From Phocaeicola massiliensis B84634 = Timone 84634 = DSM 17679 = JCM 13223 (GTDB taxonomy: Bacteria; Bacteroidota; Bacteroidia; Bacteroidales; Bacteroidaceae), in NCBI RefSeq assembly GCF_000382445.1, contig NZ_KB905473.1, positions 1 through 64,000 on the forward strand: 64,000 nucleotides of DNA, in the 5' to 3' direction. A program made the position numbers and the translations under genes. Within the stretch, counting starts at the first letter, position 1; each line of letters begins with the position of its first letter. The notes beneath the pieces are model-generated. The model worked only from the letters and a program-made list of their open reading frames with translations, was not told the origin of the DNA and searched no databases. Shown one piece after another: positions 1 through 64,000 of the stretch.

Positions 1-1
1 C

Positions 2-73
2 ATCATCGAGAACATCGTGCGCCACCACCTAAGCCTTTATGAAGAGGACTTCGAGGCTTGGCGCAAATTGTGA
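2..73 (+). CDS. C-terminal end of an unidentified protein (partial)
   Basis: An open frame enters from the left edge and ends with TGA at 71-73, giving about 23 residues that end in ...EEDFEAWRKL. The piece is too short to assign to a family. It runs in the same direction as the mobilisation genes that follow, so it may be the last part of an upstream gene of the same element (replication or primase genes often sit there), but that is only a guess from position. Confidence 0.4.
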   Translation: MIENIVRHHLSLYEEDFEAWRKL

Positions 74-142
74 GAATTAAGGTCTGCGACCTTGGGCGTG
101 GATAGCAGAAAGGCAGTAGTTCCAACTAACGTGTTCTGAGAG

Positions 143-184
143 GGAGCGAGGTTATGTTTTGGGAACCCCAAAACGCCTCGCTCC
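143..184 (+). other. Strong nested hairpin upstream of mob genes, candidate oriT
   Basis: An outer 9-bp perfect stem (GGAGCGAGG at 143-151 with CCTCGCTCC at 176-184) encloses an inner 8-bp perfect stem (GTTTTGGG / CCCAAAAC) with a 3-nt loop. It lies about 75 bp upstream of the MobC-like gene and the relaxase gene. Mobilisable Bacteroides elements usually carry oriT just upstream of their mob genes, with inverted repeats next to the nick site. There is no T-run after the stem, so a terminator is less likely. The nick site itself cannot be read from the sequence. Confidence 0.45.
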
Positions 185-257
185 ACCATGAGGGCGGAGA
201 TTTTTTGCTCCCAACGGTCGCAGAAAGTGAGTGTACAAACTATAAACAGTGTATCGA

Positions 258-671
258 ATGACAAACGTACAGGAACAAGACAAGAGAAAGGGCGGAAGAC
301 CGCCCACGGGCAGGGTTCGCAAGCTGTCGAAGTCTGTCACGGTGAAGTTCTCGAAGCCAAGCTACGAGGCATTGAGACTGAGGGCGAGAAAAGCCAACCG
401 CAAGTTGGCGGAGTATATCCGAGAGTCCGCCTTGAACGGCGAGGTGGTGAGCGGACACAATGCAGAGACGGTAGCCATCGCCAAGAATCTCATTGGCATG
501 GCGAACAACCTCAACCAACTTGCCAAGCTGTCGCATCAGAGAGGTTTCCATGAAACCCATGTATATGTGGTGGACTTGTTGAGAAGATTAAAAGAAATCC
601 TTGGCGAGTATCGCCAAGCAAGTCCAAAATCGAAGCCATGCGGAATAGGCAGAAAGGAGGATGCCACATGA
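258..671 (+). CDS. MobC-like plasmid mobilisation accessory protein
   Basis: About 137 aa. The protein is very basic at its N-terminus, followed by a ribbon-helix-helix-like stretch (around residues 26-62, containing SVTVKFSKPSYEAL and RKLAEYIRESALNG) and a helical C-terminal half, the layout of MobC/BmgB-type relaxosome proteins that bind oriT and help the relaxase. I chose ATG 258 over the in-frame GTG at 249. Its stop overlaps the relaxase start by four bases (ATGA at 668-671), which implies translational coupling and a shared transcript. The family call rests on the N-terminal pattern plus the relaxase neighbour. Confidence 0.75.
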   Translation: MTNVQEQDKRKGGRPPTGRVRKLSKSVTVKFSKPSYEALRLRARKANRKLAEYIRESALNGEVVSGHNAETVAIAKNLIGMANNLNQLAKLSHQRGFHETHVYVVDLLRRLKEILGEYRQASPKSKPCGIGRKEDAT

Positions 672-1618
672 TAGGCAAGCTAAAGAAGGGCAGCTCATTT
701 GCTGGTTGCATCCGCTATGTTACAGGCAAGGACGAGGCGAAAATCCTTGCATCCGATGGAGTGTTACTCGGCACGAATACCGAGATAGTACAAAGTTTTG
801 AGCTGCAAAGACAGCTAAATCCAAGGATTAAGAAGCCTGTGGGACACATTGCACTAAGTTTCAAACCCGAGGACAAGCCACGTTTGACGGATGAATTCAT
901 GGCTAAGATAGCCCTTGAATACATGCAGATGATGGGGATAAAAGATACTCAATTCATCATCGTAAGGCATCACAACACCGACAATCCACATTGTCATATC
1001 GTGTATAACCGCATCAATAACGAGGGCAAGCTCATATCAGACAGGAATGATTACAGGCGTAATGAGCAAGTGACCAAGGCTCTTAAATCCAAGTATGGAT
1101 TTACCTACGGAACGGACAAGAGCAATACTAACACTCGCAAATTGCGCAATGCGGAGCGTGCAAAATACGAGATTCACAATGCAGTCAAAGATGCCTTAAA
1201 AGTTGCAGATAGCTGGCAGAAGTTCAAGAATGAACTTGCAAAACGAGGTGTCCACTTGGAGCTTGTCTATAAGGACAAGGAGCGAACCAAGGTGCAAGGC
1301 ATCCGATTCAGTAAGGACGGATATAGTTTCAATGGTACGCAGATTAGCAGAGAATACAGCTTTGGCAAGTTGGATACAATGTTTGAGGGAACGGAGAACC
1401 ATTTATCAGCAAGAGCCAATTCTACTCAGCAATATGAGCAAGGCTGTCGCAAGAATGAGCAGGTGCCATTCATGTCGGAGAGCTGCCAAGACCCTTGGGA
1501 CGGTATTTCTTCCATTGGACTTTTTGCTCCAGCCAATGCTCAGACCTTTGAGCCATTCCCAGAGGATGAATCAGTCAAGAAGAAAAAGAAGAAACGCAGA
1601 AGAGGCTTTAGCCTTTGA
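668..1618 (+). CDS. Relaxase / mobilisation nuclease (MOBP-like)
   Basis: 316 aa. It starts with MIGKLKKGSSF, the typical opening of Bacteroides mobilisation nucleases. The metal-binding three-histidine motif is seen as HHNTDNPHCH at residues 101-110 (H-x-D-x4-H-x-H form). Y17 in IRYVTG is a plausible nicking tyrosine. Relaxases of this class (Pfam Relaxase, PF03432) nick oriT and lead the strand into a recipient. An AGGAGG-type ribosome site at 655-660 supports ATG 668 over the upstream ATG at 638. The C-terminal tail is a lysine/arginine run. The length is at the short end for the family, as in small mobilisable elements that use the transfer machinery of another element. Confidence 0.88.
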   Translation: MIGKLKKGSSFAGCIRYVTGKDEAKILASDGVLLGTNTEIVQSFELQRQLNPRIKKPVGHIALSFKPEDKPRLTDEFMAKIALEYMQMMGIKDTQFIIVRHHNTDNPHCHIVYNRINNEGKLISDRNDYRRNEQVTKALKSKYGFTYGTDKSNTNTRKLRNAERAKYEIHNAVKDALKVADSWQKFKNELAKRGVHLELVYKDKERTKVQGIRFSKDGYSFNGTQISREYSFGKLDTMFEGTENHLSARANSTQQYEQGCRKNEQVPFMSESCQDPWDGISSIGLFAPANAQTFEPFPEDESVKKKKKKRRRGFSL

Positions 1619-1653
1619 TGCAAGTTACAAACCATTCAAACAACATAAGAAAG

Positions 1654-2406
1654 ATGAAAGAAGAAATGTTAGAAGCCATCTACGGCACAGTTGAGAGATT
1701 GGAGCAAAAAGTCGATGAACTTTCTGCCTCACCAAAGAATACAGAGGCGGAAAGCACTCCGGTCTCTGTAAGTGTTGATACAAGCAAACTTGAAAAAGCT
1801 ATTCTTGCTATGGCTGTAAAAGAAGGGGAAGCTATTGACAAATTGGTAAGATTAAGAGAAGCTATCTGCATTTTTACCGACCTTACCAAAAAAGAAGCAA
1901 GCAAAGATGAACAGCGAAGTAAACTCTTGTTTGATACTGTTAATCAGGTGAAACAAGAGCTGAATGCCACATCAAAAATTGTGCAGGACAAACTTCACGC
2001 AATGGATAACACACCTCTGAAGAAAGTAGTGACTCATCGCTTCGAGCCAACTTCAAAGTCTGTTCTTCTTTTCATTGGTGGCTTGGCTCTATCTCTTGTT
2101 CTCTCCATTTGGGGCAATCTCACCCAATGGCGAGAGCATCAAGATTGGGAGGAGGCAGATTTGAAGTATCGGGCTTTGAAGATGGTGCTTCCATCCGATG
2201 ACCCCAATGTTCGATACATCGAAAAGAACTTTTCTGTATGCCCAAATAAAGAAGTTATTGAGAATGTGAGAAATCGTGTTACTGCTTATGAGGATTCTGT
2301 CCGCCACCATTATGAAATGATAGAAATAGCAGCAATTAAAGATAGCATTGCTAATAGCCTATTTAAAGAGGCGAATGAAATTAAAAAGAAAATTAATCAG
2401 AAATAA
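1654..2406 (+). CDS. Membrane-anchored protein of the mobilisation module
   Basis: 250 aa. Residues 1-25 look coiled-coil, a helical region follows up to about 115, one hydrophobic segment lies at about 137-157 (SVLLFIGGLALSLVLSIWG), and a charged helical C-terminal half comes after it. ORFs of this shape often follow relaxase genes in Bacteroides mobilisable elements; no enzymatic motif is visible. The open frame extends back to 1615, overlapping the relaxase end, but ATG 1654 sits behind an A-rich purine stretch and gives a more natural N-terminus. A role in coupling the relaxosome to the membrane is inference. Confidence 0.65.
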   Translation: MKEEMLEAIYGTVERLEQKVDELSASPKNTEAESTPVSVSVDTSKLEKAILAMAVKEGEAIDKLVRLREAICIFTDLTKKEASKDEQRSKLLFDTVNQVKQELNATSKIVQDKLHAMDNTPLKKVVTHRFEPTSKSVLLFIGGLALSLVLSIWGNLTQWREHQDWEEADLKYRALKMVLPSDDPNVRYIEKNFSVCPNKEVIENVRNRVTAYEDSVRHHYEMIEIAAIKDSIANSLFKEANEIKKKINQK

Positions 2407-2423
2407 TAGACAACGACCATCTT

Positions 2424-2530
2424 GGTACAAGCGCATCCTTCGTTTCGACAAGATTAAGACCAACGGCATTCGCATTGTCTACGACAGCGCAAGAGCTTGT
2501 CCGTGCATCAATAATGTTTCAGCATACTAA
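2424..2530 (+). pseudogene. Short orphan coding remnant
   Basis: An open stretch reading RPSWYKRILRFDKIKT and ending ...CPCINNVSAY before a stop at 2528-2530 looks like the C-terminus of a real protein but has no start of its own. The only upstream in-frame ATG (2348) lies inside the preceding gene. I do not recognise the family. It is probably a fragment left by an earlier recombination at the end of the mobilisation module. Confidence 0.3.
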
Positions 2531-2613
2531 CTTTCATTAAACTCTCAACTATTCATTCGTGTCCGTGATGCCACTTGCTTGACATTGCGGACACTTTTTC
2601 TTTTATGGTAGCT

Positions 2614-3129
2614 ATGAAGAGGAAATTGATAATTATAGCAGTTTTGGTTATCTCACTTGTTGCATCTTATATCTTATGTAATACGAAACAAAATGATGCC
2701 GATATTGATCCTGTTAAAGTCGAAGAATATACGGCAGTCTTAGAAAACAGTGTTGACTTGGATTCCATTGCAGGAACATATTGCGGTGTATTGCCTCCTA
2801 ATGTTGAAACAATACTCACGCTAAATGCAGATGGCACCTATCGTTTGAAGCGGAAATCTGCGAACGAATCGGATAGTTGTGAAGTGTTGAATGGCATCTT
2901 CAAAGTAATTGACGGCAGTATTTTGATGCTTGAACATCCGCCAAGTGGTGACAACATATTTTATAAGGTGAAGAATGACAGCGGTATTATTCTGATAGAT
3001 TCGTTTGGGAATGAGCCAAAAGCAAGAGACTCTAAATTATATATCTTGAAAAATAAAATGGACTTCATTTTTGAATTAATATCAGAATATAGTTACATAT
3101 ACATAACTTATATCGTATTATTGTGTTAA
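2614..3129 (+). CDS. NlpE-like membrane-anchored protein
   Basis: 171 aa from ATG 2614 (a longer frame begins at 2575). A hydrophobic N-terminus (residues 4-21) ends in ...ASYILC, which is not a canonical lipobox because leucine rather than G/A/S precedes the cysteine, so it may be a membrane anchor instead. The middle (about residues 50-150) has the pattern IAGTYCGVLPP...TILTLNADGTYRL...GIFKV, typical of the small beta-barrel NlpE N-terminal domain found in many Bacteroidales lipoproteins. In E. coli, NlpE senses envelope stress; a similar role here is only an analogy. The last 20 residues are unusual and aromatic. Confidence 0.6.
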   Translation: MKRKLIIIAVLVISLVASYILCNTKQNDADIDPVKVEEYTAVLENSVDLDSIAGTYCGVLPPNVETILTLNADGTYRLKRKSANESDSCEVLNGIFKVIDGSILMLEHPPSGDNIFYKVKNDSGIILIDSFGNEPKARDSKLYILKNKMDFIFELISEYSYIYITYIVLLC

Positions 3130-3212
3130 AAATTAGCTTTTCCTTAGAAAAATCTTGCATAAAATATATTTTTATCAAGGATTTGTTATATTTTTGCGAG
3201 CAGATTTAGTAA

Positions 3213-3344
3213 TTAAATGAAGTTTTGCAGATTCTAAGCATTTCATTGACGGACAAAACCCACCTAAGAGATCTATTTGATAAGACTATTTTCAACGATG
3301 TCAAAGAACTCGATTATTCCCTCTTTAAGGGACTATTTGATTAA
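3213..3344 (+). pseudogene. C-terminal remnant of an IS transposase
   Basis: An open stretch of 43 codons ending at TAA 3342-3344, with no start codon and an in-frame stop at 3210-3212, encodes ...LQILSISLTDKT...LRDLFDK...LFKGLFD. This resembles the conserved tail of IS4-type transposases found in Bacteroides, as I remember them. Nothing of the catalytic core is present. It is evidence of an old, mostly deleted insertion in this element. The rest of 3130-3590 is AT-rich and shows no other gene; a lone TAnnTTTG box occurs at 3189-3196. Confidence 0.4.
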
Positions 3345-3590
3345 TTAATTAACGTGTCCAATTTATATTGGACACTAATGTCTTAAATTATATAATAAGG
3401 GTTAGACATATATATATAATATGCATACCTCTTATTATATGGTTTTGTATATGTTTGTTATACAAAATACGAATTTGTAAGTACAAACCGTTTATTATGT
3501 TGGTTATATTTCACTTTGTTAAAAATAACGCTTTATATGTGTCAAATTAACACATTGCATTGATTAACAAAAACATTTTGATTAATACAT

Positions 3591-3621
3591 TTTGATGAAA
3601 TAGTTTTTTTTATTACTTTTG
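3591..3621 (+). promoter_or_regulatory. Bacteroides-type promoter for the 3706/4098 gene pair
   Basis: TTTG at 3591-3594 and TACTTTTG at 3614-3621 are separated by exactly 19 bp, matching the Bacteroides consensus TTTG-N19-TAnnTTTG. The leader that follows contains a small inverted repeat (AACCTC 3654-3659 / GAGGTT 3683-3688) and an AAGGAG ribosome site at 3693-3698 just before the ATG at 3706. Confidence 0.8.
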
Positions 3622-3705
3622 CACCTGTAAACTTACATGACTTGGCTTTAATAAACCTCGACCAAGCTGTGCTATTATTGTAGAGGTTGCATAAGGAGTA
3701 AAAAA

Positions 3706-4101
3706 ATGAAGAAGTTTTTCATGGGCATGATTGCCGCTATTGTGTGTGGTACTGCATTTGCAGGAAACTTAAATGAGATTAAGGCTTCAGCAGTATCAGA
3801 TGATGATCTTAGCACATCTACACCAGACAAGATTGTATCTACTTTCTATGGTTCAAAGGCTTCATCTAACGCAAACAATCCTTGCAAGGGAGCAACTATC
3901 AGAAAGTGCGGAACCATAGAGTCAAGTTTGGTGTCATTTGAAGACCAAACTTTGGTGATGCAGCAGGTAAAGGATGCTGATGGTAACACATTATTTACAA
4001 ACAATTTCTTTGCTCCATCTTCCGTGTCAGAAACAAAGGCAAATATTAAGCTTGAAACAATGAAATTGGGTGGAACGTTCAAGGCAAATGTGGCAGAATG
4101 A
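3706..4101 (+). CDS. Small secreted protein, unknown function
   Basis: 131 aa with a clear Sec signal peptide (MKKFFMGMIAAIVCGTAFA, cleavage probably after residue 19). The mature part is Ser/Thr/Asn-rich with two cysteines close together (CKGATIRKC). I recognise no family. It has its own consensus promoter, and its stop overlaps the start of the next gene (ATGA, 4098-4101), so the two proteins are made together. The arrangement recalls Bacteroides NVEALA-type small exported peptides followed by a propeller protein, but the NVEALA motif is absent, so this is only an architectural parallel. Confidence 0.7.
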   Translation: MKKFFMGMIAAIVCGTAFAGNLNEIKASAVSDDDLSTSTPDKIVSTFYGSKASSNANNPCKGATIRKCGTIESSLVSFEDQTLVMQQVKDADGNTLFTNNFFAPSSVSETKANIKLETMKLGGTFKANVAE

Positions 4102-5897
4102 AAATAAGGCATATTTTAGCACTCCTTTTCTTTATGTTTTGCACGACCATATTTGCACAGGGGCGTGATTATATAAATGAAATGGAGCAGAACGACTTGC
4201 AAATCAGACAGAAGCCTAACACTGAAGGGCTTCTGTCTGATTATTTGCATTCAGCAAACATTAAGGAAGATACAATTTTTGCAATTCTTTATAGTCCTGC
4301 TGAATGTTTTAGATGTGAAGCTGCAATTCCTGCATTTTATGATAAACTGAAACGCAATAATCCGAACAACAAGTTATTACTAATAACTGCATATGGGGAT
4401 TCTAAAACAGCAAGTTGGTATAATTCTAAAAACAACTATAAGGCTGATTATTACATTTATGATACGAAATCAGTTTATAGCAACATCTTCAGTTTCAACT
4501 CTGAAGGAATGTACGGATTGTATATACTCAAATTAGTTCCAAAAGAAGGCGTGTTCGTCACAGGTGGACAATATACGGTCTTAGGGGCAGAGTTTGTGAA
4601 GCAGTTGGTACTTTGTAAAAAGAGAATTGCTCCTCACATGTATGAATTGGATAAGAAAGACTCATATAAAGAGGTGGCAGACCAGATTGCGATGATAAAT
4701 GTTCCTATGCCAAAATGGAAACAAACGGACATCGAGGTCAACACGAAAGATGGAGTAGAAATATCATCAATATATGATATTCCCAAAATAGAGAATGGAC
4801 ACCTTTTTTTTAACGACATGCTGAACAATGGTATAATGCTGTTTAATAAAGAAAATGGTTTGTTTAAATTCAAGCGACTCTTCCAAGCAGACGAAGCGGA
4901 GAAAAAGAAATTTGTTTCCGTGCCAGATAAGGATTTCAGAAACTTAGTAAAACAAGGACAAGTCTTTTACATAGCATTGTCTGCAAATATGTTGGACTCT
5001 TCTCATATCGGAATTTCCTATTCCCTGCCAAAGATTCTTCGAGAAAAAGTAGGCAACGAATGGAACTTTAGCTTTTACAATGCCCCTGCTGTCTTGATAC
5101 GAGACATCAACAATTATACGTCAGGCAAGATGATTTCACCAGATTTCGATTTGGAACATTCCAAGTATTTCTATCTTCACTTTGTGTTCGACTTGTTCAA
5201 TAACAAATTATGGACAGGAAGCGAAAAGTTGACATGGCCTATGGATGGATTTGAGAAAGAGGATATTGTAGGACAGAAAGATTTAGACCCTTTTAATGGC
5301 AGCTTTTATAAGACCTTCAATCCTATAATAGCTTCTTTTCGTATCAATGACGGAAAGTGTGATGGACATTACGGCAAATTAGAGCGTATTCAAGAAAATA
5401 GCAGAACAGGCTATTATTATCTTAATAATGTATTCGCACATGAAGGAAAAACTTTCTTGTATGGAAATGGTTACACAGGAAAACTGTATGTGACAGATAG
5501 CCTTCATCTTGACAAATATAAGGTTTACATGGTGTTTGACACAGATACAGTTCCTATGATTGCACCAGACTCCACAAAATTTTATACGCATGAATATGGA
5601 AATCTGTATAGTTCTTACTTCACAAAGTGCATCACAACTGTAAAAATGGATAAAAGGAACATCTATTGTCTTGTAAAGCATGGTATGCCAAGGACTGACA
5701 ACTTCCAAAAAGACAGATATTCCTTTGTTATCGTAAATAGGAAAAATGGGAAGACTAAGGAATATCCACTTCCGCCTATTGCTCCTGCTGAATACAAATG
5801 CTTGGGGTATGGAATAAATGCACAAGATAAGCATTTCAACCCATTCATGTTTATCAAGAAAGATGGTAAGTACATTATAAGGATGTTAGAAATCTAA
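4098..5897 (+). CDS. Secreted thioredoxin-like plus beta-propeller-like protein
   Basis: 599 aa with a signal peptide (cleavage near residue 20, ...TTIFAQ). Residues about 45-170 look like a thioredoxin fold: a hydrophobic strand FAILYSPAECFRCEAAIPAF with a CxxC pair (C70, C73) and a proline five residues further on. From about residue 210 to the end there are repeated beta-rich blocks (NGHLFFNDM..., GKTFLYGNGYTGKLYVTD..., KRNIYCLVKHG...) suggestive of a propeller like the 6-bladed or DUF4221-type proteins of Bacteroides. It probably acts in the periplasm or on the cell surface, perhaps on the product of the coupled upstream gene. The CFRC motif differs from the CGPC of reducing thioredoxins. 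Confidence 0.65.
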   Translation: MKIRHILALLFFMFCTTIFAQGRDYINEMEQNDLQIRQKPNTEGLLSDYLHSANIKEDTIFAILYSPAECFRCEAAIPAFYDKLKRNNPNNKLLLITAYGDSKTASWYNSKNNYKADYYIYDTKSVYSNIFSFNSEGMYGLYILKLVPKEGVFVTGGQYTVLGAEFVKQLVLCKKRIAPHMYELDKKDSYKEVADQIAMINVPMPKWKQTDIEVNTKDGVEISSIYDIPKIENGHLFFNDMLNNGIMLFNKENGLFKFKRLFQADEAEKKKFVSVPDKDFRNLVKQGQVFYIALSANMLDSSHIGISYSLPKILREKVGNEWNFSFYNAPAVLIRDINNYTSGKMISPDFDLEHSKYFYLHFVFDLFNNKLWTGSEKLTWPMDGFEKEDIVGQKDLDPFNGSFYKTFNPIIASFRINDGKCDGHYGKLERIQENSRTGYYYLNNVFAHEGKTFLYGNGYTGKLYVTDSLHLDKYKVYMVFDTDTVPMIAPDSTKFYTHEYGNLYSSYFTKCITTVKMDKRNIYCLVKHGMPRTDNFQKDRYSFVIVNRKNGKTKEYPLPPIAPAEYKCLGYGINAQDKHFNPFMFIKKDGKYIIRMLEI

Positions 5898-5928
5898 GCG
5901 TCATTATCGTGTGGATATTTTTTATCAA

Positions 5929-5970
5929 TAAAGCCGTATCTCGCCCCAAACAAGTCTTGATACGGCTTTA
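5929..5970. terminator. Bidirectional terminator between convergent genes
   Basis: A perfect 12-bp stem (TAAAGCCGTATC 5929-5940 / GATACGGCTTTA 5959-5970) with an 18-nt loop lies between the stops of the + strand gene ending at 5897 and the - strand gene ending at 5990. AT-rich sequence flanks both sides. Confidence 0.8.
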
Positions 5971-5989
5971 TTCTATTTAATTCATAGGA

Positions 5990-6604
5990 TTATGACAAAT
6001 AATAGAAATCTATAAGTGTAAGTGTTTGCATCCGTATCACGGAATGAATATCCATTGTAGGATATTTTTTCCTGTAATCGTCTGTCAAGTCTTCATATAA
6101 GTACCATTGAGTTCTTTTGCCCTCTTGGCTGATAGAAAAAGCAACATCATATTGAGCAATTATAGTGTCTTTTTTATCCGTCATTAAATGAAATGTCCAA
6201 TGTTCATAACTTGGAAGAGTCTTTTGGTCTGTTTTGATAAAGCTATATTTTTCAGACCATTCTATGGAGGAAGTTGTTTCTATATAGGCTTTCCACTGTT
6301 CTTCTCTTGCACTATTGAGGAGTGAAACAGTTCTTTCAGCCGACAAAGCAGACGACAATTTCCTCATGTAAAAATAGTAAACATCAGATGGCAAAGCAGG
6401 AGGATTGTCTTCTAATTCCTTTTTTATCTTTTCTGCATTAAAAGGTGCATCGACATAAACCTCAGTTTTCACAGACCAATAACTCTCAGATACATAGGGA
6501 GTAAATTTCGGTTGGTCAGGAACCTCATCATTCACCTTGTCACAAGCTGTTATCGTGTAAACACACAATAAGCATAATATATATTTTAGAAAAATACGTT
6601 CCAT
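5990..6604 (-). CDS. Lipoprotein of unknown function
   Basis: 204 aa. The N-terminus has a lipoprotein signal with lipobox TITAC (C21), followed by an acidic/proline linker that often marks surface-exposed Bacteroides lipoproteins. No domain is recognised; the body is a mixed alpha/beta sequence rich in Tyr and Trp (DVYYFYMRKL, HWTFHLMTDKKDT). A TAAATTTG -7 box lies upstream at 6642-6649 on the same strand, so it is probably monocistronic. It converges on the secreted-protein pair and shares their terminator. Confidence 0.7.
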   Translation of the reverse strand: MERIFLKYILCLLCVYTITACDKVNDEVPDQPKFTPYVSESYWSVKTEVYVDAPFNAEKIKKELEDNPPALPSDVYYFYMRKLSSALSAERTVSLLNSAREEQWKAYIETTSSIEWSEKYSFIKTDQKTLPSYEHWTFHLMTDKKDTIIAQYDVAFSISQEGKRTQWYLYEDLTDDYRKKYPTMDIHSVIRMQTLTLIDFYYLS

Positions 6605-6986
6605 ATTCGACTCAGACTAAAAGATATTTTGAATTTGGTTACAAATTTACAAAAAAAAATCATAAACATGAATTTTTAAAGTCGCATTGTAAGGAAGCAA
6701 AATGCTTTTTAACACTTTCCATGTTTATAATGCCGAATATGAAACTTGTAAGCACTTCATAAGATGGCAACTTTGCTTTTGTGAAGAACAATTATGTTCT
6801 TTTCAAAATTTAATAATCTATAAAAACAAAGCAAAATACATTGCTTTTCATATTTTTGATTTATCTTTGCACTTGTAATTGAAGCGTTCTTTGTATATCG
6901 CAAAGTTGTAAAAGATAAAGAAGATTGCTCGTTTCTAAATCGTTAGCAGTTACATTATTTAAAGTGTTTAACTCGCTGATATTCAA
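6605..6986. other. AT-rich intergenic stretch, no gene
   Basis: It holds the -7 box of the lipoprotein gene (6642-6649, - strand) and a + strand TATCTTTG box at 6862-6869 without a good -33 box. That + strand box would start a transcript running antisense into the truncated integrase. No open frame here is supported, so the box may be a leftover of a gene removed when the integrase was truncated. Confidence 0.5.
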
Positions 6987-7958
6987 TCAATAAAAGATTT
7001 TATTGTGACTCCTCATGTGGAAGGTAATATGCTTTCGTATATTAGCGTCTATTACCCACTTACGAAGAATTCTGATTGTATATGAGTAGGAGGGAAGTGA
7101 GAAAACCAAGTCTTCTCTGTCTCCATTACATTTCTGTAAAAGTTTGAGAGCTGTGTGGTTTAAGTTTAAATGCAAAATGGCACTTTTGGAATGTGTTTGT
7201 ACTTTCTGTTGTATGATGGTTAATCTTCTTGCCGGAAAGTCAACATCCTTATATCGTAATTGATAGACGTCGCACCAACGTAATCCGCAATAACATGAAA
7301 AAAGAAATGCTCGTTTTACCTCATTATTTGGGCAGGAAGTAACAGCTAATTTTTGTATCTCTTTTAATGTCAGTATCTCCTTTGTTACTTCGTCAAATTG
7401 CGATAACCGTATCCCATTTGTCGGATTATGAGAAATTAACTTCTTTTCAACACATTTATTGATGCACATTCTGAATTTCTTGAAATAGCCAATAGGGGTA
7501 TTGCCACGGAGTTTAGATCTTAAATAGTCGAGAAAATCTACACAAAATTCTCTTGTAATTTTGTTGATTGGTAAGATTTTCTTTTTATTAAATGTGCGTA
7601 AATGGAGAATGGTTGATTTTACCATTTTCTTATCTTTCTTATAATAAGTGCTTAGGTATTCATTCATGATGCGGAAAAAGTCCGGTCCGTTACTTGGTGC
7701 TTCGGGCAGGATATCTTCAAATGTTTCTGCCGTTTTATTTAAGGCATATTCGACAGACAAGAATTCAAGCTCTTTTTTTGCTCGAATCTGTTTAGCAATC
7801 AATATTTTATTCTTGTTCTCCGCTCTGGCTTCCGGTGTGACAGGCGGTTCTAGAATAATGCCTAAATACTCTTTACGGCGCTTGCCGTTGTGACTGTAAT
7901 TTAAATAAAGAGAAATTCTTCCTTTGTTTAATTGTTTCTTACCTAGTGTAACTCCCAT
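6987..7958 (-). pseudogene. Tyrosine recombinase/integrase lacking its C-terminal catalytic end
   Basis: 323 codons. An N-terminal arm-binding domain (residues 1-75), a SAM-like core-binding domain (about 92-185) and the start of the catalytic domain with the first arginine (R227 in CGLRWCD) are intact. At residue 313 the expected TFH-x-ARHS...LGH...Y region becomes TFHMRSHNKIFY and stops, so the second catalytic arginine, the LGH box and the nucleophilic tyrosine are missing. The usual length is about 370-420 aa. The rest of the sequence down to 6900 does not restore it in any frame I checked. It stands between the accessory region and ruvB, so it is probably the decayed integrase of an old insertion here. 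Confidence 0.8.
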
Positions 7959-8083
7959 AATAATTAATTATTTATACAATAATGAATTTATATAAAGGAC
8001 GGATGAGGGACTGAAAATGAATTCCTCGATCTTTCTTTCTATTATAATAATATCTTTTGTACCTTTGTGCGAGAAACAAAAAG

Positions 8084-9112
8084 ATGGAAGAGAATTTTGA
8101 TATACGTGAGCATCAGCTCACAAGCAGAGAACGTGACTTTGAGAATGCCTTACGCCCATTAAATTTTTCTGACTTTAGTGGGCAAGATAAGGTAGTGGAT
8201 AATTTACGTATATTTGTCAAAGCTGCTCGCTTGCGGGCCGAGGCGCTCGACCATGTTTTATTGCATGGGCCTCCGGGGTTAGGAAAGACAACATTAAGCA
8301 ACATCATTGCCAATGAACTGGGAGTCGGTTTTAAGGTTACTTCCGGGCCGGTACTCGATAAACCCGGTGACTTGGCGGGAGTCCTGACCAGTTTGGAACC
8401 AAACGATGTCCTGTTTATTGATGAGATTCATCGGCTCAGTCCGGTGGTGGAAGAATATCTTTATTCGGCCATGGAGGATTATCGGATTGACATAATGATA
8501 GACAAGGGACCGTCTGCTCGAAGCATTCAGTTAGACTTGAATCCTTTTACTTTGGTGGGGGCGACTACCCGTAGCGGATTGCTTACGGCGCCTCTTCGTG
8601 CACGTTTCGGCATTAACCTGCATTTGGAATATTACGATGATGATGTGTTGACTGCTATTATCCGCCGTTCGGCAAAGATATTGAATGTGCCTTGCGATGT
8701 ACAGGCGGCGGGTGAGATTGCTTCGCGCAGTCGTGGAACTCCACGTATTGCCAACGCACTTCTTCGGCGTGTGAGGGATTTTGCGCAAGTCAAAGGTTCC
8801 GGCAGGATTGATGTGGAGATAGCTCGGTTTGCGTTGGAGGCCTTGAACATAGACCGCTATGGTCTTGATGAGATAGATAACAAGATTTTGTGTACTATTA
8901 TCGATAAATTCAAAGGAGGACCGGTGGGTTTGACCACCATTGCTACTGCTTTGGGAGAAGACCCCGGTACCATTGAGGAAGTTTATGAACCTTTCCTGAT
9001 AAAGGAAGGTTTCTTGAAACGTACTCCTCGCGGACGAGAAGTGACAGAACTCGCTTACATCCATCTGGGACGGAGTATCTATAATAGTCAGAAGACATTA
9101 TTTGATGATTAA
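8084..9112 (+). CDS. ruvB: Holliday junction branch migration ATPase RuvB
   Basis: 342 aa, normal RuvB length. Walker A is GPPGLGKT (residues 62-69), Walker B is LFIDEIH (110-116) and sensor 1 is GATTRSG (159-165); the C-terminal winged helix ends with the usual PRGR...A..H sequence. RuvB hexamers pump DNA through RuvA-bound Holliday junctions during recombinational repair. I chose ATG 8084 ([10 protein letters not shown]) because the longer frame from TTG 8057 would begin inside the TACCTTTG -7 box at 8060-8067. It leads a tight + strand cluster, with the next start two bases after its stop. Confidence 0.97.
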
Positions 9113-9114
9113 AT

Positions 9115-10557
9115 ATGGCCGGATTAAAATCATTAGCCAAAGACACTGCAATATATGGACTAAGCAGCATTGTGGGGCGTTTCCTGAATTATTTGCTGGT
9201 GCCCATTTATGCAGCAGCTATGTCTGCGGCTTCGGGAGGTTATGGGGTGGTGACCGAAGTTTATGCTTGGACTGCGCTGCTGATGGTCATTCTGACCTAT
9301 GGCATGGAAACTACTTTTTTCCGTTTTGTCAATAAGGAGACGGAAAACTCTGAGCGTGTGTATTCCACTGTTCTGTTTATGGTGGGAAGTACTTCTTTGG
9401 TTTTTGCCGCTTTGTGTATGCTGTTTCTTCATCCGGTTGCCGGCATGATGGGCTATGACGACCATCCTTGGTATATCGGCATGATGGCACTGGTAATTGC
9501 GATGGATGCGTTTCAGTGCATTCCGTTTGCTTATCTGCGTTATAAGAAACGTCCGATACGTTTTGCCGCTCTGAAACTTCTTTTCATTCTGCTCAATATC
9601 ACTCTGAATTTAGTTTATTACGTAGTGATGAAGGGTAGTGATGTTTTTTATGCCTTTTTCTTTAATTTGATTTGCACCTCGGTCATCATGGTACTGATGG
9701 TTCCTTATCTCAAATTTAACGGAGGTTTTGACAAGCCATTGGCGAAGCGAATGCTGATATATTCCTATCCTATTCTGATATTGGGAGTGGCAGGTATCTT
9801 GAACCAAGTGGCAGATAAGATTATTTTTCGTCATATATATCCCGATAAGGTGGAGGCCAAGACGCAACTTGCCATCTATGGCGCTTGCAGCAAGATTGCC
9901 ATGATTATGGCAATGCTCACTCAGGCATTCCGTTATGCTTATGAACCTTTTGTGTTTGGAAAGAGCCGGGACAAGGATAGCAAGATTATTTATGCACAGG
10001 CGATGAAGTACTTCATTATTTTCACATTATTGGCTTTTTTGGCTGTTATGTTTTATTTGGATATATTGAAATACATTCTTGCTCCCGACTATTGGATAGG
10101 ATTGCGGGTGGTACCTATTGTGATGGCGGCTGAAATTTTTATGGGTATTTTCTTTAATCTTTCATTTTGGTACAAACTGATTGACGAGACCAAGTGGGGG
10201 GCCTATTTTTCATTTGCCGGTTGCATCGTTTTAATCTTGATTAATGTGATTTTTGTTCCCTTGTACAGTTATATGGCATGTGCCTGGGCGGGATTTGCCG
10301 GATATGCGGTAGCTATGTTGCTCTCTTACTTTGTGGGGCAGAAGAAGTACCCCATTCATTATGATTTGAAAGCGATAGGTAAATATGTTGCATTGGCACT
10401 TGTATTGTTTGGTATATCGGAATACCTTCCTTTTCAGAACATTTTTTTGTTACTGTCTGTTCGTACGGTGTTGCTGATGCTCTTTGTGGCATACATCATA
10501 AAGGTAGATTTTCCATTGCATCAGATTCCTGTTATTAATCGGTTTATAAAGAAATAA
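9115..10557 (+). CDS. Polysaccharide/lipid-linked sugar flippase (MATE/Wzx-like)
   Basis: 480 aa with about 12-14 hydrophobic segments spread along its length. The amphipathic start GLKSLAKDTAIYGLSSIVGRFLNYLLVP is typical of Wzx/RfbX-type oligosaccharide exporters (MOP superfamily), which flip lipid-linked sugars across the inner membrane. It starts two bases after ruvB and ends two bases before the DUF389 gene, so all three are surely cotranscribed. No glycosyltransferases are nearby, which suggests a housekeeping exporter rather than part of a capsule locus. Confidence 0.85.
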   Translation: MAGLKSLAKDTAIYGLSSIVGRFLNYLLVPIYAAAMSAASGGYGVVTEVYAWTALLMVILTYGMETTFFRFVNKETENSERVYSTVLFMVGSTSLVFAALCMLFLHPVAGMMGYDDHPWYIGMMALVIAMDAFQCIPFAYLRYKKRPIRFAALKLLFILLNITLNLVYYVVMKGSDVFYAFFFNLICTSVIMVLMVPYLKFNGGFDKPLAKRMLIYSYPILILGVAGILNQVADKIIFRHIYPDKVEAKTQLAIYGACSKIAMIMAMLTQAFRYAYEPFVFGKSRDKDSKIIYAQAMKYFIIFTLLAFLAVMFYLDILKYILAPDYWIGLRVVPIVMAAEIFMGIFFNLSFWYKLIDETKWGAYFSFAGCIVLILINVIFVPLYSYMACAWAGFAGYAVAMLLSYFVGQKKYPIHYDLKAIGKYVALALVLFGISEYLPFQNIFLLLSVRTVLLMLFVAYIIKVDFPLHQIPVINRFIKK

Positions 10558-10559
10558 TT

Positions 10560-11936
10560 ATGGCTGACATTAAAGGTAAGTTAAAAAACGATTTGAAGAA
10601 TATGCCTTATATCAGGCAGTTCCTTCATGAATATTTTGATTTGGGCAAAGATAAGGATAATGAAGCTGTGACTGTCGAGTCTATCCGTAATGGAGTGGAG
10701 TTTAAAGGTACTAACCTTTGGATTCTGATATTTGCCATTTTTATTGCTTCTTTGGGGCTGAATGTCAATTCTACGGCGGTAATCATCGGCGCCATGTTGA
10801 TATCTCCTTTGATGGGTCCTATCATGGGAGTGGGATTGGCTATCGGGCAGAATGACTTTGAACTGCTGAAACGGTCGTTGAAGAGTTATCTGATAGCGAC
10901 TGTTTTCAGTGTTATTACTGCCACTTTATATTTCTCACTGACTCCCTTGGATGAAGTGCAATCGGAATTGCTGGCACGAACTTCGCCTACTATTTATGAT
11001 GTTTTGATAGCTTTATGTGGCGGTTTGGCAGGTATTATTGCGCTTTCCACCAAGGAAAAGGGCAATGTGATTCCGGGGGTAGCCATTGCCACTGCATTGA
11101 TGCCCCCCTTGTGTACCGCCGGCTTCGGGTTGGCAACGGGAAACCTGCTTTATTTCTTGGGCGCTTTCTATTTATATTTCATTAATTCGGTATTTATTAG
11201 TTTGGCAACTTTCATTGGAGTGCGCGTGATGCACTTCCAGCGGAAAGAGTTTGTGGACAAAGAGCGTGAGAAATTGGTTAAAAAGTACATTGTTATCATT
11301 ACTTTGGCTACCATGTGTCCGGCAATATATCTGACATATGGTATTGTGAAGAATACCATCTATACGGCATCTGCCAATAATTTCATCAGCGAAGAACTGA
11401 ATTTTCCCGATACACAGGTCATTGACCGTAAGATTTCGTATGAGAATAAGGAAATTCGTGTTGTGCTGATTGGTAATGAAGTTCCTGCAACAGAGATTGC
11501 TGCTGCTAAAGATAATTTGAAACATTATAATTTGGCCGGTACGAAATTGATTGTCATGCAGGGGATGAATAATGAGGCTATGGACATAGGAAGCTTGAAG
11601 GCCCAGGTCATGGAAGATTTCTATAAGAATAGTGAAAAGCGTTTGTTGGAGCAACAGAACAAGATACATGAGCTGGAAGAAGAATTGAAAGTTTATGCCG
11701 CTTATAATGCGGTAGACAAGAAAATCATTCCCGAACTGAAGGTGCTTTATCCGTCGGCCGAAACCATTGCAATGGCAAAAACAGTAGAACTTTCCGTTGA
11801 TTCGACACGCATGGATACATTAACTTTGGTTTTGATGAAATTTGCGAAGCACCCCAGCGAGAAGGAACAGGAAAAGATAACCGAATGGCTGAAAGCCCGT
11901 GTCGGAGCAAAGAAACTGAAATTAGTGGTGGAATAA
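10560..11936 (+). CDS. DUF389 / TIGR00341 family membrane protein
   Basis: 458 aa. After a charged N-terminus, hydrophobic segments lie at about 52-70, 72-96, 108-126, 146-162, 172-192, 195-222 and 243-262. The conserved core NSTAVIIGAMLISPLMGPI (69-87) and ATALMPPLCTAGFGLATG are the hallmarks of the DUF389 family, whose function is unknown. The C-terminal 190 residues are soluble, include a coiled-coil stretch (LLEQQNKIHELEEELK), and are specific to this longer subgroup. Spacing of two bases to the upstream flippase gene shows a common transcript. Confidence 0.9.
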   Translation: MADIKGKLKNDLKNMPYIRQFLHEYFDLGKDKDNEAVTVESIRNGVEFKGTNLWILIFAIFIASLGLNVNSTAVIIGAMLISPLMGPIMGVGLAIGQNDFELLKRSLKSYLIATVFSVITATLYFSLTPLDEVQSELLARTSPTIYDVLIALCGGLAGIIALSTKEKGNVIPGVAIATALMPPLCTAGFGLATGNLLYFLGAFYLYFINSVFISLATFIGVRVMHFQRKEFVDKEREKLVKKYIVIITLATMCPAIYLTYGIVKNTIYTASANNFISEELNFPDTQVIDRKISYENKEIRVVLIGNEVPATEIAAAKDNLKHYNLAGTKLIVMQGMNNEAMDIGSLKAQVMEDFYKNSEKRLLEQQNKIHELEEELKVYAAYNAVDKKIIPELKVLYPSAETIAMAKTVELSVDSTRMDTLTLVLMKFAKHPSEKEQEKITEWLKARVGAKKLKLVVE

Positions 11937-11966
11937 AGACAGGACACCAAGCAAAACACTCGTGCC

Positions 11967-14093
11967 ATGAAAAAAATATTGATGTTGCTCGTCTTCTTAC
12001 CTATATATATATGGGCTGATGAAGGTATGTGGTTGCCTTGCTGCCTGAGCAAGCAGACTAAACAAGTGATGAAAGATATGGGGTTGAATCTTACTCCCAG
12101 GCAATTATATAATCCCGGCGGTGCTGCACTTTCCAATGCTGTGGTCAGTTTTGGAGGTTTCTGTTCCGGAGTGGTTGTCTCTCCGGATGGTTTGGTGTTC
12201 ACCAATCATCATTGTGGTTTCGATGCTATCCGGCAGCATAGCACGGTGAAGCATGACTACCTGCGTAATGGTTTTGTGGCCGATTCGTTATCGGACGAAC
12301 TTCCCAATCCCGATTTATTTGTCAGTTTTCTTGTTCGTACCGAAGATGTGACAGAGCGCATTTTACAGGCCTTACCGCAAGATGTGACTGAAGATAATCG
12401 TTCTTTGATTGTAGACTCTCTTTCTACACTGATTGCTGACGAAGCAGTGAAGAATGACACTTTACTGCGGGCAGTTGTTTCGTCTTTCTATGCCGGCAAT
12501 GAATATTATCTGTCTGTGTATAAGGATTATTATGATGTTCGCTTAGTCTATGCTCCTCCCTCTTCGGTTGGCAAGTTTGGGGGAGATACCGATAACTGGG
12601 TTTGGCCGAGGCATACCGGAGACTTTTCCGTTTTTCGTATCTATGCGGATACTCATAACGAACCGGCAGCTTATTCTAAAGATAATGTTCCTTATCATCC
12701 TGATTATTATGCTCCTATTTCCTTGGCAGGTTATAAGGAAGGTTCTTTTTGTATGACGATGGGTTATCCCGGGACTACCAGCCGTTATCTGTCTTCTTAT
12801 GGTGTGGAAGAACGTATGAATGCCGATAATATGGCAAGAATAGATGTTCGTGCTATCAAACAGGCTATTTGGAAAGATGCAATGGAGAAAAGTGATGCTG
12901 TTCGTATAAAATATGCTTCGAAGTATGCTCAAAGTGCCAACTATTGGAAGAATAGCATTGGTATGAATCAGTCTATTAAAAAGCTGAATATTATCGGGAA
13001 AAAACGTCGGTTGGAACATCAACTGACGGAATGGATTCATCGGAAGCCGGAAGAACGAAACAAGTATGCCGGGATATTGACGGAGTTGGAAGACAGTTAT
13101 CGCAATCGTTATAAGAATGCCCGTGCAATGGCTTATTTTGGTGAATGTTTTGCCAATGGTCCCGAGTTGGTTACTGCTGCATGGTCTGTCCTGAACTTTG
13201 ATTTTGAAGCGGAAAAATCGGTTTTGGAAGAGAGGGTTCGTCAATTGTTGGAACTTTATGCCAATATTGATTTGGACATTGATAAGAAAGTTTTTGTGGC
13301 TATGCTTAAAGAATATGCGGCAGTAGTAGAGCCGGAGAGCCTTTCGGAAACTTATGCTACTATAGAAAAGAAGTTCAAAGGTGATTATCAGGCGTATGTG
13401 GACGATTTATACAGCCACACAGAATTGGATACTCCCCGAGGATTTGAACGTGTAGTGAAAAAGGACAGTACTTATGTTCTTTTTGAAGACCCGGCTATTT
13501 CGTTTGTCATTGATATGTTGGTGAAATCTTACGAACTCAGTGCGGCTGCAGATGATGATAATATGAAAATAGAAAAGAATGAGCGTTTACTTAATGAGGC
13601 TGTGCGTGAGATGGAATCAGATAAGGATTTTTACCCGGATGCTAACTCTACCATGCGTTTCAGCTTCGGAATGATTGGCGGATACTCGCCAAAAGATGCA
13701 TTAGAATATACTTATTATACAACGATCAAGGGTATCTTCGATAAGATACGTGAATACAAAGGCGATAGCGATTTCGAAGTCATTCCCTCCGTCATTGATT
13801 TGCTGGAGAACAGAGACTTTGGTCGTTATGCGGCAGAAGATGGAAATATGAATGTTTGTTTTATTTCCGATAATGATATTACAGGAGGAAATTCCGGCAG
13901 CGGTATGTTTAATGGAAATGGAGAGCTGATAGGATTAGCTTTTGATGGGAATTGGGAAGCGATGAGCAGTGATATTATTTATGAACCCAATTTACAGCGT
14001 TGTATTGGGGTGGATATTCGCTATGTACTTTATATGATTGAGAAATATGGAAAGTCTACGCGTTTGATTAATGAATTGAAATTAGTGGAGTAA
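11967..14093 (+). CDS. S46 dipeptidyl-peptidase, DPP7-like
   Basis: 708 aa, the normal size of S46 peptidases, with a signal peptide (cleavage near WADEG, residue 17). The chymotrypsin-like triad can be read: His in TNHHCG (81-82), Asp in RHTGDFS (D219) and Ser in GGNSGS (S643). Residue 661, 18 after the catalytic serine, is glycine (FDG); in the characterised Porphyromonas enzymes Gly at this place goes with DPP7 (hydrophobic P1), and Arg with DPP11 (Asp/Glu P1). The enzyme should release dipeptides in the periplasm for uptake by this peptide-using anaerobe. It follows the DUF389 gene by 30 bp and is the last gene before a terminator. Confidence 0.93.
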   Translation: MKKILMLLVFLPIYIWADEGMWLPCCLSKQTKQVMKDMGLNLTPRQLYNPGGAALSNAVVSFGGFCSGVVVSPDGLVFTNHHCGFDAIRQHSTVKHDYLRNGFVADSLSDELPNPDLFVSFLVRTEDVTERILQALPQDVTEDNRSLIVDSLSTLIADEAVKNDTLLRAVVSSFYAGNEYYLSVYKDYYDVRLVYAPPSSVGKFGGDTDNWVWPRHTGDFSVFRIYADTHNEPAAYSKDNVPYHPDYYAPISLAGYKEGSFCMTMGYPGTTSRYLSSYGVEERMNADNMARIDVRAIKQAIWKDAMEKSDAVRIKYASKYAQSANYWKNSIGMNQSIKKLNIIGKKRRLEHQLTEWIHRKPEERNKYAGILTELEDSYRNRYKNARAMAYFGECFANGPELVTAAWSVLNFDFEAEKSVLEERVRQLLELYANIDLDIDKKVFVAMLKEYAAVVEPESLSETYATIEKKFKGDYQAYVDDLYSHTELDTPRGFERVVKKDSTYVLFEDPAISFVIDMLVKSYELSAAADDDNMKIEKNERLLNEAVREMESDKDFYPDANSTMRFSFGMIGGYSPKDALEYTYYTTIKGIFDKIREYKGDSDFEVIPSVIDLLENRDFGRYAAEDGNMNVCFISDNDITGGNSGSGMFNGNGELIGLAFDGNWEAMSSDIIYEPNLQRCIGVDIRYVLYMIEKYGKSTRLINELKLVE

Positions 14094-14125
14094 GCATTTT
14101 GGGGTGAGGAATGCTTATTGTTTTT
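14091..14125 (+). terminator. Rho-independent terminator after the S46 peptidase gene
   Basis: An 8-bp stem, TAAGCATT (14091-14098) with AATGCTTA (14110-14117), is followed by TTGTTTTT. The stem begins at the stop codon of the peptidase gene. Confidence 0.85.
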
Positions 14126-14148
14126 CCCGCATGTTTTGGTGATAAAAG

Positions 14149-14180
14149 AAGGGAGTACCATCAGTTTTTGACACTCCCTT
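14149..14180. terminator. Bidirectional terminator, mainly for the DEAD-box gene
   Basis: Stem AAGGGAGT (14149-14156) / ACTCCCTT (14173-14180), with a T-rich run on each side when read on the corresponding strand. It lies 20 bp beyond the stop of the - strand helicase gene. Confidence 0.8.
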
Positions 14181-14199
14181 TTTTCTCTTATAAACGGTT

Positions 14200-16131
14200 T
14201 TATTTTTGTTTTTTTCTGCGTGCCCAGCCTTCTTCGTTAAAGTCGGGTTCTTCCCCTTTCAGTTTGCTGCTTTTTTTCTTGCTGTTGTCGCTGTTGAAAA
14301 ACTGTTTCCAGTCATCTTGCTTCTTCGGACCGCGCTCTTCGGTATATCCGCGTTCGGCACGGCTAAGCTTTCTTTCTTTTGCTGCCTTGGGAGAAGCGGA
14401 CTTGGCGGTTTTCTCCTTAGTAGAAGCCGATTTTCGAGAACTGCTGTTTTTGCGTCCTCCGTTATCGCTTTTTCCACTGTTTTCACCTGCTACCTCCACT
14501 ACTACTTTGCGTCCGTTCAGGTTGACTTTATTAAGGGCGCTGATAACATCATTTGCCTGCTTCTCCGCCACTTCAAAGAAAGAGAAGTTTTGCATCAGGT
14601 CTATTCTTCCGATAGTGGTGCGCTGCTTCTTCATGTTGCGGTTAATCAGCTCAATAATTTGGTTGGCATAGAAGCCGTCTGTCTTGCCTAAATTCAGGAA
14701 AAGGCGTGTATATCCCTTTTCTGCTTTGCGTTCTGTCTTTTCGCGACTGCTGCCGTGCTCCTTGCGTTCTCTGGGTTCGCGTTCACCGCGGCGGTCGGTT
14801 ACGGTCGGCGTTTCAATTTCGGGTGCATTACTGTAATACTCTAAAAAGCGGTTGAATTCCATAGACACTACGCGCTTTATCAAATCTTCTTTCGAGAGCC
14901 ATTCCAGTTTGCGGTAAATACCCGGTAGGAAAGATTCGATTTCTTCCTCGTTTACTTTTACCTTTTCTATGTCATCAATCAGCTTGATGAGCTGCTGTTC
15001 ACAGATCTGCTTGCCGGTTGGCATTTCGCCCACAATGAACTTTTTGTTGATGATACGTTCTATTTCGCGCATCTTTCCCCTTTCGCGTAAGTTGATGATA
15101 GCGATAGAGATACCTGTCTTTCCGGCGCGTCCGGTACGTCCGCTTCGGTGGGTATAGCTTTCGGTATCATCGGGCAGACCGTAGTTGATGACGTGTGTCA
15201 GGTCATTTACGTCCAGTCCGCGGGCAGCCACATCGGTGGCAACCAGCAGTTGCAGGTGACGTTGACGGAATTTCTGCATCACCAGGTCGCGCTGTGCTTG
15301 GCTCAGCTCGCCGTGTAACGAGTCGGCATTATAACCGTCCTGTATCAATTTGTCGGCAATTTCCTGTGTCTCCTTGCGGGTACGGCAGAATATAATACCG
15401 TAAATTTGCGGATAATAATCGGCAATGCGTTTCAGCGCTGCATATTTATCTTTCGCGTGTACCACATATGCAATGTGGTTTACGTTTTTGCTTCCTTCAT
15501 TTTTGGTTCCGATGGTAATCTCTTTTGCATTACGTAAGTATTGTTTGGAGATGCGTGAGATTTCGGGACTCATGGTAGCCGAGAACATCAGTGTATTTCG
15601 GTCTTCGGGTACTTTTTCAAGAATAGAGTTGATGCTGTCGGTAAATCCCATGTTCAGCATTTCGTCTGCTTCGTCCATTACTACATTACCGATGGTATCT
15701 AGTTTGGCTACTTTTCGTTCCATCAGGTCAATAAGTCGTCCGGGAGTTGCGACAATAATGTGCACTCCGCTTTTGAGCATGCGTATTTGGCTTTCGATGG
15801 ATGAACCGCCGTATACGGGAAGGACTTTCAGTCCGTCAATATACTTGGAGTAATCATTCAGATCACCTGCGATTTGCAAGCACAGTTCGCGTGTGGGGCA
15901 AAGAATTAACGCTTGCGGTACGCGGTTTTTTACATTAATTTTCTGGATTAGCGGCAGACCAAATGCGGCTGTTTTTCCAGTCCCTGTTTGTGCCAGGGCC
16001 ACTACATCGTTTCCTTCACCGAGTAAATACGGTATAACTTCTTCTTGTACAGGCATCGGGTTTTCATAACCCATTTCTTCTATTGCTTTCCTGATTTCGG
16101 GGGAAACGCCTAACTCTTCAAATGTCTTCAT
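14200..16131 (-). CDS. DEAD-box RNA helicase with RNA-binding domain (DeaD/CsdA-like)
   Basis: 643 aa. Motif I is AQTGTGKT (47-54), Ia PTRELCLQ (79-86), Ib ATPGR, II DEAD (153-156), III SAT (184-186), V ATDVAARGLDV and VI HRSGRTGRAG. After the helicase core (1-365) comes a linker, a DbpA-like RNA-binding fold (about 480-560) and a Lys/Arg/Ser-rich tail. Proteins of this layout unwind RNA during ribosome assembly, cold adaptation and mRNA decay. It stands alone on the - strand, with a terminator on its 3' side and a 115-bp gap to the next operon's terminator. Confidence 0.95.
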   Translation of the reverse strand: MKTFEELGVSPEIRKAIEEMGYENPMPVQEEVIPYLLGEGNDVVALAQTGTGKTAAFGLPLIQKINVKNRVPQALILCPTRELCLQIAGDLNDYSKYIDGLKVLPVYGGSSIESQIRMLKSGVHIIVATPGRLIDLMERKVAKLDTIGNVVMDEADEMLNMGFTDSINSILEKVPEDRNTLMFSATMSPEISRISKQYLRNAKEITIGTKNEGSKNVNHIAYVVHAKDKYAALKRIADYYPQIYGIIFCRTRKETQEIADKLIQDGYNADSLHGELSQAQRDLVMQKFRQRHLQLLVATDVAARGLDVNDLTHVINYGLPDDTESYTHRSGRTGRAGKTGISIAIINLRERGKMREIERIINKKFIVGEMPTGKQICEQQLIKLIDDIEKVKVNEEEIESFLPGIYRKLEWLSKEDLIKRVVSMEFNRFLEYYSNAPEIETPTVTDRRGEREPRERKEHGSSREKTERKAEKGYTRLFLNLGKTDGFYANQIIELINRNMKKQRTTIGRIDLMQNFSFFEVAEKQANDVISALNKVNLNGRKVVVEVAGENSGKSDNGGRKNSSSRKSASTKEKTAKSASPKAAKERKLSRAERGYTEERGPKKQDDWKQFFNSDNSKKKSSKLKGEEPDFNEEGWARRKKQK

Positions 16132-16257
16132 TTATTTCAAATATCTAATTCGTTACAAAGATACGGATAATCATGGGATTATATGGCATATATGAAATAT
16201 TTGTTTGATCGGACAGTACAATTTATAGAAAATTGACTAAAAGGTGCCGGAGAGAAT

Positions 16258-16288
16258 AATAAAGGATTGCTCAATGCAATCCTTTATT
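16258..16288 (-). terminator. Terminator of the seven-gene minus-strand operon
   Basis: A 13-bp perfect stem (AATAAAGGATTGC 16258-16270 / GCAATCCTTTATT 16276-16288) with a 5-nt loop lies 75 bp beyond the stop of the XRE gene. Confidence 0.85.
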
Positions 16289-16362
16289 CCTTCCCACTGT
16301 AAGAGTTATGAGGGGGCAGGTATGAGAGAATTTATGTTAGAGTGTCTGTGTTGCCTGTCAGG

Positions 16363-16575
16363 TTATTCATTCTCTTCACGATACTCCAGAATGTCTCCGG
16401 ACTGGCAGTCTAATTCTTTGCAGATAGCTTCCAGTGTGGAGAAGCGGATAGCTTTTGCTTTTCCGGTTTTCAGGATAGAGAGATTGGCCGGGGTGAGATC
16501 AATCTTCTCGGCCAGTTCTCCCAGCGAAATCTTTCGTTTCGCCATCATTACGTCTAAGTTTACTATTATCGGCAT
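16363..16575 (-). CDS. XRE/Cro-family small transcriptional regulator
   Basis: 70 aa, almost entirely a Cro/C1 helix-turn-helix: ISLGELAEKIDLTPANLSILKTGKAKAIRFSTLEAICKEL carries the typical A-x3-G-type turn and the recognition helix. Single-domain proteins of this type are regularly found next to DUF2975 membrane proteins in Firmicutes and Bacteroidetes, as here. It is the last gene of the operon, 14 bp after the small membrane protein gene. It might control its own operon; no operator could be assigned by eye. Confidence 0.9.
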   Translation of the reverse strand: MPIIVNLDVMMAKRKISLGELAEKIDLTPANLSILKTGKAKAIRFSTLEAICKELDCQSGDILEYREENE

Positions 16576-16589
16576 AGTTCAGGTTTTAA

Positions 16590-16826
16590 TTATTCGTTGT
16601 TTTTTCTTTTTAGCGAGTTCCACCACGAAGTATAGCGTTTGCTCAGTCTGTAATAGACATACATACAGAAGTATATCCATCCGATATTAAGAAAGGCTTT
16701 TGCTGTTTTGTGATCCAGCCATTGGCGTAACGTAAGTGTATAGATGAGTTGGACAACAAACAGTGTTATTATGAAACCGGCTATCAGGCAAACTATCGAA
16801 ATAGTTTTTTTATCTTTTTCTTTCAT
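16590..16826 (-). CDS. Small two-helix membrane protein
   Basis: 78 aa, with hydrophobic segments at about residues 9-30 and 44-60 and a basic C-terminus. No family is recognised. It is spaced 12 bp from the DUF2975 gene upstream and 14 bp from the XRE gene downstream, so it belongs to the same transcript and may be a partner of the DUF2975 proteins. That partnership is inferred from position only. Confidence 0.7.
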   Translation of the reverse strand: MKEKDKKTISIVCLIAGFIITLFVVQLIYTLTLRQWLDHKTAKAFLNIGWIYFCMYVYYRLSKRYTSWWNSLKRKNNE

Positions 16827-16838
16827 GGCGGTTGTTCC

Positions 16839-17330
16839 TTAAATGGTTAATTCTTGTTCCTCTTTCATGCGGATGCCTATCTGGAACAGATATCCGATAA
16901 AGATGATGAATACTCCAATAAGGATATATATCATATAGGTTTGTCTTGGGTTTGTTACAGGAGCGAACTCATTCAGGATAGCTTGCAGAATTCCGTTAAA
17001 CTCGATAATAAGACCGATATAATATATCAGATTGGCGTTGGCTCTTACAAATATCAGATTGCGCTTTACATTGCGGAGCATCAGATAGATAAAAACACTG
17101 CATACAGCCATGGATAATAAAGTGATACCTTGTGGAAATGCTTGCCAGATAAATTGTTCGGATGCCGCTGCTTTTCCGGCATCTATGGCAGCCCGATTGG
17201 TTCCCAATTCGAAACACAATATTGCGTTTTGAAAGATAGTGATGAATGTGCAACAGAAACAGATGATGGTGAGGCAAGTCATAATCAGTTTCATTTCTTT
17301 TAAAGAATGCTCTTTGCTCTTCTCTTTCAT
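16839..17330 (-). CDS. DUF2975 membrane protein
   Basis: 163 aa with four hydrophobic segments (about 14-35, 67-86, 98-115, 131-150). The C-terminus MKEEQELTI is the signature ending of DUF2975 proteins, which are usually encoded with an XRE regulator. Function unknown. It is a paralogue of the neighbouring 17344-17979 gene, sharing the four-helix plan and the same tail; the two may form a hetero-oligomer. Confidence 0.8.
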   Translation of the reverse strand: MKEKSKEHSLKEMKLIMTCLTIICFCCTFITIFQNAILCFELGTNRAAIDAGKAAASEQFIWQAFPQGITLLSMAVCSVFIYLMLRNVKRNLIFVRANANLIYYIGLIIEFNGILQAILNEFAPVTNPRQTYMIYILIGVFIIFIGYLFQIGIRMKEEQELTI

Positions 17331-17343
17331 AGTTGTTCTATAT

Positions 17344-17979
17344 TTAAATGGTGAGGTCTTGTTCTTCTTTCATTTTCAGTCCGATGGCAAATACTTCGGC
17401 AATGACGAATGCCAGTACGCCAAGCAAAAGACTGGAGTGTGAAAAGGGGTTGAGCCAGTTATAAGAATAACCGGGTATCTTCAATACTTGCGAAAGTTGC
17501 CAAGTGTGCATATAAGTGCTGGTCAAAGTGGCGGCGAAAGTAATCAGCAAAGAGGTGCCTAACTTGCGCAACAGTTTTACATTTGCCCAGCAGAAGATGT
17601 CCGAGCGGTTGATATTGCGAATGAACTTGATGAATTGCAGGACAGCTTTGATGCCGAAAATGATGAGGATGAAACTAAGAAGGGTGTTGATAAGGGCCAA
17701 CCAGCCGGGTGCATCGGTGTCGACAGTCACCATGGATTGTATCTGCCATATCGGTACATTCTTTCCGGTCATCTCATTGTATATAGAGTCAGAAGTGCTA
17801 CTCAGATTGTCCGGGAGCAACATCAGCGGATGGAGGTTATTTATTTCTCCTGCCTTATTTTCCATACCGGCTTTCCCACCTTCGATGGCTCCCCATACCA
17901 TGGAATAGATATTCTCGGACAAGGAGAGTAATAAGACGGCAAATATCATGGCACAAAGCAGATTCAGTTTCTTTTTCAT
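17344..17979 (-). CDS. DUF2975 membrane protein (longer paralogue)
   Basis: 211 aa. A first hydrophobic segment (6-27) is followed by a periplasmic-looking loop of about 60 residues, then three further membrane segments and the tail MKEEQDLTI typical of DUF2975. It differs from its neighbour mainly in the longer first loop. Spacing of 24 bp from the CPBP gene and 13 bp to the second DUF2975 gene places it in the same operon. Function unknown; paired DUF2975 genes suggest a local duplication. Confidence 0.8.
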   Translation of the reverse strand: MKKKLNLLCAMIFAVLLLSLSENIYSMVWGAIEGGKAGMENKAGEINNLHPLMLLPDNLSSTSDSIYNEMTGKNVPIWQIQSMVTVDTDAPGWLALINTLLSFILIIFGIKAVLQFIKFIRNINRSDIFCWANVKLLRKLGTSLLITFAATLTSTYMHTWQLSQVLKIPGYSYNWLNPFSHSSLLLGVLAFVIAEVFAIGLKMKEEQDLTI

Positions 17980-18003
17980 CGTTATATTTTATTATTGGAT
18001 TAA

Positions 18004-18834
18004 TCAATTTTGTGGGTTGGTTTCTTCCGCAGGAACAGGTTCGGTCGCTTCTACCACCCACTGCACGGGTTTCACCTCTTTTTTGAATAACAGGAATGTG
18101 AGGCAGAAGATGGCGATTCCTGTCATTCCCCATACATGAACGGCAGTGGTGTTTCCTAAAATATCGGTCAGGGTATCTTTCTCTTCAAAAACATTCATCA
18201 GTATCAATGACAGAGTATTATTGATAAAGTGAAGGATAATGCTTGGAAGCAGGCTGCCGGTACGGTAATAAAGCTCTCCTAAGATAATACCGAACAGAAA
18301 GGCGAAAAGTATCTGTGCCGGATTCATGTGTATCAATCCGAAGATAAGGGCTGACACAAGGATGGCCCAACGGGGATTCTCCCATTTGCGCAGCAAGTAT
18401 CCTTCGATGGCACCACGGAAAAAGATTTCTTCAAATATAGGAGCGATGATACATACGCTCAAAATACCGAATACATTGTTTTTCATTTGTGCAAAGACGT
18501 TTTCGGCTATATTGGGGAGATGGACCATCTCGCTCAGCCAGTTCATCCATATAATGGCGGCTGCTCCCATAAGGATGTAGAGACAGGTAGGTTTAAGAGG
18601 CAGGGACGCAAGAGTCTGTTTGTCCAGTTTTACATATTTATAATGTATCAGATGCCATGCCATGAGCAGGGTTCCCAACAGTGAAAGGATAATGGCCAAA
18701 GAAGTAGGGGCATTATGCAGGTCGAAACTTTGCGTTTCAAAGCATTTCCATATTGTGTATCCGAACATTCCCGGAATGGCTACAGCAAACTGATAAGCAA
18801 AATAGTAAAGTATTAATTTAATCGTGCGTCCCAT
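18004..18834 (-). CDS. CPBP-family intramembrane metalloprotease (CAAX protease-like)
   Basis: 276 aa, multi-pass. The family's three motifs are visible: EEIFFR (E135, E136, R140), FGLIHM with H169, and HFINN (H202 and N205/N206). These residues form the glutamate/histidine active site of Rce1/CPBP (ABI) proteases in the membrane. Bacterial members process peptides or regulate membrane signalling; the substrate here is unknown. It lies 21 bp from the S9 peptidase gene and 24 bp from the DUF2975 gene, in the same operon. Confidence 0.9.
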   Translation of the reverse strand: MGRTIKLILYYFAYQFAVAIPGMFGYTIWKCFETQSFDLHNAPTSLAIILSLLGTLLMAWHLIHYKYVKLDKQTLASLPLKPTCLYILMGAAAIIWMNWLSEMVHLPNIAENVFAQMKNNVFGILSVCIIAPIFEEIFFRGAIEGYLLRKWENPRWAILVSALIFGLIHMNPAQILFAFLFGIILGELYYRTGSLLPSIILHFINNTLSLILMNVFEEKDTLTDILGNTTAVHVWGMTGIAIFCLTFLLFKKEVKPVQWVVEATEPVPAEETNPQN

Positions 18835-18855
18835 CTTAATTTGTTTTTATGATTA

Positions 18856-20751
18856 TTATTTCTTTAAATGAATACTCAGAAATTTATCCATGGCGCGATA
18901 GAAATCAAATTTATTCTCTTCGTTGTGGAAGCCATGTCCTTCGTTGTCTTTTACCATATATTCTACTTCGATGCCACGTTTCTTCAGCGCTTCCACCATC
19001 TGGTCGGACTCGGCTTTGTTCACGCGTGGGTCATTGGCTCCTTGTGCCACGAAGAGCGGGGCTTTAATCTGATCTACGTGGAACACCGGAGAATATTTTT
19101 CCATCATTTCCTTATCTTTCACCGGGTCGCCCACCATTTCGTACATCATGTCCAGCAATGGTTTCCAATATGGAGGAATGGTCTGCATGAAAGTAAACAG
19201 ATTTGCAACTCCCACATAGTCGATGGCACAAGCATAAAGGTCGGGGGTGAAAGTGACACCTGCCAGTGTTGCATAACCGCCGTAACTTGCTCCGTAGATG
19301 GCAATCCGTTTCGGGTCGGCTATTCCTTGCTTGATTAACCATTCCACACCGTCGGTAATGTCATTCTGCATGGTCTGTCCCCATTGTTTGTAACCCAATT
19401 CGGTGAATTTGCGTCCGTAACCGGTGGAACCGCGGAAGTTCATTTGCAATACGGCATAACCGCGTGTGGCAAGGAACTGTACTTCAGGGTTATATCCCCA
19501 AGTGTCGCGTGCCCATGGACCCCCGTGAGGATTCACCACTACCGGCAGTTTTTTTGCAGTTTCCATTGTATAGCCTTTCGGCAGAGTGAGATATCCTTCG
19601 ATGGTCAGTCCGTCACGGCTGGTATAAGTGATGGGAGTCATGGCAACCATCTCCTCTTCTTTAATCCAGGGAGCGGCATCGGCCACCTTTGTCAGTTTGT
19701 CTTCTTTTACATTATAGGTATAGTAAGTGCCATACGTGCGGTCACTGCCGGCATAAATCATGCGGATGTTTTCACTTTTGTCTTGGCTGGTAGTGCCTAT
19801 ATCATAACCTTTTAGTTTTTGTTCCAGTTTGGTGCGGATAGCCTCTTCGTCTTTGTCGAAATAGTGACGGATTATTCCTTTGTGTCCGGTACAGGATACG
19901 GAAGTCAGTTTTTTCTTCAGTTCGGAATAGCCCAATCCGGAAATATCATATTTGTCATTGGTGTAAAGCACTTCCTTTTCTTCGCAGGTGGCAGGATCCA
20001 TCAGGACAAGGGCGGTTTTGTCGCGACCGATGTTAGTCAAGGCATATACCATCTTATTGTCGGGAGTGAAAGTAGCGAAGTTGACTGTTTCTTTGAAGTT
20101 TGTAGTCAATACCGGGCGGAATGGTTGTTCTTCTGTTTCACGGTATAAAATTTGGGTATTCACTCCGTCTACAATAGCCAGGGCTACACGCAACTTACCG
20201 TCGTGGTCGGTCATCCATCCCTGAATGTTTCCGGGGTTTTCAGCCAGTTGGGTCAGTTCGCCTGTATTGAGGTTGAGTCGATAGGGGTCGAAGACCTGTG
20301 GATTACGTTTGTTCAGACCGATAATGACCAGTGAGTCGATATTCTCCAGCGGGTCAATGATTTGTGTTCTTACGTTGGGAAAAGCAGTGTATGCTTTAGG
20401 TTCTGTTCCGTCTACATTGACTCCGTAAAGTTGATAATTCTCGTCTCCGGCAGTATCTTTTATGTAAAGAATCCGATGACCATTTGCCCACATACTTCCT
20501 GCCAGGTTACGTGCTGTTTCCGAAGTAATTCGGGTTGTCTTGTCCGAACCGATTTCCTGTACGAACAGGTTGAGGCGGTTTTCATACGGTGCCATATACG
20601 AGAAGTATTTGCCGTCCGGAGAGATTTGATAACCCACTTTTTCGGGGTTCTTAAAGAAGTCTTCCAAAGGCACTTGTGCATTGACTTCGGAAGCGAGGCC
20701 GGTGGTTACCAATAGGGTAGCTGCGGCGAAAATACGTTTGAATGCTTTCAT
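18856..20751 (-). CDS. S9 family serine peptidase (prolyl oligopeptidase/acylaminoacyl-peptidase type)
   Basis: 631 aa with a signal peptide (cleavage near ASEVNA, residue 25). The N-terminal two thirds (about 30-370) show beta-propeller repeats of the S9C type; the C-terminal alpha/beta hydrolase (about 385-631) has the nucleophile elbow GASYGG (S489), the acid in GANDPRV (D574) and the histidine in DNEGHGF (H606). It should cleave short peptides in the periplasm. It is the second gene of the operon, 23 bp after the DUF3836 gene. Confidence 0.94.
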
Positions 20752-20774
20752 CTTAATGGATTTTTAAGTTCTTG

Positions 20775-21200
20775 TTACTTTTTGTTTTGTGTGTCGGCCA
20801 GCAAGTTTGTGTTGCAGTCTTCACGGTAAATTGTTTCTTGCTTGTTGTCATTAAAGGCGCTTTTCTTGGCGTTCCATTCAGTGTAGCTCAGTTTCGTTTC
20901 AGATATTCCGGGAGTTACTGTAAGCAAGTAAGCCGGCTTCCAGATTTCGCGACAGGCATCCCAGCGATACGCTTTCTTTTCAATTACTTGTCCTGTTTCA
21001 TTGCGTTTGTACTCATATTTCACTTTGCGTGTTAATGTTTTGCCGTCTTCATTCAGTGTGTACACTGTTGTGTTTGTGTCGTCTTGACAATAAATGTACT
21101 TCGTGTTTCCTGTTGTTTGTGCGTGTGCTGCTGTTGTACAACTCATCATTACTGTTGCCATTGCTGCTGCTAAACCTGATTTCAATACTGACCTTTTCAT
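20775..21200 (-). CDS. DUF3836 exported protein, first gene of the operon
   Basis: 141 aa. The signal sequence could be cut as a lipoprotein (VMMSC, C21) or after AHA (residue 27). The mature domain with TKYIYCQDD...RKVKYEYKRNETGQVIEKKAYRWD fits DUF3836, a Bacteroides-specific family of unknown function. Its original promoter is interrupted by the IS1380-family element (separate entry), so expression of this gene and the six behind it may now depend on the IS or on internal promoters. Confidence 0.82.
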   Translation of the reverse strand: MKRSVLKSGLAAAMATVMMSCTTAAHAQTTGNTKYIYCQDDTNTTVYTLNEDGKTLTRKVKYEYKRNETGQVIEKKAYRWDACREIWKPAYLLTVTPGISETKLSYTEWNAKKSAFNDNKQETIYREDCNTNLLADTQNKK

Positions 21201-21267
21201 TTTACTTTGTGTTTTAATGTTCTACTTGTGTTTGTTATTCGATATTCATTTATCGTTTATCGATATG

Positions 21268-21275
21268 CAAATGTA
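21268..21275 (-). promoter_or_regulatory. -7 box of the DUF3836 operon promoter, separated from its -33 box by an IS
   Basis: On the - strand this reads TACATTTG (TAnnTTTG). Removing the IS (21287-22877) and one 5-bp target copy (22878-22882) places CAAA at 22891-22894 (TTTG on the - strand) exactly 19 bp upstream. That restores the full Bacteroides consensus TTTG-N19-TAnnTTTG. In the present sequence the base pairs at that distance (21295-21298) read GCGG on the - strand, so no -33 box remains. Confidence 0.8.
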
Positions 21276-21281
21276 CATCTT

Positions 21282-21286
21282 ATTTT
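21282..21286. repeat. Left target-site duplication of the IS1380-family element
   Basis: ATTTT at 21282-21286 directly abuts the left end of the IS. The same five bases at 22878-22882 abut the right end. Duplications of 4-5 bp are normal for the IS1380 family. Confidence 0.8.
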
Positions 21287-22877
21287 CCTTAAATCCGCAA
21301 CTCCATTCCCGAAGTGCTACCTACAAGAGAAATGGACTTTTGATTCGTAAGACAGCCATTAAGTCCTCGCGTCCGTTTCAATGCGCATACTATCCCCTTA
21401 CCCCATAAAGCGACTTGAGGCAATACGCAATCAGTGGCCATCAAGTGACGTAAATCATCCGGAAGAAGTTTTGAAGGCTTCTGCATATGCATGGTTGTCG
21501 GTGTAGATGTTCAGCACACATTGCCTTGCGGTCTTAATCCACTTGGCAGGTACTGAAATGAATTTGAAGACAAACGTCTTGATACGGCTGGTTTCCTTGA
21601 GCCCGAACTTCTTCACTTCAATCCTTTGCATGATGGCCTTGTAAAAATTGCGTATCAGTGCCGTCAGGAGCAGGAACACGGTATTTTCCGCCATGAAGGA
21701 TTTAGGCAGTCTGCCCCATCCAAACCCATTGTTCATGTCATCAAAGATGCGTTCCTTGCCTCCACGCATGTTATAGAACTCCACGATGTCGCTCATGGAT
21801 GATTCGTAATCGTTGGTCAGGATGCAGCGGTATGTATATTCCCCCTCCCACAGGTCAAGTCCACTGCCCATGCGTCTCTGTCTCTGGATTATCAGGCGAT
21901 ACGGTTTGCCTTTCCACTTCTCAACGAGAATGGAGTTCAACTCAAACACAATGCCGTTTATTTCTTCCCTCTTCCACCCCCTGAGCGCGAAGATGTCATC
22001 ATAGAGCGAGCAGCAGCGGTTGGCACGTATGTAGAATGTCCTGCAATGCTTCCTGACCTCATCCACAATGTCTTCAGAGCATGAGCCGCAGTCGGCCCTG
22101 AAGCGGTTGACTGCCATTTTCTTTTCTTCAAGTCTCCCCAAAATCCTCTTTAGCGTGTCACCCTGGTGAAAGCGTACATTGGTGTTGCCGTCGCTGTTCT
22201 CTATGCCGACAATCATGTCGCCGATAACGGCCACACCGGGCCTGTAACCAAGAAATTTCTTGTACGTGGGCTTTGCATCGTACTTCTCCGTCTCAATGAA
22301 CTGGTGGTCAAAGTCAACGTCATACTCCCCGCCCTCTTTCAACTGCCCTGTGGCCAACAGGCAATTCAGGAGCAATGTGTTGAGTGTGTCTGCCGTATTG
22401 AAGTCATAGGACTTTCCGGCATCAGATGTGTATGAGATGTTTTCCCGGGCCAGTTCGTTTATTGCCCTGAGGATGGTGTCGGCGCTACAGGTGCGGAGTG
22501 TGGGGTGAAGGGAAAGATGACTCATTAAGTGGGCGGTGACATCCTCAACGCAAGAACCGCCGCAGAAGTAAACGCATAGGAGGGAGCGGATGATTTCGCT
22601 GTATTGATAACCATAGAGTTTGCATCTCAACCCAAGTGTTGAGTCAATTGTAGAGGAGAGAAGGGAGGTAAATTGCTCCATGATTGGAAATATGCCTCCA
22701 AAAGGAGTGAGTCTTTCGGATTTTATTGCTACATTTGCCATGCTTGTTACGGTTTTCTTTGTCTTTGGATTCGCAACACTAAGGTAAGTGAAAACGCTGA
22801 CATGGCAAAAACCTGGGCAACAAAATGTTGCTCAGGAACTTATAAAAATAATTATCAATTATGTTGCGGAATTAAGG
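21287..22877 (-). mobile_element. Complete IS1380-family insertion sequence, 1591 bp
   Basis: Terminal inverted repeats are CCTTAAATCCGCAAC (21287-21301) and the reverse complement of CCTTAATTCCGCAAC (22863-22877), matching at 14 of 15 positions. They begin with CC as in other IS1380 elements. The single transposase gene spans most of the element. The flanking ATTTT duplication shows it arrived by transposition and has not rearranged since. It sits inside the spacer of the DUF3836 operon promoter. Confidence 0.93.
21455..22741 (-). CDS. IS1380-family transposase
   Basis: 428 aa, full length. The DDE residues can be read as D145 (VDFDHQFIE), D217 (RADCGS) and E330 in the YNMRGGKERIFDDMNNGFG signature of IS1380/IS4-type transposases. 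The start MANVAIKSERLTPFGG is the common N-terminus in Bacteroides copies. The frame is intact, so the element may still be active. It reads toward the DUF3836 gene, and no clear terminator follows it before the IS end, so read-through into the operon is possible. Confidence 0.95.
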   Translation of the reverse strand: MANVAIKSERLTPFGGIFPIMEQFTSLLSSTIDSTLGLRCKLYGYQYSEIIRSLLCVYFCGGSCVEDVTAHLMSHLSLHPTLRTCSADTILRAINELARENISYTSDAGKSYDFNTADTLNTLLLNCLLATGQLKEGGEYDVDFDHQFIETEKYDAKPTYKKFLGYRPGVAVIGDMIVGIENSDGNTNVRFHQGDTLKRILGRLEEKKMAVNRFRADCGSCSEDIVDEVRKHCRTFYIRANRCCSLYDDIFALRGWKREEINGIVFELNSILVEKWKGKPYRLIIQRQRRMGSGLDLWEGEYTYRCILTNDYESSMSDIVEFYNMRGGKERIFDDMNNGFGWGRLPKSFMAENTVFLLLTALIRNFYKAIMQRIEVKKFGLKETSRIKTFVFKFISVPAKWIKTARQCVLNIYTDNHAYAEAFKTSSG

Positions 22878-22882
22878 ATTTT
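22878..22882. repeat. Right target-site duplication of the IS1380-family element
   Basis: ATTTT, identical to 21282-21286. Confidence 0.8.
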
Positions 22883-22890
22883 TATATCAC

Positions 22891-22894
22891 CAAA
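22891..22894 (-). promoter_or_regulatory. Stranded -33 box of the DUF3836 operon promoter
   Basis: CAAA on the + strand, TTTG on the - strand. In the ancestral sequence it would be 19 bp upstream of the TACATTTG box at 21268-21275; the IS now puts about 1.6 kb between them. Confidence 0.7.
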
Positions 22895-22900
22895 GAAAAA

Positions 22901-22944
22901 CGAGAAAAAAATATCGAAATTCGATAAAAATATATCCTTTCTCG
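22901..22944 (-). terminator. Terminator of the ribF operon
   Basis: Outer stem CGAGAAA (22901-22907) / TTTCTCG (22938-22944) with an inner TATCG...CGATA stem. On the - strand it is followed by TTTTTCTTT. It lies 100 bp beyond the ribF stop. Confidence 0.7.
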
Positions 22945-23043
22945 TTGTTTGTGGGGATGAAAGAGGATGAGGATGTTGTTTTTATGTGTTTGGGGTAGGA
23001 AATGCCGGTAAAAAAGACACTTTGTTGTGAGGCGGGAATAGTT

Positions 23044-23964
23044 CTATAATAGAATCTTTGCGGCTTCTTCTCTGTCCTTGTGCATTTGGCAGATAAGGCT
23101 TTCAATGTTATCGAACTTTTCTTCGGGACGCAGATATTGGACGAACTCAATGCACATTTTTTTGTGATAGATATTATCCGAAAAATGAAGGATGTTCACT
23201 TCGATGCTGAGGTCTTTTCCATTATTCATGGTAGGACGATGCCCTATGTTCAACATCCCTGCCCATCTTTTTCCTTCTATATGTACATATACGGCGTATA
23301 CTCCTTCCGAAGGAATGAGTTTTTCGGGATAATCTACTTTTAGGTTTGCGGTAGGAAAGCCTATCTTACGGCCGACTTTATAACCGTCGACAACGGTTCC
23401 GTCTAAATAATAATTGTATCCCAAGAACTGAGAGGCATGGGTTACGTCTCCTTCTTTTAGCAACCGTCGGATGACGGAAGAACTGATTTTATTTTCACCG
23501 TCGGTATATTCGCGCGCGCGTACTATATATATACCGAGTTCTTCTCCATAACGGTAATAATCTTCAAAACTCTCACTTCGGTTGTGACCGAAGCGGTGGT
23601 CGTAGCCTATTACCAGTATGCGGATATTGAATTTGTCGCGTAGCAATTGCATGAATTTGCGTGCAGAAAGCAATGACAATTCATGTGTAAACGGAAGCAG
23701 GATGCAATAATCAGTACCTGTTGTTTTCAATAAGTTTAATTTCTCTTGAGGAGAGGAGAGGAGTTGGGGGCAATAAGAGGTTTGTATCACCTGTCTGGGA
23801 TGTACCGGAAAGGTGACTAACGCAGAACATAATCCTTCTTTTACAGCCACTTCCTTTACTTGGTCGATGAGGAAATGGTGACCGCGATGCACCCCGTCAA
23901 AAAAGCCGATGGTGGCAACCGATGGGGGAAGTGCCGGATGGTTTATGTCTGATATAATTTCCAT
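23044..23964 (-). CDS. ribF: Bifunctional riboflavin kinase / FMN adenylyltransferase
   Basis: 306 aa, standard RibF length. The N-terminal FAD synthetase domain has GFFDGVHRGHH (20-30) and the SSSVIRRLL motif. The C-terminal riboflavin kinase domain has GRKIGFPTANL and GVYAVYV. It makes FMN and then FAD from riboflavin and ATP. It overlaps the HAD gene by one base, so it is the last gene of the ATPase-HAD-ribF transcript. No FMN riboswitch is expected or seen, since ribF has no leader of its own. Confidence 0.96.
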   Translation of the reverse strand: MEIISDINHPALPPSVATIGFFDGVHRGHHFLIDQVKEVAVKEGLCSALVTFPVHPRQVIQTSYCPQLLSSPQEKLNLLKTTGTDYCILLPFTHELSLLSARKFMQLLRDKFNIRILVIGYDHRFGHNRSESFEDYYRYGEELGIYIVRAREYTDGENKISSSVIRRLLKEGDVTHASQFLGYNYYLDGTVVDGYKVGRKIGFPTANLKVDYPEKLIPSEGVYAVYVHIEGKRWAGMLNIGHRPTMNNGKDLSIEVNILHFSDNIYHKKMCIEFVQYLRPEEKFDNIESLICQMHKDREEAAKILL

Positions 23965-24578
23965 TAGTCGAATAATAAACTTAAATCTTCACCGATATGG
24001 TAGTGGTGGGTTTGAATGCCAAGTGCCGCTGCTGCCCGGCAGTTAGTTTCCGAATCATCTATAAAGAACGTTTCCTCAGGAAGAATATTTGCCTCTTTCA
24101 TTACTTTCTCATAGATAGCCTTATCGGGCTTAGCCAAATGCATTTTGAAAGAAAGAAAGGTGTCTTCAAAGAAATCGTCAGCTCGAAAACCTCGGTAGTT
24201 AAACATTTCTTCACCGGCATAATCCCAATGGATTTGGTTGGTGTTGCTAAGCAGGTAAACCATGTAGCGTTCGCGCAGCTCTAACAGTAAATCCAACTTT
24301 TCGCGGGGAATATTCAGTAGCATCAGGTTCCACATATCATCTATCTTGCGGTCGGTCAACGATTCGTCGGCTTCTTTGCGGATGGCATCCCTGAACTCTT
24401 CGGGTGAGATTTCTCCCAACTCGAATCGGGAAAATACTCCATTACCTTGCATTTGACGAACTTGCTCTTCTATGTTGGTGAATCCTGCTGTGCGGAATGC
24501 ATTCAGACAACTGTCAAAATCCAGATTTATTAATACTCCACCTAAATCGAAAATAACATTTTTAATCTTACTGTCCAT
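23964..24578 (-). CDS. HAD-superfamily phosphatase (YihX-like, subfamily IA)
   Basis: 204 aa. Motif I is VIFDLGGVLI with nucleophile D11, motif II is VYLLSNTN, motif III a lysine in HLAKPDKAIYEKV and motif IV IDDSETN. This pattern (DLGGV with the LSNT loop) is that of sugar-phosphate or nucleotide phosphatases related to YihX, which hydrolyses glucose-1-phosphate. The substrate cannot be fixed from sequence. It is encoded 16 bp behind the Ca2+ ATPase and overlaps ribF by one base. Confidence 0.88.
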   Translation of the reverse strand: MDSKIKNVIFDLGGVLINLDFDSCLNAFRTAGFTNIEEQVRQMQGNGVFSRFELGEISPEEFRDAIRKEADESLTDRKIDDMWNLMLLNIPREKLDLLLELRERYMVYLLSNTNQIHWDYAGEEMFNYRGFRADDFFEDTFLSFKMHLAKPDKAIYEKVMKEANILPEETFFIDDSETNCRAAAALGIQTHHYHIGEDLSLLFD

Positions 24579-24594
24579 AACTCTTTATGCTCTT

Positions 24595-27234
24595 TTACCT
24601 AATTGACTTTTTTGTTTGCAACCGTTTTATCAGTCGGTAGATTTCACCTGCTACCAGCACCAAAGAGGTAGCGGTGATGATTATAATCCATTCGGTCAGG
24701 TTCAGCGGTACGGTGCGGAATACTTTTCCTCCGAATTCGACAATGAATATCTGACCTATCAGTATGATAACCGCTACACTGAGCATACCCAGTGCATGGC
24801 GTGAATCTTTAAATACAGAATGGTTGGTTCCGAAAACACTGGCGTTGAACAGATTCCAGAACTGAAGCATTACAAAGATAGTGAAGAAGCAGGTAAGAGC
24901 CCACTCTGTTTGTGAGGCGGGAAGTTGTCTGATACCTACGATGAGTGACATCAGTATAACCAAAAATGCAAGTCCTACACCTAATATATTATTGCGCATA
25001 GCCTTGGTGATGATAAAGTCATTGGTCTTGCGCGGCTTTTCGTTCATAACATCGGGACTGGGCGGTATGGAAGCCAGTGCCATGGCAGCAAAAGTGTCCA
25101 TAATGAGGTTTACCCATAACATTTGAGTGACAGTCAGCGGAAGTTCCGTTCCCAGAAAGGCACCGAGCAATACACTTGCCAATGCCACTACATTGATTGT
25201 CAGTTGGAAGACAATGAAGCGTTGAATGTTTTTGTAGAGCGAACGTCCCCACATGACGGCAGTGGCGATACTGTGGAAAGAGTCATCCAGCAGTGTAATA
25301 TCGCTGGCTTCTTTTGCGACAGAAGTTCCTGTTCCCATCGAAAGTCCCACTTGTGCGTGATTGAGAGCGGGGGCATCGTTGGTTCCATCACCGGTAACAG
25401 CAACTACCGCACCTTTTTGCTGGAGCAGCTGCACCAGGCGTTGTTTGTCCATCGGGCGCGCACGGCTCATTACTTTCAGGTCGAGCACACGGTCGAGTGC
25501 TTCTTCGTCGCTTAAAGCAGCAAATTCCACCCCTGTGATTCGGTTGCGTTCCGAGTCTTCGGGTTTCCATAATCCGATTTGGCGGGCAATTTCGGTAGCA
25601 GTTCCCGGAGTATCACCGGTTACAATCTTCACACCGATACCGGCTGACTGACATTTGCCGACAGCTTCGGGTACATCGGGACGAATGGGGTCACTGATGG
25701 CAAAAATACCGAGGAAAGTCATTCCGCCTTCATTCACTAATTCAGAACAATCCTCTCCGACGCCTTCGGGGATATATTTATAAGCCAGTCCCAAAGTACG
25801 CATGGCCTTGTTTTGATAGGCAAGCAGGTCGGCATTATATTGTGCAATGGCATCAGGGCTCAGATTGCATTTACCCATTATAATTTCAGGCGCACCTTTT
25901 ATATATAGCACTCTTTTTTGCTGGATGGGAGAGTCGACCAACGTAGCCATATATTTACGTTCGGTGGAGAATGTGAGCTGGTTGACAACAGTCGCTCTTT
26001 CACGCAGCTCCATGTAATTCTTTCCCTGCTCGTTAAGCCACAACAATAAAGCGATTTCGGTCGGGTTTCCTACACCGGAAGGTTTCTTTCCGGCCTCTGC
26101 TTCTTCCAAGAAAGCCGTGGAATTGGCACTGATGCCTTCAGCTATCAAGTCTGCTTTGGAGGTGTCGAGCTTTGCTTCATGCACTTGCATCAGATTCTGT
26201 GTCAGTGTGCCGGTCTTGTCTGTACAGATGACGGTGATGGCTCCCATTGTTTCGCAAGCATGCATTTTTCGGACAAGGTTGTTCGTTTTCAGCATACGGC
26301 GCATATTCAGTGCAAGGCTGAGAGTAACACTCATCGGTAAACCTTCGGGAACGGCGACCACTATCAGGGTAACGGCCATCATGAAATATTTTAAAACAAT
26401 ACGGGCGATATGCACCCATTGCTGCCAGCCGGTTATCTCGTTCATGCTCAAATATCCATAAAGGTCTTTGGCCGTGAAGATAATAAAGGTCAGTGTGGCA
26501 ATGGTAAAGCCGATTTTACCGATGAAATCGGCCAGCTTTGTTAATTGAATATTCAATGGAGTCTGTTCTTGGCTCTGCTCTGTTGCCTGGCGAGCCACTT
26601 TGCCGATTTCTGTCGCATCGCCTACGTGCTCTACGCGCATCATGCCGTGACCGTCCACTACTGTTGTTCCACGCATGACGGTGTTGCTGGGATATGTGGC
26701 CTCATCATCAAATAATTCTTCGTTGACCGTTTTGTTCACCATTAATTCTCCGGTCAGGTTGGATTCATTAATCTGCATGGAAATAGCTTCCAACAAGATG
26801 CCGTCTGCCGGCACCTCTTCGCCGGTATTTAATATGACGATGTCTCCCACAACGATGTCTTTGCGCGGAATCTCTTGTATTTTGCCGTTACGCATGACCG
26901 TGACGGGCGTTTCTTCACCTACGGCGTTCAACAAATCAAATTTCTTGTTTGCATCATATTCAAAATAGAACCCGATGCCGGTAGCCAGAAATATAGCGAA
27001 GAATATTCCGATAGTTTCGGCATATTCATCTTCAATGATGGCTATGACCAGTGAAAAGAATGCTGCAACGAGAAGGATGCGTATCACCGGGTCGCGGAAC
27101 TTTTCGAGATAAAGTTTCCACATAGAAGGACGTTTAGGGGGTGTCAGGAGATTCATCCCGAATTTCTCCCTGCTTTCAAGAACTTCTTTATTTGTCAGCC
27201 CTGTAAAGGTGGTTTCCTGTTTTGTATGTGCCAT
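24595..27234 (-). CDS. Calcium-translocating P-type ATPase (P2 type, PMCA/SERCA-like)
   Basis: 879 aa. The N-terminal cation-ATPase domain is followed by the actuator motif TGE (161-163), PEGLP in M4 (296-300), the phosphorylation motif DKTGTLT (D339), the nucleotide-binding domain and GDGTNDAPAL. The C-terminal membrane block carries NLIMDTFAAMALA, with the acidic and Asn residues expected for Ca2+ binding in M6. It should export Ca2+ using ATP. It is the first gene of a three-gene operon. A TATTTTTG -7 box is present on the - strand at 27264-27271, without a clear -33 box. Confidence 0.93.
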   Translation of the reverse strand: MAHTKQETTFTGLTNKEVLESREKFGMNLLTPPKRPSMWKLYLEKFRDPVIRILLVAAFFSLVIAIIEDEYAETIGIFFAIFLATGIGFYFEYDANKKFDLLNAVGEETPVTVMRNGKIQEIPRKDIVVGDIVILNTGEEVPADGILLEAISMQINESNLTGELMVNKTVNEELFDDEATYPSNTVMRGTTVVDGHGMMRVEHVGDATEIGKVARQATEQSQEQTPLNIQLTKLADFIGKIGFTIATLTFIIFTAKDLYGYLSMNEITGWQQWVHIARIVLKYFMMAVTLIVVAVPEGLPMSVTLSLALNMRRMLKTNNLVRKMHACETMGAITVICTDKTGTLTQNLMQVHEAKLDTSKADLIAEGISANSTAFLEEAEAGKKPSGVGNPTEIALLLWLNEQGKNYMELRERATVVNQLTFSTERKYMATLVDSPIQQKRVLYIKGAPEIIMGKCNLSPDAIAQYNADLLAYQNKAMRTLGLAYKYIPEGVGEDCSELVNEGGMTFLGIFAISDPIRPDVPEAVGKCQSAGIGVKIVTGDTPGTATEIARQIGLWKPEDSERNRITGVEFAALSDEEALDRVLDLKVMSRARPMDKQRLVQLLQQKGAVVAVTGDGTNDAPALNHAQVGLSMGTGTSVAKEASDITLLDDSFHSIATAVMWGRSLYKNIQRFIVFQLTINVVALASVLLGAFLGTELPLTVTQMLWVNLIMDTFAAMALASIPPSPDVMNEKPRKTNDFIITKAMRNNILGVGLAFLVILMSLIVGIRQLPASQTEWALTCFFTIFVMLQFWNLFNASVFGTNHSVFKDSRHALGMLSVAVIILIGQIFIVEFGGKVFRTVPLNLTEWIIIITATSLVLVAGEIYRLIKRLQTKKSIR

Positions 27235-27331
27235 ACGGCTATTATCAATTAATTAGTGAAGTACAAAAATACAATTTAAATCCTTACGAATAAGTGAATT
27301 AAATCTTTTTATCAAATTTTGGGTGTGATTC

Positions 27332-27363
27332 TTTGCAAATCTCAAAGAAATGTTCTACTTTTG
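27332..27363 (+). promoter_or_regulatory. Promoter of the tRNA-Met gene
   Basis: TTTG at 27332-27335 and TACTTTTG at 27356-27363, with 20 bp between them, 30 bp upstream of the tRNA 5' end. Confidence 0.65.
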
Positions 27364-27392
27364 CACCTGCTAAGAAGAAATTCTCATAGCTC

Positions 27393-27466
27393 GGACTTGT
27401 AGCTCAGTTGGTTAGAGCAACAGACTCATAATCTGGAGGTCCCTGGTTCAAGCCCAGGCTGGTCCA
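27393..27466 (+). tRNA. tRNA-Met (CAT anticodon), integration target
   Basis: 74 nt with recognisable D arm (GCTC...GAGC), anticodon loop CTCATAA with anticodon CAT at 27427-27429, and T arm CCTGG-TTCAAGC-CCAGG. The acceptor pairs GGACTTG with CTGGTCC, leaving one T-T mismatch at pair 6-67 and a T-G wobble next to it. The discriminator is A, and CCA is not fully encoded (CAC follows from 27465). Elongator versus initiator versus lysidine-modified Ile tRNA is not certain from sequence alone; Met is the default for CAT. The 3' 50 nt are repeated at 43840-43892. Confidence 0.88.
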
Positions 27467-27469
27467 CAA
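27417..27469 (+). repeat. attL, 53-bp direct repeat overlapping tRNA-Met
   Basis: It starts GCAACAGACTCATAATCTGG and ends GGCTGGTCCACAA. It is identical to 43840-43892; identity stops sharply on both sides (AGA versus TTG before it, AGAAAA versus TAAAGA after it). Confidence 0.95.
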
Positions 27470-27582
27470 AGAAAATAAGCGTTAATTGCACAAAATCAAG
27501 CAGTTAGCGCTTTTCTTTTTGTCCCTTCACTATGAGTTGGGATAGGCTCAAATCAATAGAATTACATATCTTTTGCAGCATT

Positions 27583-27605
27583 TGTTTACCGCTTGTTTAC
27601 CGATA
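27583..27605 (+). repeat. Left GTTTACCG double repeat (probable integrase arm site)
   Basis: Two copies of GTTTACCG separated by CTT, then ATA. The same 23-bp block with one mismatch (CTG spacer) lies at 43719-43741, just inside the other end. Repeated short sites near both ends and outside the crossover core are what lambda-type integrases use as arm sites. Confidence 0.65.
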
Positions 27606-27620
27606 AACAAAAGGATTAAT

Positions 27621-28889
27621 ATGCTGACAATCAACGCAGAAATCAAGAAAGACGGACTACGGTCTAATGGTACTTACAACGTAAAGCTAAGATTCACACT
27701 CGACAGAAAAATGAGACGGCTGGCAACAAGTCTATTCGTCACAAGTAAAGACCTGACTAAAGAACTGAAAATCAAGCAAAATTCACCTATTAAAAAAGAG
27801 GTAGATTCTCTTATTCGCAGTTATCAAGAGAAATGTACCAAACTGCAAGTTGAATTAAACCACTACACCATTGATGAAGTAATGGACTACTTGGATGGGG
27901 AGCATCAAAAGCAACAAACCATTGACTTCATAAAGTTCAGTCGTGAGTGGATAGCCTCAACTACTATCAAAGGCGCACCTAACTACACTACTGCCATTAA
28001 TGCCTTAGTTCGCTTTATAGGCAAAGAAGAATTGGATGTAAATCTGATTACAACCATTTTTTTAGAGAACTTCAAAGTGTTTCTGAATAAAGAGCGTGAA
28101 GTACGAATGAAGAAACTGATTCAGCAGGGTAAGCGTGTGCCCTCTAATCGGTCTTTATCTCTTTATTTGGTAAGCATAAAGAAACTATTTAAAGAAGCGC
28201 AAAAAAAGTATAACAAGAGAGAGAAAAATCTTATACTGATACCTAACAATCCATTTATAGACTTTGAGATACCCAAGCAGGAAGCAACAAGAAAGAGAGC
28301 TATTCCGGCAGATATTATAAAGAAGGTATGGAAGCTACCCTATAAAGATATGAAGAAAGGCTACAAGTCCACTTGCCGCTATAATTTGGCAAAAGATTGC
28401 TTTATTCTATCATTCTGTCTGATGGGCATTAATTCAGCCGATTTATATAATGCTACAGAAATGGCGAACAATACCATTACTTATAATCGTACCAAGACGA
28501 AAGACCGTAGATTGGATAATGCTCAAATGAAAGTGGATATACCTAAAATCGCATTACCACTTATAGAGAAATACAGAGATAAAAGTGGTAAACGCTTATT
28601 TAATTTTTACCAATACTATGCAGACGAAAAAGGTTTCAATAAGGCTATCAACTACGGCTTAAAAGAAATTGGTACAATATTAGGAGTAGATGATTTGGAA
28701 TACTACGCAGCGCGCCATTCATGGGCTACTATTGCATTGAACAAAGTAGGCATAGACAAATATATAGTCCACGCAGCACTGAACCATATAGATGATTCTA
28801 TGAAAGTGACAGATATTTATATTGAACGGGACTTCGTAAATGAGAACAAGGCTAATGCCAAAGTTGTGAAATATGTATTTGGTAAATGA
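27621..28889 (+). CDS. Tyrosine-type site-specific integrase of the island
   Basis: 422 aa from ATG 27621 (AAAGGA-type ribosome site just upstream; the longer frame from 27573 overlaps the arm repeat). It has an N-terminal arm-binding domain, a SAM-like core-binding domain (about 105-210) and a C-terminal catalytic domain. AARHSWAT holds the second arginine (R365), ALNH gives H389, and the nucleophile is Y400 in DIYIE. The first catalytic arginine is replaced: the segment reads MGINSADLYNA where TGLR is usual. Loss of Arg I is known for the Bacteroides IntDOT group, so it need not be inactive. It should recombine the tRNA-Met site with the element's attP. Confidence 0.93.
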   Translation: MLTINAEIKKDGLRSNGTYNVKLRFTLDRKMRRLATSLFVTSKDLTKELKIKQNSPIKKEVDSLIRSYQEKCTKLQVELNHYTIDEVMDYLDGEHQKQQTIDFIKFSREWIASTTIKGAPNYTTAINALVRFIGKEELDVNLITTIFLENFKVFLNKEREVRMKKLIQQGKRVPSNRSLSLYLVSIKKLFKEAQKKYNKREKNLILIPNNPFIDFEIPKQEATRKRAIPADIIKKVWKLPYKDMKKGYKSTCRYNLAKDCFILSFCLMGINSADLYNATEMANNTITYNRTKTKDRRLDNAQMKVDIPKIALPLIEKYRDKSGKRLFNFYQYYADEKGFNKAINYGLKEIGTILGVDDLEYYAARHSWATIALNKVGIDKYIVHAALNHIDDSMKVTDIYIERDFVNENKANAKVVKYVFGK

Positions 28890-28930
28890 ATATCGTTTGC
28901 CATTATGCAGAACCTACTATAACGAAAAAG

Positions 28931-28964
28931 AAGTCTGTAATCCGCTAAAGATTGCAGACTTTTC
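28931..28964 (+). terminator. Terminator after the integrase gene
   Basis: Stem AAGTCTGTAATC (28931-28942) / GATTGCAGACTT (28950-28961), followed by TTCTTTT. Confidence 0.85.
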
Positions 28965-28998
28965 TTTTATTTTGCAGTATAACTAATACGAATATACT

Positions 28999-29976
28999 AT
29001 GTATCAGATAGAAGAACTGCCCGATTTAAAAGTGGCTTGGCATGAAAGCTACAAATGTCTAAATGAACCACTATTAGAATATGTGTGGGAAGTAGCCAAT
29101 CACTTCCTGCCCGATTATGAAGATGTGTCCGCTGCACCTGCCATATTTGCCAACAGATATGCGGAAAGAAATCTATCTATTGAAGAAAGGTACGAGAGAA
29201 CACAAGAAATGAAAACTTTCAAAGGAACTTTGGAAGAATACAAGAAACGGGAATACAGAAAGCTGGATGATTCTTTCAAAGAGAAGTTTCTAACTAATGA
29301 AGATTTACAGAATACCATTGAAGCGTATAAGTTGGATGTTAGCAAGTTTTGGTATCTACTTCTGTTCGTATATGACTTTATAGAGGATATTGGTACAAAC
29401 GCACCTGCATTAAATAAGTCCGTATTGGAGGATTTTAGCTATTTTCATACCAACCTATCGGAAGCTACCAGTATCACCCTAAAGAAGAATAACAAGAAAA
29501 GCTATGTCGTTGAAAGGGAGGACACAATCAGAATCATTCAAGCAGCCTTGCAGCATTTTGTCAATACATACAGCGATATTATACATAGTGAGCAAGATAG
29601 AGAAACCATGATTAAACAATTAAAGGACATAGGTTTGGAGGGCTTTATCAGAAATGACTTATCGTCAAAAATCAGCTTTACGGACAAGTTCAGTCTTGAC
29701 ATATCTTATAAGAAGTGGAAATTTACGGATATGTTTCTGTTTTTTATTGAAAGAAGAAAGGCTACCACCATACCCGATAAAAAAGTAAAGGTATCTAAAG
29801 ACAAGATGATGCTTGTTTCAAGGCTTATCTATACAGTGGGCTATGATGGCAAAAGATATAATGAAGAATACGATTCGGAGGGTAACAAGAACAGAATGTT
29901 ATCCAATCTCCTTAGAAGATACAAGAACGAGAAATTTCCGTCTGTCATAGCTAATAACTACAACGTAGTTTCATAA
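28999..29976 (+). CDS. Uncharacterised island protein, 325 aa
   Basis: No family recognised. The protein has no signal peptide or membrane segment, is highly charged and mostly helical (EEYKKREYRKLDDSFKEKFL), with a C-terminal part rich in Lys and Tyr (SKDKMMLVSRLIYTVGYDGKRYN...). It lies between two good terminators, so it forms a single-gene unit next to the integrase, a common place for cargo or excision-control proteins. It could be a regulator of excision or a defence protein; the sequence does not decide. Confidence 0.65.
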   Translation: MYQIEELPDLKVAWHESYKCLNEPLLEYVWEVANHFLPDYEDVSAAPAIFANRYAERNLSIEERYERTQEMKTFKGTLEEYKKREYRKLDDSFKEKFLTNEDLQNTIEAYKLDVSKFWYLLLFVYDFIEDIGTNAPALNKSVLEDFSYFHTNLSEATSITLKKNNKKSYVVEREDTIRIIQAALQHFVNTYSDIIHSEQDRETMIKQLKDIGLEGFIRNDLSSKISFTDKFSLDISYKKWKFTDMFLFFIERRKATTIPDKKVKVSKDKMMLVSRLIYTVGYDGKRYNEEYDSEGNKNRMLSNLLRRYKNEKFPSVIANNYNVVS

Positions 29977-30000
29977 ACGACATACATAAAAACATAGCAG

Positions 30001-30044
30001 AAATGCGTACTGAAAGGGTTGTTCTTTTCGGTACGCATTTTTTT
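30001..30044 (+). terminator. Terminator after the 325-aa protein gene
   Basis: Stem AAATGCGTACTGAAA / TTTTCGGTACGCATTT (30001-30015 with 30025-30040), followed by a T-run. Confidence 0.85.
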
Positions 30045-30096
30045 TGCGTACTGGAATGGGCACGTTTTCTACACACATGGGCATTAGGCAAAATGC

Positions 30097-30127
30097 TTTG
30101 TTACCCCTTATTTCTGCCCTAATTTTG
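30097..30127 (+). promoter_or_regulatory. Consensus Bacteroides promoter of the 30224 gene
   Basis: TTTG at 30097-30100, exactly 19 bp, then TAATTTTG at 30120-30127. The next gene starts 97 bp downstream. Confidence 0.85.
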
Positions 30128-30223
30128 CAATGTCAAAAGGGAACAAATAAGTAAGTGCGCATAGCTTTAGTAGTTCTTTAATGACTTAATAATTAATATG
30201 TAAAATATCTAAAATTAGGAATT

Positions 30224-30811
30224 ATGAAAAATTTAAAATTTGCAGAAGCATTAAATAGTGAAGTAGAAAACATAGTAGAAAACACTAAAGTAAGTGCAGC
30301 ATTCGTGCAGGAACTGAAAGAAGCATTCCTCATGTTTCCCGTCAGAACGGATATGCGTTTCAAACAATCCTCAAAAGGAGAACTGATTATATCGGTCACA
30401 GTCGTTTATGCTACTGGCATGACACAACATTTTGAGGGTGCAGGAGATGCAGACCTTATTTCGGCAATACATTTCGGCATGGCTAAAATGATAAACGGCT
30501 TGCACGACTACAAAGCAGAGGAACATGAGGTCGAAATTGCCCAAGAGGGTGAAAACTTGGTAATGGAACTGTTCAAGCAGTACATGAACTCCACTATGAG
30601 GGGCTATATTGAAGCGGACTGGTACAACAACAGCGGCGAGCGTTACCGTTGCGTGAGATTCACTTCCACATTCAACGGGAATGTAAAGTTCTGCATGAAA
30701 GCAACGGATGAAGTGAACAGCCTTATCTGTGAAGCCTGCAAACCCGAATGGATGAAGAAATCAGAAGCGGAAGCCAAACAACAAGTTCCCGAACAGAATG
30801 AAGTAGCCTAA
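30224..30811 (+). CDS. Uncharacterised island protein, 195 aa
   Basis: Soluble protein with no recognised domain: an acidic helical N-terminus (residues 1-35), a beta-rich middle (GELIISVTVVYATGM) and a C-terminal section with YIEADWYNNSGERYRCVRFTSTF. It has its own consensus promoter and a terminator directly behind it, so it is likely to be well expressed. Base use resembles the other island genes. Function unknown. Confidence 0.65.
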   Translation: MKNLKFAEALNSEVENIVENTKVSAAFVQELKEAFLMFPVRTDMRFKQSSKGELIISVTVVYATGMTQHFEGAGDADLISAIHFGMAKMINGLHDYKAEEHEVEIAQEGENLVMELFKQYMNSTMRGYIEADWYNNSGERYRCVRFTSTFNGNVKFCMKATDEVNSLICEACKPEWMKKSEAEAKQQVPEQNEVA

Positions 30812-30824
30812 ACAATCAGCTTTG

Positions 30825-30864
30825 AAGAAAGTCGAGGGAACAACCTCTCTCGGCTTTCTTTTTT
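30825..30864 (+). terminator. Terminator after the 195-aa protein gene
   Basis: Stem AAGAAAGTCGAG (30825-30836) / CTCGGCTTTCTT (30849-30860) with one G-T pair, then TTTT. Confidence 0.8.
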
Positions 30865-30880
30865 AATCGGAACAGAGAAA

Positions 30881-31312
30881 ATGAAACAGATACAGTTTGC
30901 CCAAACATATAATAATGAAGCTGCACACAGACAAGTGAAGCTACTAATGAAACAACACAAGCAGCTTTATATCCAAGTGAACGGTGAAGCATGGATTAGC
31001 AGTCAAGGAGTAACGAGTATAAGATACCAACTCAACGCACAAGGCTGGCAGTGGATTCTTAATTATCTGCAAACGGGAGATTATGAGGATTTTGGAGTAT
31101 TCCCGTCCAGACTATCCAAGCTATGCAGCGAGTTCCAAGAGGATGTGGTAAAAGAACTAATAGAACAGAAATACAATATTGCAAGAATCCCTTTTTTACG
31201 GGAAACCGAAGCCTATATAAGACTTAGAGGGCTGTTCCGTTTCGGAAAACTCTTTTTCAGCATAAGGAGAAGCGATGAATTTATAGATTATCTAAACAGC
31301 AAAGGATTATGA
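30881..31312 (+). CDS. Small partner protein of the helicase-like gene
   Basis: 143 aa, soluble, basic, no recognised family. Its stop overlaps the ATG of the helicase-like gene by four bases (31309-31312), so the two are translationally coupled and probably work together. The N-terminal segment reads MKQIQFAQTYNNEAAHRQV; the rest has helical segments with many aromatic residues (GWQWILNYLQTGDYEDFG). Confidence 0.65.
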   Translation: MKQIQFAQTYNNEAAHRQVKLLMKQHKQLYIQVNGEAWISSQGVTSIRYQLNAQGWQWILNYLQTGDYEDFGVFPSRLSKLCSEFQEDVVKELIEQKYNIARIPFLRETEAYIRLRGLFRFGKLFFSIRRSDEFIDYLNSKGL

Positions 31313-33039
31313 TTACTCTACATAAAGGTCAATACCTGTCTGACGTAATGAGTGAGATTCCGTCAAACTGCATACTTTCCAAAAGAATACCCGGCTGTGG
31401 TGCTACCACTTTGGAGCTTGAAACCCAAAGAAATTCCATTATCGTAGTTCCCAATGTACCCGTCATCAAAAGCAAGTGCGGAAAATACAGCAATCTGTTA
31501 GGCGTTTATGAAGATGTCACAACAGATAAGATTCGCAATTATCTGACTAATAACAGACTACATAAGATAATGACTACTCCCGAAAGTTTTGGAAAAGTGA
31601 AAAACGCTTGCAGTGGTATTGACATTTATAATCATTTCTTCCTGCTGATGGATGAATGCCACCAATTAATCAAGGATGTGGATTACAGAACGGACATAGT
31701 GCTGCCCATGAATGACTTTTTTCGTTTCAAAAGCAAGGCTCTTGTTTCCGCCACTCCTATCGGATTCAGTGACCCAAGATTTAAAGAGTTTGAAACAGTG
31801 GAAGTAAGTGCCGATTATGATTACAGACAAGAAATTGCGGTTACACATACTTATAATATATACAAGGCAATAAGTGAATATTTAGGCAATCACACAGAGG
31901 AAACAGTCTGCTTTTTCGTCAATTCCGTGGTAATGATTTACTCCATAATGAAACAGTTCGGCATATTGGAGGATTCTACCGTTTACTGTGCGCCAAAAAG
32001 CCGTTTGAAACTGAAAAATGAATACTCCTTTGATAATGCTTATAATGATTGGAACGCAGATACCATGAAGAAATATAACTTCTTCACTGGCAGATTCTTT
32101 ACGGCATTCGACTTGGATTTGCCTTATCAGCCCGATTTGGTAATGGTTACAGACCCTTATAATTCCGAATATACCATACTTGACATAGATACGGACTGCA
32201 TACAGATTTGCGGAAGATTCCGTAACGGTATAAAATCGGCAACACATATCTATCGGGTGAATCCCGAAATCATAACCAAAGACAGGGAACAGATAGAATG
32301 GGAAATTTCGGCACATGAATTTGCCTATAACACGATACAAACCTTATACAAAAGTGCGGATAACAGAGAAAGCAGATTCGCTTTCGGTGCAGTTCTTGAA
32401 ACCATGCCGTTCCGTAAATTCCTATATTCGGACTTTACAAAGAACTGGTTTGCCATAGACAATGAGATTAATTCCGTATTGGTGAACAACAGATACCAAT
32501 CAAGACAAGAAATAAAGAACTGGTACAATGACTGCCATTTCTTCAATCCCACATTTGAGAATTGCGAATATAACGAGAATGACGAGAAATTAAAGATTGC
32601 CAAGACTACACGCTCGGTAAAGGACAAACACAGAAAAATGGTACAACTTCTTAGTGAAATGGAAACTCCCTACTCGGAATACGCCTTAGATTTCATTAAT
32701 GATATGCGGAAGATTGACCCGTTCATTGTGGAAGCGTTTGAGACTTTGGGCAAAGAGAGGATAGAAGAACTTAACTATTCCAAAAAGAAAATCAAAGAAG
32801 AAATGATTCTGACACAACGTAAGGGGAATAAAGTTATCAGACTGGTTAAGAATATATTCAAGGTTGGTAACAGATATTCCAATGAGAAAATAGTTAATGA
32901 ATTAACGAGAATATATGAGAGATTGAACATACACCCCGAAGAAAATATAGAACCGAAACTTATCGGTCTCTATTATCAAGCAAATCCATTTAAATCGGGT
33001 AATATAAGAGGCTATCAATTAAATTCGGAATTAGTTTAG
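31309..33039 (+). CDS. SF2 helicase-like ATPase of the island
   Basis: 576 aa. A divergent motif I PGCGATT (28-34) near the N-terminus, motif II DECH (115-118), motif III SATP (147-150) and a late ICGRFRNG segment resembling motif VI together indicate an SF2 DExH-type helicase fold. The lysine of the classical Walker A (GxGKT) is replaced by alanine (GCGAT), so ATP use may be altered. No nuclease or methylase is attached. Coupled to the 143-aa protein, it may serve in replication of the excised island or in phage defence; the sequence does not tell which. Confidence 0.7.
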   Translation: MITLHKGQYLSDVMSEIPSNCILSKRIPGCGATTLELETQRNSIIVVPNVPVIKSKCGKYSNLLGVYEDVTTDKIRNYLTNNRLHKIMTTPESFGKVKNACSGIDIYNHFFLLMDECHQLIKDVDYRTDIVLPMNDFFRFKSKALVSATPIGFSDPRFKEFETVEVSADYDYRQEIAVTHTYNIYKAISEYLGNHTEETVCFFVNSVVMIYSIMKQFGILEDSTVYCAPKSRLKLKNEYSFDNAYNDWNADTMKKYNFFTGRFFTAFDLDLPYQPDLVMVTDPYNSEYTILDIDTDCIQICGRFRNGIKSATHIYRVNPEIITKDREQIEWEISAHEFAYNTIQTLYKSADNRESRFAFGAVLETMPFRKFLYSDFTKNWFAIDNEINSVLVNNRYQSRQEIKNWYNDCHFFNPTFENCEYNENDEKLKIAKTTRSVKDKHRKMVQLLSEMETPYSEYALDFINDMRKIDPFIVEAFETLGKERIEELNYSKKKIKEEMILTQRKGNKVIRLVKNIFKVGNRYSNEKIVNELTRIYERLNIHPEENIEPKLIGLYYQANPFKSGNIRGYQLNSELV

Positions 33040-33045
33040 CTAAAT

Positions 33046-33106
33046 GGGACAAAATCTCATTTTCTTGCCTTTCTATACCCGATACAGAAATTAAGTAAAA
33101 TGTCCC
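33046..33106. repeat. Structured site A flanking the nested cassette
   Basis: Starts AATGGGACAAA (from 33043) and ends TGTCCC (33101-33106), 61 nt from GGGACA to TGTCCC. Inside, ATTTTCT pairs loosely with AGAAAT. The right half, CAGAAATTAAG...TGTCCC, matches the right half of site B (35789-35850) at 17 of 22 positions. It begins seven bases after the helicase-like gene stop. Confidence 0.6.
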
Positions 33107-33522
33107 TATCAACCTTAATAACTAATGAAACAGAGTAATTTTCGTACTAACTAATAATATACAGTCGCAGGAAATTCTTGCGGCTTTTATTTTTGGCGCA
33201 GAACCACAACCGCACATTTTCCCCGGTTTCGATTTTCTGAATATTCCCACTTTAGGCAGAGTTATATAGCACCTACTTTATAATAAGCCACATACAGCTA
33301 ATACCATTAAAAAGACTACCTTTTAAAGAATCACCTATATTCAGTTTGGCTAAAAGTCAAGAGAGCAGATATATAAGGTACTTAATACAGAAAGCCCCCT
33401 CCCCATTCAGTCAGTAAGCTAAAATATATAAGAGTGTCTGCCTTTGCGGACCACAACCTCCAATAGTCCCCCTCTGTACATTGATATAAAAAGAATTATT
33501 AATCATTTAAACTTTTATCAAT
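33107..33522. other. Non-coding stretch at the left of the nested cassette
   Basis: No supported gene. A hairpin AGTCGCA (33163-33169) / TTGCGGCT (33178-33185) followed by TTTTATTTTT is a probable terminator of the helicase transcript. TAATATACAGT at 33154-33164 recurs at 35859-35869, just beyond site B. The remainder is AT-rich with a short CT-rich patch near 33390; the DUF3871 promoter must lie here, but I see no full consensus. Confidence 0.5.
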
Positions 33523-34539
33523 ATGAGAAATTTAGTTATCATGCCAACAGAGAACAGAGAGAGAATGAATTTAGGTGAGTTTGCAGAAGAAGCAACCATT
33601 ATTGAAGAAACTGCAACACCTAAAAGGGTAAATCATTTCATTGAGGCAAACACCCAAGAAGCTACCTTGCAACATTTGAAAAATGACTGCATTACTCCCG
33701 TTTTTGCAAAAGACAATGAGCTTACAGTAAACCATGCTGCATTTATTGAAACTGTTTGGGAAGCTGCAAACTCCTACTACAATGGTGAGACTATTGGAAC
33801 ACCCGATATTCGTGTTAGTCATGTGATTAAGGGTCGCATTCCCGAAGCTATCCACAAACCTGCCAATCAGTTGTTGGAATCAGACAAAACAATCTACTAT
33901 GAGAGGGCAGCTTTCAGTATTGACATTCCTACAATCTATGAAACGGTTGAGGAAAACAAGTTGAACCTTTCAATAGTAGGGGTTAGAGCCTATAACCAAA
34001 TGAATCTGTATTCAAAGAAAGTTCCAGAGTTGTTTAGGTTGGCTATTGGCTTTAAAAACCAAGTTTGTTGCAATATGTGCATCTTTACAGACGGTTACAA
34101 GGATGATTTAAGAGTGAGCAATACAAGTGAACTTTACCGTTCTGCCTTGGAACTGTTCAACAACTACAATCCTGCCAAACATCTGTATCTGATACAACAG
34201 TTGGGCAATACCTCAATGAGTGAGCATCAATTCTGCCAAATATTGGGTAAAATGAGACTTTATCAGTGTTTGCCCAATGGCTACCAAAAGAGACTGCCAA
34301 GAATGTTGCTTACTGATACACAAATAAACAGTGTTGCAAAAGCCTACATTAATGATGAGAACTTTGGCAGCTTTGGAAATGACTTGAATATGTGGAAATT
34401 TTATAATTTGCTCACTGGAGCAAATAAAAGTTCATATATTGATTCATTCTTAGACCGCTCTTTAAATGCTACTGAAATGGCAGTTGGAATTAATGCAGCC
34501 TTGCATGGGGATGAGCATTACAAATGGTTTATTGACTAA
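33523..34539 (+). CDS. DUF3871 family protein
   Basis: 338 aa, soluble. It has the features of DUF3871, a family found almost only in Bacteroidales mobile elements: FIEANTQEATLQHLKNDCITPVF near residue 40, then GVRAYNQMNLYSKK and FKNQVCCNMCIFTDGYKDDLRVSN. Function unknown. Some phage and plasmid members sit near replication or recombinase genes, as here. ATG 33523 follows an AT-rich leader; an ATG at 33541 is an alternative. Terminator repeats follow the gene. Confidence 0.8.
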   Translation: MRNLVIMPTENRERMNLGEFAEEATIIEETATPKRVNHFIEANTQEATLQHLKNDCITPVFAKDNELTVNHAAFIETVWEAANSYYNGETIGTPDIRVSHVIKGRIPEAIHKPANQLLESDKTIYYERAAFSIDIPTIYETVEENKLNLSIVGVRAYNQMNLYSKKVPELFRLAIGFKNQVCCNMCIFTDGYKDDLRVSNTSELYRSALELFNNYNPAKHLYLIQQLGNTSMSEHQFCQILGKMRLYQCLPNGYQKRLPRMLLTDTQINSVAKAYINDENFGSFGNDLNMWKFYNLLTGANKSSYIDSFLDRSLNATEMAVGINAALHGDEHYKWFID

Positions 34540-34545
34540 TTAATG

Positions 34546-34578
34546 AGAGGACATCTATTTATTAGGTGTCCTTTCTTA
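34546..34578 (+). terminator. Terminator after the DUF3871 gene, copy 1 of a duplicated sequence
   Basis: AGAGGACATC (34546-34555) / GGTGTCCTTTCT (34565-34576). The whole block, including the preceding TAATG, is repeated at 34885-34922 with one extra T. Confidence 0.75.
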
Positions 34579-34609
34579 TCTATTTTACAAACCTTTTAAA
34601 TAATGAGAT

Positions 34610-34882
34610 ATGGAATTACAAGAAAGCCGTGAATATAAGGCTGCAAAAGAATTGGAAAGAGCTTTGAATGATATGAGTTGGAATCCTCAAAAATTTGCTG
34701 AAAGTACAAGATATTATCACCGTACATTACAGCAGGAATTAATGAAAACCATTGTGGCAATCATTAAAATGGTTGGTGATAAGGGGTACAGAACAGACCT
34801 TAGAAATCAAGCCTCACATGAACTTTGCAGAAAGATTATTGACAGTGGGGTATTGGATGATTGTTACTTGCCTTTTATATGA
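34610..34882 (+). CDS. Small uncharacterised protein of the nested cassette
   Basis: 90 aa, helical and charged, without membrane segments. No family recognised. It lies between two copies of the same terminator block, as though the unit 'gene plus terminator' had been added or duplicated as a piece. Start ATG 34610 follows a TAATGAG stretch. Confidence 0.6.
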   Translation: MELQESREYKAAKELERALNDMSWNPQKFAESTRYYHRTLQQELMKTIVAIIKMVGDKGYRTDLRNQASHELCRKIIDSGVLDDCYLPFI

Positions 34883-34889
34883 TGTAATG

Positions 34890-34927
34890 AGAGGACATCT
34901 ATTTATTTAGGTGTCCTTTCTTTTTTA
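34890..34927 (+). terminator. Terminator copy 2
   Basis: AGAGGACATC (34890-34899) / GGTGTCCTTTC (34910-34920), then a run of T to 34927. It is nearly identical to 34546-34578. Confidence 0.75.
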
Positions 34928-34948
34928 TTCACTTAAAAATACTACAAA

Positions 34949-35074
34949 ATGGAAGATAATGGAAAATTGATTTTATGGGGTACATTGGTAGTTATACTAC
35001 TGATAATAATTGGCATCATTAATCCCTTTTTGCTGATACTGATTATCACTATCTTTACTTATCTGCAATCTTAG
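34949..35074 (+). CDS. Very small membrane protein, 41 aa
   Basis: The frame starts MEDNGKLILWGTLVVILLII and continues with a second hydrophobic run to a stop at 35072-35074, giving one long or two short membrane helices and almost no soluble part. It follows a terminator and precedes a large hairpin. Comparable tiny hydrophobic ORFs occur in mobile elements, but there is no family assignment, and an accidental frame cannot be excluded. Confidence 0.45.
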   Translation: MEDNGKLILWGTLVVILLIIIGIINPFLLILIITIFTYLQS

Positions 35075-35090
35075 TTACACTTTCTAATAG

Positions 35091-35150
35091 AAGTGAAAGT
35101 AATTTGAGAATCAAGCTATTACAAAATGATTCCCGAATTAACTTTCACTT
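35091..35150. repeat. Long imperfect hairpin before the small recombinase gene
   Basis: AAGTGAAAGT (35091-35100) pairs with ACTTTCACTT (35141-35150), and inside it GAATCA pairs with TGATTC, leaving a loop of about 13 nt. It ends 30 bp upstream of the recombinase ATG. It could terminate the upstream transcript (TTATAG follows) or be a regulatory or recombination site. Confidence 0.55.
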
Positions 35151-35180
35151 TTATAGTCAAACCTACAAAATTGAAACAAC

Positions 35181-35774
35181 ATGAGTTTGAAAAACAGCTA
35201 TACAACAAGTGACTGCCTACAATGGGACAGTGCTACAAACTTGGTGAGAAAATTATATAGGGATAAGAATTATAGAATAAGCCTGCTTGTTGGGTGTGGC
35301 ATATTTTTTGGTTTACGCATCTCTGACCTACTACAACTTACTTGGGAAATGCTTTTGAGTAAGGATGCAAAGTTTACCATTACTGAAAAGAAAACAAGCA
35401 AACGTAGGGAAGTGAGAATTAATAAGGAGTTTCAGAAGCATATCAAAGACTGTTATACAGCTTTGAATATTCAAAACTTGAATGAGTTCTGTTTTTTATC
35501 GGGAAAAGGTAAGAACAAGGTCTATTCTATCCAATGGATAAACATTGTACTTAAAGAGCTGAAAAGCAAGTACAATTTAAAGATAGACCACTTTTCTACC
35601 CACTCACTTAGAAAGACTTTTGGCAGAAAAGTATTTGAATCCTCTGAAAATGCTGAATTGGCTTTAGTTAAACTGATGGAATTATTTAATCATTCAAGTG
35701 TAACCATAACTAAAAGATACTTGGGACTTAGACAAGAAGAACTGTTAAATACTTATGACTGTTTGAGTTTCTAA
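35181..35774 (+). CDS. Minimal tyrosine recombinase (catalytic domain only)
   Basis: 197 aa, about half the usual integrase length: no arm-binding domain and almost no core-binding domain. All catalytic positions are present: R46 in GLRISD, K70/K71 in the beta-hairpin EKKTSKRR, H141 and R144 in HSLRKTFG, H171 in FNHSS and Y180 in KRYLG. This makes it likely to be active. It is the last gene before site B, so it is the natural candidate for acting on sites A and B. Confidence 0.85.
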   Translation: MSLKNSYTTSDCLQWDSATNLVRKLYRDKNYRISLLVGCGIFFGLRISDLLQLTWEMLLSKDAKFTITEKKTSKRREVRINKEFQKHIKDCYTALNIQNLNEFCFLSGKGKNKVYSIQWINIVLKELKSKYNLKIDHFSTHSLRKTFGRKVFESSENAELALVKLMELFNHSSVTITKRYLGLRQEELLNTYDCLSF

Positions 35775-35788
35775 CTACTGCTTGGAAT

Positions 35789-35850
35789 GGGACAAAGTTT
35801 GAAATTTCTGTTGTTATCATACCATTTTCAGAAATAAAGAACTTTGTCCC
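35789..35850. repeat. Structured site B flanking the nested cassette
   Basis: An 11-bp perfect outer stem (GGGACAAAGTT 35789-35799 / AACTTTGTCCC 35840-35850), a 4x4 internal loop, then a 7-bp inner stem (ATTTCTG / CAGAAAT) and an 18-nt terminal loop. It shares AATGGGACAAA at its left edge and most of its right half with site A. It starts 15 bp after the recombinase stop. As a terminator it would be unusual, since no T-run follows. Confidence 0.65.
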
Positions 35851-36236
35851 GTTCTCTAATATACAGTAACTTTCAAAAACTGCAATGTAAGAGAAACTGT
35901 AAATGATGGTTATATCTAAATCTGATAGGGCATAGTTCCAAGCCAAACAGATTGCGATAACGTAATTAGCCCTACATTAATGCAAGCGTAAGAAAATTAT
36001 CTTTTTAAAAAGGCATAATACGGCTTGTAGTTTATGGTATGTGCGATTTTGGGAACTGCTTATATGCCGTATCAATCTACTAATTATTTAGCTATGCTAT
36101 AAAATAATTTCTGAATTATGCAAATATCTGCAAAGTGCTGAAATGCAGTCTGTTTTGATAATCCAAATTAAACATATAGCTTTGCAGTGTCCGTTTACAA
36201 AATCCCATTTATTTAATCATTTAAAATTTATCAGCT
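35851..36236. other. Non-coding stretch, possible structured leader
   Basis: No supported gene. Inverted repeat ATACGGC (36018-36024) / GCCGTAT (36066-36072), with neighbouring GGCATA / TATGCC, could fold. No complete TTTG-N19-TAnnTTTG promoter was found, though the next gene must be transcribed from here or from upstream. Confidence 0.4.
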
Positions 36237-36737
36237 ATGAGTAATCTTAAAACTTACTTCAAGAAAAGTGTGTCCGTATGTAAGAAAAGCTCTGCCTATA
36301 TAAGAGCGATACCCGTTCTTGCAAAAGCACTATATCATGCAATGGTGGGTAATGGAAATTATAAGGTATCATTTACCAAAATAGGACGAAAATGGTACTG
36401 CAATGTTCCGGGTTTTCCCAAAGAGCTGTTTGAACATACTCTGATGGTTGGTGGTGCATCCAACTATCTTGAATATTACTCTCGTGGAGAAAATGAGATT
36501 GTGGCTACTATCAGAATTGCTAAAGAATGGGAAGATAAGTTTTATTGCGGAGTTAGATTATATAAGGTAAGTTCCACCTTAACGGGTGGTGCTTTCTATA
36601 AAGACCCAAGCGGAAATTTTGGTGAAGAACTTTGGCTTTGTCCCGTTACCCTATTCTTATTGGGCAAATACCCGAAACTAATCTTTATCTATAAGATTAA
36701 CAAGAACTACCTGCATTGTCCCATCTGTATTGAGTGA
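36237..36737 (+). CDS. Uncharacterised island protein, 166 aa
   Basis: A basic helical N-terminus (1-35) is followed by a compact beta-rich domain: KIGRKWYCNVPGFPKELF...LMVGGASNYLEYY...GEELWLCPVTLFLLGKYP. This pattern resembles DUF6717-type proteins, but I cannot be sure. No signal peptide or enzyme motif. The C-terminus ends CPICIE. It may be a toxin, an effector or a structural protein; context gives no lead. Confidence 0.6.
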   Translation: MSNLKTYFKKSVSVCKKSSAYIRAIPVLAKALYHAMVGNGNYKVSFTKIGRKWYCNVPGFPKELFEHTLMVGGASNYLEYYSRGENEIVATIRIAKEWEDKFYCGVRLYKVSSTLTGGAFYKDPSGNFGEELWLCPVTLFLLGKYPKLIFIYKINKNYLHCPICIE

Positions 36738-36823
36738 TTGAGCAAATTTATCCTCACAGATACCGCTATAATTGCAAATGAATCATTAATTTTGTGGTCT
36801 AATTAACTAAAAACACAATAGAT

Positions 36824-37090
36824 ATGGAAGATATGTTCTCTTTAGGCAATGTTGGATTGTGGAGAATGGCAAACAATGGCTATATATCACTAACTGGAGA
36901 GGTGGGTGAATTATTTATTGCCAAAATTTTAGGAACTATCATTCTTAAATTGAAATATAAAGATATTGTTTACGCAGTTTCAAAAAACGCAAATGAAAGA
37001 TATTTTAGAGTACCAACCTCGGAAGGTGGATATTTCTTCTACTTTGACAGCTTTAATGAATTAAAAGAGACTATTGAAAAGAATAAATAA
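36824..37090 (+). CDS. Uncharacterised small protein, 88 aa
   Basis: No family recognised. Soluble, with a hydrophobic stretch FIAKILGTIILKLKY that is probably a buried strand or helix. It has its own 5' region and a good terminator right behind it (37107-37135). Confidence 0.55.
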   Translation: MEDMFSLGNVGLWRMANNGYISLTGEVGELFIAKILGTIILKLKYKDIVYAVSKNANERYFRVPTSEGGYFFYFDSFNELKETIEKNK

Positions 37091-37106
37091 CAATCTGATT
37101 TTTTTT

Positions 37107-37135
37107 AAAGTTCGCAGTATTTGCGGACTTTTTTT
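37107..37135 (+). terminator. Terminator after the 88-aa protein gene
   Basis: Stem AAAGTTCGCA (37107-37116) / TGCGGACTTT (37122-37131), followed by TTTT. Confidence 0.8.
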
Positions 37136-37400
37136 ATACCCATTATGAAGATAGATACTTCTTTCATTCATTACTTAGTTAGGCAACAAACCCATATACC
37201 TTATAATCTCTAATAGAACTACATCTTTCAATCCGCAGAAACTACGGGTACTTTTTTCGGGAAGAAATCTTCTTATAGTCCCCATTCAAAAAAAGTACCT
37301 GCTTATGCTATTACAAAGAAAAGAAGCTGAATACTTCTCTAATTACTTACTAAAGATATGCTTTAGAACATTTAGAACTGCATTTATCAGCGTTTTATCT

Positions 37401-37431
37401 TTAGCTATTCAAAACCTTTCGCTAACTTTGC
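37401..37431 (+). promoter_or_regulatory. Probable promoter of the 37761-39779 gene cluster, long leader
   Basis: TTTA (37401-37404, one mismatch to TTTG), 19 bp, then TAACTTTG (37424-37431). The first gene follows about 330 bp later. The stretch between 37136 and 37760 has no supported gene; the leader contains TTTCAG...CTGAAA (37438-37474) and could be structured. Confidence 0.6.
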
Positions 37432-37760
37432 AACAATTTCAGAGGTCTTAATGCGTTAAGGCACTGAAAGGACATATTTAACGAAAAGGTGTTATTGAGA
37501 TTATCTTCTTTTTCTCAAATTCTCGCAAAATTTGAAAGACTGTGAAGATGATAGCAATAGCACCACACCATTTGATATATACCTACCTTATATCCATAAG
37601 GCTCTTAGATATTGTCAAAATTGGTGTGGGTTGCTATTGTTTTATCCACAGTCAAGGCAATGCGAGAAGCCAGAGAAAAAGGGTAAAGCAAATAATAGTT
37701 CCCACACCTTATTTTTTATCCACTTCTTCGGGGAATTGGGAAGTACAATATTAGTGAGTA

Positions 37761-38231
37761 ATGAAAAAGATTATTTCAATTTTAGCTTTTACAGTACTGC
37801 CAACAATTGCTTATTCACAACTTCCATTAGTTGAATACAAACCCGTAATAGTTGGCAAAAACAATAACAACAGTAGCAACGAACATAACCGTAGCAATAA
37901 TAACGGGTATTTTCCAAACGTACCTTCATATTCCACTCCTAACCGTTCTACCACACAAAGCTATCAGACTGTAGGAGCATACTTCTTTGATGCAAGTTCA
38001 CAAAATTTCAAAAGAACAAAAATCAAAATCAATTTAGGAGAATCTTATTCGGGAGAAACTGAAATCTATGTTCGGGCTGTATTAGACCGTTCTTTATATA
38101 GAGAAAGTTGGAGAGATTGTAATAACAGAGCTGTTAGGGTCAATGCTTTATTAGACAAAGAAATTATAGTGAACAACTTTGAATGGAAAGTAGAGCATAC
38201 AACTTTGGGTACTATTTACTTTAACTACTAA
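37761..38231 (+). CDS. Secreted Asn/Ser-rich protein of an envelope cluster
   Basis: 156 aa with a signal peptide (MKKIISILAFTVLPTIAYS, cleavage after residue 19). Residues 35-70 are a low-complexity Asn/Ser/Thr/Pro linker; residues 75-156 form a compact domain with two strands and a conserved-looking WRDCNNRAVRVNALLDKEI. No known family. First of four genes with spacing of 11, 1 and 6 bp, so it belongs to one operon. Confidence 0.65.
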   Translation: MKKIISILAFTVLPTIAYSQLPLVEYKPVIVGKNNNNSSNEHNRSNNNGYFPNVPSYSTPNRSTTQSYQTVGAYFFDASSQNFKRTKIKINLGESYSGETEIYVRAVLDRSLYRESWRDCNNRAVRVNALLDKEIIVNNFEWKVEHTTLGTIYFNY

Positions 38232-38242
38232 TTGTTGAAATT

Positions 38243-38761
38243 ATGAGAACTTTTATTTTACTACTGCTTACCTTATACTTTGCTCCCATATATAGTGTAA
38301 ATATGGGAAATGACAGTGATATTTTTATGAACAGATTGTCTGTAAACCAAGAATTTCAAGGCAATTTTTCATATAAATATGGTATGCGCAAAATTGATAA
38401 GGAATTATATATACACAATTTAGGAACTAATGTTCAATCCTATGTTGCAAGTAAGAATTGGAATGAATATAAACGTGAGGAATTTAGAAATGCGTATGAA
38501 AGGTATATGGACGCATTGAAAAAAGACAGACTTTCAGCTGATGATTTTGGAAACATAACAGATTCTAAAGGAGAATTAGGCAATGTTGATGGGGATGATT
38601 ATTGGTACGATAATAAAGGAAATAGAATAAGTGGTGCGGAGTACAGAGCTTTAAGTGTACGCAAACAAAAGAAGTATCGGGCTTTTTATGCCAATAAAGA
38701 AGTTGTCACATATTTCAATGAGATTGCTAAGGCTATAGTAAACAGAAGATATTCTGACTAA
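38243..38761 (+). CDS. Secreted protein of the envelope cluster, 172 aa
   Basis: It has a signal peptide (cleavage near PIYS, residue 18). The mature part is charged and helical, with a short Gly/Asp-rich turn GELGNVDGDDYWYDNKGNR that could bind a cation; this is a visual impression only. No family recognised. Its stop is one base from the start of the next gene. Confidence 0.65.
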   Translation: MRTFILLLLTLYFAPIYSVNMGNDSDIFMNRLSVNQEFQGNFSYKYGMRKIDKELYIHNLGTNVQSYVASKNWNEYKREEFRNAYERYMDALKKDRLSADDFGNITDSKGELGNVDGDDYWYDNKGNRISGAEYRALSVRKQKKYRAFYANKEVVTYFNEIAKAIVNRRYSD

Positions 38762-38762
38762 G

Positions 38763-39545
38763 ATGAAAACATATCTATTCGATACCATAAACCGATACAA
38801 AAGATTCAGTGAGAATCTTGATGTAAAGACTGTCTTATGTAATAAATCATGGATGGTTTTTAATAATTCGGGGGAGAAAGAAACTTATATATTCCAAGAA
38901 AGCGGAATTTTAATTATTTCTCTTAATGGTAAAGTAACGAATGCTACGTGGCAATATATCCCAGCTAATAAATCTCTTATAATTAGCGGAAATGAACAAT
39001 CTTATATGGTACACGCTGCCTATGTGGATAATATACTTTTTGTTTTACAAGTAGATGGCACAAAAGAATGTGCTTTTTTAATTGACGAAAATAACAGACA
39101 AAATTTCCAGCCTAAATCATATAATGATATTAAAAAACATTTTGAGGTTAAAGAACAGAAGCTGTTGCAAAAACAGACAACTGAATATTTAAAAACTGAA
39201 AGTTTAGTTAAACAAAAAGAGAAAGAAAGGAAAGCAAAAAGAAGAAAAGAGGAAAAAGAGAAAAGAATAGAACAATTACGATTTAAAGCTGATGGAATAA
39301 GACATGTAAATGGATGGATGCAAATTTTTATATTCGTAGTGTCATGGATACTATTTTCTATATTAGTGTCTATAGTATGTTCATTTGAAAAAACCCCTTG
39401 GCTTGTTGCGATTCTATTACCTCTTATTGGTGGTCCATGTTTTGTTTTCTTTATACCATGTTATATGATAACATTAATTAAGAATAAGAAAGTGAAAGAT
39501 TGGAAAAAGAAATATCCCAATGATGCAGTTAATCAATATCTATAA
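38763..39545 (+). CDS. Coiled-coil membrane protein of the envelope cluster
   Basis: 260 aa: a beta-rich N-terminal domain (1-120), a highly charged coiled-coil (about 125-180, KEKERKAKRRKEEKEKR) and two C-terminal membrane helices (about 188-212 and 218-242). No signal peptide, so the N-terminal domain should be cytoplasmic with the helices anchoring it to the inner membrane. No family recognised. It is tightly packed between its neighbours. Confidence 0.65.
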   Translation: MKTYLFDTINRYKRFSENLDVKTVLCNKSWMVFNNSGEKETYIFQESGILIISLNGKVTNATWQYIPANKSLIISGNEQSYMVHAAYVDNILFVLQVDGTKECAFLIDENNRQNFQPKSYNDIKKHFEVKEQKLLQKQTTEYLKTESLVKQKEKERKAKRRKEEKEKRIEQLRFKADGIRHVNGWMQIFIFVVSWILFSILVSIVCSFEKTPWLVAILLPLIGGPCFVFFIPCYMITLIKNKKVKDWKKKYPNDAVNQYL

Positions 39546-39551
39546 AATCTT

Positions 39552-39779
39552 ATGAAATACTACAGAGTTAACATTGAAGATTACAAAATAGGCATTTCCT
39601 GTGGAAATAATATGCCAACAAAAGAGTTCCTGAACAATCAAGTTCATGAATTTCTAAAATCTCAAAAAGTGAATATAAATAGGGATGAGACTTTTAAGTT
39701 TCAAGATTCTAATGAAAAGGAATTTGAAGATTTGAAACGTGAAGTAGCATTAAGTTCTAATTTTAAAATGAGATATTAG
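39552..39779 (+). CDS. Small soluble protein of the envelope cluster
   Basis: 75 aa, charged, no signal or membrane segment; no family recognised. It starts six bases after the previous stop and is the last of the four-gene run; the PBP-like gene begins 24 bp further on. Confidence 0.55.
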   Translation: MKYYRVNIEDYKIGISCGNNMPTKEFLNNQVHEFLKSQKVNINRDETFKFQDSNEKEFEDLKREVALSSNFKMRY

Positions 39780-39803
39780 ATTCGACTTATTCATTCAAAC
39801 GCT

Positions 39804-40667
39804 ATGTTGAAAACCTACCTTACAGTATTAGTTAGCTTATTAGTAGCTTGCAGCCCTGCCAAACAAAATACAAAACAAGTATCTACCATAGACAGCACTT
39901 TACAAGTAAGAGTTGATTCTATCCTGCAAAACAAGCTGTCCGAACTTAATGCTACGGTAGGGCAAGTTATTATAATGGAAGTACGGACGGGAGAAATTAA
40001 AGTTTCTGTTGGTTCTGATTCTATTCTGCAAGAATCGGGATTGGTACGTACCGCTTCACTTTTGGCAGTATTGGAAACAAAGGCAGTCAAACTATCCGAT
40101 ACGATAGATGTTGGTAATGGCATTTTAGCCATTGGTAAAGATACATTGTACGACCATAATTGGCATAGGGGTGGATATGGGAAAATCACAGTGGAACAAG
40201 GCTTCGAACTTGCATCCAATATCGCCACCTACAAAGTAGCGAGAAAGGCATTTGAGAACGGACAAGCCTTTTCGGAAGCACTTGCAAAGTATGGCTATCA
40301 AGTGAAAGACACAAGTCTTGTTTATAATCCTTTGGGATATGGCATTCTCACCACTCCATTACAGAACTTGACTTTCTTTAATTACATAGCTAAAAGTAAG
40401 ACTGCCATAAAAGAAGCATTGGAATACTCTGTTTCTAATGGATTAGCCAAGCCTGCCCAATCAGATAGAGTAAAAGTAGCTGGAGCAACGGGAACAATTC
40501 AACTTCCGAACGGTGAATATGCAGTAGAATTTTGCGGTTACTTCCCTGCCGATAATCCGAAATACAGTGTTATCGTTACCATTAATAAGACAGAATTACC
40601 TGCAAGCGGTGGACTGATGGCAGGTGATGTTTTTAGGCAGATTGTTGATATTATGAATGAAAGATAA
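39804..40667 (+). CDS. Lipoprotein with penicillin-binding transpeptidase fold, catalytic residues lost
   Basis: 287 aa. Lipoprotein signal with C16 (LLVAC). From about residue 52 the order of PBP2/FtsI transpeptidase features can be followed, but each motif is changed. The SxxK site reads LVRT (80-83, in ESGLVRTASLLAVLE), the SxN site reads ASN (137-139, in ELASNIATYKVA) and KTGT reads ATGT (228-231, in VAGATGTIQ). It therefore cannot acylate as a normal PBP. It may bind peptidoglycan or a beta-lactam without turnover, or act as a decoy or scaffold. The transpeptidase-like domain is shorter than usual (about 235 residues), and no transglycosylase or dimerisation domain is present. Confidence 0.75.
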   Translation: MLKTYLTVLVSLLVACSPAKQNTKQVSTIDSTLQVRVDSILQNKLSELNATVGQVIIMEVRTGEIKVSVGSDSILQESGLVRTASLLAVLETKAVKLSDTIDVGNGILAIGKDTLYDHNWHRGGYGKITVEQGFELASNIATYKVARKAFENGQAFSEALAKYGYQVKDTSLVYNPLGYGILTTPLQNLTFFNYIAKSKTAIKEALEYSVSNGLAKPAQSDRVKVAGATGTIQLPNGEYAVEFCGYFPADNPKYSVIVTINKTELPASGGLMAGDVFRQIVDIMNER

Positions 40668-41419
40668 TGAGAAGATTGCTATTTATCATTATTGGGCTAC
40701 TTAGTTTAGCGGCTTGCAAAACAGACAAAACACCAGTTCCGCAGGATTTTGAATGTTTCAACCAACCACGAGTTTTTATCAAGTACAAACAGCCAATAAA
40801 CGGATATACGGTAAAAGCAATGTGGCTACCTTATGTTGCCCAAGACGGAACGACTGGAGAAACAGGAATAACTACACTTCTACATTTTAAGAATGCTGAT
40901 AACGAGTTTAGCATAAACTTAGAAGCAAAGCATATTATTGATACACTTTGTTATCATTATCCGAATTTAAAAGACGGTGATGTGCTTTATTGGGACTACG
41001 CACAAAAAGGCAGCAATGAAGTGTTGCCTAATTATGCCCCATTCTCCTTTTATGATGTGGACTTTGACGGTGAAGAAGAATTGTTGATAACGGACTATCA
41101 AAGCGGCTCATACTCCAACAATACTTATAAGGTTTACAAGATACATGAATATTATGCAGAGTTAATGACAGGCGAGCCGTTTGATTACTTGGAAACTTCC
41201 GCAAAGTTTGATTCTATCAACAAGCGCATTATAACAACAAGCACAGGCGGACAAGGCAGTATTTATATATATACTTACCAACTGAAAGAATATGAAACAA
41301 TGTACGGTGACAGACCTACGACCATTTCCAAATTTGAGTTGGTGAAAGCTGATATAATAGATGATAAAGGACACAGGGTTTATCTACGGAAAGGAGATAA
41401 GTTAGAATTAGAAGACTGA
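40667..41419 (+). CDS. Lipoprotein with FG-GAP-like calcium motif
   Basis: 250 aa. Lipobox LAAC (C17). The body is beta-rich, with DVDFDGEEELLI around residue 126, the Asp-rich signature of FG-GAP/VCBS-type repeats that bind Ca2+. The start overlaps the stop of the PBP-like gene (TAATGA), so the two are translated together and probably sit in the same envelope layer. Substrate or partner unknown. Confidence 0.7.
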   Translation: MRRLLFIIIGLLSLAACKTDKTPVPQDFECFNQPRVFIKYKQPINGYTVKAMWLPYVAQDGTTGETGITTLLHFKNADNEFSINLEAKHIIDTLCYHYPNLKDGDVLYWDYAQKGSNEVLPNYAPFSFYDVDFDGEEELLITDYQSGSYSNNTYKVYKIHEYYAELMTGEPFDYLETSAKFDSINKRIITTSTGGQGSIYIYTYQLKEYETMYGDRPTTISKFELVKADIIDDKGHRVYLRKGDKLELED

Positions 41420-41435
41420 ATACATAATAAATTAG

Positions 41436-41443
41436 TATATTTG
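41436..41443 (+). promoter_or_regulatory. -7 box upstream of the macro-like gene
   Basis: TATATTTG matches TAnnTTTG; a -33 TTTG at the right distance is not present. Its position supports ATG 41474 rather than 41441 as the start of the next gene. Confidence 0.5.
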
Positions 41444-41473
41444 CATATAGACCCCACATTAATATTTAAGAAG

Positions 41474-42142
41474 ATGAAAATCAATGTTATTAAATTTGAA
41501 ACAATCAATGGAAAGAAAGTAGGAAAAGCATTTTCATTTCCAATGGATGCAAAGAAAATGGCTCGTTATAAAACAGAAGCTACCGTAAGAAAAAAGGTGG
41601 AGGAATATGTTGCTAAAAGCGGCTTATTCAAAAAGAACGAACTAAATGAACTCAAATATGACATGACCGACTTCTTACAAGAATGGAAAAAACAGAAACC
41701 CATTGTGGAAGCTGAAATGCTAAAGGAACTGGAAGCCTCAACCAATGCAGGAAACAGAATAACACCTGAACACATCAATCGTCTTGGAACTAATGAAGTT
41801 TTCGTTTTTGGTTCTAATGCAAGAGGATTGCATCATGGAGGTGCTGCCAAAGTCGCTGTTGAAAGTTTTGGTGCTGTCATGGGACAAGGGCATGGATTGC
41901 AAGGGAAAAGTTATGCTATCAATTCCATGAGCGGCATTTCTGAAATGGAGAAAGATATAAAGTTGTTCTGTGAGTTTGCAAAATCGAATCCACAGAAACA
42001 TTTCCTTGTAACTCCCATAGGTTGTGGTATTGCAGGTTTTAGCCCTAATGATGTCGCCCCATTATTTAAAAAGTGTGCAATTTTGAATAACGTATCACTT
42101 CCTCGTTCTTTTTGGCAAATAATAGGGTATCCAAAGGAATAA
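41474..42142 (+). CDS. Macro-like / A1S_2505-like phage-type protein
   Basis: 222 aa. Residues about 95-220 show EVFVFGSNARGLHHGGAAKVAV...GQGHGLQGKSYAINSMSG...HFLVTPIGCGIAGF, the arrangement of proteins known from phages and mobile elements as A1S_2505-type or macro-domain-like, with Gly-rich loops suited to ADP-ribose or nucleotide binding. The N-terminal 90 residues are charged and helical. ATG 41474 was chosen because the promoter box lies at 41436-41443. Possible role: removal of ADP-ribose or of an ADP-ribose-derived signal; this is inferred from the fold class. Confidence 0.7.
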   Translation: MKINVIKFETINGKKVGKAFSFPMDAKKMARYKTEATVRKKVEEYVAKSGLFKKNELNELKYDMTDFLQEWKKQKPIVEAEMLKELEASTNAGNRITPEHINRLGTNEVFVFGSNARGLHHGGAAKVAVESFGAVMGQGHGLQGKSYAINSMSGISEMEKDIKLFCEFAKSNPQKHFLVTPIGCGIAGFSPNDVAPLFKKCAILNNVSLPRSFWQIIGYPKE

Positions 42143-42198
42143 AAATTCATGCAGAATTATTTAGTAAAAGATTCTTCTGAAAAATGGGCATATAATAT

Positions 42199-42630
42199 AT
42201 GACGAAAGACGAGATTAGAACAAGAGAAGATTTTATTAATCTTTATGCTTTACATCTTGGACTTGACAGATTCATTGAAGCACAAGATAAGTGGAATACT
42301 TATCAAACTGCCTTGGAAGAAGTCAAAGCAGGGAAGAAGAGAACACATTGGATTTGGTTTATCTTTCCTCAAATGGAGGGACTTGGCACAAGTGAAAAGT
42401 CTCGTTACTACGGAATACGTGGGCGTAATGAAGCTATTGAATATATCAACCATCCTATATTGAGAGATAGGTTAGTTGAAATCACAGAAGCGGTCTATAA
42501 TAATGAGAAATCAGTTTACGAGATATTTGGAAACGATGTAATTAAAGTAAGGTCTTGTATGTTACTTTTTGCATCTGTTTCTGATATTCCTATCTTTCAA
42601 AAGATGCTTGAAAAGCATTGCTGGAGATAA
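42199..42630 (+). CDS. DUF1810 family protein
   Basis: 143 aa. FIEAQDKWNTYQTALEEVKAG, KRTHWIWFIFPQMEGLG and YGIRGRNEAIEYINHPILRDRL are the conserved blocks of DUF1810. The C-terminus ends at CWR, about ten residues earlier than is usual (a D-x-x-T-L-x-L-type ending is missing); the +1 frame continues only briefly, so a small truncation or frameshift is possible. Function unknown. It follows the macro-like gene by 56 bp, and the pair may act on NAD/ADP-ribose compounds. Confidence 0.85.
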   Translation: MTKDEIRTREDFINLYALHLGLDRFIEAQDKWNTYQTALEEVKAGKKRTHWIWFIFPQMEGLGTSEKSRYYGIRGRNEAIEYINHPILRDRLVEITEAVYNNEKSVYEIFGNDVIKVRSCMLLFASVSDIPIFQKMLEKHCWR

Positions 42631-42647
42631 AATTCTCATATAATAAC

Positions 42648-42685
42648 AAAAGCCAACCTACCCAATTACGGACAAGTTGGCTTTT
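42648..42685. terminator. Bidirectional terminator
   Basis: Perfect 10-bp stem AAAAGCCAAC (42648-42657) / GTTGGCTTTT (42676-42685). It lies between the DUF1810 stop and the end of a small - strand ORF. Confidence 0.85.
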
Positions 42686-42705
42686 CAGTTCTGAACACTT
42701 AATCA

Positions 42706-42810
42706 TTAACATCTTTTCTTGGACTTCATTATAGGAACAAGTCCAATAGTAGAGAAATAGTTTCGCATTATTTCTCTGTTTCCAATTGGTTTCTTTATCA
42801 ATTTCTTCAT
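42706..42810 (-). CDS. Small basic ORF, 34 aa, with consensus promoter
   Basis: Encodes MKKLIKKPIGNREIMRNYFS... ending KSKKRC, a strongly basic peptide (8 Lys and 3 Arg). On the - strand, TTTG (+ strand 42866-42869), exactly 19 bp, and TATGCTTG (42839-42846, one mismatch to TAnnTTTG) lie about 30 bp upstream of the start, and the gene ends 20 bp before a terminator. No family assigned. The promoter and terminator make it more likely to be real than its size suggests. Confidence 0.5.
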   Translation of the reverse strand: MKKLIKKPIGNREIMRNYFSTIGLVPIMKSKKRC

Positions 42811-42838
42811 AACTCTAAATTTTAGAATTTCACATATA

Positions 42839-42869
42839 CAAGCATACACATAGATATATAAAAGTCAAA
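42839..42869 (-). promoter_or_regulatory. Promoter of the 34-aa ORF
   Basis: TTTG-N19-TATGCTTG read on the - strand; only one base differs from the Bacteroides consensus. Confidence 0.6.
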
Positions 42870-42978
42870 GCCAAGCGTGAATGAAAATGGAATATTGTTT
42901 CTAATCATGCGAATATGTCTTTTATGCCATATATTAAAATTTTGTCAGTACATTCTATCTACATTATACGGAGTTGAT

Positions 42979-42986
42979 TATCTTTG
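42979..42986 (+). promoter_or_regulatory. -7 box of the ORF6N gene
   Basis: TATCTTTG, 20 bp before the ATG at 43007; no TTTG is present at the -33 position. Confidence 0.5.
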
Positions 42987-43006
42987 CGCTACAAAAGATT
43001 TAATCA

Positions 43007-43579
43007 ATGGAACAATTACAAGTAATTCAAAGCAAGATATATGAAATCAGAGGTCAGAAAGTAATGCTCGACCGTGATTTGGCAGAAATGTACGGAGTGC
43101 AAACAAAAGCATTGAATCAAGCCGTAAAACGCAATATAGACCGTTTCCCCGAAGATTTTATGTTTCAACTGACAAGCGAAGAAACACAAAAATGGAGGTC
43201 ACAGTTTGTGACTTCCAATTCCATCAAGATGGGAGTTAGGCGCAACCCTTATGCGTTCACTGAATTAGGAGTAGCCATGCTAAGTAGCGTGCTGAACTCC
43301 AAAACTGCCATTCAAATAAATATGGGTATTATGCGTGCTTTTGTCGCTGTTCGCCAAATGATAGCATTGCCTAAAACAGACCAACTAACAGAGTTGCAGA
43401 ATGAGGTAAAAGAGTTGAAAGACTATATAGAAGAAGTGTTCGCTGATTACAACGATATTAATGATGATACACGGATGCAGTTGGAACTTATCAATCAGAC
43501 ATTGGCAGAACTACAAGTCAAGAAGAAATTGGAAGAAAAGCCACGCAGAAGAATCGGATTTATACAGCATGATGAATAA
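43007..43579 (+). CDS. ORF6N-domain DNA-binding protein
   Basis: 190 aa. Residues 8-95 form the ORF6N domain: [43 protein letters not shown] and [17 protein letters not shown] are close to its consensus. This domain occurs in phage and mobile-element regulators, often with antirepressor-type functions. The C-terminal half is a coiled-coil ([18 protein letters not shown]). As the last gene before attR it may control island genes or excision. Confidence 0.9.
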
Positions 43580-43718
43580 TCTGATTCTGTCAAGCACGAG
43601 ATTTTATAAAAACTATAATACTTCCACGCAAGTAAAAAAAGTGATTGAAGAACTACAAATATATATTATAATTATTGCATAACAGTACAACATTAGCTAC
43701 CTTTGCATCAGGAACGAA

Positions 43719-43741
43719 TGTTTACCGCTGGTTTACCGATA
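43719..43741 (+). repeat. Right GTTTACCG double repeat
   Basis: Same 23-bp block as 27583-27605 with one mismatch (CTG instead of CTT between the two GTTTACCG units). A TACCTTTG box lies just upstream at 43698-43705. Confidence 0.65.
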
Positions 43742-43784
43742 CGTTCTTATAAGAGTTCATTAATTGGTATGCAAACGCTTTAAA

Positions 43785-43892
43785 AGACTTGTTGCTCAGT
43801 TGGTTACACACGATAAATCCGCAGGATTTAACGTGCTTGGCAACAGACTCATAATCTGGAGGTCCCTGGTTCAAGCCCAGGCTGGTCCACAA
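43785..43892 (+). other. tRNA-Met-like sequence with a hairpin in the D-loop, joined to attR
   Basis: 43785-43806 repeats the first 22 nt of the tRNA-Met gene with two mismatches (start A for G, and T for A at tRNA position 9). Where the tRNA has GA, this copy has 33 nt (43807-43839) containing a 27-nt hairpin: CACG/CGTG and AAATCC/GGATTT with loop GCA. The sequence then continues into the exact 53-bp att core. A TAnnTTTG box at 43698-43705 could transcribe it. As a tRNA it should not work, because the D stem partner is displaced. It is inside the island, so it would be part of attP in the circular form. Confidence 0.7.
43840..43892 (+). repeat. attR, 53-bp direct repeat
   Basis: Identical to 27417-27469. 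The chromosome resumes at 43893. Confidence 0.95.
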
Positions 43893-43893
43893 T

Positions 43894-43945
43894 AAAGATT
43901 CCTAATAGATTGTTATTCAGTAGTTTGTTAGGAGTCTTTTTTATT
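43894..43945 (+). terminator. Terminator, probably the original one of the tRNA-Met gene
   Basis: AAAGATTCCTAA (43894-43905) / TTAGGAGTCTTT (43928-43939), then TTTTATTT. Before integration this would have followed the tRNA 3' end directly. Confidence 0.75.
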
Positions 43946-44777
43946 TGTGTCAACAGAATGTCAATCAAGCCGCTTTTAACTATCCGATTTTATCTTACTT
44001 ACGCAACTGTTAATAATGGCTCAGTAGATATATCATCTATTACAGTGAGTTCTTTCTCTATCTGATACCATGCCACTTCCATTTTTTTCTGTTTAGAGGT
44101 ACGCCATTTCATAAAGTACAAGTCCTCACTTTGTCGAGTTCTCATTTGTAATGACAAAGTTGTGCTCTTACCAAGCGATAGGGTCTGATGCAATCCAACT
44201 TAGAAACAGTTTGTTTGTGAAATGTGGTATTTCTCCGTTTTTTCTTCTACTTGATGTCATAGATAATCATTTAATCTTCGGTTGACCGTGAAGTATTCCA
44301 CCGGACAATGCTTTTGTTTCTTCCTTTATTGATGAAAGTGAATTTTCTCTTAACCACGGTCGTAGCTAACGTTAACCACCCCTGTGACTAACTCTAACCA
44401 CCCGGGTGGGCAGGCTTAACCACGGACGTGGTTAAGCAATCGCAACCTGCTTTCCATCAAGCTATGTATTTGCTCTATAAGGACGGGCATTACTTGCTTT
44501 TTATTGATGGACTTATTGGAAGTATGTAGACAGGACAGGGATACCGATGGTTGTACCTATGAAATTTTCACTGATGCTGTATTTGTTCAGTCACTAATCG
44601 TAACTTGATATGGTTACGTGCATGGTTGACACACATCATCTGTGTGACTAATATATGTATTCCTTTACATAATATATTGGGAAACAGATAAATTAGCATT
44701 TCTACTCTTTTTCTATTTTATATATTGAAGGTTGGTTTAAAGCCACATCGGATGGGGAAGTTTATGTAATTATATAA
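43946..44777. other. Degraded, mostly non-coding region
   Basis: On the - strand, several short readable pieces occur in different frames and are broken by stops (for example KKQVMPVLIEQIHSLMESRL near 44510-44450, and a 64-codon frame at 44193-43999). This suggests a decayed gene rather than regulatory DNA. I do not recognise the original product. It contains the palindrome array at 44349-44437. Confidence 0.4.
44349..44437. repeat. Four degenerate tandem palindromes based on TTAACCAC...GTGGTTAA
   Basis: The unit TTAACCAC occurs at about 22-25-bp spacing four times. The last copy (44415-44436) is a perfect palindrome with arms CTTAACCACG / CGTGGTTAAG around GA, the third contains CCACCCGGGTGG, and the first two have degraded right halves. 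It could be an operator array or decayed repetitive coding sequence. Confidence 0.45.
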
Positions 44778-44795
44778 AGTTCCTGTAGAACTAAG
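44778..44795. repeat. Left inverted repeat of the invertible promoter segment
   Basis: AGTTCCTGTAGAACTAAG; its reverse complement is found perfectly at 45074-45091. Its core AGTTC-CTGTA-GAACT is itself a palindrome with a 5-nt centre. Confidence 0.85.
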
Positions 44796-44824
44796 TATAT
44801 CTTATGGCTTTTGTATACTGGGTG

Positions 44825-44832
44825 CAAATATA
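44825..44832 (-). promoter_or_regulatory. -7 box inside the invertible segment
   Basis: TATATTTG on the - strand, followed by CACCC, the usual context of Bacteroides start sites. At the -33 position the - strand reads CTTT, a poor match to TTTG. Confidence 0.6.
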
Positions 44833-45073
44833 TAAATTTTTTAAGATATAAAAAGAAATGGAGAGATATTTTTATAAAAAAGAACTAATTATATAAAATA
44901 GAGCGTCAAATAGGTTAGTTTTATACAAATAAAACATTTTTTTCTCTCTTCCATTTACCATTATTAAACTATATCTCGATAGAATATAAGTAGAATATGG
45001 GTAGAATGAATCAATATATACTCTCTCAATATATCATAAATCGGTCCGTTTGCAATATGGAATATTTACGTTT

Positions 45074-45091
45074 CTTAGTTCTACAGGAACT
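45074..45091. repeat. Right inverted repeat of the invertible promoter segment
   Basis: CTTAGTTCTACAGGAACT, the exact reverse complement of 44778-44795; 155 bp before the susC ATG. Confidence 0.85.
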
Positions 45092-45246
45092 AAGAAAGAT
45101 GGTTATAACATCAAGTTTAAGTTAAAATATTAGCTTAAAGTAGAGTTAAAATATGAGTATAAACTGATTCGACAAATGATGTGTTAGCCGTTTTATGGGA
45201 AATAAATGACATTGATTATTTATTAACATAAAATTTAGAGAGTATT

Positions 45247-48200
45247 ATGAAAAAGACGTTTCTATTGGCAGCTTTGCTATGCTCCTTTTTCCCGGAAATT
45301 GGTGCATCCGGTATTCCTGTCACAGATGAATCTACTATTGTGCAGCAAAATCGTAAGGTGGAGGGCATTATAGTAGATGAAGCAGGAGAACCGGTTATTG
45401 GTGTTAATGTCCGAGTTAAGGGAAATTCTACTTTGGGGACAATTACCGATTATGACGGTAAATTTTCTATCGATGTGTCTTCGAAAGACATTTTAGTCTT
45501 CTCTTATATTGGTTATAAGACTCAAGAAGTGAAAGTGGGAGACCAAAAGAGTTTGAGAATTAAAATGAAGGAGGATAGCGAGACTTTGGGAGAGGTTGTG
45601 GTTACGGCTTTCGGAACCGGACAAAAGAAAGAATCTATCGTGGGTTCTATTCAAACGGTTCGTCCTAATGACTTGAAAGTGCCTTCTGCCAATCTTTCTA
45701 ACTCTTTTGCCGGACGTCTTTCGGGAGTTATTGCCTATCAGCGTAGCGGACAGCCGGGCAGTAATGGTTCTGATTTTTACATTCGTGGTATTTCTACTTT
45801 GAGTGGTATGACTTCTCCGCTTATTATTTTGGATGGGGTGGAAGTGAGTTCGGCAGACTTGGATGCGCTTGATCCTGAAATTATAGAAGGATTCTCTATT
45901 TTGAAAGATGCGACTGCCACTGCCATGTATGGTACGCGTGGAGCCAATGGTGTAATGATTGTTACGACCAAGAGTGGTGCCGACCTTGAGAAGCCTATTA
46001 TTGGCGTGCGTGTGGAAACGAATATCACACAACCTACGAAAGTGCCTAGCTTTGTAGACGGATACCGTTACATGGAGCTGTATAATGAAGCTGTAACTAA
46101 TGAAGGAACAGGTAATATCCTTTATACTCAAGAACAGATAGAGAATACCCGCAATGGGGTAAATCCCTATATCTGGCCTAATGTAGACTGGTATGGCTCT
46201 TTGTTCAAAGATTTGGCGTTCAACCAAAAAGCCAACTTCAATATCCGCGGAGGTACGAAGAAGATTACTTACTTCATGAATGTGGGAGCCAATCACGAAA
46301 CCGGTATGCTGAAAAACGAAGCATCTAAGTATTTCTCTTACAAGAATAATATTGATTTGATGAAGTATACCTTCCAGAACAATATTGATTTTCACATGTC
46401 TAAGACATCAACCATTTCTTTGCACCTGAATGTGCAGTTGAATGACTTGAGACAGCCTAACACCTCTGTAGGCAACCTTTATTCAGCTGTAATGAACTCC
46501 AATCCGGTGGATTTCCCTATCGCTTATCCGGCAGACGGTGTAAATAATTGGATTTATTGGGGAGCGTATGCAGGTGGTAATGACCAAGGTGCAGTCAATC
46601 CGATGGCCAGCTTGACCAATGGCTATACTGATATTTTTGAGAGTACGGTAATGGCTAATATTGACTTTGAACAAAAGTTGGATTTTCTGTTGAAGGGGCT
46701 TCGCTTTAAGGCTTTATTCTCTTATAAAAACTATAATAAAACCACTACCAGCCGTTCTCAGGGCATTAACCGTTATACATTGACCGGTTATACTCAGAAT
46801 GCTGACGGTAGTTATAGTCTGAACATATCTCCGTTTGGTTCCTCCAATCCGAGTAAGCCGGTGTTGAGTACAACTTCGAGTGTTGCGGGTGACCGTCGTA
46901 TCTATTTCCAATCTTATGTAGATTATATGAATAAGTTTGGTAATCACAATGTGAGCGGTATGCTTCTTTGGAATATTGACCAATATGATAATAATGCTCC
47001 CGGTAATTTGGTCGCTTCACTTCCCCGCCGCAAGATGGGATTTGCGGGTCGTCTTTCTTATGATTATGACAATCGTTATATGTTCGAAGTGAATGCCGGT
47101 TATAATGGTTCCGAAAACTTTGCCAAAGGACATAAATGGGGCTTCTTCCCCTCTGTAGCAGTAGGTTGGAATGTAAGTCAGGAGAACTTCTTCGAACCTC
47201 TGAAAGACGTTATCTCTAATTTAAAGCTCCGTGCTTCTTACGGTTTGGTAGGTAATGACCAATTGCTCGATTCATCGGGTGGTCTTATCCGTTTCATCTA
47301 TATGTCTGATATTACGCTTCAGAGTGAAAATGCAGGATTTACTACCGGTGACAAGCAGCAGATTACTTTAAATGGTCCTGTATATACCCGTTATCAGAAC
47401 AACGACTTGACATGGGAAGTGGGTGAGAAGTTAAATGTAGGTTTTGATATGCAGTTGTTCAACTCCTTGAATGTTACGGTGGATGCTTTCCGCGAAATCC
47501 GTCGTGATATCTTCCAACAACGCTATTCTATTCCTAACTACCTGGGTACGGCCAGCACTGCCGTTTATGGTAACTTGGCTAAAGTGAAGAACTATGGTTT
47601 TGACCTCTCTCTTGATTATGGAAAACAGATCAATAAAGATCTTGCCATTCAGTTTAAAGGAACATTTACTTTTGCACGTAATGAGATTCTGGAATATGAT
47701 GAGGCTCCCGGTGTGCGTCCCTCTTTGTCTAATATCGGTAAGAAACTGAATACCATTTACGGTTATGTAACCGACGGACTTTATATCGACCAGGCTGATA
47801 TTGCCAATAGCCCGAGCTCTACATTGGGTAATATTGCTATCGCTCCGGGTGATATTAAGTATGTGGACCAGCCCGACAGAGATGGTGTTTATGATGGAAA
47901 AATAACGAGTGATGACCGTGTAGCTATGGGTTATCCTACTGTTCCTGAAATTGTTTATGGTTTTGGCCCATCTATTTCTTATAAAAACTGGGATTTCTCC
48001 TTCTTCTTCCAGGGTGTAGCCAATACTTCGTTGATGATGTCAGGGTTTGCTCCATTCGGTACTCAGTATAACCGTAATGTATTGTCATGGATTGCTGATG
48101 ACTATTGGTCACCAAGTAATCAGAATCCTAATGCCGCTTATCCGCGTTTGACCAAGAATGATAACAATCACAACACTCAGTCTTCGGATTATTGGTTGCG

Positions 48201-48396
48201 CAATGGTGCTTTCCTGAAATTGAAAAATGCAGAAATAGGTTATACTTGGAAGAAAGTTCGTTTCTATATAAGTGGAGCTAACTTGCTTACTTTCTCTCCT
48301 TTCGATCTTTGGGACCCTGAAATGGGTGGTGGTAAAGGTTTGAGTTACCCGACTCAGCGTACCTTTAATCTTGGTTTACAGTTGTCATTTAAATAA
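45247..48396 (+). CDS. SusC/RagA-family TonB-dependent outer-membrane transporter
   Basis: 1049 aa. A signal peptide (cleavage near residue 20) is followed by a carboxypeptidase-D regulatory-like domain (about 37-108: VEGIIVDEAGEPVIGVNVRVKG), the linker LGEVVVTAFGTG (114-125), a plug domain with YIRGISTLSG (about 135-240) and a 22-strand-type barrel to the C-terminal LGLQLSFK. It pairs with SusD to import oligosaccharides or peptides across the outer membrane, powered by TonB. It is followed 17 bp later by susD. Its only visible promoter is the invertible one, now facing away. Confidence 0.96.
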   Translation: MKKTFLLAALLCSFFPEIGASGIPVTDESTIVQQNRKVEGIIVDEAGEPVIGVNVRVKGNSTLGTITDYDGKFSIDVSSKDILVFSYIGYKTQEVKVGDQKSLRIKMKEDSETLGEVVVTAFGTGQKKESIVGSIQTVRPNDLKVPSANLSNSFAGRLSGVIAYQRSGQPGSNGSDFYIRGISTLSGMTSPLIILDGVEVSSADLDALDPEIIEGFSILKDATATAMYGTRGANGVMIVTTKSGADLEKPIIGVRVETNITQPTKVPSFVDGYRYMELYNEAVTNEGTGNILYTQEQIENTRNGVNPYIWPNVDWYGSLFKDLAFNQKANFNIRGGTKKITYFMNVGANHETGMLKNEASKYFSYKNNIDLMKYTFQNNIDFHMSKTSTISLHLNVQLNDLRQPNTSVGNLYSAVMNSNPVDFPIAYPADGVNNWIYWGAYAGGNDQGAVNPMASLTNGYTDIFESTVMANIDFEQKLDFLLKGLRFKALFSYKNYNKTTTSRSQGINRYTLTGYTQNADGSYSLNISPFGSSNPSKPVLSTTSSVAGDRRIYFQSYVDYMNKFGNHNVSGMLLWNIDQYDNNAPGNLVASLPRRKMGFAGRLSYDYDNRYMFEVNAGYNGSENFAKGHKWGFFPSVAVGWNVSQENFFEPLKDVISNLKLRASYGLVGNDQLLDSSGGLIRFIYMSDITLQSENAGFTTGDKQQITLNGPVYTRYQNNDLTWEVGEKLNVGFDMQLFNSLNVTVDAFREIRRDIFQQRYSIPNYLGTASTAVYGNLAKVKNYGFDLSLDYGKQINKDLAIQFKGTFTFARNEILEYDEAPGVRPSLSNIGKKLNTIYGYVTDGLYIDQADIANSPSSTLGNIAIAPGDIKYVDQPDRDGVYDGKITSDDRVAMGYPTVPEIVYGFGPSISYKNWDFSFFFQGVANTSLMMSGFAPFGTQYNRNVLSWIADDYWSPSNQNPNAAYPRLTKNDNNHNTQSSDYWLRNGAFLKLKNAEIGYTWKKVRFYISGANLLTFSPFDLWDPEMGGGKGLSYPTQRTFNLGLQLSFK

Positions 48397-48413
48397 TCCA
48401 AAAACGAACAGAT

Positions 48414-50333
48414 ATGAAAAAGTTTAATCAAATATTTATTGTAGCGGCTTGTATGCTTTTGGGCATTTTGTCTTCTTGTAGTTACTTGGATGTCGTTCCT
48501 GACGAAAAGGCGACAGAAAAAGATGCATTTGAAGATAAGGATGCTGCTAAACGCTTTGTTTATTCGTGCTATGCATATATCCCTAATCCCAGAAGTGGTA
48601 CAGGTTCATTGGACCTCTTTACCTCCGATGAAGTGGTAACGGCATTTGAGCATGAAACATTTGCTGCTTTCCCTAAAGGTAATTATTCTGCGTCTAATCC
48701 GGTTATCTCTTATTGGAATTCTTTGTTTCAAGGTATCAAGCAATGCTATATCTTACTGAACAATATCGATATGGTTCCTGCACTGGAGGCTTCTATTAAG
48801 GCAGATTATATTGCCCAGGCCAAGTTCTTGATAGCTTATTATCATTTCTTGCTGGTACGTAACTATGGACCGGTTATTTTGGTTAAGGAGGAACCGTCGC
48901 TTACTACTCCTGCTGATCAATATGCGGCACGTTCGCCTTATGATGAATGTGTGGACTATGTTTGTCAGATGTTTGATGAAGCTGCTGCTGAACTTCCCGC
49001 AACTCGTATCAATGAGAACTACGGACTGGCTACAAGTGTGGCTGCCAAAGCGTTGAAGGCAAGAATGTTACTGTATGCTGCTTCTCCGTTGTTTAATGGA
49101 AACAGCGAATTCTATTCCAGCTTTGTCAATAAAGACGGAACGGCGTTGATGCCTCAAGCATACAGTGCTGAGAAATGGCAGAAGGCTAAGGTGGCTTATG
49201 AAGAAGCTATTCGTGCGGCAGAAGGAGCCGGACACAGTCTTTATACCAGTACCGACTATATGTTGGACGGATATGATAATGCAGAACCGGCCGACCCCGT
49301 GCAGCACAGATTGCGTTACACCATCATCGAGCCCGCCAACACAGAAGTGATTTGGGCAGATTGCCGTTCAGAAGGTGCCTACAGCGTTCAGAACAAGTCC
49401 CTTCCATTCTGTAATGGTTCTGCTTACAATGGTGTGTCTCCTACTCTTGCCATGTTGAAACGTTTTTATACCAAGAACGGACTTCCTGTGGATCAAGACC
49501 CTGAGTTCCCGAAAGGTAACAGTATTTATGAAGTGACTGCTTTGGGTGAAGAAAATGCCACTATTGGTGACCCGGAAGCAAAGACTATCCGTTTCAACTT
49601 AAATCGTGAGCCTCGTTTTTATTCATGGGTTGCTTTCCAGGGAGGATTTTATGAAATCATGAGTGCGTCAGACGGTAACGGAGCTTATCAGAACGATGAG
49701 AGCTATAATAAATACAGTGACTCCGGTCGAGGAAAATTGGTATGTGATTTTGTGATAGGCGGTAATACTTCTCGTCAGCCGGCAGGAAGCAGTTTGCGTA
49801 CTAATAACTATTCACCTACCGGTTATCTGAATAAAAAGGGAGTAGTTCCCGGTTACAATGTACGTACTTCTTTATACTATCCACCGTTCTATCCATGGCC
49901 TGTCATCCGTTTGGCTGAGCTTTATTTGGGGTATGCCGAGGCTTGTGTGGAATGTAATGATTTAAATACAGCAAAAACTTATTTGGACAAAGTGCGTACT
50001 CGCGCCGGTATACCTACGGTAGAAACATCATGGAATGGCATTGCTACGTTGGATCAGGCCAAACTGCGTGAGATTGTTCGTCAGGAACGTACCATTGAGT
50101 TCTATTTGGAAAATCAGACTTTCTGGGACTTGCGCCGTTGGAAACAGGCAGCAGAATATTTTGGCGTGAAGGCCAAAGGTATGAATATTGCAGGTAAGAC
50201 TATAGATGAGTTTGCACAAGAAACAGAAGTGTCTTTTGAACGTAAGTTTGAAAGTCCGACTCAATATTTAATGCCTGTTCCTTTGACAGATGTCAACCGT
50301 AACATGAATCTGGTTCAAAATCCTGGTTATTAA
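48414..50333 (+). CDS. SusD/RagB-family surface lipoprotein
   Basis: 639 aa. Lipobox LSSC (C22), then SYLDVVPDEKATEKDAF, the usual SusD N-terminus. The TPR-like helical region and the C-terminal RQERTIEFYLENQTFWDLRRWK motif are clear. SusD forms the lid over the SusC channel and binds the ligand at the surface. The substrate cannot be predicted: there are no glycoside hydrolases or peptidases in the operon. Confidence 0.96.
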   Translation: MKKFNQIFIVAACMLLGILSSCSYLDVVPDEKATEKDAFEDKDAAKRFVYSCYAYIPNPRSGTGSLDLFTSDEVVTAFEHETFAAFPKGNYSASNPVISYWNSLFQGIKQCYILLNNIDMVPALEASIKADYIAQAKFLIAYYHFLLVRNYGPVILVKEEPSLTTPADQYAARSPYDECVDYVCQMFDEAAAELPATRINENYGLATSVAAKALKARMLLYAASPLFNGNSEFYSSFVNKDGTALMPQAYSAEKWQKAKVAYEEAIRAAEGAGHSLYTSTDYMLDGYDNAEPADPVQHRLRYTIIEPANTEVIWADCRSEGAYSVQNKSLPFCNGSAYNGVSPTLAMLKRFYTKNGLPVDQDPEFPKGNSIYEVTALGEENATIGDPEAKTIRFNLNREPRFYSWVAFQGGFYEIMSASDGNGAYQNDESYNKYSDSGRGKLVCDFVIGGNTSRQPAGSSLRTNNYSPTGYLNKKGVVPGYNVRTSLYYPPFYPWPVIRLAELYLGYAEACVECNDLNTAKTYLDKVRTRAGIPTVETSWNGIATLDQAKLREIVRQERTIEFYLENQTFWDLRRWKQAAEYFGVKAKGMNIAGKTIDEFAQETEVSFERKFESPTQYLMPVPLTDVNRNMNLVQNPGY

Positions 50334-50347
50334 TAAAATAAATAAAG

Positions 50348-51211
50348 ATGAAAAATACATTTAAATATTATGCCGGAATGCTCCTGATTGGAGTTACCTT
50401 GGCAAACATCAGTTGCAGCAGTGATGAAGATGGGATTACACCGGCCGAAATCACAAACTTGACAGCAGAAAGTACTTCCGGGCGCATTGTACTTCGTTGG
50501 GATACTCCTGAAGATGCCGGTATCCGTTATATTGAAGTGAACTATTACGACCCATTGCAGAAAAAAGATGTTATGCGTACTGCAAGCATTTATGCAGATA
50601 GTATTGAAATACCAGATACACGTAAGAAGTTTGGCGAGTATCAGTTCTCGGTACAAACAGTAAGCCCTACAGGTGATAAGAGTGCGGTTCAAACTATCTC
50701 AAAGGTTTCGGAGCCGGCATTGCCTACTTTTGTGAGTACACAGATAGCTTTGACTGCTGCTGACTTGAGTACGAATGCGCAGGAGCCGACTGAAGGACCT
50801 ATTGCTAATCTGCTGGATGGCAATACCGGCACTTTTTTCCATACGGCATGGAGTGTCAATATACCGGCTCCTCATTGGATGCAGGTTAACTTGAAAGAAG
50901 AAATAACAGGTTCCTATAAGTTCTATTATGCACCTCGTAATAACGGCAGTAATAAACCGACTGATTTTGATTTGATGGGTAGCACGGATGGTACCAACTG
51001 GTTCCTTATCCGTAACTTCACTAAGGATGCAGATGGACTACCGGTTACTTCTACGGGTACATTTACTTCTGAGATTTATGATGCACCGCAACCATTCAGT
51101 CAAATCCGAATGGTAGTTAATGCTACTAATACGAGTAGTATTTTCTGGACAATGTCCGAATTTAAATTTTATTCGGTTTCTGTGACGGATCCTGAAGCCG
51201 CTGATGAATAG
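50348..51211 (+). CDS. Surface lipoprotein with Fn3-like and discoidin (F5/8C) domains
   Basis: 287 aa. Lipobox ANISC (C23). Residues about 33-120 look like a fibronectin-III/DUF4959 domain (ITNLTAESTSGRIVLRWDTP). Residues about 140-280 look like an F5/8-type-C discoidin domain (NLLDGNTGTFFHTAW...WMQVNLKE), a common carbohydrate-binding fold. It lies 14 bp behind susD and probably serves as the surface glycan-binding protein of this locus. A terminator follows. Confidence 0.85.
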   Translation: MKNTFKYYAGMLLIGVTLANISCSSDEDGITPAEITNLTAESTSGRIVLRWDTPEDAGIRYIEVNYYDPLQKKDVMRTASIYADSIEIPDTRKKFGEYQFSVQTVSPTGDKSAVQTISKVSEPALPTFVSTQIALTAADLSTNAQEPTEGPIANLLDGNTGTFFHTAWSVNIPAPHWMQVNLKEEITGSYKFYYAPRNNGSNKPTDFDLMGSTDGTNWFLIRNFTKDADGLPVTSTGTFTSEIYDAPQPFSQIRMVVNATNTSSIFWTMSEFKFYSVSVTDPEAADE

Positions 51212-51251
51212 AAGGCTCTCTTCACAACATTAGATAGTAATTTAGGTTATC

Positions 51252-51287
51252 GAGGGGGGTGTTCGTGAGAACATCCTCCTATTTTTT
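51252..51287 (+). terminator. Terminator of the susC-susD operon
   Basis: GAGGGGGGTGTTC (51252-51264) pairs with GAACATCCTCC (51269-51279), then TATTTTTT. Confidence 0.8.
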
Positions 51288-51321
51288 GCCGTAAAACAAC
51301 AAAACATCTTCAAAGAAGATA

Positions 51322-51329
51322 TATCTTTG
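51322..51329 (+). promoter_or_regulatory. -7 box of the acyltransferase gene
   Basis: TATCTTTG, 24 bp before the ATG at 51353. Confidence 0.55.
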
Positions 51330-51352
51330 CAACTTAAATAAAATTTTCGTCT

Positions 51353-52513
51353 ATGAATAACACTAGTGTACTATCTGTTGCTAAGAACCGTGTAGTTTGG
51401 TTGGATGTTGTCCGTTTTGTGGCCATGTTTACGGTGGTTTGCTGTCATTGCGCAGACCCTTTTAATTTTTATTCGGGTGAGCCTTCTGCCGAGCTTGAAC
51501 AAATAAAGTTTTGGGGCGCGGCATACGGAGCATTCCTTCGCCCTTGTGTCCCCCTGTTCGTTATGATTACAGGTGCTTTACTGTTGCCGGTACGAGGGGA
51601 GACGTCGGTTTTTTACAAGAAAAGGATCAGCCGTGTATTTTGGCCGTTTCTTCTTTGGTCTGTGCTTTATAATCTGTTTCCCTGGATAACCGGTTTGTTG
51701 GGATTCAAACCGGAAGTGATTCTCGACTTTTTTCCTTATTCGGGTGAAGAGGCGACTCGTCAGGCTTTGAGTGTCTCGTTGAAGAATATTGCAGAGATTC
51801 CGTTGAACTTTTCTCTTTTAGATGTACACATGTGGTATATCTATTTGTTGATAGGGTTATATCTTTATTTACCCATTTTTTCTGCATGGGTGGAGAAAGC
51901 ATCGGAGAAAGCTCAATTATGGTTTTTGGTCGCTTGGGGGATTACTACTCTGTTACCTTATTATTATGAATATGTTTCGCCTTACTTATGGGGTAGTTGT
52001 TCATGGAACTCATTCGGTATGCTTTATTATTTTGCCGGTTTCAACGGATATTTATTGTTAGGACACTACTTGCGCAATAAAGACTGGTCGTTGGGCAGAA
52101 TCCTGTCTTTCGGTGTTCCTATGTTTTTGGTAGGGTTTGCGGTGACTTTCTTCGGTTTCCGTCATGTAACTTCTTTACCTGAGTATAGTGATGAATTGCT
52201 TGAGCTGTTTTTTACTTACAACTCTTTGAATGTAGTGATGATGACGATACCTTTCTTTTTGTTGGCTAAGAAAGTGAATGTGCGCTCGGAGCTTGTTCAG
52301 AAGCTATTGGCCAATTTAACGATTTGCGGATTCGGGGTATATATGGTTCATTTCTTCTTTACCGGTCCCGGTGTCCTTTTGATGCGTGCCATCGGGGTGC
52401 CTGTTTGTATTCAGATTCCGGCTGCAGCTGTGGTGGCATTTACCGTATCGTGGTTGCTTGTCAACTTGATTCGTAAATTGACAGGTAAGAGCTCTAAATA
52501 TATAGTAGGGTAA
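51353..52513 (+). CDS. Acyltransferase family 3 membrane protein
   Basis: 386 aa with about ten membrane segments. The start VVWLDVVRFVAMFTVVCCHCADPF carries the conserved Arg and His of the acyltransferase-3 family (the R-x10-H pattern), and LRPCVPLFVMITGALLLP is the second typical block. Such proteins O-acetylate surface or exopolysaccharides. It has its own promoter box and is not part of the susCD transcript. Confidence 0.88.
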   Translation: MNNTSVLSVAKNRVVWLDVVRFVAMFTVVCCHCADPFNFYSGEPSAELEQIKFWGAAYGAFLRPCVPLFVMITGALLLPVRGETSVFYKKRISRVFWPFLLWSVLYNLFPWITGLLGFKPEVILDFFPYSGEEATRQALSVSLKNIAEIPLNFSLLDVHMWYIYLLIGLYLYLPIFSAWVEKASEKAQLWFLVAWGITTLLPYYYEYVSPYLWGSCSWNSFGMLYYFAGFNGYLLLGHYLRNKDWSLGRILSFGVPMFLVGFAVTFFGFRHVTSLPEYSDELLELFFTYNSLNVVMMTIPFFLLAKKVNVRSELVQKLLANLTICGFGVYMVHFFFTGPGVLLMRAIGVPVCIQIPAAAVVAFTVSWLLVNLIRKLTGKSSKYIVG

Positions 52514-52910
52514 GTCCTTGTCGGATGAAAATTGAGTAAGATTAACTTCTTTCCATCCATCTTTCGGACTTGGTCATCTGTTATTTACTTAAACTATTAA
52601 TTTATCATCGATATGGAAAGAAGAGAAAAAGCCGGAGTTGGCCCGTAATATTCTGAAGAAAGCAGCTATATTCGGAGTAGACGTACAAAGCCTGTCGGTG
52701 CTGGAATGGGCGCAACAATGACCGGAATAGTGAAGGAAAGTTATGAATTTAATATTTTCCTAAGGAAATTTGTTTTATAAGGAACCCAAGAATATTTTTG
52801 GAAAGCTTTCCAATACAAATATCTATGGTATAGGATGAGTGTATTAAAAGTGAAGATTATGACGAAAGAGTTTTTAAAGAGGATAAACAAGTAAAGAAGG
52901 AGAAATAATT
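52514..52910. other. Intergenic stretch with a coding remnant
   Basis: Between about 52614 and 52721 one frame reads KEEKKPELARNILKKAAIF...SVLEWAQQ and stops at 52719-52721. It has no start codon and an in-frame stop upstream, so it is probably the tail of a deleted gene; the family is not recognised. The rest is the AT-rich leader of the thioredoxin gene, without a full consensus promoter. Confidence 0.35.
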
Positions 52911-53387
52911 ATGAAAAGAATCACGTTGTTTTTATTGGGAATTGTACTGATGTCGACAGTGGCATGCGGAAGAACGAATAGTAATGCTAATTCAGATCGG
53001 GTGACGGCGGCAGAAGACTCTAAGGCTAAAGTCATTCACTTGACCAAAGCGGAATTTTTGGAAAAGGTATATAACTTTGAGAAAAATCCCGATGAATGGA
53101 AATATGAAGGTGACAAACCTGCGATTGTCGATTTCTATGCTACTTGGTGCGGTCCATGTAAAATGGTAGCTCCTATTTTGGACGAGCTTGCAAAAGAGTA
53201 TGACGGACAGATTGTTATTTATAAGGTAGACACGGATAAAGAAACGGAATTGGCGCGTGCTTTCGGTATCCGCAGTATTCCTTCCATTCTGTTTATACCG
53301 ATGAACGGAAAGCCGGAAATGGCACAGGGAGCTCTTCCCAAAGAAGCTTTTAAGAAGGCCATTGATGAGTTGCTATTGAAAAAATAA
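52911..53387 (+). CDS. Thioredoxin-like lipoprotein
   Basis: 158 aa. Lipobox TVAC (C19), a linker of about 20 residues, then a full thioredoxin domain with ATWCGPCKMVAPIL (active site C80-x-x-C83) and the cis-proline in RSIPSILF. The WCGPC motif is that of reducing thioredoxins, but the lipid anchor puts it in the periplasm or outer membrane, where it may assist disulfide exchange or protect against oxidation. It is transcribed toward the methyltransferase gene, 82 bp away. Confidence 0.92.
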   Translation: MKRITLFLLGIVLMSTVACGRTNSNANSDRVTAAEDSKAKVIHLTKAEFLEKVYNFEKNPDEWKYEGDKPAIVDFYATWCGPCKMVAPILDELAKEYDGQIVIYKVDTDKETELARAFGIRSIPSILFIPMNGKPEMAQGALPKEAFKKAIDELLLKK

Positions 53388-53469
53388 GTATTTTTGTGCA
53401 ATAGCTGTTCAAAAGAATAAGATATGGACACATTATGTAAAATCCGTATTATAATAAATAAGGCATAGC

Positions 53470-54672
53470 ATGAATTTATCGGCAGAAACTCTCCATTTCA
53501 TCGAGGAACATAGGCATGATGATGTTCGAACTCTTGCCTTGCAGGGGAAGAAGTATCCGGGTGTGGATATGGCTTTGGCTGTGACACAAATATCCGGCAG
53601 GCAAATTGCAGAGCAGAAGATACCTTCGTGGTATGCATTGTCCGGATTGCTTTATCCCCGGCATTTGTCAATGGAACAGTGCTCGTCCGAGTTGATGGCA
53701 AAGTATAAGGCTCATTTGTTGGAGGGAGAGTCTTTTGCCGATTTAACCGGAGGCTTTGGCATAGATTGTGCTTTTATTTCCCGCCGTTTTAAGTATGCCG
53801 ATTATGTGGAGCGGCAAGATGAATTATGTGCGCTGGCTGCACATAACTTTCCTTTATTGGGACTGGAGCATGTCCGTATCCACAATATGGACGGGGTCGA
53901 TTACCTGCATAACATGTCTCATGTGGACTGTCTTTTTCTGGACCCGGCACGTAGGGATGGGCATGGAGGCAAGACGGTTGCCATTTCGGACTGTGAACCG
54001 GATATTGGCGTATTAGAGTCCTTGCTGGTTGAGAAAGCGGATAAGGTAATGGTAAAACTCTCGCCGATGCTGGACTTGTCTTTGGCTCTGAAAGAGTTGA
54101 AAACCGTTAGTGAAGTACATATCGTGTCTGTGGGCAATGAGTGTAAGGAACTACTGCTTGTATTGCAAAAAAGCCCCATTTCATCAGATGTTTTTATTCA
54201 TTGTGAACTGAGTACACACATAGGAGAGAGTCAGCATTATGTGTTTACTCAGAAACAGGAAAGGCTGTCACCGTGCCCTCTTGCCGGACAAGTGGAAACC
54301 TATTTGTATGAACCGAATGCGTCTATCCTGAAAGCCGGAGCTTTTCGTTCTTTGACTCAGGCATATCCGGTAAGAAAGTTGCATGTGAATAGTCATCTAT
54401 ATACCTCTTCCTCTTTTGTGGCTGACTTCCCCGGAAGAAAGTTCAAGGTAGAGTCGGTGACGGGTTTTGGTAAAAAAGAGCTGAAAGCCTTTTTGCAGGA
54501 TATGGGAAAAGCCAATCTCACCGTGCGAAACTTTCCTTCTTCGGTGGCCGAACTGCGGAAACGCCTGAAGCTGAAAGAGGGTGGGGAAGATTATATCTTT
54601 GCTACTACCTTATCGGATGAACAAAAGGTCTTGATAAGAGGCAGAAAAGTGAATTCTTCTCATTCTTTATAA
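53470..54672 (+). CDS. SAM-dependent methyltransferase, PG_1098/THUMP-like type
   Basis: 400 aa. An N-terminal helical domain (1-85) precedes a Rossmann methyltransferase fold with SFADLTGGFGIDCAF (motif I), YVERQDELCALAAHN (motif II) and FLDPARRD (motif IV). The C-terminal region (about 280-395) corresponds to the ferredoxin/THUMP-like domain of the Porphyromonas protein PG_1098. Probable target: an RNA base. The gene ends six bases inside the convergent response-regulator gene (54667-54672). Confidence 0.88.
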   Translation: MNLSAETLHFIEEHRHDDVRTLALQGKKYPGVDMALAVTQISGRQIAEQKIPSWYALSGLLYPRHLSMEQCSSELMAKYKAHLLEGESFADLTGGFGIDCAFISRRFKYADYVERQDELCALAAHNFPLLGLEHVRIHNMDGVDYLHNMSHVDCLFLDPARRDGHGGKTVAISDCEPDIGVLESLLVEKADKVMVKLSPMLDLSLALKELKTVSEVHIVSVGNECKELLLVLQKSPISSDVFIHCELSTHIGESQHYVFTQKQERLSPCPLAGQVETYLYEPNASILKAGAFRSLTQAYPVRKLHVNSHLYTSSSFVADFPGRKFKVESVTGFGKKELKAFLQDMGKANLTVRNFPSSVAELRKRLKLKEGGEDYIFATTLSDEQKVLIRGRKVNSSHSL

Positions 54673-55353
54673 GCCGAGGATAAGTTTGTAGCCTATTCCC
54701 CTGACATTCACAATCCTGACTCGGCTGTCTTTTGCCAACTTATGCCTTAGCTTGGTGATGAATACGTGCAGGCTGCGGGAGTTGAAAAAGCTGTCATCAC
54801 CCCATAGCTCCAGCAGAATGCTTTGACTGCTTACCACTTCATTGCGGTTATTGCATAGCCGTTTCAATATCTCCGATTCACGATGTGATAGTTCCTGAGC
54901 TGTTCCCGCAAAGGTGAGCTGTTGGGTAACCGGGTTGAACTGATAGTCTCCTATTTCATAAGAATGACTGACTTCTTTTTCTATGAATGCCTTATGCATC
55001 AATGCTTTGAGTCGTACTATCAATTCCTGCATTCCGAAAGGTTTCTTCAAATAGTCGTTTGCCCCCAACTCGAATCCTTCCACTACATCATTGATGGCCG
55101 AGCGTGCCGTGAGGAACAGTACAGGGGTCAGTTTGTCTGTCTGCCTGATGCGGCGAACCATCTCGAAACCATCCATGCGGGGCATCATTACATCTGCCAC
55201 TACGATATCCGGTTTCTGTGCAAAGAAGGTACGTAACCCTTCTTCGCCATCCGAAGCTGTGGTGATAATAAACTCCTGTTCTTCCAATGTGTCTTTGATA
55301 ATCATTGCAAGTGTCAATTCATCTTCTACCAATAAAACGTGTATCTTTTCCAT
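54667..55353 (-). CDS. OmpR-family response regulator
   Basis: 228 aa. The receiver domain (1-120) has the acidic pair E10-D11, the phosphoacceptor D54 (VVADVMMPRMDG), T/S in LTARS and the lysine in LKKPF. The C-terminal winged helix (about 133-226) ends with RIVNVRGIGYKLIL. It is cotranscribed with the histidine kinase gene (one-base overlap at 55353). The divergent outer-membrane protein gene at 56912 is a plausible target. It resembles the RprY group but I do not assign the symbol. Confidence 0.93.
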   Translation of the reverse strand: MEKIHVLLVEDELTLAMIIKDTLEEQEFIITTASDGEEGLRTFFAQKPDIVVADVMMPRMDGFEMVRRIRQTDKLTPVLFLTARSAINDVVEGFELGANDYLKKPFGMQELIVRLKALMHKAFIEKEVSHSYEIGDYQFNPVTQQLTFAGTAQELSHRESEILKRLCNNRNEVVSSQSILLELWGDDSFFNSRSLHVFITKLRHKLAKDSRVRIVNVRGIGYKLILGL

Positions 55354-56780
55354 TATTTGCCGGGTATTTGAAGAATAAATGTACTTCCTTTTCCTATGCT
55401 GCTTTCTACGGTGATGCTTCCTTTGTGTTGTTCTGCCATTGTCTTGACATAATAGAGTCCTAATCCGTATCCTTTTACATTATGTAAATTTCCTGTCGGA
55501 ACCCGATAAAACTTATCAAATAAGTGTTTTTGTTTGTCACCGGGTATGCCGATACCTTTGTCACTCACTTTAACCGTTACATAACCATTACACACCGTTA
55601 CGGAAATGCAAATATCCGCCTTTTCACCGGAGTATTTCACTGCATTGTCTATCAGGTTGCTTATCATGTTGTAGAGATGGATGCGGTCTGCATATATGGT
55701 GGTGTTGTCCATCATTGCCAGGTGGCAATCCATTGGTTTGTCCGCTTTAAGTTGGTGCTGCCTGATAAGTGTTTCCAACATCGGTTTCAAATCTATCTCT
55801 TCATAATTGAGCCGGAAGTTCTTACGTTGTTCCATGCTCATGGACAGAATCTGTTCCACCAAGCCACTGAGTTGTTTGAGTTGTGCTTGGATGATTTGCA
55901 GATAAGTGTGTCTTTTTTCCGGGTTCTCGGCTCCCTTGAAGTTCAGCATGGCATCATTGGCAGCGTAGGCTACGGCTATCGGGGTCTTGAGCTCATGAGT
56001 GATGTTATGAGTGAAATCCTCTTTCATTTCTTCCACACTCTTTTGGCGTAAAATGATTCGGGTGAGATACCAAAAGGAGATTCCCAATATGATAATGATA
56101 AAGAAGGAAGTGTAGAGAATACCTTTCATTTGCCGGAATACGAGCATATCTGTCGGTTCCACCCACAAACGGTAGTATCTTTTATTATATAAATCATAAT
56201 TGTAATAAAAAGAATCGGCTTTCTTGCTTGGAATGAAGCCGGGCGGATAATTCAGACTTCGTACAATGGTCGTGTCCTCGTCGTGCAGCTTCAGTATTTC
56301 TATACGGTGGGGCAGGAAGATGATTCCCCGCATAGCGAGTGTGCGATTGAAAAGGCTGTCGAAAGTGGATAGGTTGATTTCGGTAAACAAATCAAGCTGG
56401 CTGTGTATGCCGCGTTGAAAATACTTGGTGAGCAACTCCAGTGTTCCGTTTTTATCGACAGTGCTTGACAGAGGTTCATTGATTTCCAGTCCGATTCTGT
56501 TAGGGATATGGATTCCATAAGAGTTGCCTGCATGGGTCATGATGCTGTCTACTTCAAAGCTCGATTTGATATACTTATCAATGTTACTGTTTCTTTTTAG
56601 TGAGTCGCAACGAGCCATCATTTCGTTGTAGTCACTTACTTGCAGGGTCTCTGCCAGACAGTTATCCATATCTTTTTTCATCGAGCTGTAGAGTCCTGTC
56701 AGCCAATATGCCTGATAAGCAAATACGCCTATCAATGACAGGATAATTAATACGGCTATGGCCTTAAACGGTATTTTCAT
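55353..56780 (-). CDS. Membrane sensor histidine kinase
   Basis: 475 aa. Two membrane helices (about 8-28 and 222-240) enclose a sensor domain of about 190 residues. The H box is FTHNITHELKTPIAV with H262; the N box is NMISNLIDNAVKYSG, and GIGIPGDKQ and GYGLGLYYVK form the ATP lid. No HAMP domain is evident. It should phosphorylate the coupled response regulator in answer to an envelope signal. It is divergent from the outer-membrane protein gene, with 131 bp between their starts. Confidence 0.93.
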   Translation of the reverse strand: MKIPFKAIAVLIILSLIGVFAYQAYWLTGLYSSMKKDMDNCLAETLQVSDYNEMMARCDSLKRNSNIDKYIKSSFEVDSIMTHAGNSYGIHIPNRIGLEINEPLSSTVDKNGTLELLTKYFQRGIHSQLDLFTEINLSTFDSLFNRTLAMRGIIFLPHRIEILKLHDEDTTIVRSLNYPPGFIPSKKADSFYYNYDLYNKRYYRLWVEPTDMLVFRQMKGILYTSFFIIIILGISFWYLTRIILRQKSVEEMKEDFTHNITHELKTPIAVAYAANDAMLNFKGAENPEKRHTYLQIIQAQLKQLSGLVEQILSMSMEQRKNFRLNYEEIDLKPMLETLIRQHQLKADKPMDCHLAMMDNTTIYADRIHLYNMISNLIDNAVKYSGEKADICISVTVCNGYVTVKVSDKGIGIPGDKQKHLFDKFYRVPTGNLHNVKGYGLGLYYVKTMAEQHKGSITVESSIGKGSTFILQIPGK

Positions 56781-56911
56781 TGTACTGTTTTTCTCATTTA
56801 TCTACGAAAATAGAGAGAAATCGGTCAACTTCTTCTTTTTGATAACACTAAATAAGACTTTGTAAGCGGATGGTAACATGAAGGAATCGCTTTTCCTGCT
56901 TACTTTGTTGC

Positions 56912-58990
56912 ATGATGAAAAACTTACTTACCATTTGCTTTTGTTGGTTTGCTCTTTCGGTATGGGGGCAACAGGATACTACATTCCTTTATATGGACAG
57001 TCTGTTCCAGCAACTTCCCGAAGTGCTGGTGCGGGGTGAGAGACCGGTGATTAAAGCTGAAAAGGGCAAACTGATTTATGATGTGCCGCGTATTATCGAA
57101 AAACTGTCGGTGACAAATGCTTATGAAGTCTTGAAAGAACTGCCCGGAGTGACCGAGCAAAACGGAACCCTGAGTTTGGGAGGACTGAGGGTTACGGTGG
57201 TGGTCAACGGCAAAGTGACCACATTGGATAAGGAGCAGTTGCGTGCCATGCTCGAAGGTACTCCTGTGAGCCGCATTGAGAAAGCAGAAATCATGTATGC
57301 CGCCCCTGCCCGTTATCAGGTGCGCGGACCGATGATAAATTTAATATTAAAATCAAACTTAGGGCAACGGTCTTCTTTGAAAGGAGAACTCTTTTCCTCC
57401 TACGAACAGTCACGACGCGAACACATCAATGAAAGAGCCACATTGCTTTATACATCAGGCCGCTTTGCGGCGGACTTGATGTATACCTACTCTTTCGGGC
57501 ATACTAAGAACGAGACAGAAAAGTGGTCGGAACATGAACTGGCCGACGGCCTGCATGAGCTTACCTTGAATACCTTGAGTAGCGGATACGGAGGACGGCA
57601 TAACATCCGTTTGGGGACGGATTATGATTTTGGGAAAAAGAATGTGTTGAGCATGGTATATACTTCCCAACTCGGTTACGGACAAGACCGTACGTCGATG
57701 CACGGAACGGGAAACAGTGATAAGGCAGATGACGGAGACCGTCGGCTTCATAATGTGAAGTTGGATTATCAATCTTCTTTCGGACTTACGGCAGGAATGG
57801 ATTTTACCTATTTTGATTCTCCCGGTACGACGGTACTGACCGGTGTGATGGAAGAGGAAAAGAAATCATTCTTCTATAAGAGTAATCAACGTATCAACCG
57901 CCTGCTCTTTTATCTTAATCAGGAACATGCTTTGAATAACGGGTGGGAGTTGAATTATGGTGCGAAATATAGGACTGCGCATGATAACAGTTACCAGTTT
58001 TACTACGATGGCGAGACGGGAGACTTGCTGACAGACAACTCGTTGAAGTCACGCCGGACGGAATATACCTTTAACGGTTATGCGGGCTTCAGTAAAAACT
58101 TCGGCAAACGTTTCTCTTTTGACTTTTCACTGGCTGCCGAACTTTATAACTCGCAAACGTGGCATGAATGGATGCTTTATCCCACATTGAATGCCAATTA
58201 TCGAGCAAAGGACGGACATATGTTTCAGCTGTCTTTCAGCAGTAATCGTTCTTATCCTGACTATTGGAGTACACAGCCCACAGTGCAGTATGTGGATAGT
58301 TATACAGAGGTGCATGGCAATCCGGTGCTGAAACCCTCATCCGACTATCTGGCTGTCTTGGCTTATATATTGAAGAGTAAGTATGTTTTTGCTCTTTTCT
58401 ATGAAGAGAAACCTGACCATTTTGCCCAGTTACCTTATAAATTGCCCGACCGCTTGGCCGAGGTGAACAAGTTCATCAATTATAATTTCCAGCGGCAAAT
58501 GGGGATACGAATGATGGCTCCTTATAAGATTGGCAAATGGTGGTCGGGCAACGGCATGTTGATAGCGATGCAGAGCCGTGACAAGGCGGATGATTTTTAT
58601 GATATTCCGTTTGACTGCAAAAAGTGGGTATTCGTCTTTCGGACGAGTAATACGCTCACCCTGTCGAAGCAACCTGATGTGGTAATGAACGTAAGTGCTT
58701 TCTTGCAGACCAAAGCGCGTCAGGGAATCTATGATTTAGGCAACTATTGCGATGTGACGACTTCGGTGAAGTGGACATCGCCCGACAAGAAGGCACAGTT
58801 GACATTGACCGGCAATGACCTCTTTGACAGCCGTAACCGGATGGATTTAAGAATTGACTATGCCAATCAACATAGTCGTACAAAGTTTAATAAATCCAAT
58901 CGGAATATAACTCTGTCATTCCTTTATAAATTTGGCGGTTATAAGGAAAAGAAGCGTAAGGAAGTGGATACGAGTCGATTGGGACATTGA
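56912..58990 (+). CDS. Outer-membrane beta-barrel protein (TonB-receptor-like barrel)
   Basis: 692 aa with a signal peptide (cleavage near VWGQ, residue 20). A plug-like part (about 30-150) with LPEVLVRGERPVIKAEKGKLIYDV is followed by a long barrel with alternating aromatic strands, ending NITLSFLYKFGGYKEKK. This fits the outer-membrane beta-barrel family (PF14905), often encoded beside two-component systems in Bacteroides. No TonB box is obvious. It is likely regulated by the divergent two-component system. Confidence 0.85.
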   Translation: MMKNLLTICFCWFALSVWGQQDTTFLYMDSLFQQLPEVLVRGERPVIKAEKGKLIYDVPRIIEKLSVTNAYEVLKELPGVTEQNGTLSLGGLRVTVVVNGKVTTLDKEQLRAMLEGTPVSRIEKAEIMYAAPARYQVRGPMINLILKSNLGQRSSLKGELFSSYEQSRREHINERATLLYTSGRFAADLMYTYSFGHTKNETEKWSEHELADGLHELTLNTLSSGYGGRHNIRLGTDYDFGKKNVLSMVYTSQLGYGQDRTSMHGTGNSDKADDGDRRLHNVKLDYQSSFGLTAGMDFTYFDSPGTTVLTGVMEEEKKSFFYKSNQRINRLLFYLNQEHALNNGWELNYGAKYRTAHDNSYQFYYDGETGDLLTDNSLKSRRTEYTFNGYAGFSKNFGKRFSFDFSLAAELYNSQTWHEWMLYPTLNANYRAKDGHMFQLSFSSNRSYPDYWSTQPTVQYVDSYTEVHGNPVLKPSSDYLAVLAYILKSKYVFALFYEEKPDHFAQLPYKLPDRLAEVNKFINYNFQRQMGIRMMAPYKIGKWWSGNGMLIAMQSRDKADDFYDIPFDCKKWVFVFRTSNTLTLSKQPDVVMNVSAFLQTKARQGIYDLGNYCDVTTSVKWTSPDKKAQLTLTGNDLFDSRNRMDLRIDYANQHSRTKFNKSNRNITLSFLYKFGGYKEKKRKEVDTSRLGH

Positions 58991-58993
58991 TAC

Positions 58994-59056
58994 TTTAGGT
59001 ACGGACAGCGCGGAATAGAAAAAGTCCGCGTTTGTCCGTAAAGTCTGTACCTGAAA
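58994..59056. terminator. Large hairpin between convergent genes
   Basis: AGGTAC (58997-59002) / GTACCT (59047-59052) closes an inner stem GGACAGCGCGGA / TCCGCGTTTGTCC. There is no strong T-run, so it may work as a weak bidirectional terminator between the barrel gene and sufE. Confidence 0.5.
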
Positions 59057-59098
59057 TAAATGGAGTAAATCCGTCGGTAGTTTACCGTTCAAACGGTT

Positions 59099-59527
59099 TC
59101 AGCCTTCCATTTTTGTTTTGAATGCCAAGGCATACATGCGCATCTGCTTTACCATGGCCAGCAAACCGTTGCTGCGTGTGGGAGACAAATGTTCTTTCAG
59201 GCCGATTTTCTCTATAAAGTAGAAATCGCTGTTCAATATTTCGTCGGGAGTGTGTCCTGATACGACTTTAATGAGCAATGCGATGATACCTTTTACTATC
59301 AATGCATCGCTTTCTGCCTGGAAAACCACTTTGCCGTCTGTCAGGTCAGCCTGTAACCATACACGGCTTTGGCAACCGTCAATCAGGTTTTGTTCCGTTT
59401 TATATTGAGGGTCGAGTGGTTCTTGCTCATTTCCCAAGTCAATCAGTAATTGGTATTTGTCCATCCAATCGTCAAAGTCACTGAATTCCTCGATAACCTC
59501 GTCTTGAAGTTCGTTTATTGTTTTCAT
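59099..59527 (-). CDS. SufE-family cysteine desulfurase partner
   Basis: 142 aa, full length. The sulfur-accepting cysteine is C52 in LIDGCQSRVW. The C-terminal part GLKEHLSPTRSNGLLAMVKQM is typical. SufE takes persulfide from SufS and passes it to Fe-S cluster assembly. It is the last gene of the minus-strand set, 11 bp after the M28 peptidase gene; no suf genes are nearby. Confidence 0.93.
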   Translation of the reverse strand: MKTINELQDEVIEEFSDFDDWMDKYQLLIDLGNEQEPLDPQYKTEQNLIDGCQSRVWLQADLTDGKVVFQAESDALIVKGIIALLIKVVSGHTPDEILNSDFYFIEKIGLKEHLSPTRSNGLLAMVKQMRMYALAFKTKMEG

Positions 59528-59538
59528 TGTTTTGAATT

Positions 59539-60543
59539 TTATTTCTCATTATAAATTACATCCATCACTGTTTGACCGACAGCTTTCAGTGTATTGCGGT
59601 CTATATTGTCCATCGTATCGTTTATCGTATGCCAGGTAGAGCCGAAAGAAGAACGTTCGTTATTGGCATCATAATTGATGATGTCCACACACGGGATACG
59701 TGCCAGTTGGTGTACATACAAGTGGTCATCGGTTACAGGAATGCCGTCCGCTTTCACAAAATACTTGCCATAGCCCAGCTCATGTGCCTTTTTCCAAATC
59801 TTTTTCATTTCGGAACGTGCCGTTTCCGAGGAATAACCCTCATAATAGAAAGTTGCATCTTTACCGCCTACCATATCAAGCAGAATTCCGTAGCGGGCAT
59901 TATAATTCTGTACGTGGGGAGTGCGTGCCCAGAACTGTGACCCCAGACACCATGTATCCTGTTTGGGTTGTCCTGTATAAAATTCCGGTGTTCCGTAGTC
60001 TTCCGCATCAAAGAAGATAATGTCAATGCCCAGTGCCGGTTCTTTCTGTTGAATTTGACGGGCGATTTCCAGCAATACGCCTACACCGCTTGCGCCATCA
60101 TTTACTCCGAGAATATGCGTGTGGTGATTCTTGGGGTCGGGATCATTGTCGGCATACGGCCGGCTGTCCCAATGCGCACAAAGCATGATGCGTTTTTTGC
60201 TTTCGGGTTTATAGGCTCCGATGATATTCCGTGCTTTCAGTATGGTTCCGTCCCAAGCTATGAGGTCTGCACGTTGGTTATAAACCTTGGCTCCAAACTT
60301 TTCCAGTTGTTGAGCCAAATACTCTCCGCATTCTTCATGTGCTTTTGTATTCGGCACTCTCGGACCGAAATCCGCTTGTGCCCCGACGTATGCATAAGCA
60401 CTGTCTGCATTGAATTCGGGTGCTTTGACTACTTCTTTTTCCACTGCATCTATTCGGTCACTTTTCTTATTGCTGTTTCCGCAAGAAATAACGGTCAGTA
60501 CAAGCATCAGGAACAGGATGGTTAAAATGTTCTTATTCTTCAT
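59539..60543 (-). CDS. M28-family zinc peptidase / glutaminyl cyclase-like lipoprotein
   Basis: 334 aa from the ATG at 60543, chosen over the upstream frame start at 60582 because it gives a clean lipoprotein signal (LTVISC, C21). Zinc ligands can be placed in AHWDSRPYAD, GVNDGASGVG, FFDAEDYG and a late histidine in TWHTIND. The layout matches M28 peptidases of the Bacteroides/Porphyromonas glutaminyl-cyclase-like group; whether it is an aminopeptidase or a cyclase is not decided by sequence. It is probably cotranscribed with the fusion gene upstream (46-bp gap) and sufE. Confidence 0.88.
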   Translation of the reverse strand: MKNKNILTILFLMLVLTVISCGNSNKKSDRIDAVEKEVVKAPEFNADSAYAYVGAQADFGPRVPNTKAHEECGEYLAQQLEKFGAKVYNQRADLIAWDGTILKARNIIGAYKPESKKRIMLCAHWDSRPYADNDPDPKNHHTHILGVNDGASGVGVLLEIARQIQQKEPALGIDIIFFDAEDYGTPEFYTGQPKQDTWCLGSQFWARTPHVQNYNARYGILLDMVGGKDATFYYEGYSSETARSEMKKIWKKAHELGYGKYFVKADGIPVTDDHLYVHQLARIPCVDIINYDANNERSSFGSTWHTINDTMDNIDRNTLKAVGQTVMDVIYNEK

Positions 60544-60589
60544 ATATTTCTCTTTTAAATCTTCCACTTTGTCCGGTTGCAAAGTTACA

Positions 60590-62347
60590 TTATTTTCTTT
60601 GTACTTCTTCCATTACCCGCAGGAAGTTTCCTCCCCAGATAAGCCGGATACTTTCTTCGCTGTATCTTTCTAACAATAGTTGACGGGTGAAGTTTATCAG
60701 TTCCGATGCAGAAGCACAACCGGTGATGCCTCCGTCACCGTCAAAGTCGGTACCGATACCCACATGTTCTATTCCCATGATATTCACCATGTGGTTCAGA
60801 TGATTGATGGCATCTTTAATGGTTGCATGGCCTTCTTTCCGCAGGAAGCCGTCGTATAACGTTACTTGGGCTACTCCTCCTTTGGCGGCAAGAGCCTTCA
60901 GTTGGGCGTCTGTCAGGTTACGCGGATGGTCGCACAATGCACGTGCGGAAGAATGCGAGGCAACAATCGGCTTCGTGCTGATTTCCAACGCATCATAAAA
61001 ACTTTTTTCTCCGGCATGCGAGATATCTACCATCATGCCTACACGGTTCATTTCTTTAATTACGTCTTCTCCGAAAGCACTGACTCCCAGTCCTTCGGCA
61101 TTATCACGTGCCGAACCGCAAATGTCATTATTCCCGTTGTGGCAGAGTGTCATATACACCACTCCGCGTTTTCGGAAACGCTCCACATTACTTATATCCT
61201 TGCCAATGGCATAACCATTCTCTATTCCCAGCATAATGGCTTTCTTCCCTTCCATTTTCAGCCGCCATAAATCGTTTGGCGTATAAGCCAAATCAACGGC
61301 CGTACAGTTCTTGGCAACCATTTCTTCTATTTCGTTCAGAATGCGGTCGGCTTTTGCAGTAGCAGCCGGCAATGCCTCGTCGGTACGTTCCGATTGTTTC
61401 AGGTAGGCTACCATGATTGTGGCATCCAGTCTGCCTTCCGTCATCTTATGTAAGTCCACCAATATCTTTTTGTCGCGGGAAGCAAAGTCAATGCCCCGGT
61501 CGAAAAACATCGGCGTATCGCAATGCGAATCCAGCGTAATCATACGGCTGTGCAGACGTTTTGCTTCCTGAAAAGAAGCAGCTTCTTTTATCAGCCAGTG
61601 GAAGAGTGGCATCATGCATTCGTCACCCCGTAAGATGAAACATTCGGGATGCCATTGAACTCCCAGCATTGATTTATATTCGGTGGATTCCATCGCTTCT
61701 ATCACTCCGTCCGCAGCCCGGGCACACACGCGGAAACCCGGTGCAACTTCTTTTACAGCCTGATGGTGGAAAGAATTTACCGGCAGGACATCTTTTTCAA
61801 ACAGACGATGTAGCAATGAATCTTTTTCTATCCGAACCGAATGTGATGCATAACTTCTTTCCAGGTCCTGGTCGTGCTTTATGCGCGTTCCTTCCATTTG
61901 TGAGTGGATATCCTGATACAAGCTGCCTCCGAGGGCGGCATTCATCATCTGTATGCCCCGGCAGATACCCAGTATCGGGATTTGTCTGTCGGCAGCCAGC
62001 TTTGTCAATAAGAGTTCCTGCCTGTCACGGTGTGGGTTGATGCTGTGGAGTTCCTTTACCGGTTCTTCATCCATGAAAAGAGGATTGATATCCGCACCTC
62101 CCGTCAGCAGGATTCCGTCCAGCGATTCGAGTGCATTTATCAAACTGTCAGTGTCATCGAATGAAGGGAGAATGAATGGCACTCCGCCTGCTTTCAGAAT
62201 GGAAGTAAAGTAACCTTCTGCCAAGGTGCATTCCCCATCCCTGAAGTTTCCGGTCAGTCCGATAACCGGTGCTTTTTTGTAACAGGGGAATGTGCGGTGT
62301 ATATCATCGTACGCTGCTGAAATGTCAAATGTTTGAAAGGTTTTCAT
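60590..62347 (-). CDS. Fusion: class I glutamine amidotransferase-like hydrolase plus M19 dipeptidase
   Basis: 585 aa in one frame. Residues about 25-255 are a gamma-glutamyl-GABA hydrolase-type domain (PF07722) with the nucleophile C129 in GICRGIQMMNAALGG and H233/E235 in QWHPE. Residues about 265-585 are a renal-dipeptidase (M19) domain with HCD (275-277) at its start, a later glutamate in GIENGYAIG, and histidines in DISHAGE and SHSSAR. One polypeptide could remove a gamma-linked glutamate and then split the resulting dipeptide, for example from glutathione-like or cell-wall peptides. No signal peptide, so cytoplasmic. Confidence 0.92.
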   Translation of the reverse strand: MKTFQTFDISAAYDDIHRTFPCYKKAPVIGLTGNFRDGECTLAEGYFTSILKAGGVPFILPSFDDTDSLINALESLDGILLTGGADINPLFMDEEPVKELHSINPHRDRQELLLTKLAADRQIPILGICRGIQMMNAALGGSLYQDIHSQMEGTRIKHDQDLERSYASHSVRIEKDSLLHRLFEKDVLPVNSFHHQAVKEVAPGFRVCARAADGVIEAMESTEYKSMLGVQWHPECFILRGDECMMPLFHWLIKEAASFQEAKRLHSRMITLDSHCDTPMFFDRGIDFASRDKKILVDLHKMTEGRLDATIMVAYLKQSERTDEALPAATAKADRILNEIEEMVAKNCTAVDLAYTPNDLWRLKMEGKKAIMLGIENGYAIGKDISNVERFRKRGVVYMTLCHNGNNDICGSARDNAEGLGVSAFGEDVIKEMNRVGMMVDISHAGEKSFYDALEISTKPIVASHSSARALCDHPRNLTDAQLKALAAKGGVAQVTLYDGFLRKEGHATIKDAINHLNHMVNIMGIEHVGIGTDFDGDGGITGCASASELINFTRQLLLERYSEESIRLIWGGNFLRVMEEVQRK

Positions 62348-62423
62348 AAGTTAAATTATTCATAGAAACTAAGCAAAGATAGGGATAAATCCAGATTTAT
62401 TTTTCATATTTGCTAAAAATCTA

Positions 62424-63338
62424 ATGATTATGGAACCTATACAGGACTTTGCCCGATTAATCAGCCGTCTGCGTGCGCAAAAGGAGCGTAAACGAGTTGC
62501 AGTGGTTTGCCCTAACGACCCGCATACGGAGTATGTCATTACCCGTAGCTTGCACGAAGGGTTTGCCGATTTCCTGTTGGTGGCTGATACTCCCCATTTA
62601 TTGAATGCCGAATATATCCGGTTGCAGTACCCGGAGCATGTAAAAGTGTATGAGGCGACAAGTCCCGACAAAGCTGCTCAAGAAGGAGTGGCATTGGTCA
62701 GAGAAGGACATGCCGATGTGTTGATGAAAGGAATAATCAACACCGATAACCTGCTGCGTGCGGTTCTTAATAAGGAACATGGTTTGCTTCCTCAGGGAAA
62801 TGTATTGAGCCATATAACAGTGGCTCAGATACCTACTTATAATAAATTATTGTTTTTCTCGGATGCGGCAGTAATCCCCCGACCTACATTGGCTCAGTTT
62901 GAGGCTATGCTGAAATACGATTTGGAAGTTTGTCGCCGTTTGGGTATTTCCGAACCTCGGGTGGCACTTATTCATTGCACCGAGAAGATAAATGAAAAGT
63001 TTCCCCATACCCTTGACTATGCTGTTTTAAAGGAACGTGCCGCATCCGGTGCTTACGGCTCCATGTTCCTGGACGGGCCGATGGATGTAAAGACGGCTTG
63101 CGATGCTCATAGTGGTGAGGTGAAAGGCATAAGTTCGCCTGTAGTGGGGCATGCTGACCTGTTGATATTTCCCAATATCGAATCAGGCAATACATTTTAT
63201 AAAACAGTATCCTTATTCGGCGATGCTAATATGGCAGGTATGCTGCGCGGAACCATAGCTCCGGTTGTTGTCCCTTCACGTGCCGATTCGGGAAACTCGA
63301 AATATTATAGTTTAGCATTGGCTTGCGTGGCCGGATAA
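62424..63338 (+). CDS. ptb: Phosphate butyryltransferase
   Basis: 304 aa. It has the phosphotransacetylase/phosphotransbutyrylase fold: VAVVCPNDPHTEYVITRSL near the N-terminus, GHADVLMKGIINTDNLLRAVLN, and the C-terminal PVVGHADLLIFPNIESGNTFYK. It converts an acyl-CoA such as butyryl- or isobutyryl-CoA to the acyl phosphate. The kinase gene begins 14 bp later, the usual ptb-buk pair. ATG 62430 is an alternative start. It is divergent from the fusion gene. Confidence 0.9.
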   Translation: MIMEPIQDFARLISRLRAQKERKRVAVVCPNDPHTEYVITRSLHEGFADFLLVADTPHLLNAEYIRLQYPEHVKVYEATSPDKAAQEGVALVREGHADVLMKGIINTDNLLRAVLNKEHGLLPQGNVLSHITVAQIPTYNKLLFFSDAAVIPRPTLAQFEAMLKYDLEVCRRLGISEPRVALIHCTEKINEKFPHTLDYAVLKERAASGAYGSMFLDGPMDVKTACDAHSGEVKGISSPVVGHADLLIFPNIESGNTFYKTVSLFGDANMAGMLRGTIAPVVVPSRADSGNSKYYSLALACVAG

Positions 63339-63352
63339 AACCTTAAAGTTAT

Positions 63353-64000
63353 ATGAAGATATTTGTCATTAACCCGGGCTCTACTTCCACGAAGTTGGCT
63401 CTTTTTGAAAATGAAAAAGTAATATGGGCGGCAGGTGCTCACCATTCCTCAGAAGACTTGCAACATTTTCATCATGTGAATGAGCAATATGAGTATCGCA
63501 GGGATTTTATATTCCGATTGTTGGCCGAGGCCGGTATTCCTATTGAGTTTGACGCTGTGATTGCGCGGGGCGGCTTGTTGAAACCGACTCCGGGGGGAGT
63601 GTATGCCATTAACGAACAGATGAAATATGATTTGCTTCACGCACGTATGGAGCATGCTTGTAATTTGGGGGCTTTAATTGCCGATGAAATGGCAAAAAAA
63701 TGCGGTTGCCCCGCTTATATTGCCGACCCGGAAGTGGTGGATGAGTTGCAGCCGGCAGCGCGTTATACCGGTATCCCCGAGATAGAACGTATTTCTATTT
63801 TCCATGCATTAAACAGTAAGGCGGTTTCCCGTAAATATGCCGCTTCCATCGGAAAGCATTATGAAGAATTGAATTTGATTGTGGTTCACCTGGGAGGTGG
63901 CATCTCGGTCGGAGCACACTGTCAGGGCAGGGTAATTGATGTAAACAATGCGTTGAACGGTGAAGGCCCTTTCAGCCCGGAGCGTGCCGGCACTATTCCT
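63353..64000 (+). CDS. buk: Butyrate kinase (partial, cut by window end)
   Basis: 216 codons are visible; the gene continues beyond 64000. The N-terminus MKIFVINPGSTSTKLALFEN carries the ASKHA phosphate-1 motif, VIARGGLLKP follows, and VVHLGGGISVGAH is the phosphate-2-like loop of acetate/butyrate kinases. It makes ATP from the acyl phosphate supplied by the upstream phosphate butyryltransferase, giving butyrate or a branched-chain fatty acid. Confidence 0.93.
   Translation, partial: MKIFVINPGSTSTKLALFENEKVIWAAGAHHSSEDLQHFHHVNEQYEYRRDFIFRLLAEAGIPIEFDAVIARGGLLKPTPGGVYAINEQMKYDLLHARMEHACNLGALIADEMAKKCGCPAYIADPEVVDELQPAARYTGIPEIERISIFHALNSKAVSRKYAASIGKHYEELNLIVVHLGGGISVGAHCQGRVIDVNNALNGEGPFSPERAGTIP

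Follow-up and report, generated by a model that had tools for sequence, protein, structure and literature searches.

A probable recombinase-driven promoter switch in front of a susC-susD operon of Phocaeicola massiliensis, and the same class of sites in fecR

The stretch of Phocaeicola massiliensis DNA analysed here (64,000 nucleotides, hereafter the window) contains a short intergenic segment between perfect inverted repeats, directly in front of a susC-susD pair, and we hold with high confidence that promoter inversion driven by a recombinase switches this operon, which the assembly has caught in the OFF state. The mechanism proposed is that a site-specific recombinase, probably a tyrosine recombinase, would act on the two AGTTC-N5-GAACT repeats and invert the 278 bp that they enclose; as assembled, the promoter would fire leftward, leaving OFF susC, susD and the gene of a lipoprotein with an F5/8 type C domain, and after inversion the -7 box would stand 210 bp upstream of the susC ATG, turning the operon ON, so that the cells of one population would differ in an outer-membrane importer. 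We infer the inversion of positions 44796-45073 in the strain itself by analogy with the sister pairs of the genome and from the series of orthologues, and we infer also the transcription, the enzyme and the substrate of the importer.

Results

The features of the locus are collected in Table 1. The two repeats, 278 nt apart, are 18 nt long each and 100% complementary; both contain the palindrome AGTTC-N5-GAACT, with the 5-bp spacer mirrored between the copies. The first-pass annotation, made from the letters of the DNA, had described perfect 18-bp inverted repeats with these cores and this spacing, and its coordinates were right to the base. Chance is a poor explanation of the pair: with arms 30-1000 bp apart, no other exact inverted repeat in the window reaches 16 bp, and among 60 first-order Markov copies of the window there was a single inverted repeat of at least 16 bp and none of at least 18 bp; a pair of at least 16 bp appeared in 12 of 20,000 Markov simulations of the AT-rich intergenic region, and one of at least 18 bp in 4, and AGTTCN5GAACT is present twice in the window against 0.09 expected, none of 100 shuffles having two. 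To the left of the switch, imperfect palindromes with TTAACCAC units occupy the intergenic DNA at 44349-44436 of the window.

Table 1. Features of the putative switch and of the operon behind it (positions in the window)
Feature	Position	Strand	Remarks
Left inverted repeat, putative recombination site	44778..44795	+	AGTTC-CTGTA-GAACT, then AAG
Putative invertible segment, 278 bp	44796..45073		No ORF of at least 80 aa
-7 box TATATTTG	44825..44832	-	5' end 44832; directed away from susC (OFF); weak -33 element
Right inverted repeat	45074..45091	-	Mirror of the left repeat
Leader, right repeat to susC ATG, 155 bp	45092..45246	+	No strict -7 box
susC, SusC/RagA TonB-linked outer membrane protein, 1049 aa	45247..48396	+	No STN domain match
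susD, SusD/RagB lipoprotein	48414..50333	+	Closest solved sequence 7bll
Probable surface lipoprotein, F5/8 type C domain	50348..51211	+	14 bp after susD

Inside the segment there is a -7 box of the Bacteroides form TAnnTTTG (a motif given in PMC4747536), TATATTTG, separated from the left repeat by 32 bp if counted to its 15-bp core and by 29 bp if counted to the end of its 18 bp; no other strict match occurs, on either strand, between a point 300 bp to the left of that repeat and the susC ATG. Being on the minus strand (44832-44825), it agrees with the earlier statement that the start region beside the left repeat faces away from susC, and the prediction that inversion would aim the promoter about 200 bp upstream of the ATG corresponds to a computed 210 bp. 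The annotation had also seen no other good promoter in 45092-45246, which is correct for that interval; to its left, a relaxed scan of 44600-45246 returned two plus-strand sites, both imperfect: TAAATTAG (44689), which is outside the segment, and TAAATTTT (44833), within it and with TTTG at -33. These may provide a weak sense promoter in the assembled orientation. Around the leader Rfam gave nothing at gathering score. On the other side, the ORF list contains no minus-strand ORF of at least 80 aa between 42002 and 44778, the 2.7 kb left of the switch, and for this reason the promoter as assembled drives no visible gene.

Directly downstream of the switch are susC and susD, the product of the first reaching 968 bits against TIGR04056 (cut-off 368) and that of the second 602 bits against 7bll, the best among solved chains. 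The gaps are of 17 bp between susC and susD and of 14 bp between susD and the F5/8 lipoprotein gene, a spacing that suggests that the latter belongs to the same operon. The chain 7bll is the SusD of the BT3013 locus of B. thetaiotaomicron, which is presented as uncharacterised, with a predicted M60-like peptidase, and as upregulated on mucosal glycans (PMC11992087); the two loci are alike in SusD, the M60-like peptidase belongs to the BT3013 locus, and the part of that source available makes no mention of inversion. A host glycoprotein or glycopeptide as substrate of the window operon is a guess. As for the DNA to the left, 27573-44700 of the window could be a mobile island, in which a 438-aa ORF reads as integrase-like (27573-28889), and a 197-aa PF00589 recombinase (35181-35774) and an ORF6N protein (43007-43579) are also found; homology with P. 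faecalis, over the 1.5 kb compared, runs out some 79 bp to the left of the left repeat.

The site is not confined to this locus. In the genome to which the window belongs (G000; 4.65 Mb, 15 contigs) there are 20 AGTTC-N5-GAACT sites against 9 of the reversed control; half of them form five mirror pairs, each 42-155 bp from the start of a susC gene (by TonB-receptor domains), and the remaining 10 are close to the control count. When this genome is set against that of Phocaeicola faecalis FXJYN30E22 (G015), the nearest relative at the locus with a SusC 95% identical, two of the five segments are inverted relative to their flanks and three are in the same orientation (L125/L143, L127/L146 and the window segment). 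In one inverted case (L126/L145) the flanks align on the plus strand at 91 and 94% and the interior on the minus strand at 81%; in the other (L124/L144) the flanks align on the minus strand and the two ends of the interior on the plus strand, one over 86 bp (97%) and one over 76 bp (74%); what remains of L124 reads N. Similarly, the interiors of L155 and L057 are 99.2% identical only if one is inverted, with a right flank 97% identical in the same orientation. Because segments are found inverted between close relatives, the AGTTC site class can be said to invert in nature, and the promoter-inversion reading of the first-pass annotation is strengthened in that the class fronts susC in all five mirror pairs, the two that differ from P. 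faecalis included. In other genomes the site counts against the reversed pattern are noisy, many being near or below the control, and in G006 numerous copies of a single core swell the count.

Two of the sister pairs have peculiarities of their own. On either side of L126 (G000:C1:2904013-2904487) is a susC gene, the two being divergent and identical in their first 85 residues, and L126 therefore would select one of two operons. In L124 (G000:C1:433713-436870) the mirror pair is 3.1 kb apart, against about 0.4 kb in P. faecalis, and the right-hand susC is apparently interrupted by transposase-like ORFs.

The series of orthologues comprises eight loci having a susC at least 72% identical in amino acids (72-100%) and upstream DNA: the window, L046 (P. 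faecalis), L150 (G305), L059 (B. fluxus), L060 and L047 (both MAGs), L048 (B. muris) and L049 (Parabacteroides goldsteinii); L065 (susC 90%), whose contig starts inside susC, was left out. Facing AGTTC-type repeats precede susC in all eight, those of L060 and one of L047 being imperfect palindromes, and a TAnnTTTG box is situated about 31-66 bp from one repeat core. This box is directed away from susC (OFF) in the window, L046, L059, L060 and L150, and toward it (ON) in L047, L048 and L049; where there was a second plus-strand box, the one nearer susC was used in L049, whose other box is farther left, and the one adjoining a repeat in L150. The interiors of ON and OFF orthologues align poorly, and orientation there is read from the position of the -7 box. 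Once flipped, the five OFF boxes would fall at -210, -209, -209, -232 and -220 from the ATG, and this range (-209 to -232) fits two of the three boxes observed ON, -225 in B. muris and -221 in L047, the third being at -287 in P. goldsteinii, the most distant of the set. With five loci OFF and three ON behind facing repeats, comparison supports what had been proposed from the window, namely that the susC operon switches ON and OFF and is OFF as assembled.

In L060 the susC orthologue is split into two frames (L060:5001-8149), the 18-bp repeats are still a perfect mirror, and a divergent 423-aa ORF lies leftward of the OFF promoter. Farther from the window, at 54-67% amino acid identity, there is no perfect AGTTC site in the stretches fetched of six relatives (L050, L052, L053, L054, L056 and L058), and therefore the SusC family as a whole does not share the switch.

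With regard to the enzyme, the window genome has 38 PF00589 matches. The invertase could well be a 407-aa recombinase encoded in G000 contig C6:7043-8263, an assignment that seemed rather probable until the co-occurrence result given below, because of which it is now held tentatively, as somewhat short of probable. The anatomy of its locus (L275, G000:C6:1-13376) is that of a SusC shufflon carrying its own invertase; a 25-bp repeat containing AGTTTTTGCAGAACT marks the edge of a susC match to one side and the contig end to the other, and the local sites of the recombinase are AGTTT-N5-GAACT, one base off. The contig stops inside the far repeat copy, as if the assembly had broken at a site of multiple arrangements. 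At E 1e-30 or better, a cut-off loose enough to admit distant recombinases as well, 59 of 100 genomes have relatives of this C6 type. Among the best 40 loci there is a susC-like gene in 33, a perfect AGTTC site in 13 and none in the other 27, and in 9 the recombinase gene lies between mirror sites; the 345,671 bp of these loci contain 23 AGTTC sites in all, and the reversed control occurs 0 times. Exact inverted repeats of at least 16 bp bracket the recombinase in 11 of 12 loci inspected further, some of which are to be expected from homology alone because divergent susC copies flank the gene. The family is present in six of the seven genomes with AGTTC switches that were tested for it (that of G425 being in fecR), and is missing from G527, which is 84% complete.

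It is also possible, if on the whole unlikely, that the invertase is instead a 195-aa FimB-like recombinase (G000 C1:1856494-1857078, L220). This protein is 95-96% identical in G015 and G305, both of which have a window-type switch, and G004, with 15 AGTTC sites against 3 of the control, carries it and has no member of the C6-type family at E 1e-30; against it, there is no match at E 1e-30 in G065, with its three mirror AGTTC pairs and a five-site cluster, and no AGTTC site in the stretches around L220, L238 and L205. In 60 genomes of the genus, with neither kinship nor genome size corrected for, the excess of sites over the control shows no clear rise with the C6-type family (44 genomes with it, 16 without, p 0.08), is higher with the closest C6-type clade (5 of 60 genomes, p 0.002), and is likewise higher with the FimB-like protein at 72% or more (mean +3.9 in 16 genomes and -0.9 in the 44 without, p 0.002). 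By co-occurrence there is little to choose between the FimB-like protein and the C6-type clade that is closest; location favours the C6 type. The FimB-like recombinase may move horizontally; the XerD-like L131 is only 74% identical to its counterpart in G305, against 95-96% for the FimB-like protein.

The window segment itself has the same orientation in P. massiliensis and P. faecalis, the only two Phocaeicola genomes compared at the locus, and this, together with the weak sense-strand candidate at 44833 and the L060 orthologue, with its broken susC frame and degenerate half-sites, speaks for a segment that was once invertible and is now locked, susC being transcribed from a weak fixed promoter or silent; nevertheless, such a loss is improbable, given that both 18-bp repeats are still perfect and are the same in the two species, around an interior that is down to 79% identity, that two sister switches differ in orientation between these same genomes, and that both candidate recombinases have open frames in the genome of the window. 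That the repeats are paired operators or a structural element, free of recombination, is hardly credible, for although each is palindromic, like operators, segments of the same site class occur in both orientations in close relatives, and the spacer is mirrored in the pairs of the window genome and of G015, which recombination needs and operators do not.

Switching by inversion of a promoter may be only one of the uses of this class of sites. STN-less members such as the window susC have no ECF sigma/FecR sensor alongside, and among more distant relatives (about 55-68% identity) SusCs of the STN type stand behind fecR; in L053 the ECF sigma, FecR and STN-SusC are accompanied by no perfect AGTTC site, and at other STN-type loci the AGTTC site is in fecR, before the membrane helix. 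A survey of fecR took in 20 of 30 candidate loci and 12 others, merged by coordinates (L057 = L176 = L317, L055 = L174 = L319, L155 = L315, and so on); L316 (G566; fecR at a contig edge), L331 (neither class) and L177 (N-terminal part not found) were left out of the counts. In ten of the fecR loci that have one or more perfect AGTTC sites the gene is split, the N-terminal anti-sigma part being on the opposite strand (L057, L055, L318, L320, L323-L326, L344 and L051 are among the split loci), with segments of 380-480 bp, and of 1.1 kb in L344. One AGTTC-bearing fecR, that of G425 (L155/L315), is joined, as are all six full-length fecR genes that have no perfect AGTTC site. In G468 and G476, each with one perfect site, a joined FecR is divergent to a second, truncated FecR half. 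Computed reversal of the segment in L057 or L055 yields a FecR of 313 aa, the length of the joined protein in G425.

Inversion at AGTTC sites would then join or split the FecR anti-sigma factor, and in G468 and G476 it could allow one N-terminal domain to serve either of two divergent FecR halves. We incline, if only slightly, to the view that one site class switches one SusC/D lineage in two ways, through a promoter in the STN-less members and through fecR in those that bear STN, in which case stochastic inversion would have taken the place of sensory control of a nutrient importer, or overridden it.

Discussion

If the promoter switch acts as proposed, it would set which cells expose the importer, a matter relevant to the choice of nutrients, to the adsorption of phages and to recognition by the immune system. 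Regions near SusC/SusD-like systems, together with those near upxY, are given in PMC10939037 as among those that differ most in orientation between IBD patients and controls. The orthologue series offers a rule that can be tested, in the ON orientation and the landing position of the promoter, and two candidate enzymes; the splitting of fecR, if true, would be an apparently new route to a phase-variable sensor system.

The window switch, well supported by comparison, is probably a new member of the known SusC/D phase variation of the Bacteroidales, and the splitting of fecR is the more novel observation. The more interesting part is that one AGTTC site class is found at promoters, between susC genes, in susC shufflons and in fecR. 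Intragenic inversions have reportedly been described by Chanin et al. in 2024. Among the papers listed for anti-sigma factors, FecR and inversion, no title or abstract opening described an inversion that splits fecR, which does not prove absence. The shufflons of B. thetaiotaomicron that are said to diversify nutrient receptors "via a single transcription factor" may be related (PMC12548429).

The SusC shufflon, in which coding segments are exchanged, differs from the window switch, where no coding sequence is moved, there being no ORF of at least 80 aa in the segment and the repeats lying outside susC. We take AGTTC-N5-GAACT to be the consensus of the SusC/D inversion site class of B. fragilis (Tsr0667-type), and the motif string, sought in the literature, gave no match. 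In that species Tsr0667 (Nakayama-Imaohji 2009, as cited in PMC4747536 and PMC11852207) is described as a master recombinase whose targets of inversion are three SusC/SusD clusters and nine further regions, and both simple promoter inversion and inversion of the shufflon type are named in PMC4747536. The inversions of Tsr0667 and the one proposed here share the SusC/SusD cargo, and the window differs in being from Phocaeicola, with a lone promoter switch and a 155-bp leader. By description, a similar likeness exists with inverton group 131, promoter-bearing invertons near SusC/SusD with the Bacteroides promoter motif, in which TonB receptor and RagB/SusD genes are enriched as regulatable (PMC11892184). 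Within Phocaeicola, finally, the invertible upxY promoter of P. vulgatus CL10 has, like the window, a -7 box between inverted repeats, and by the available account both of its orientations are found by PCR; it drives polysaccharide genes (PMC13114119), whereas the promoter in the window would drive susC-susD.
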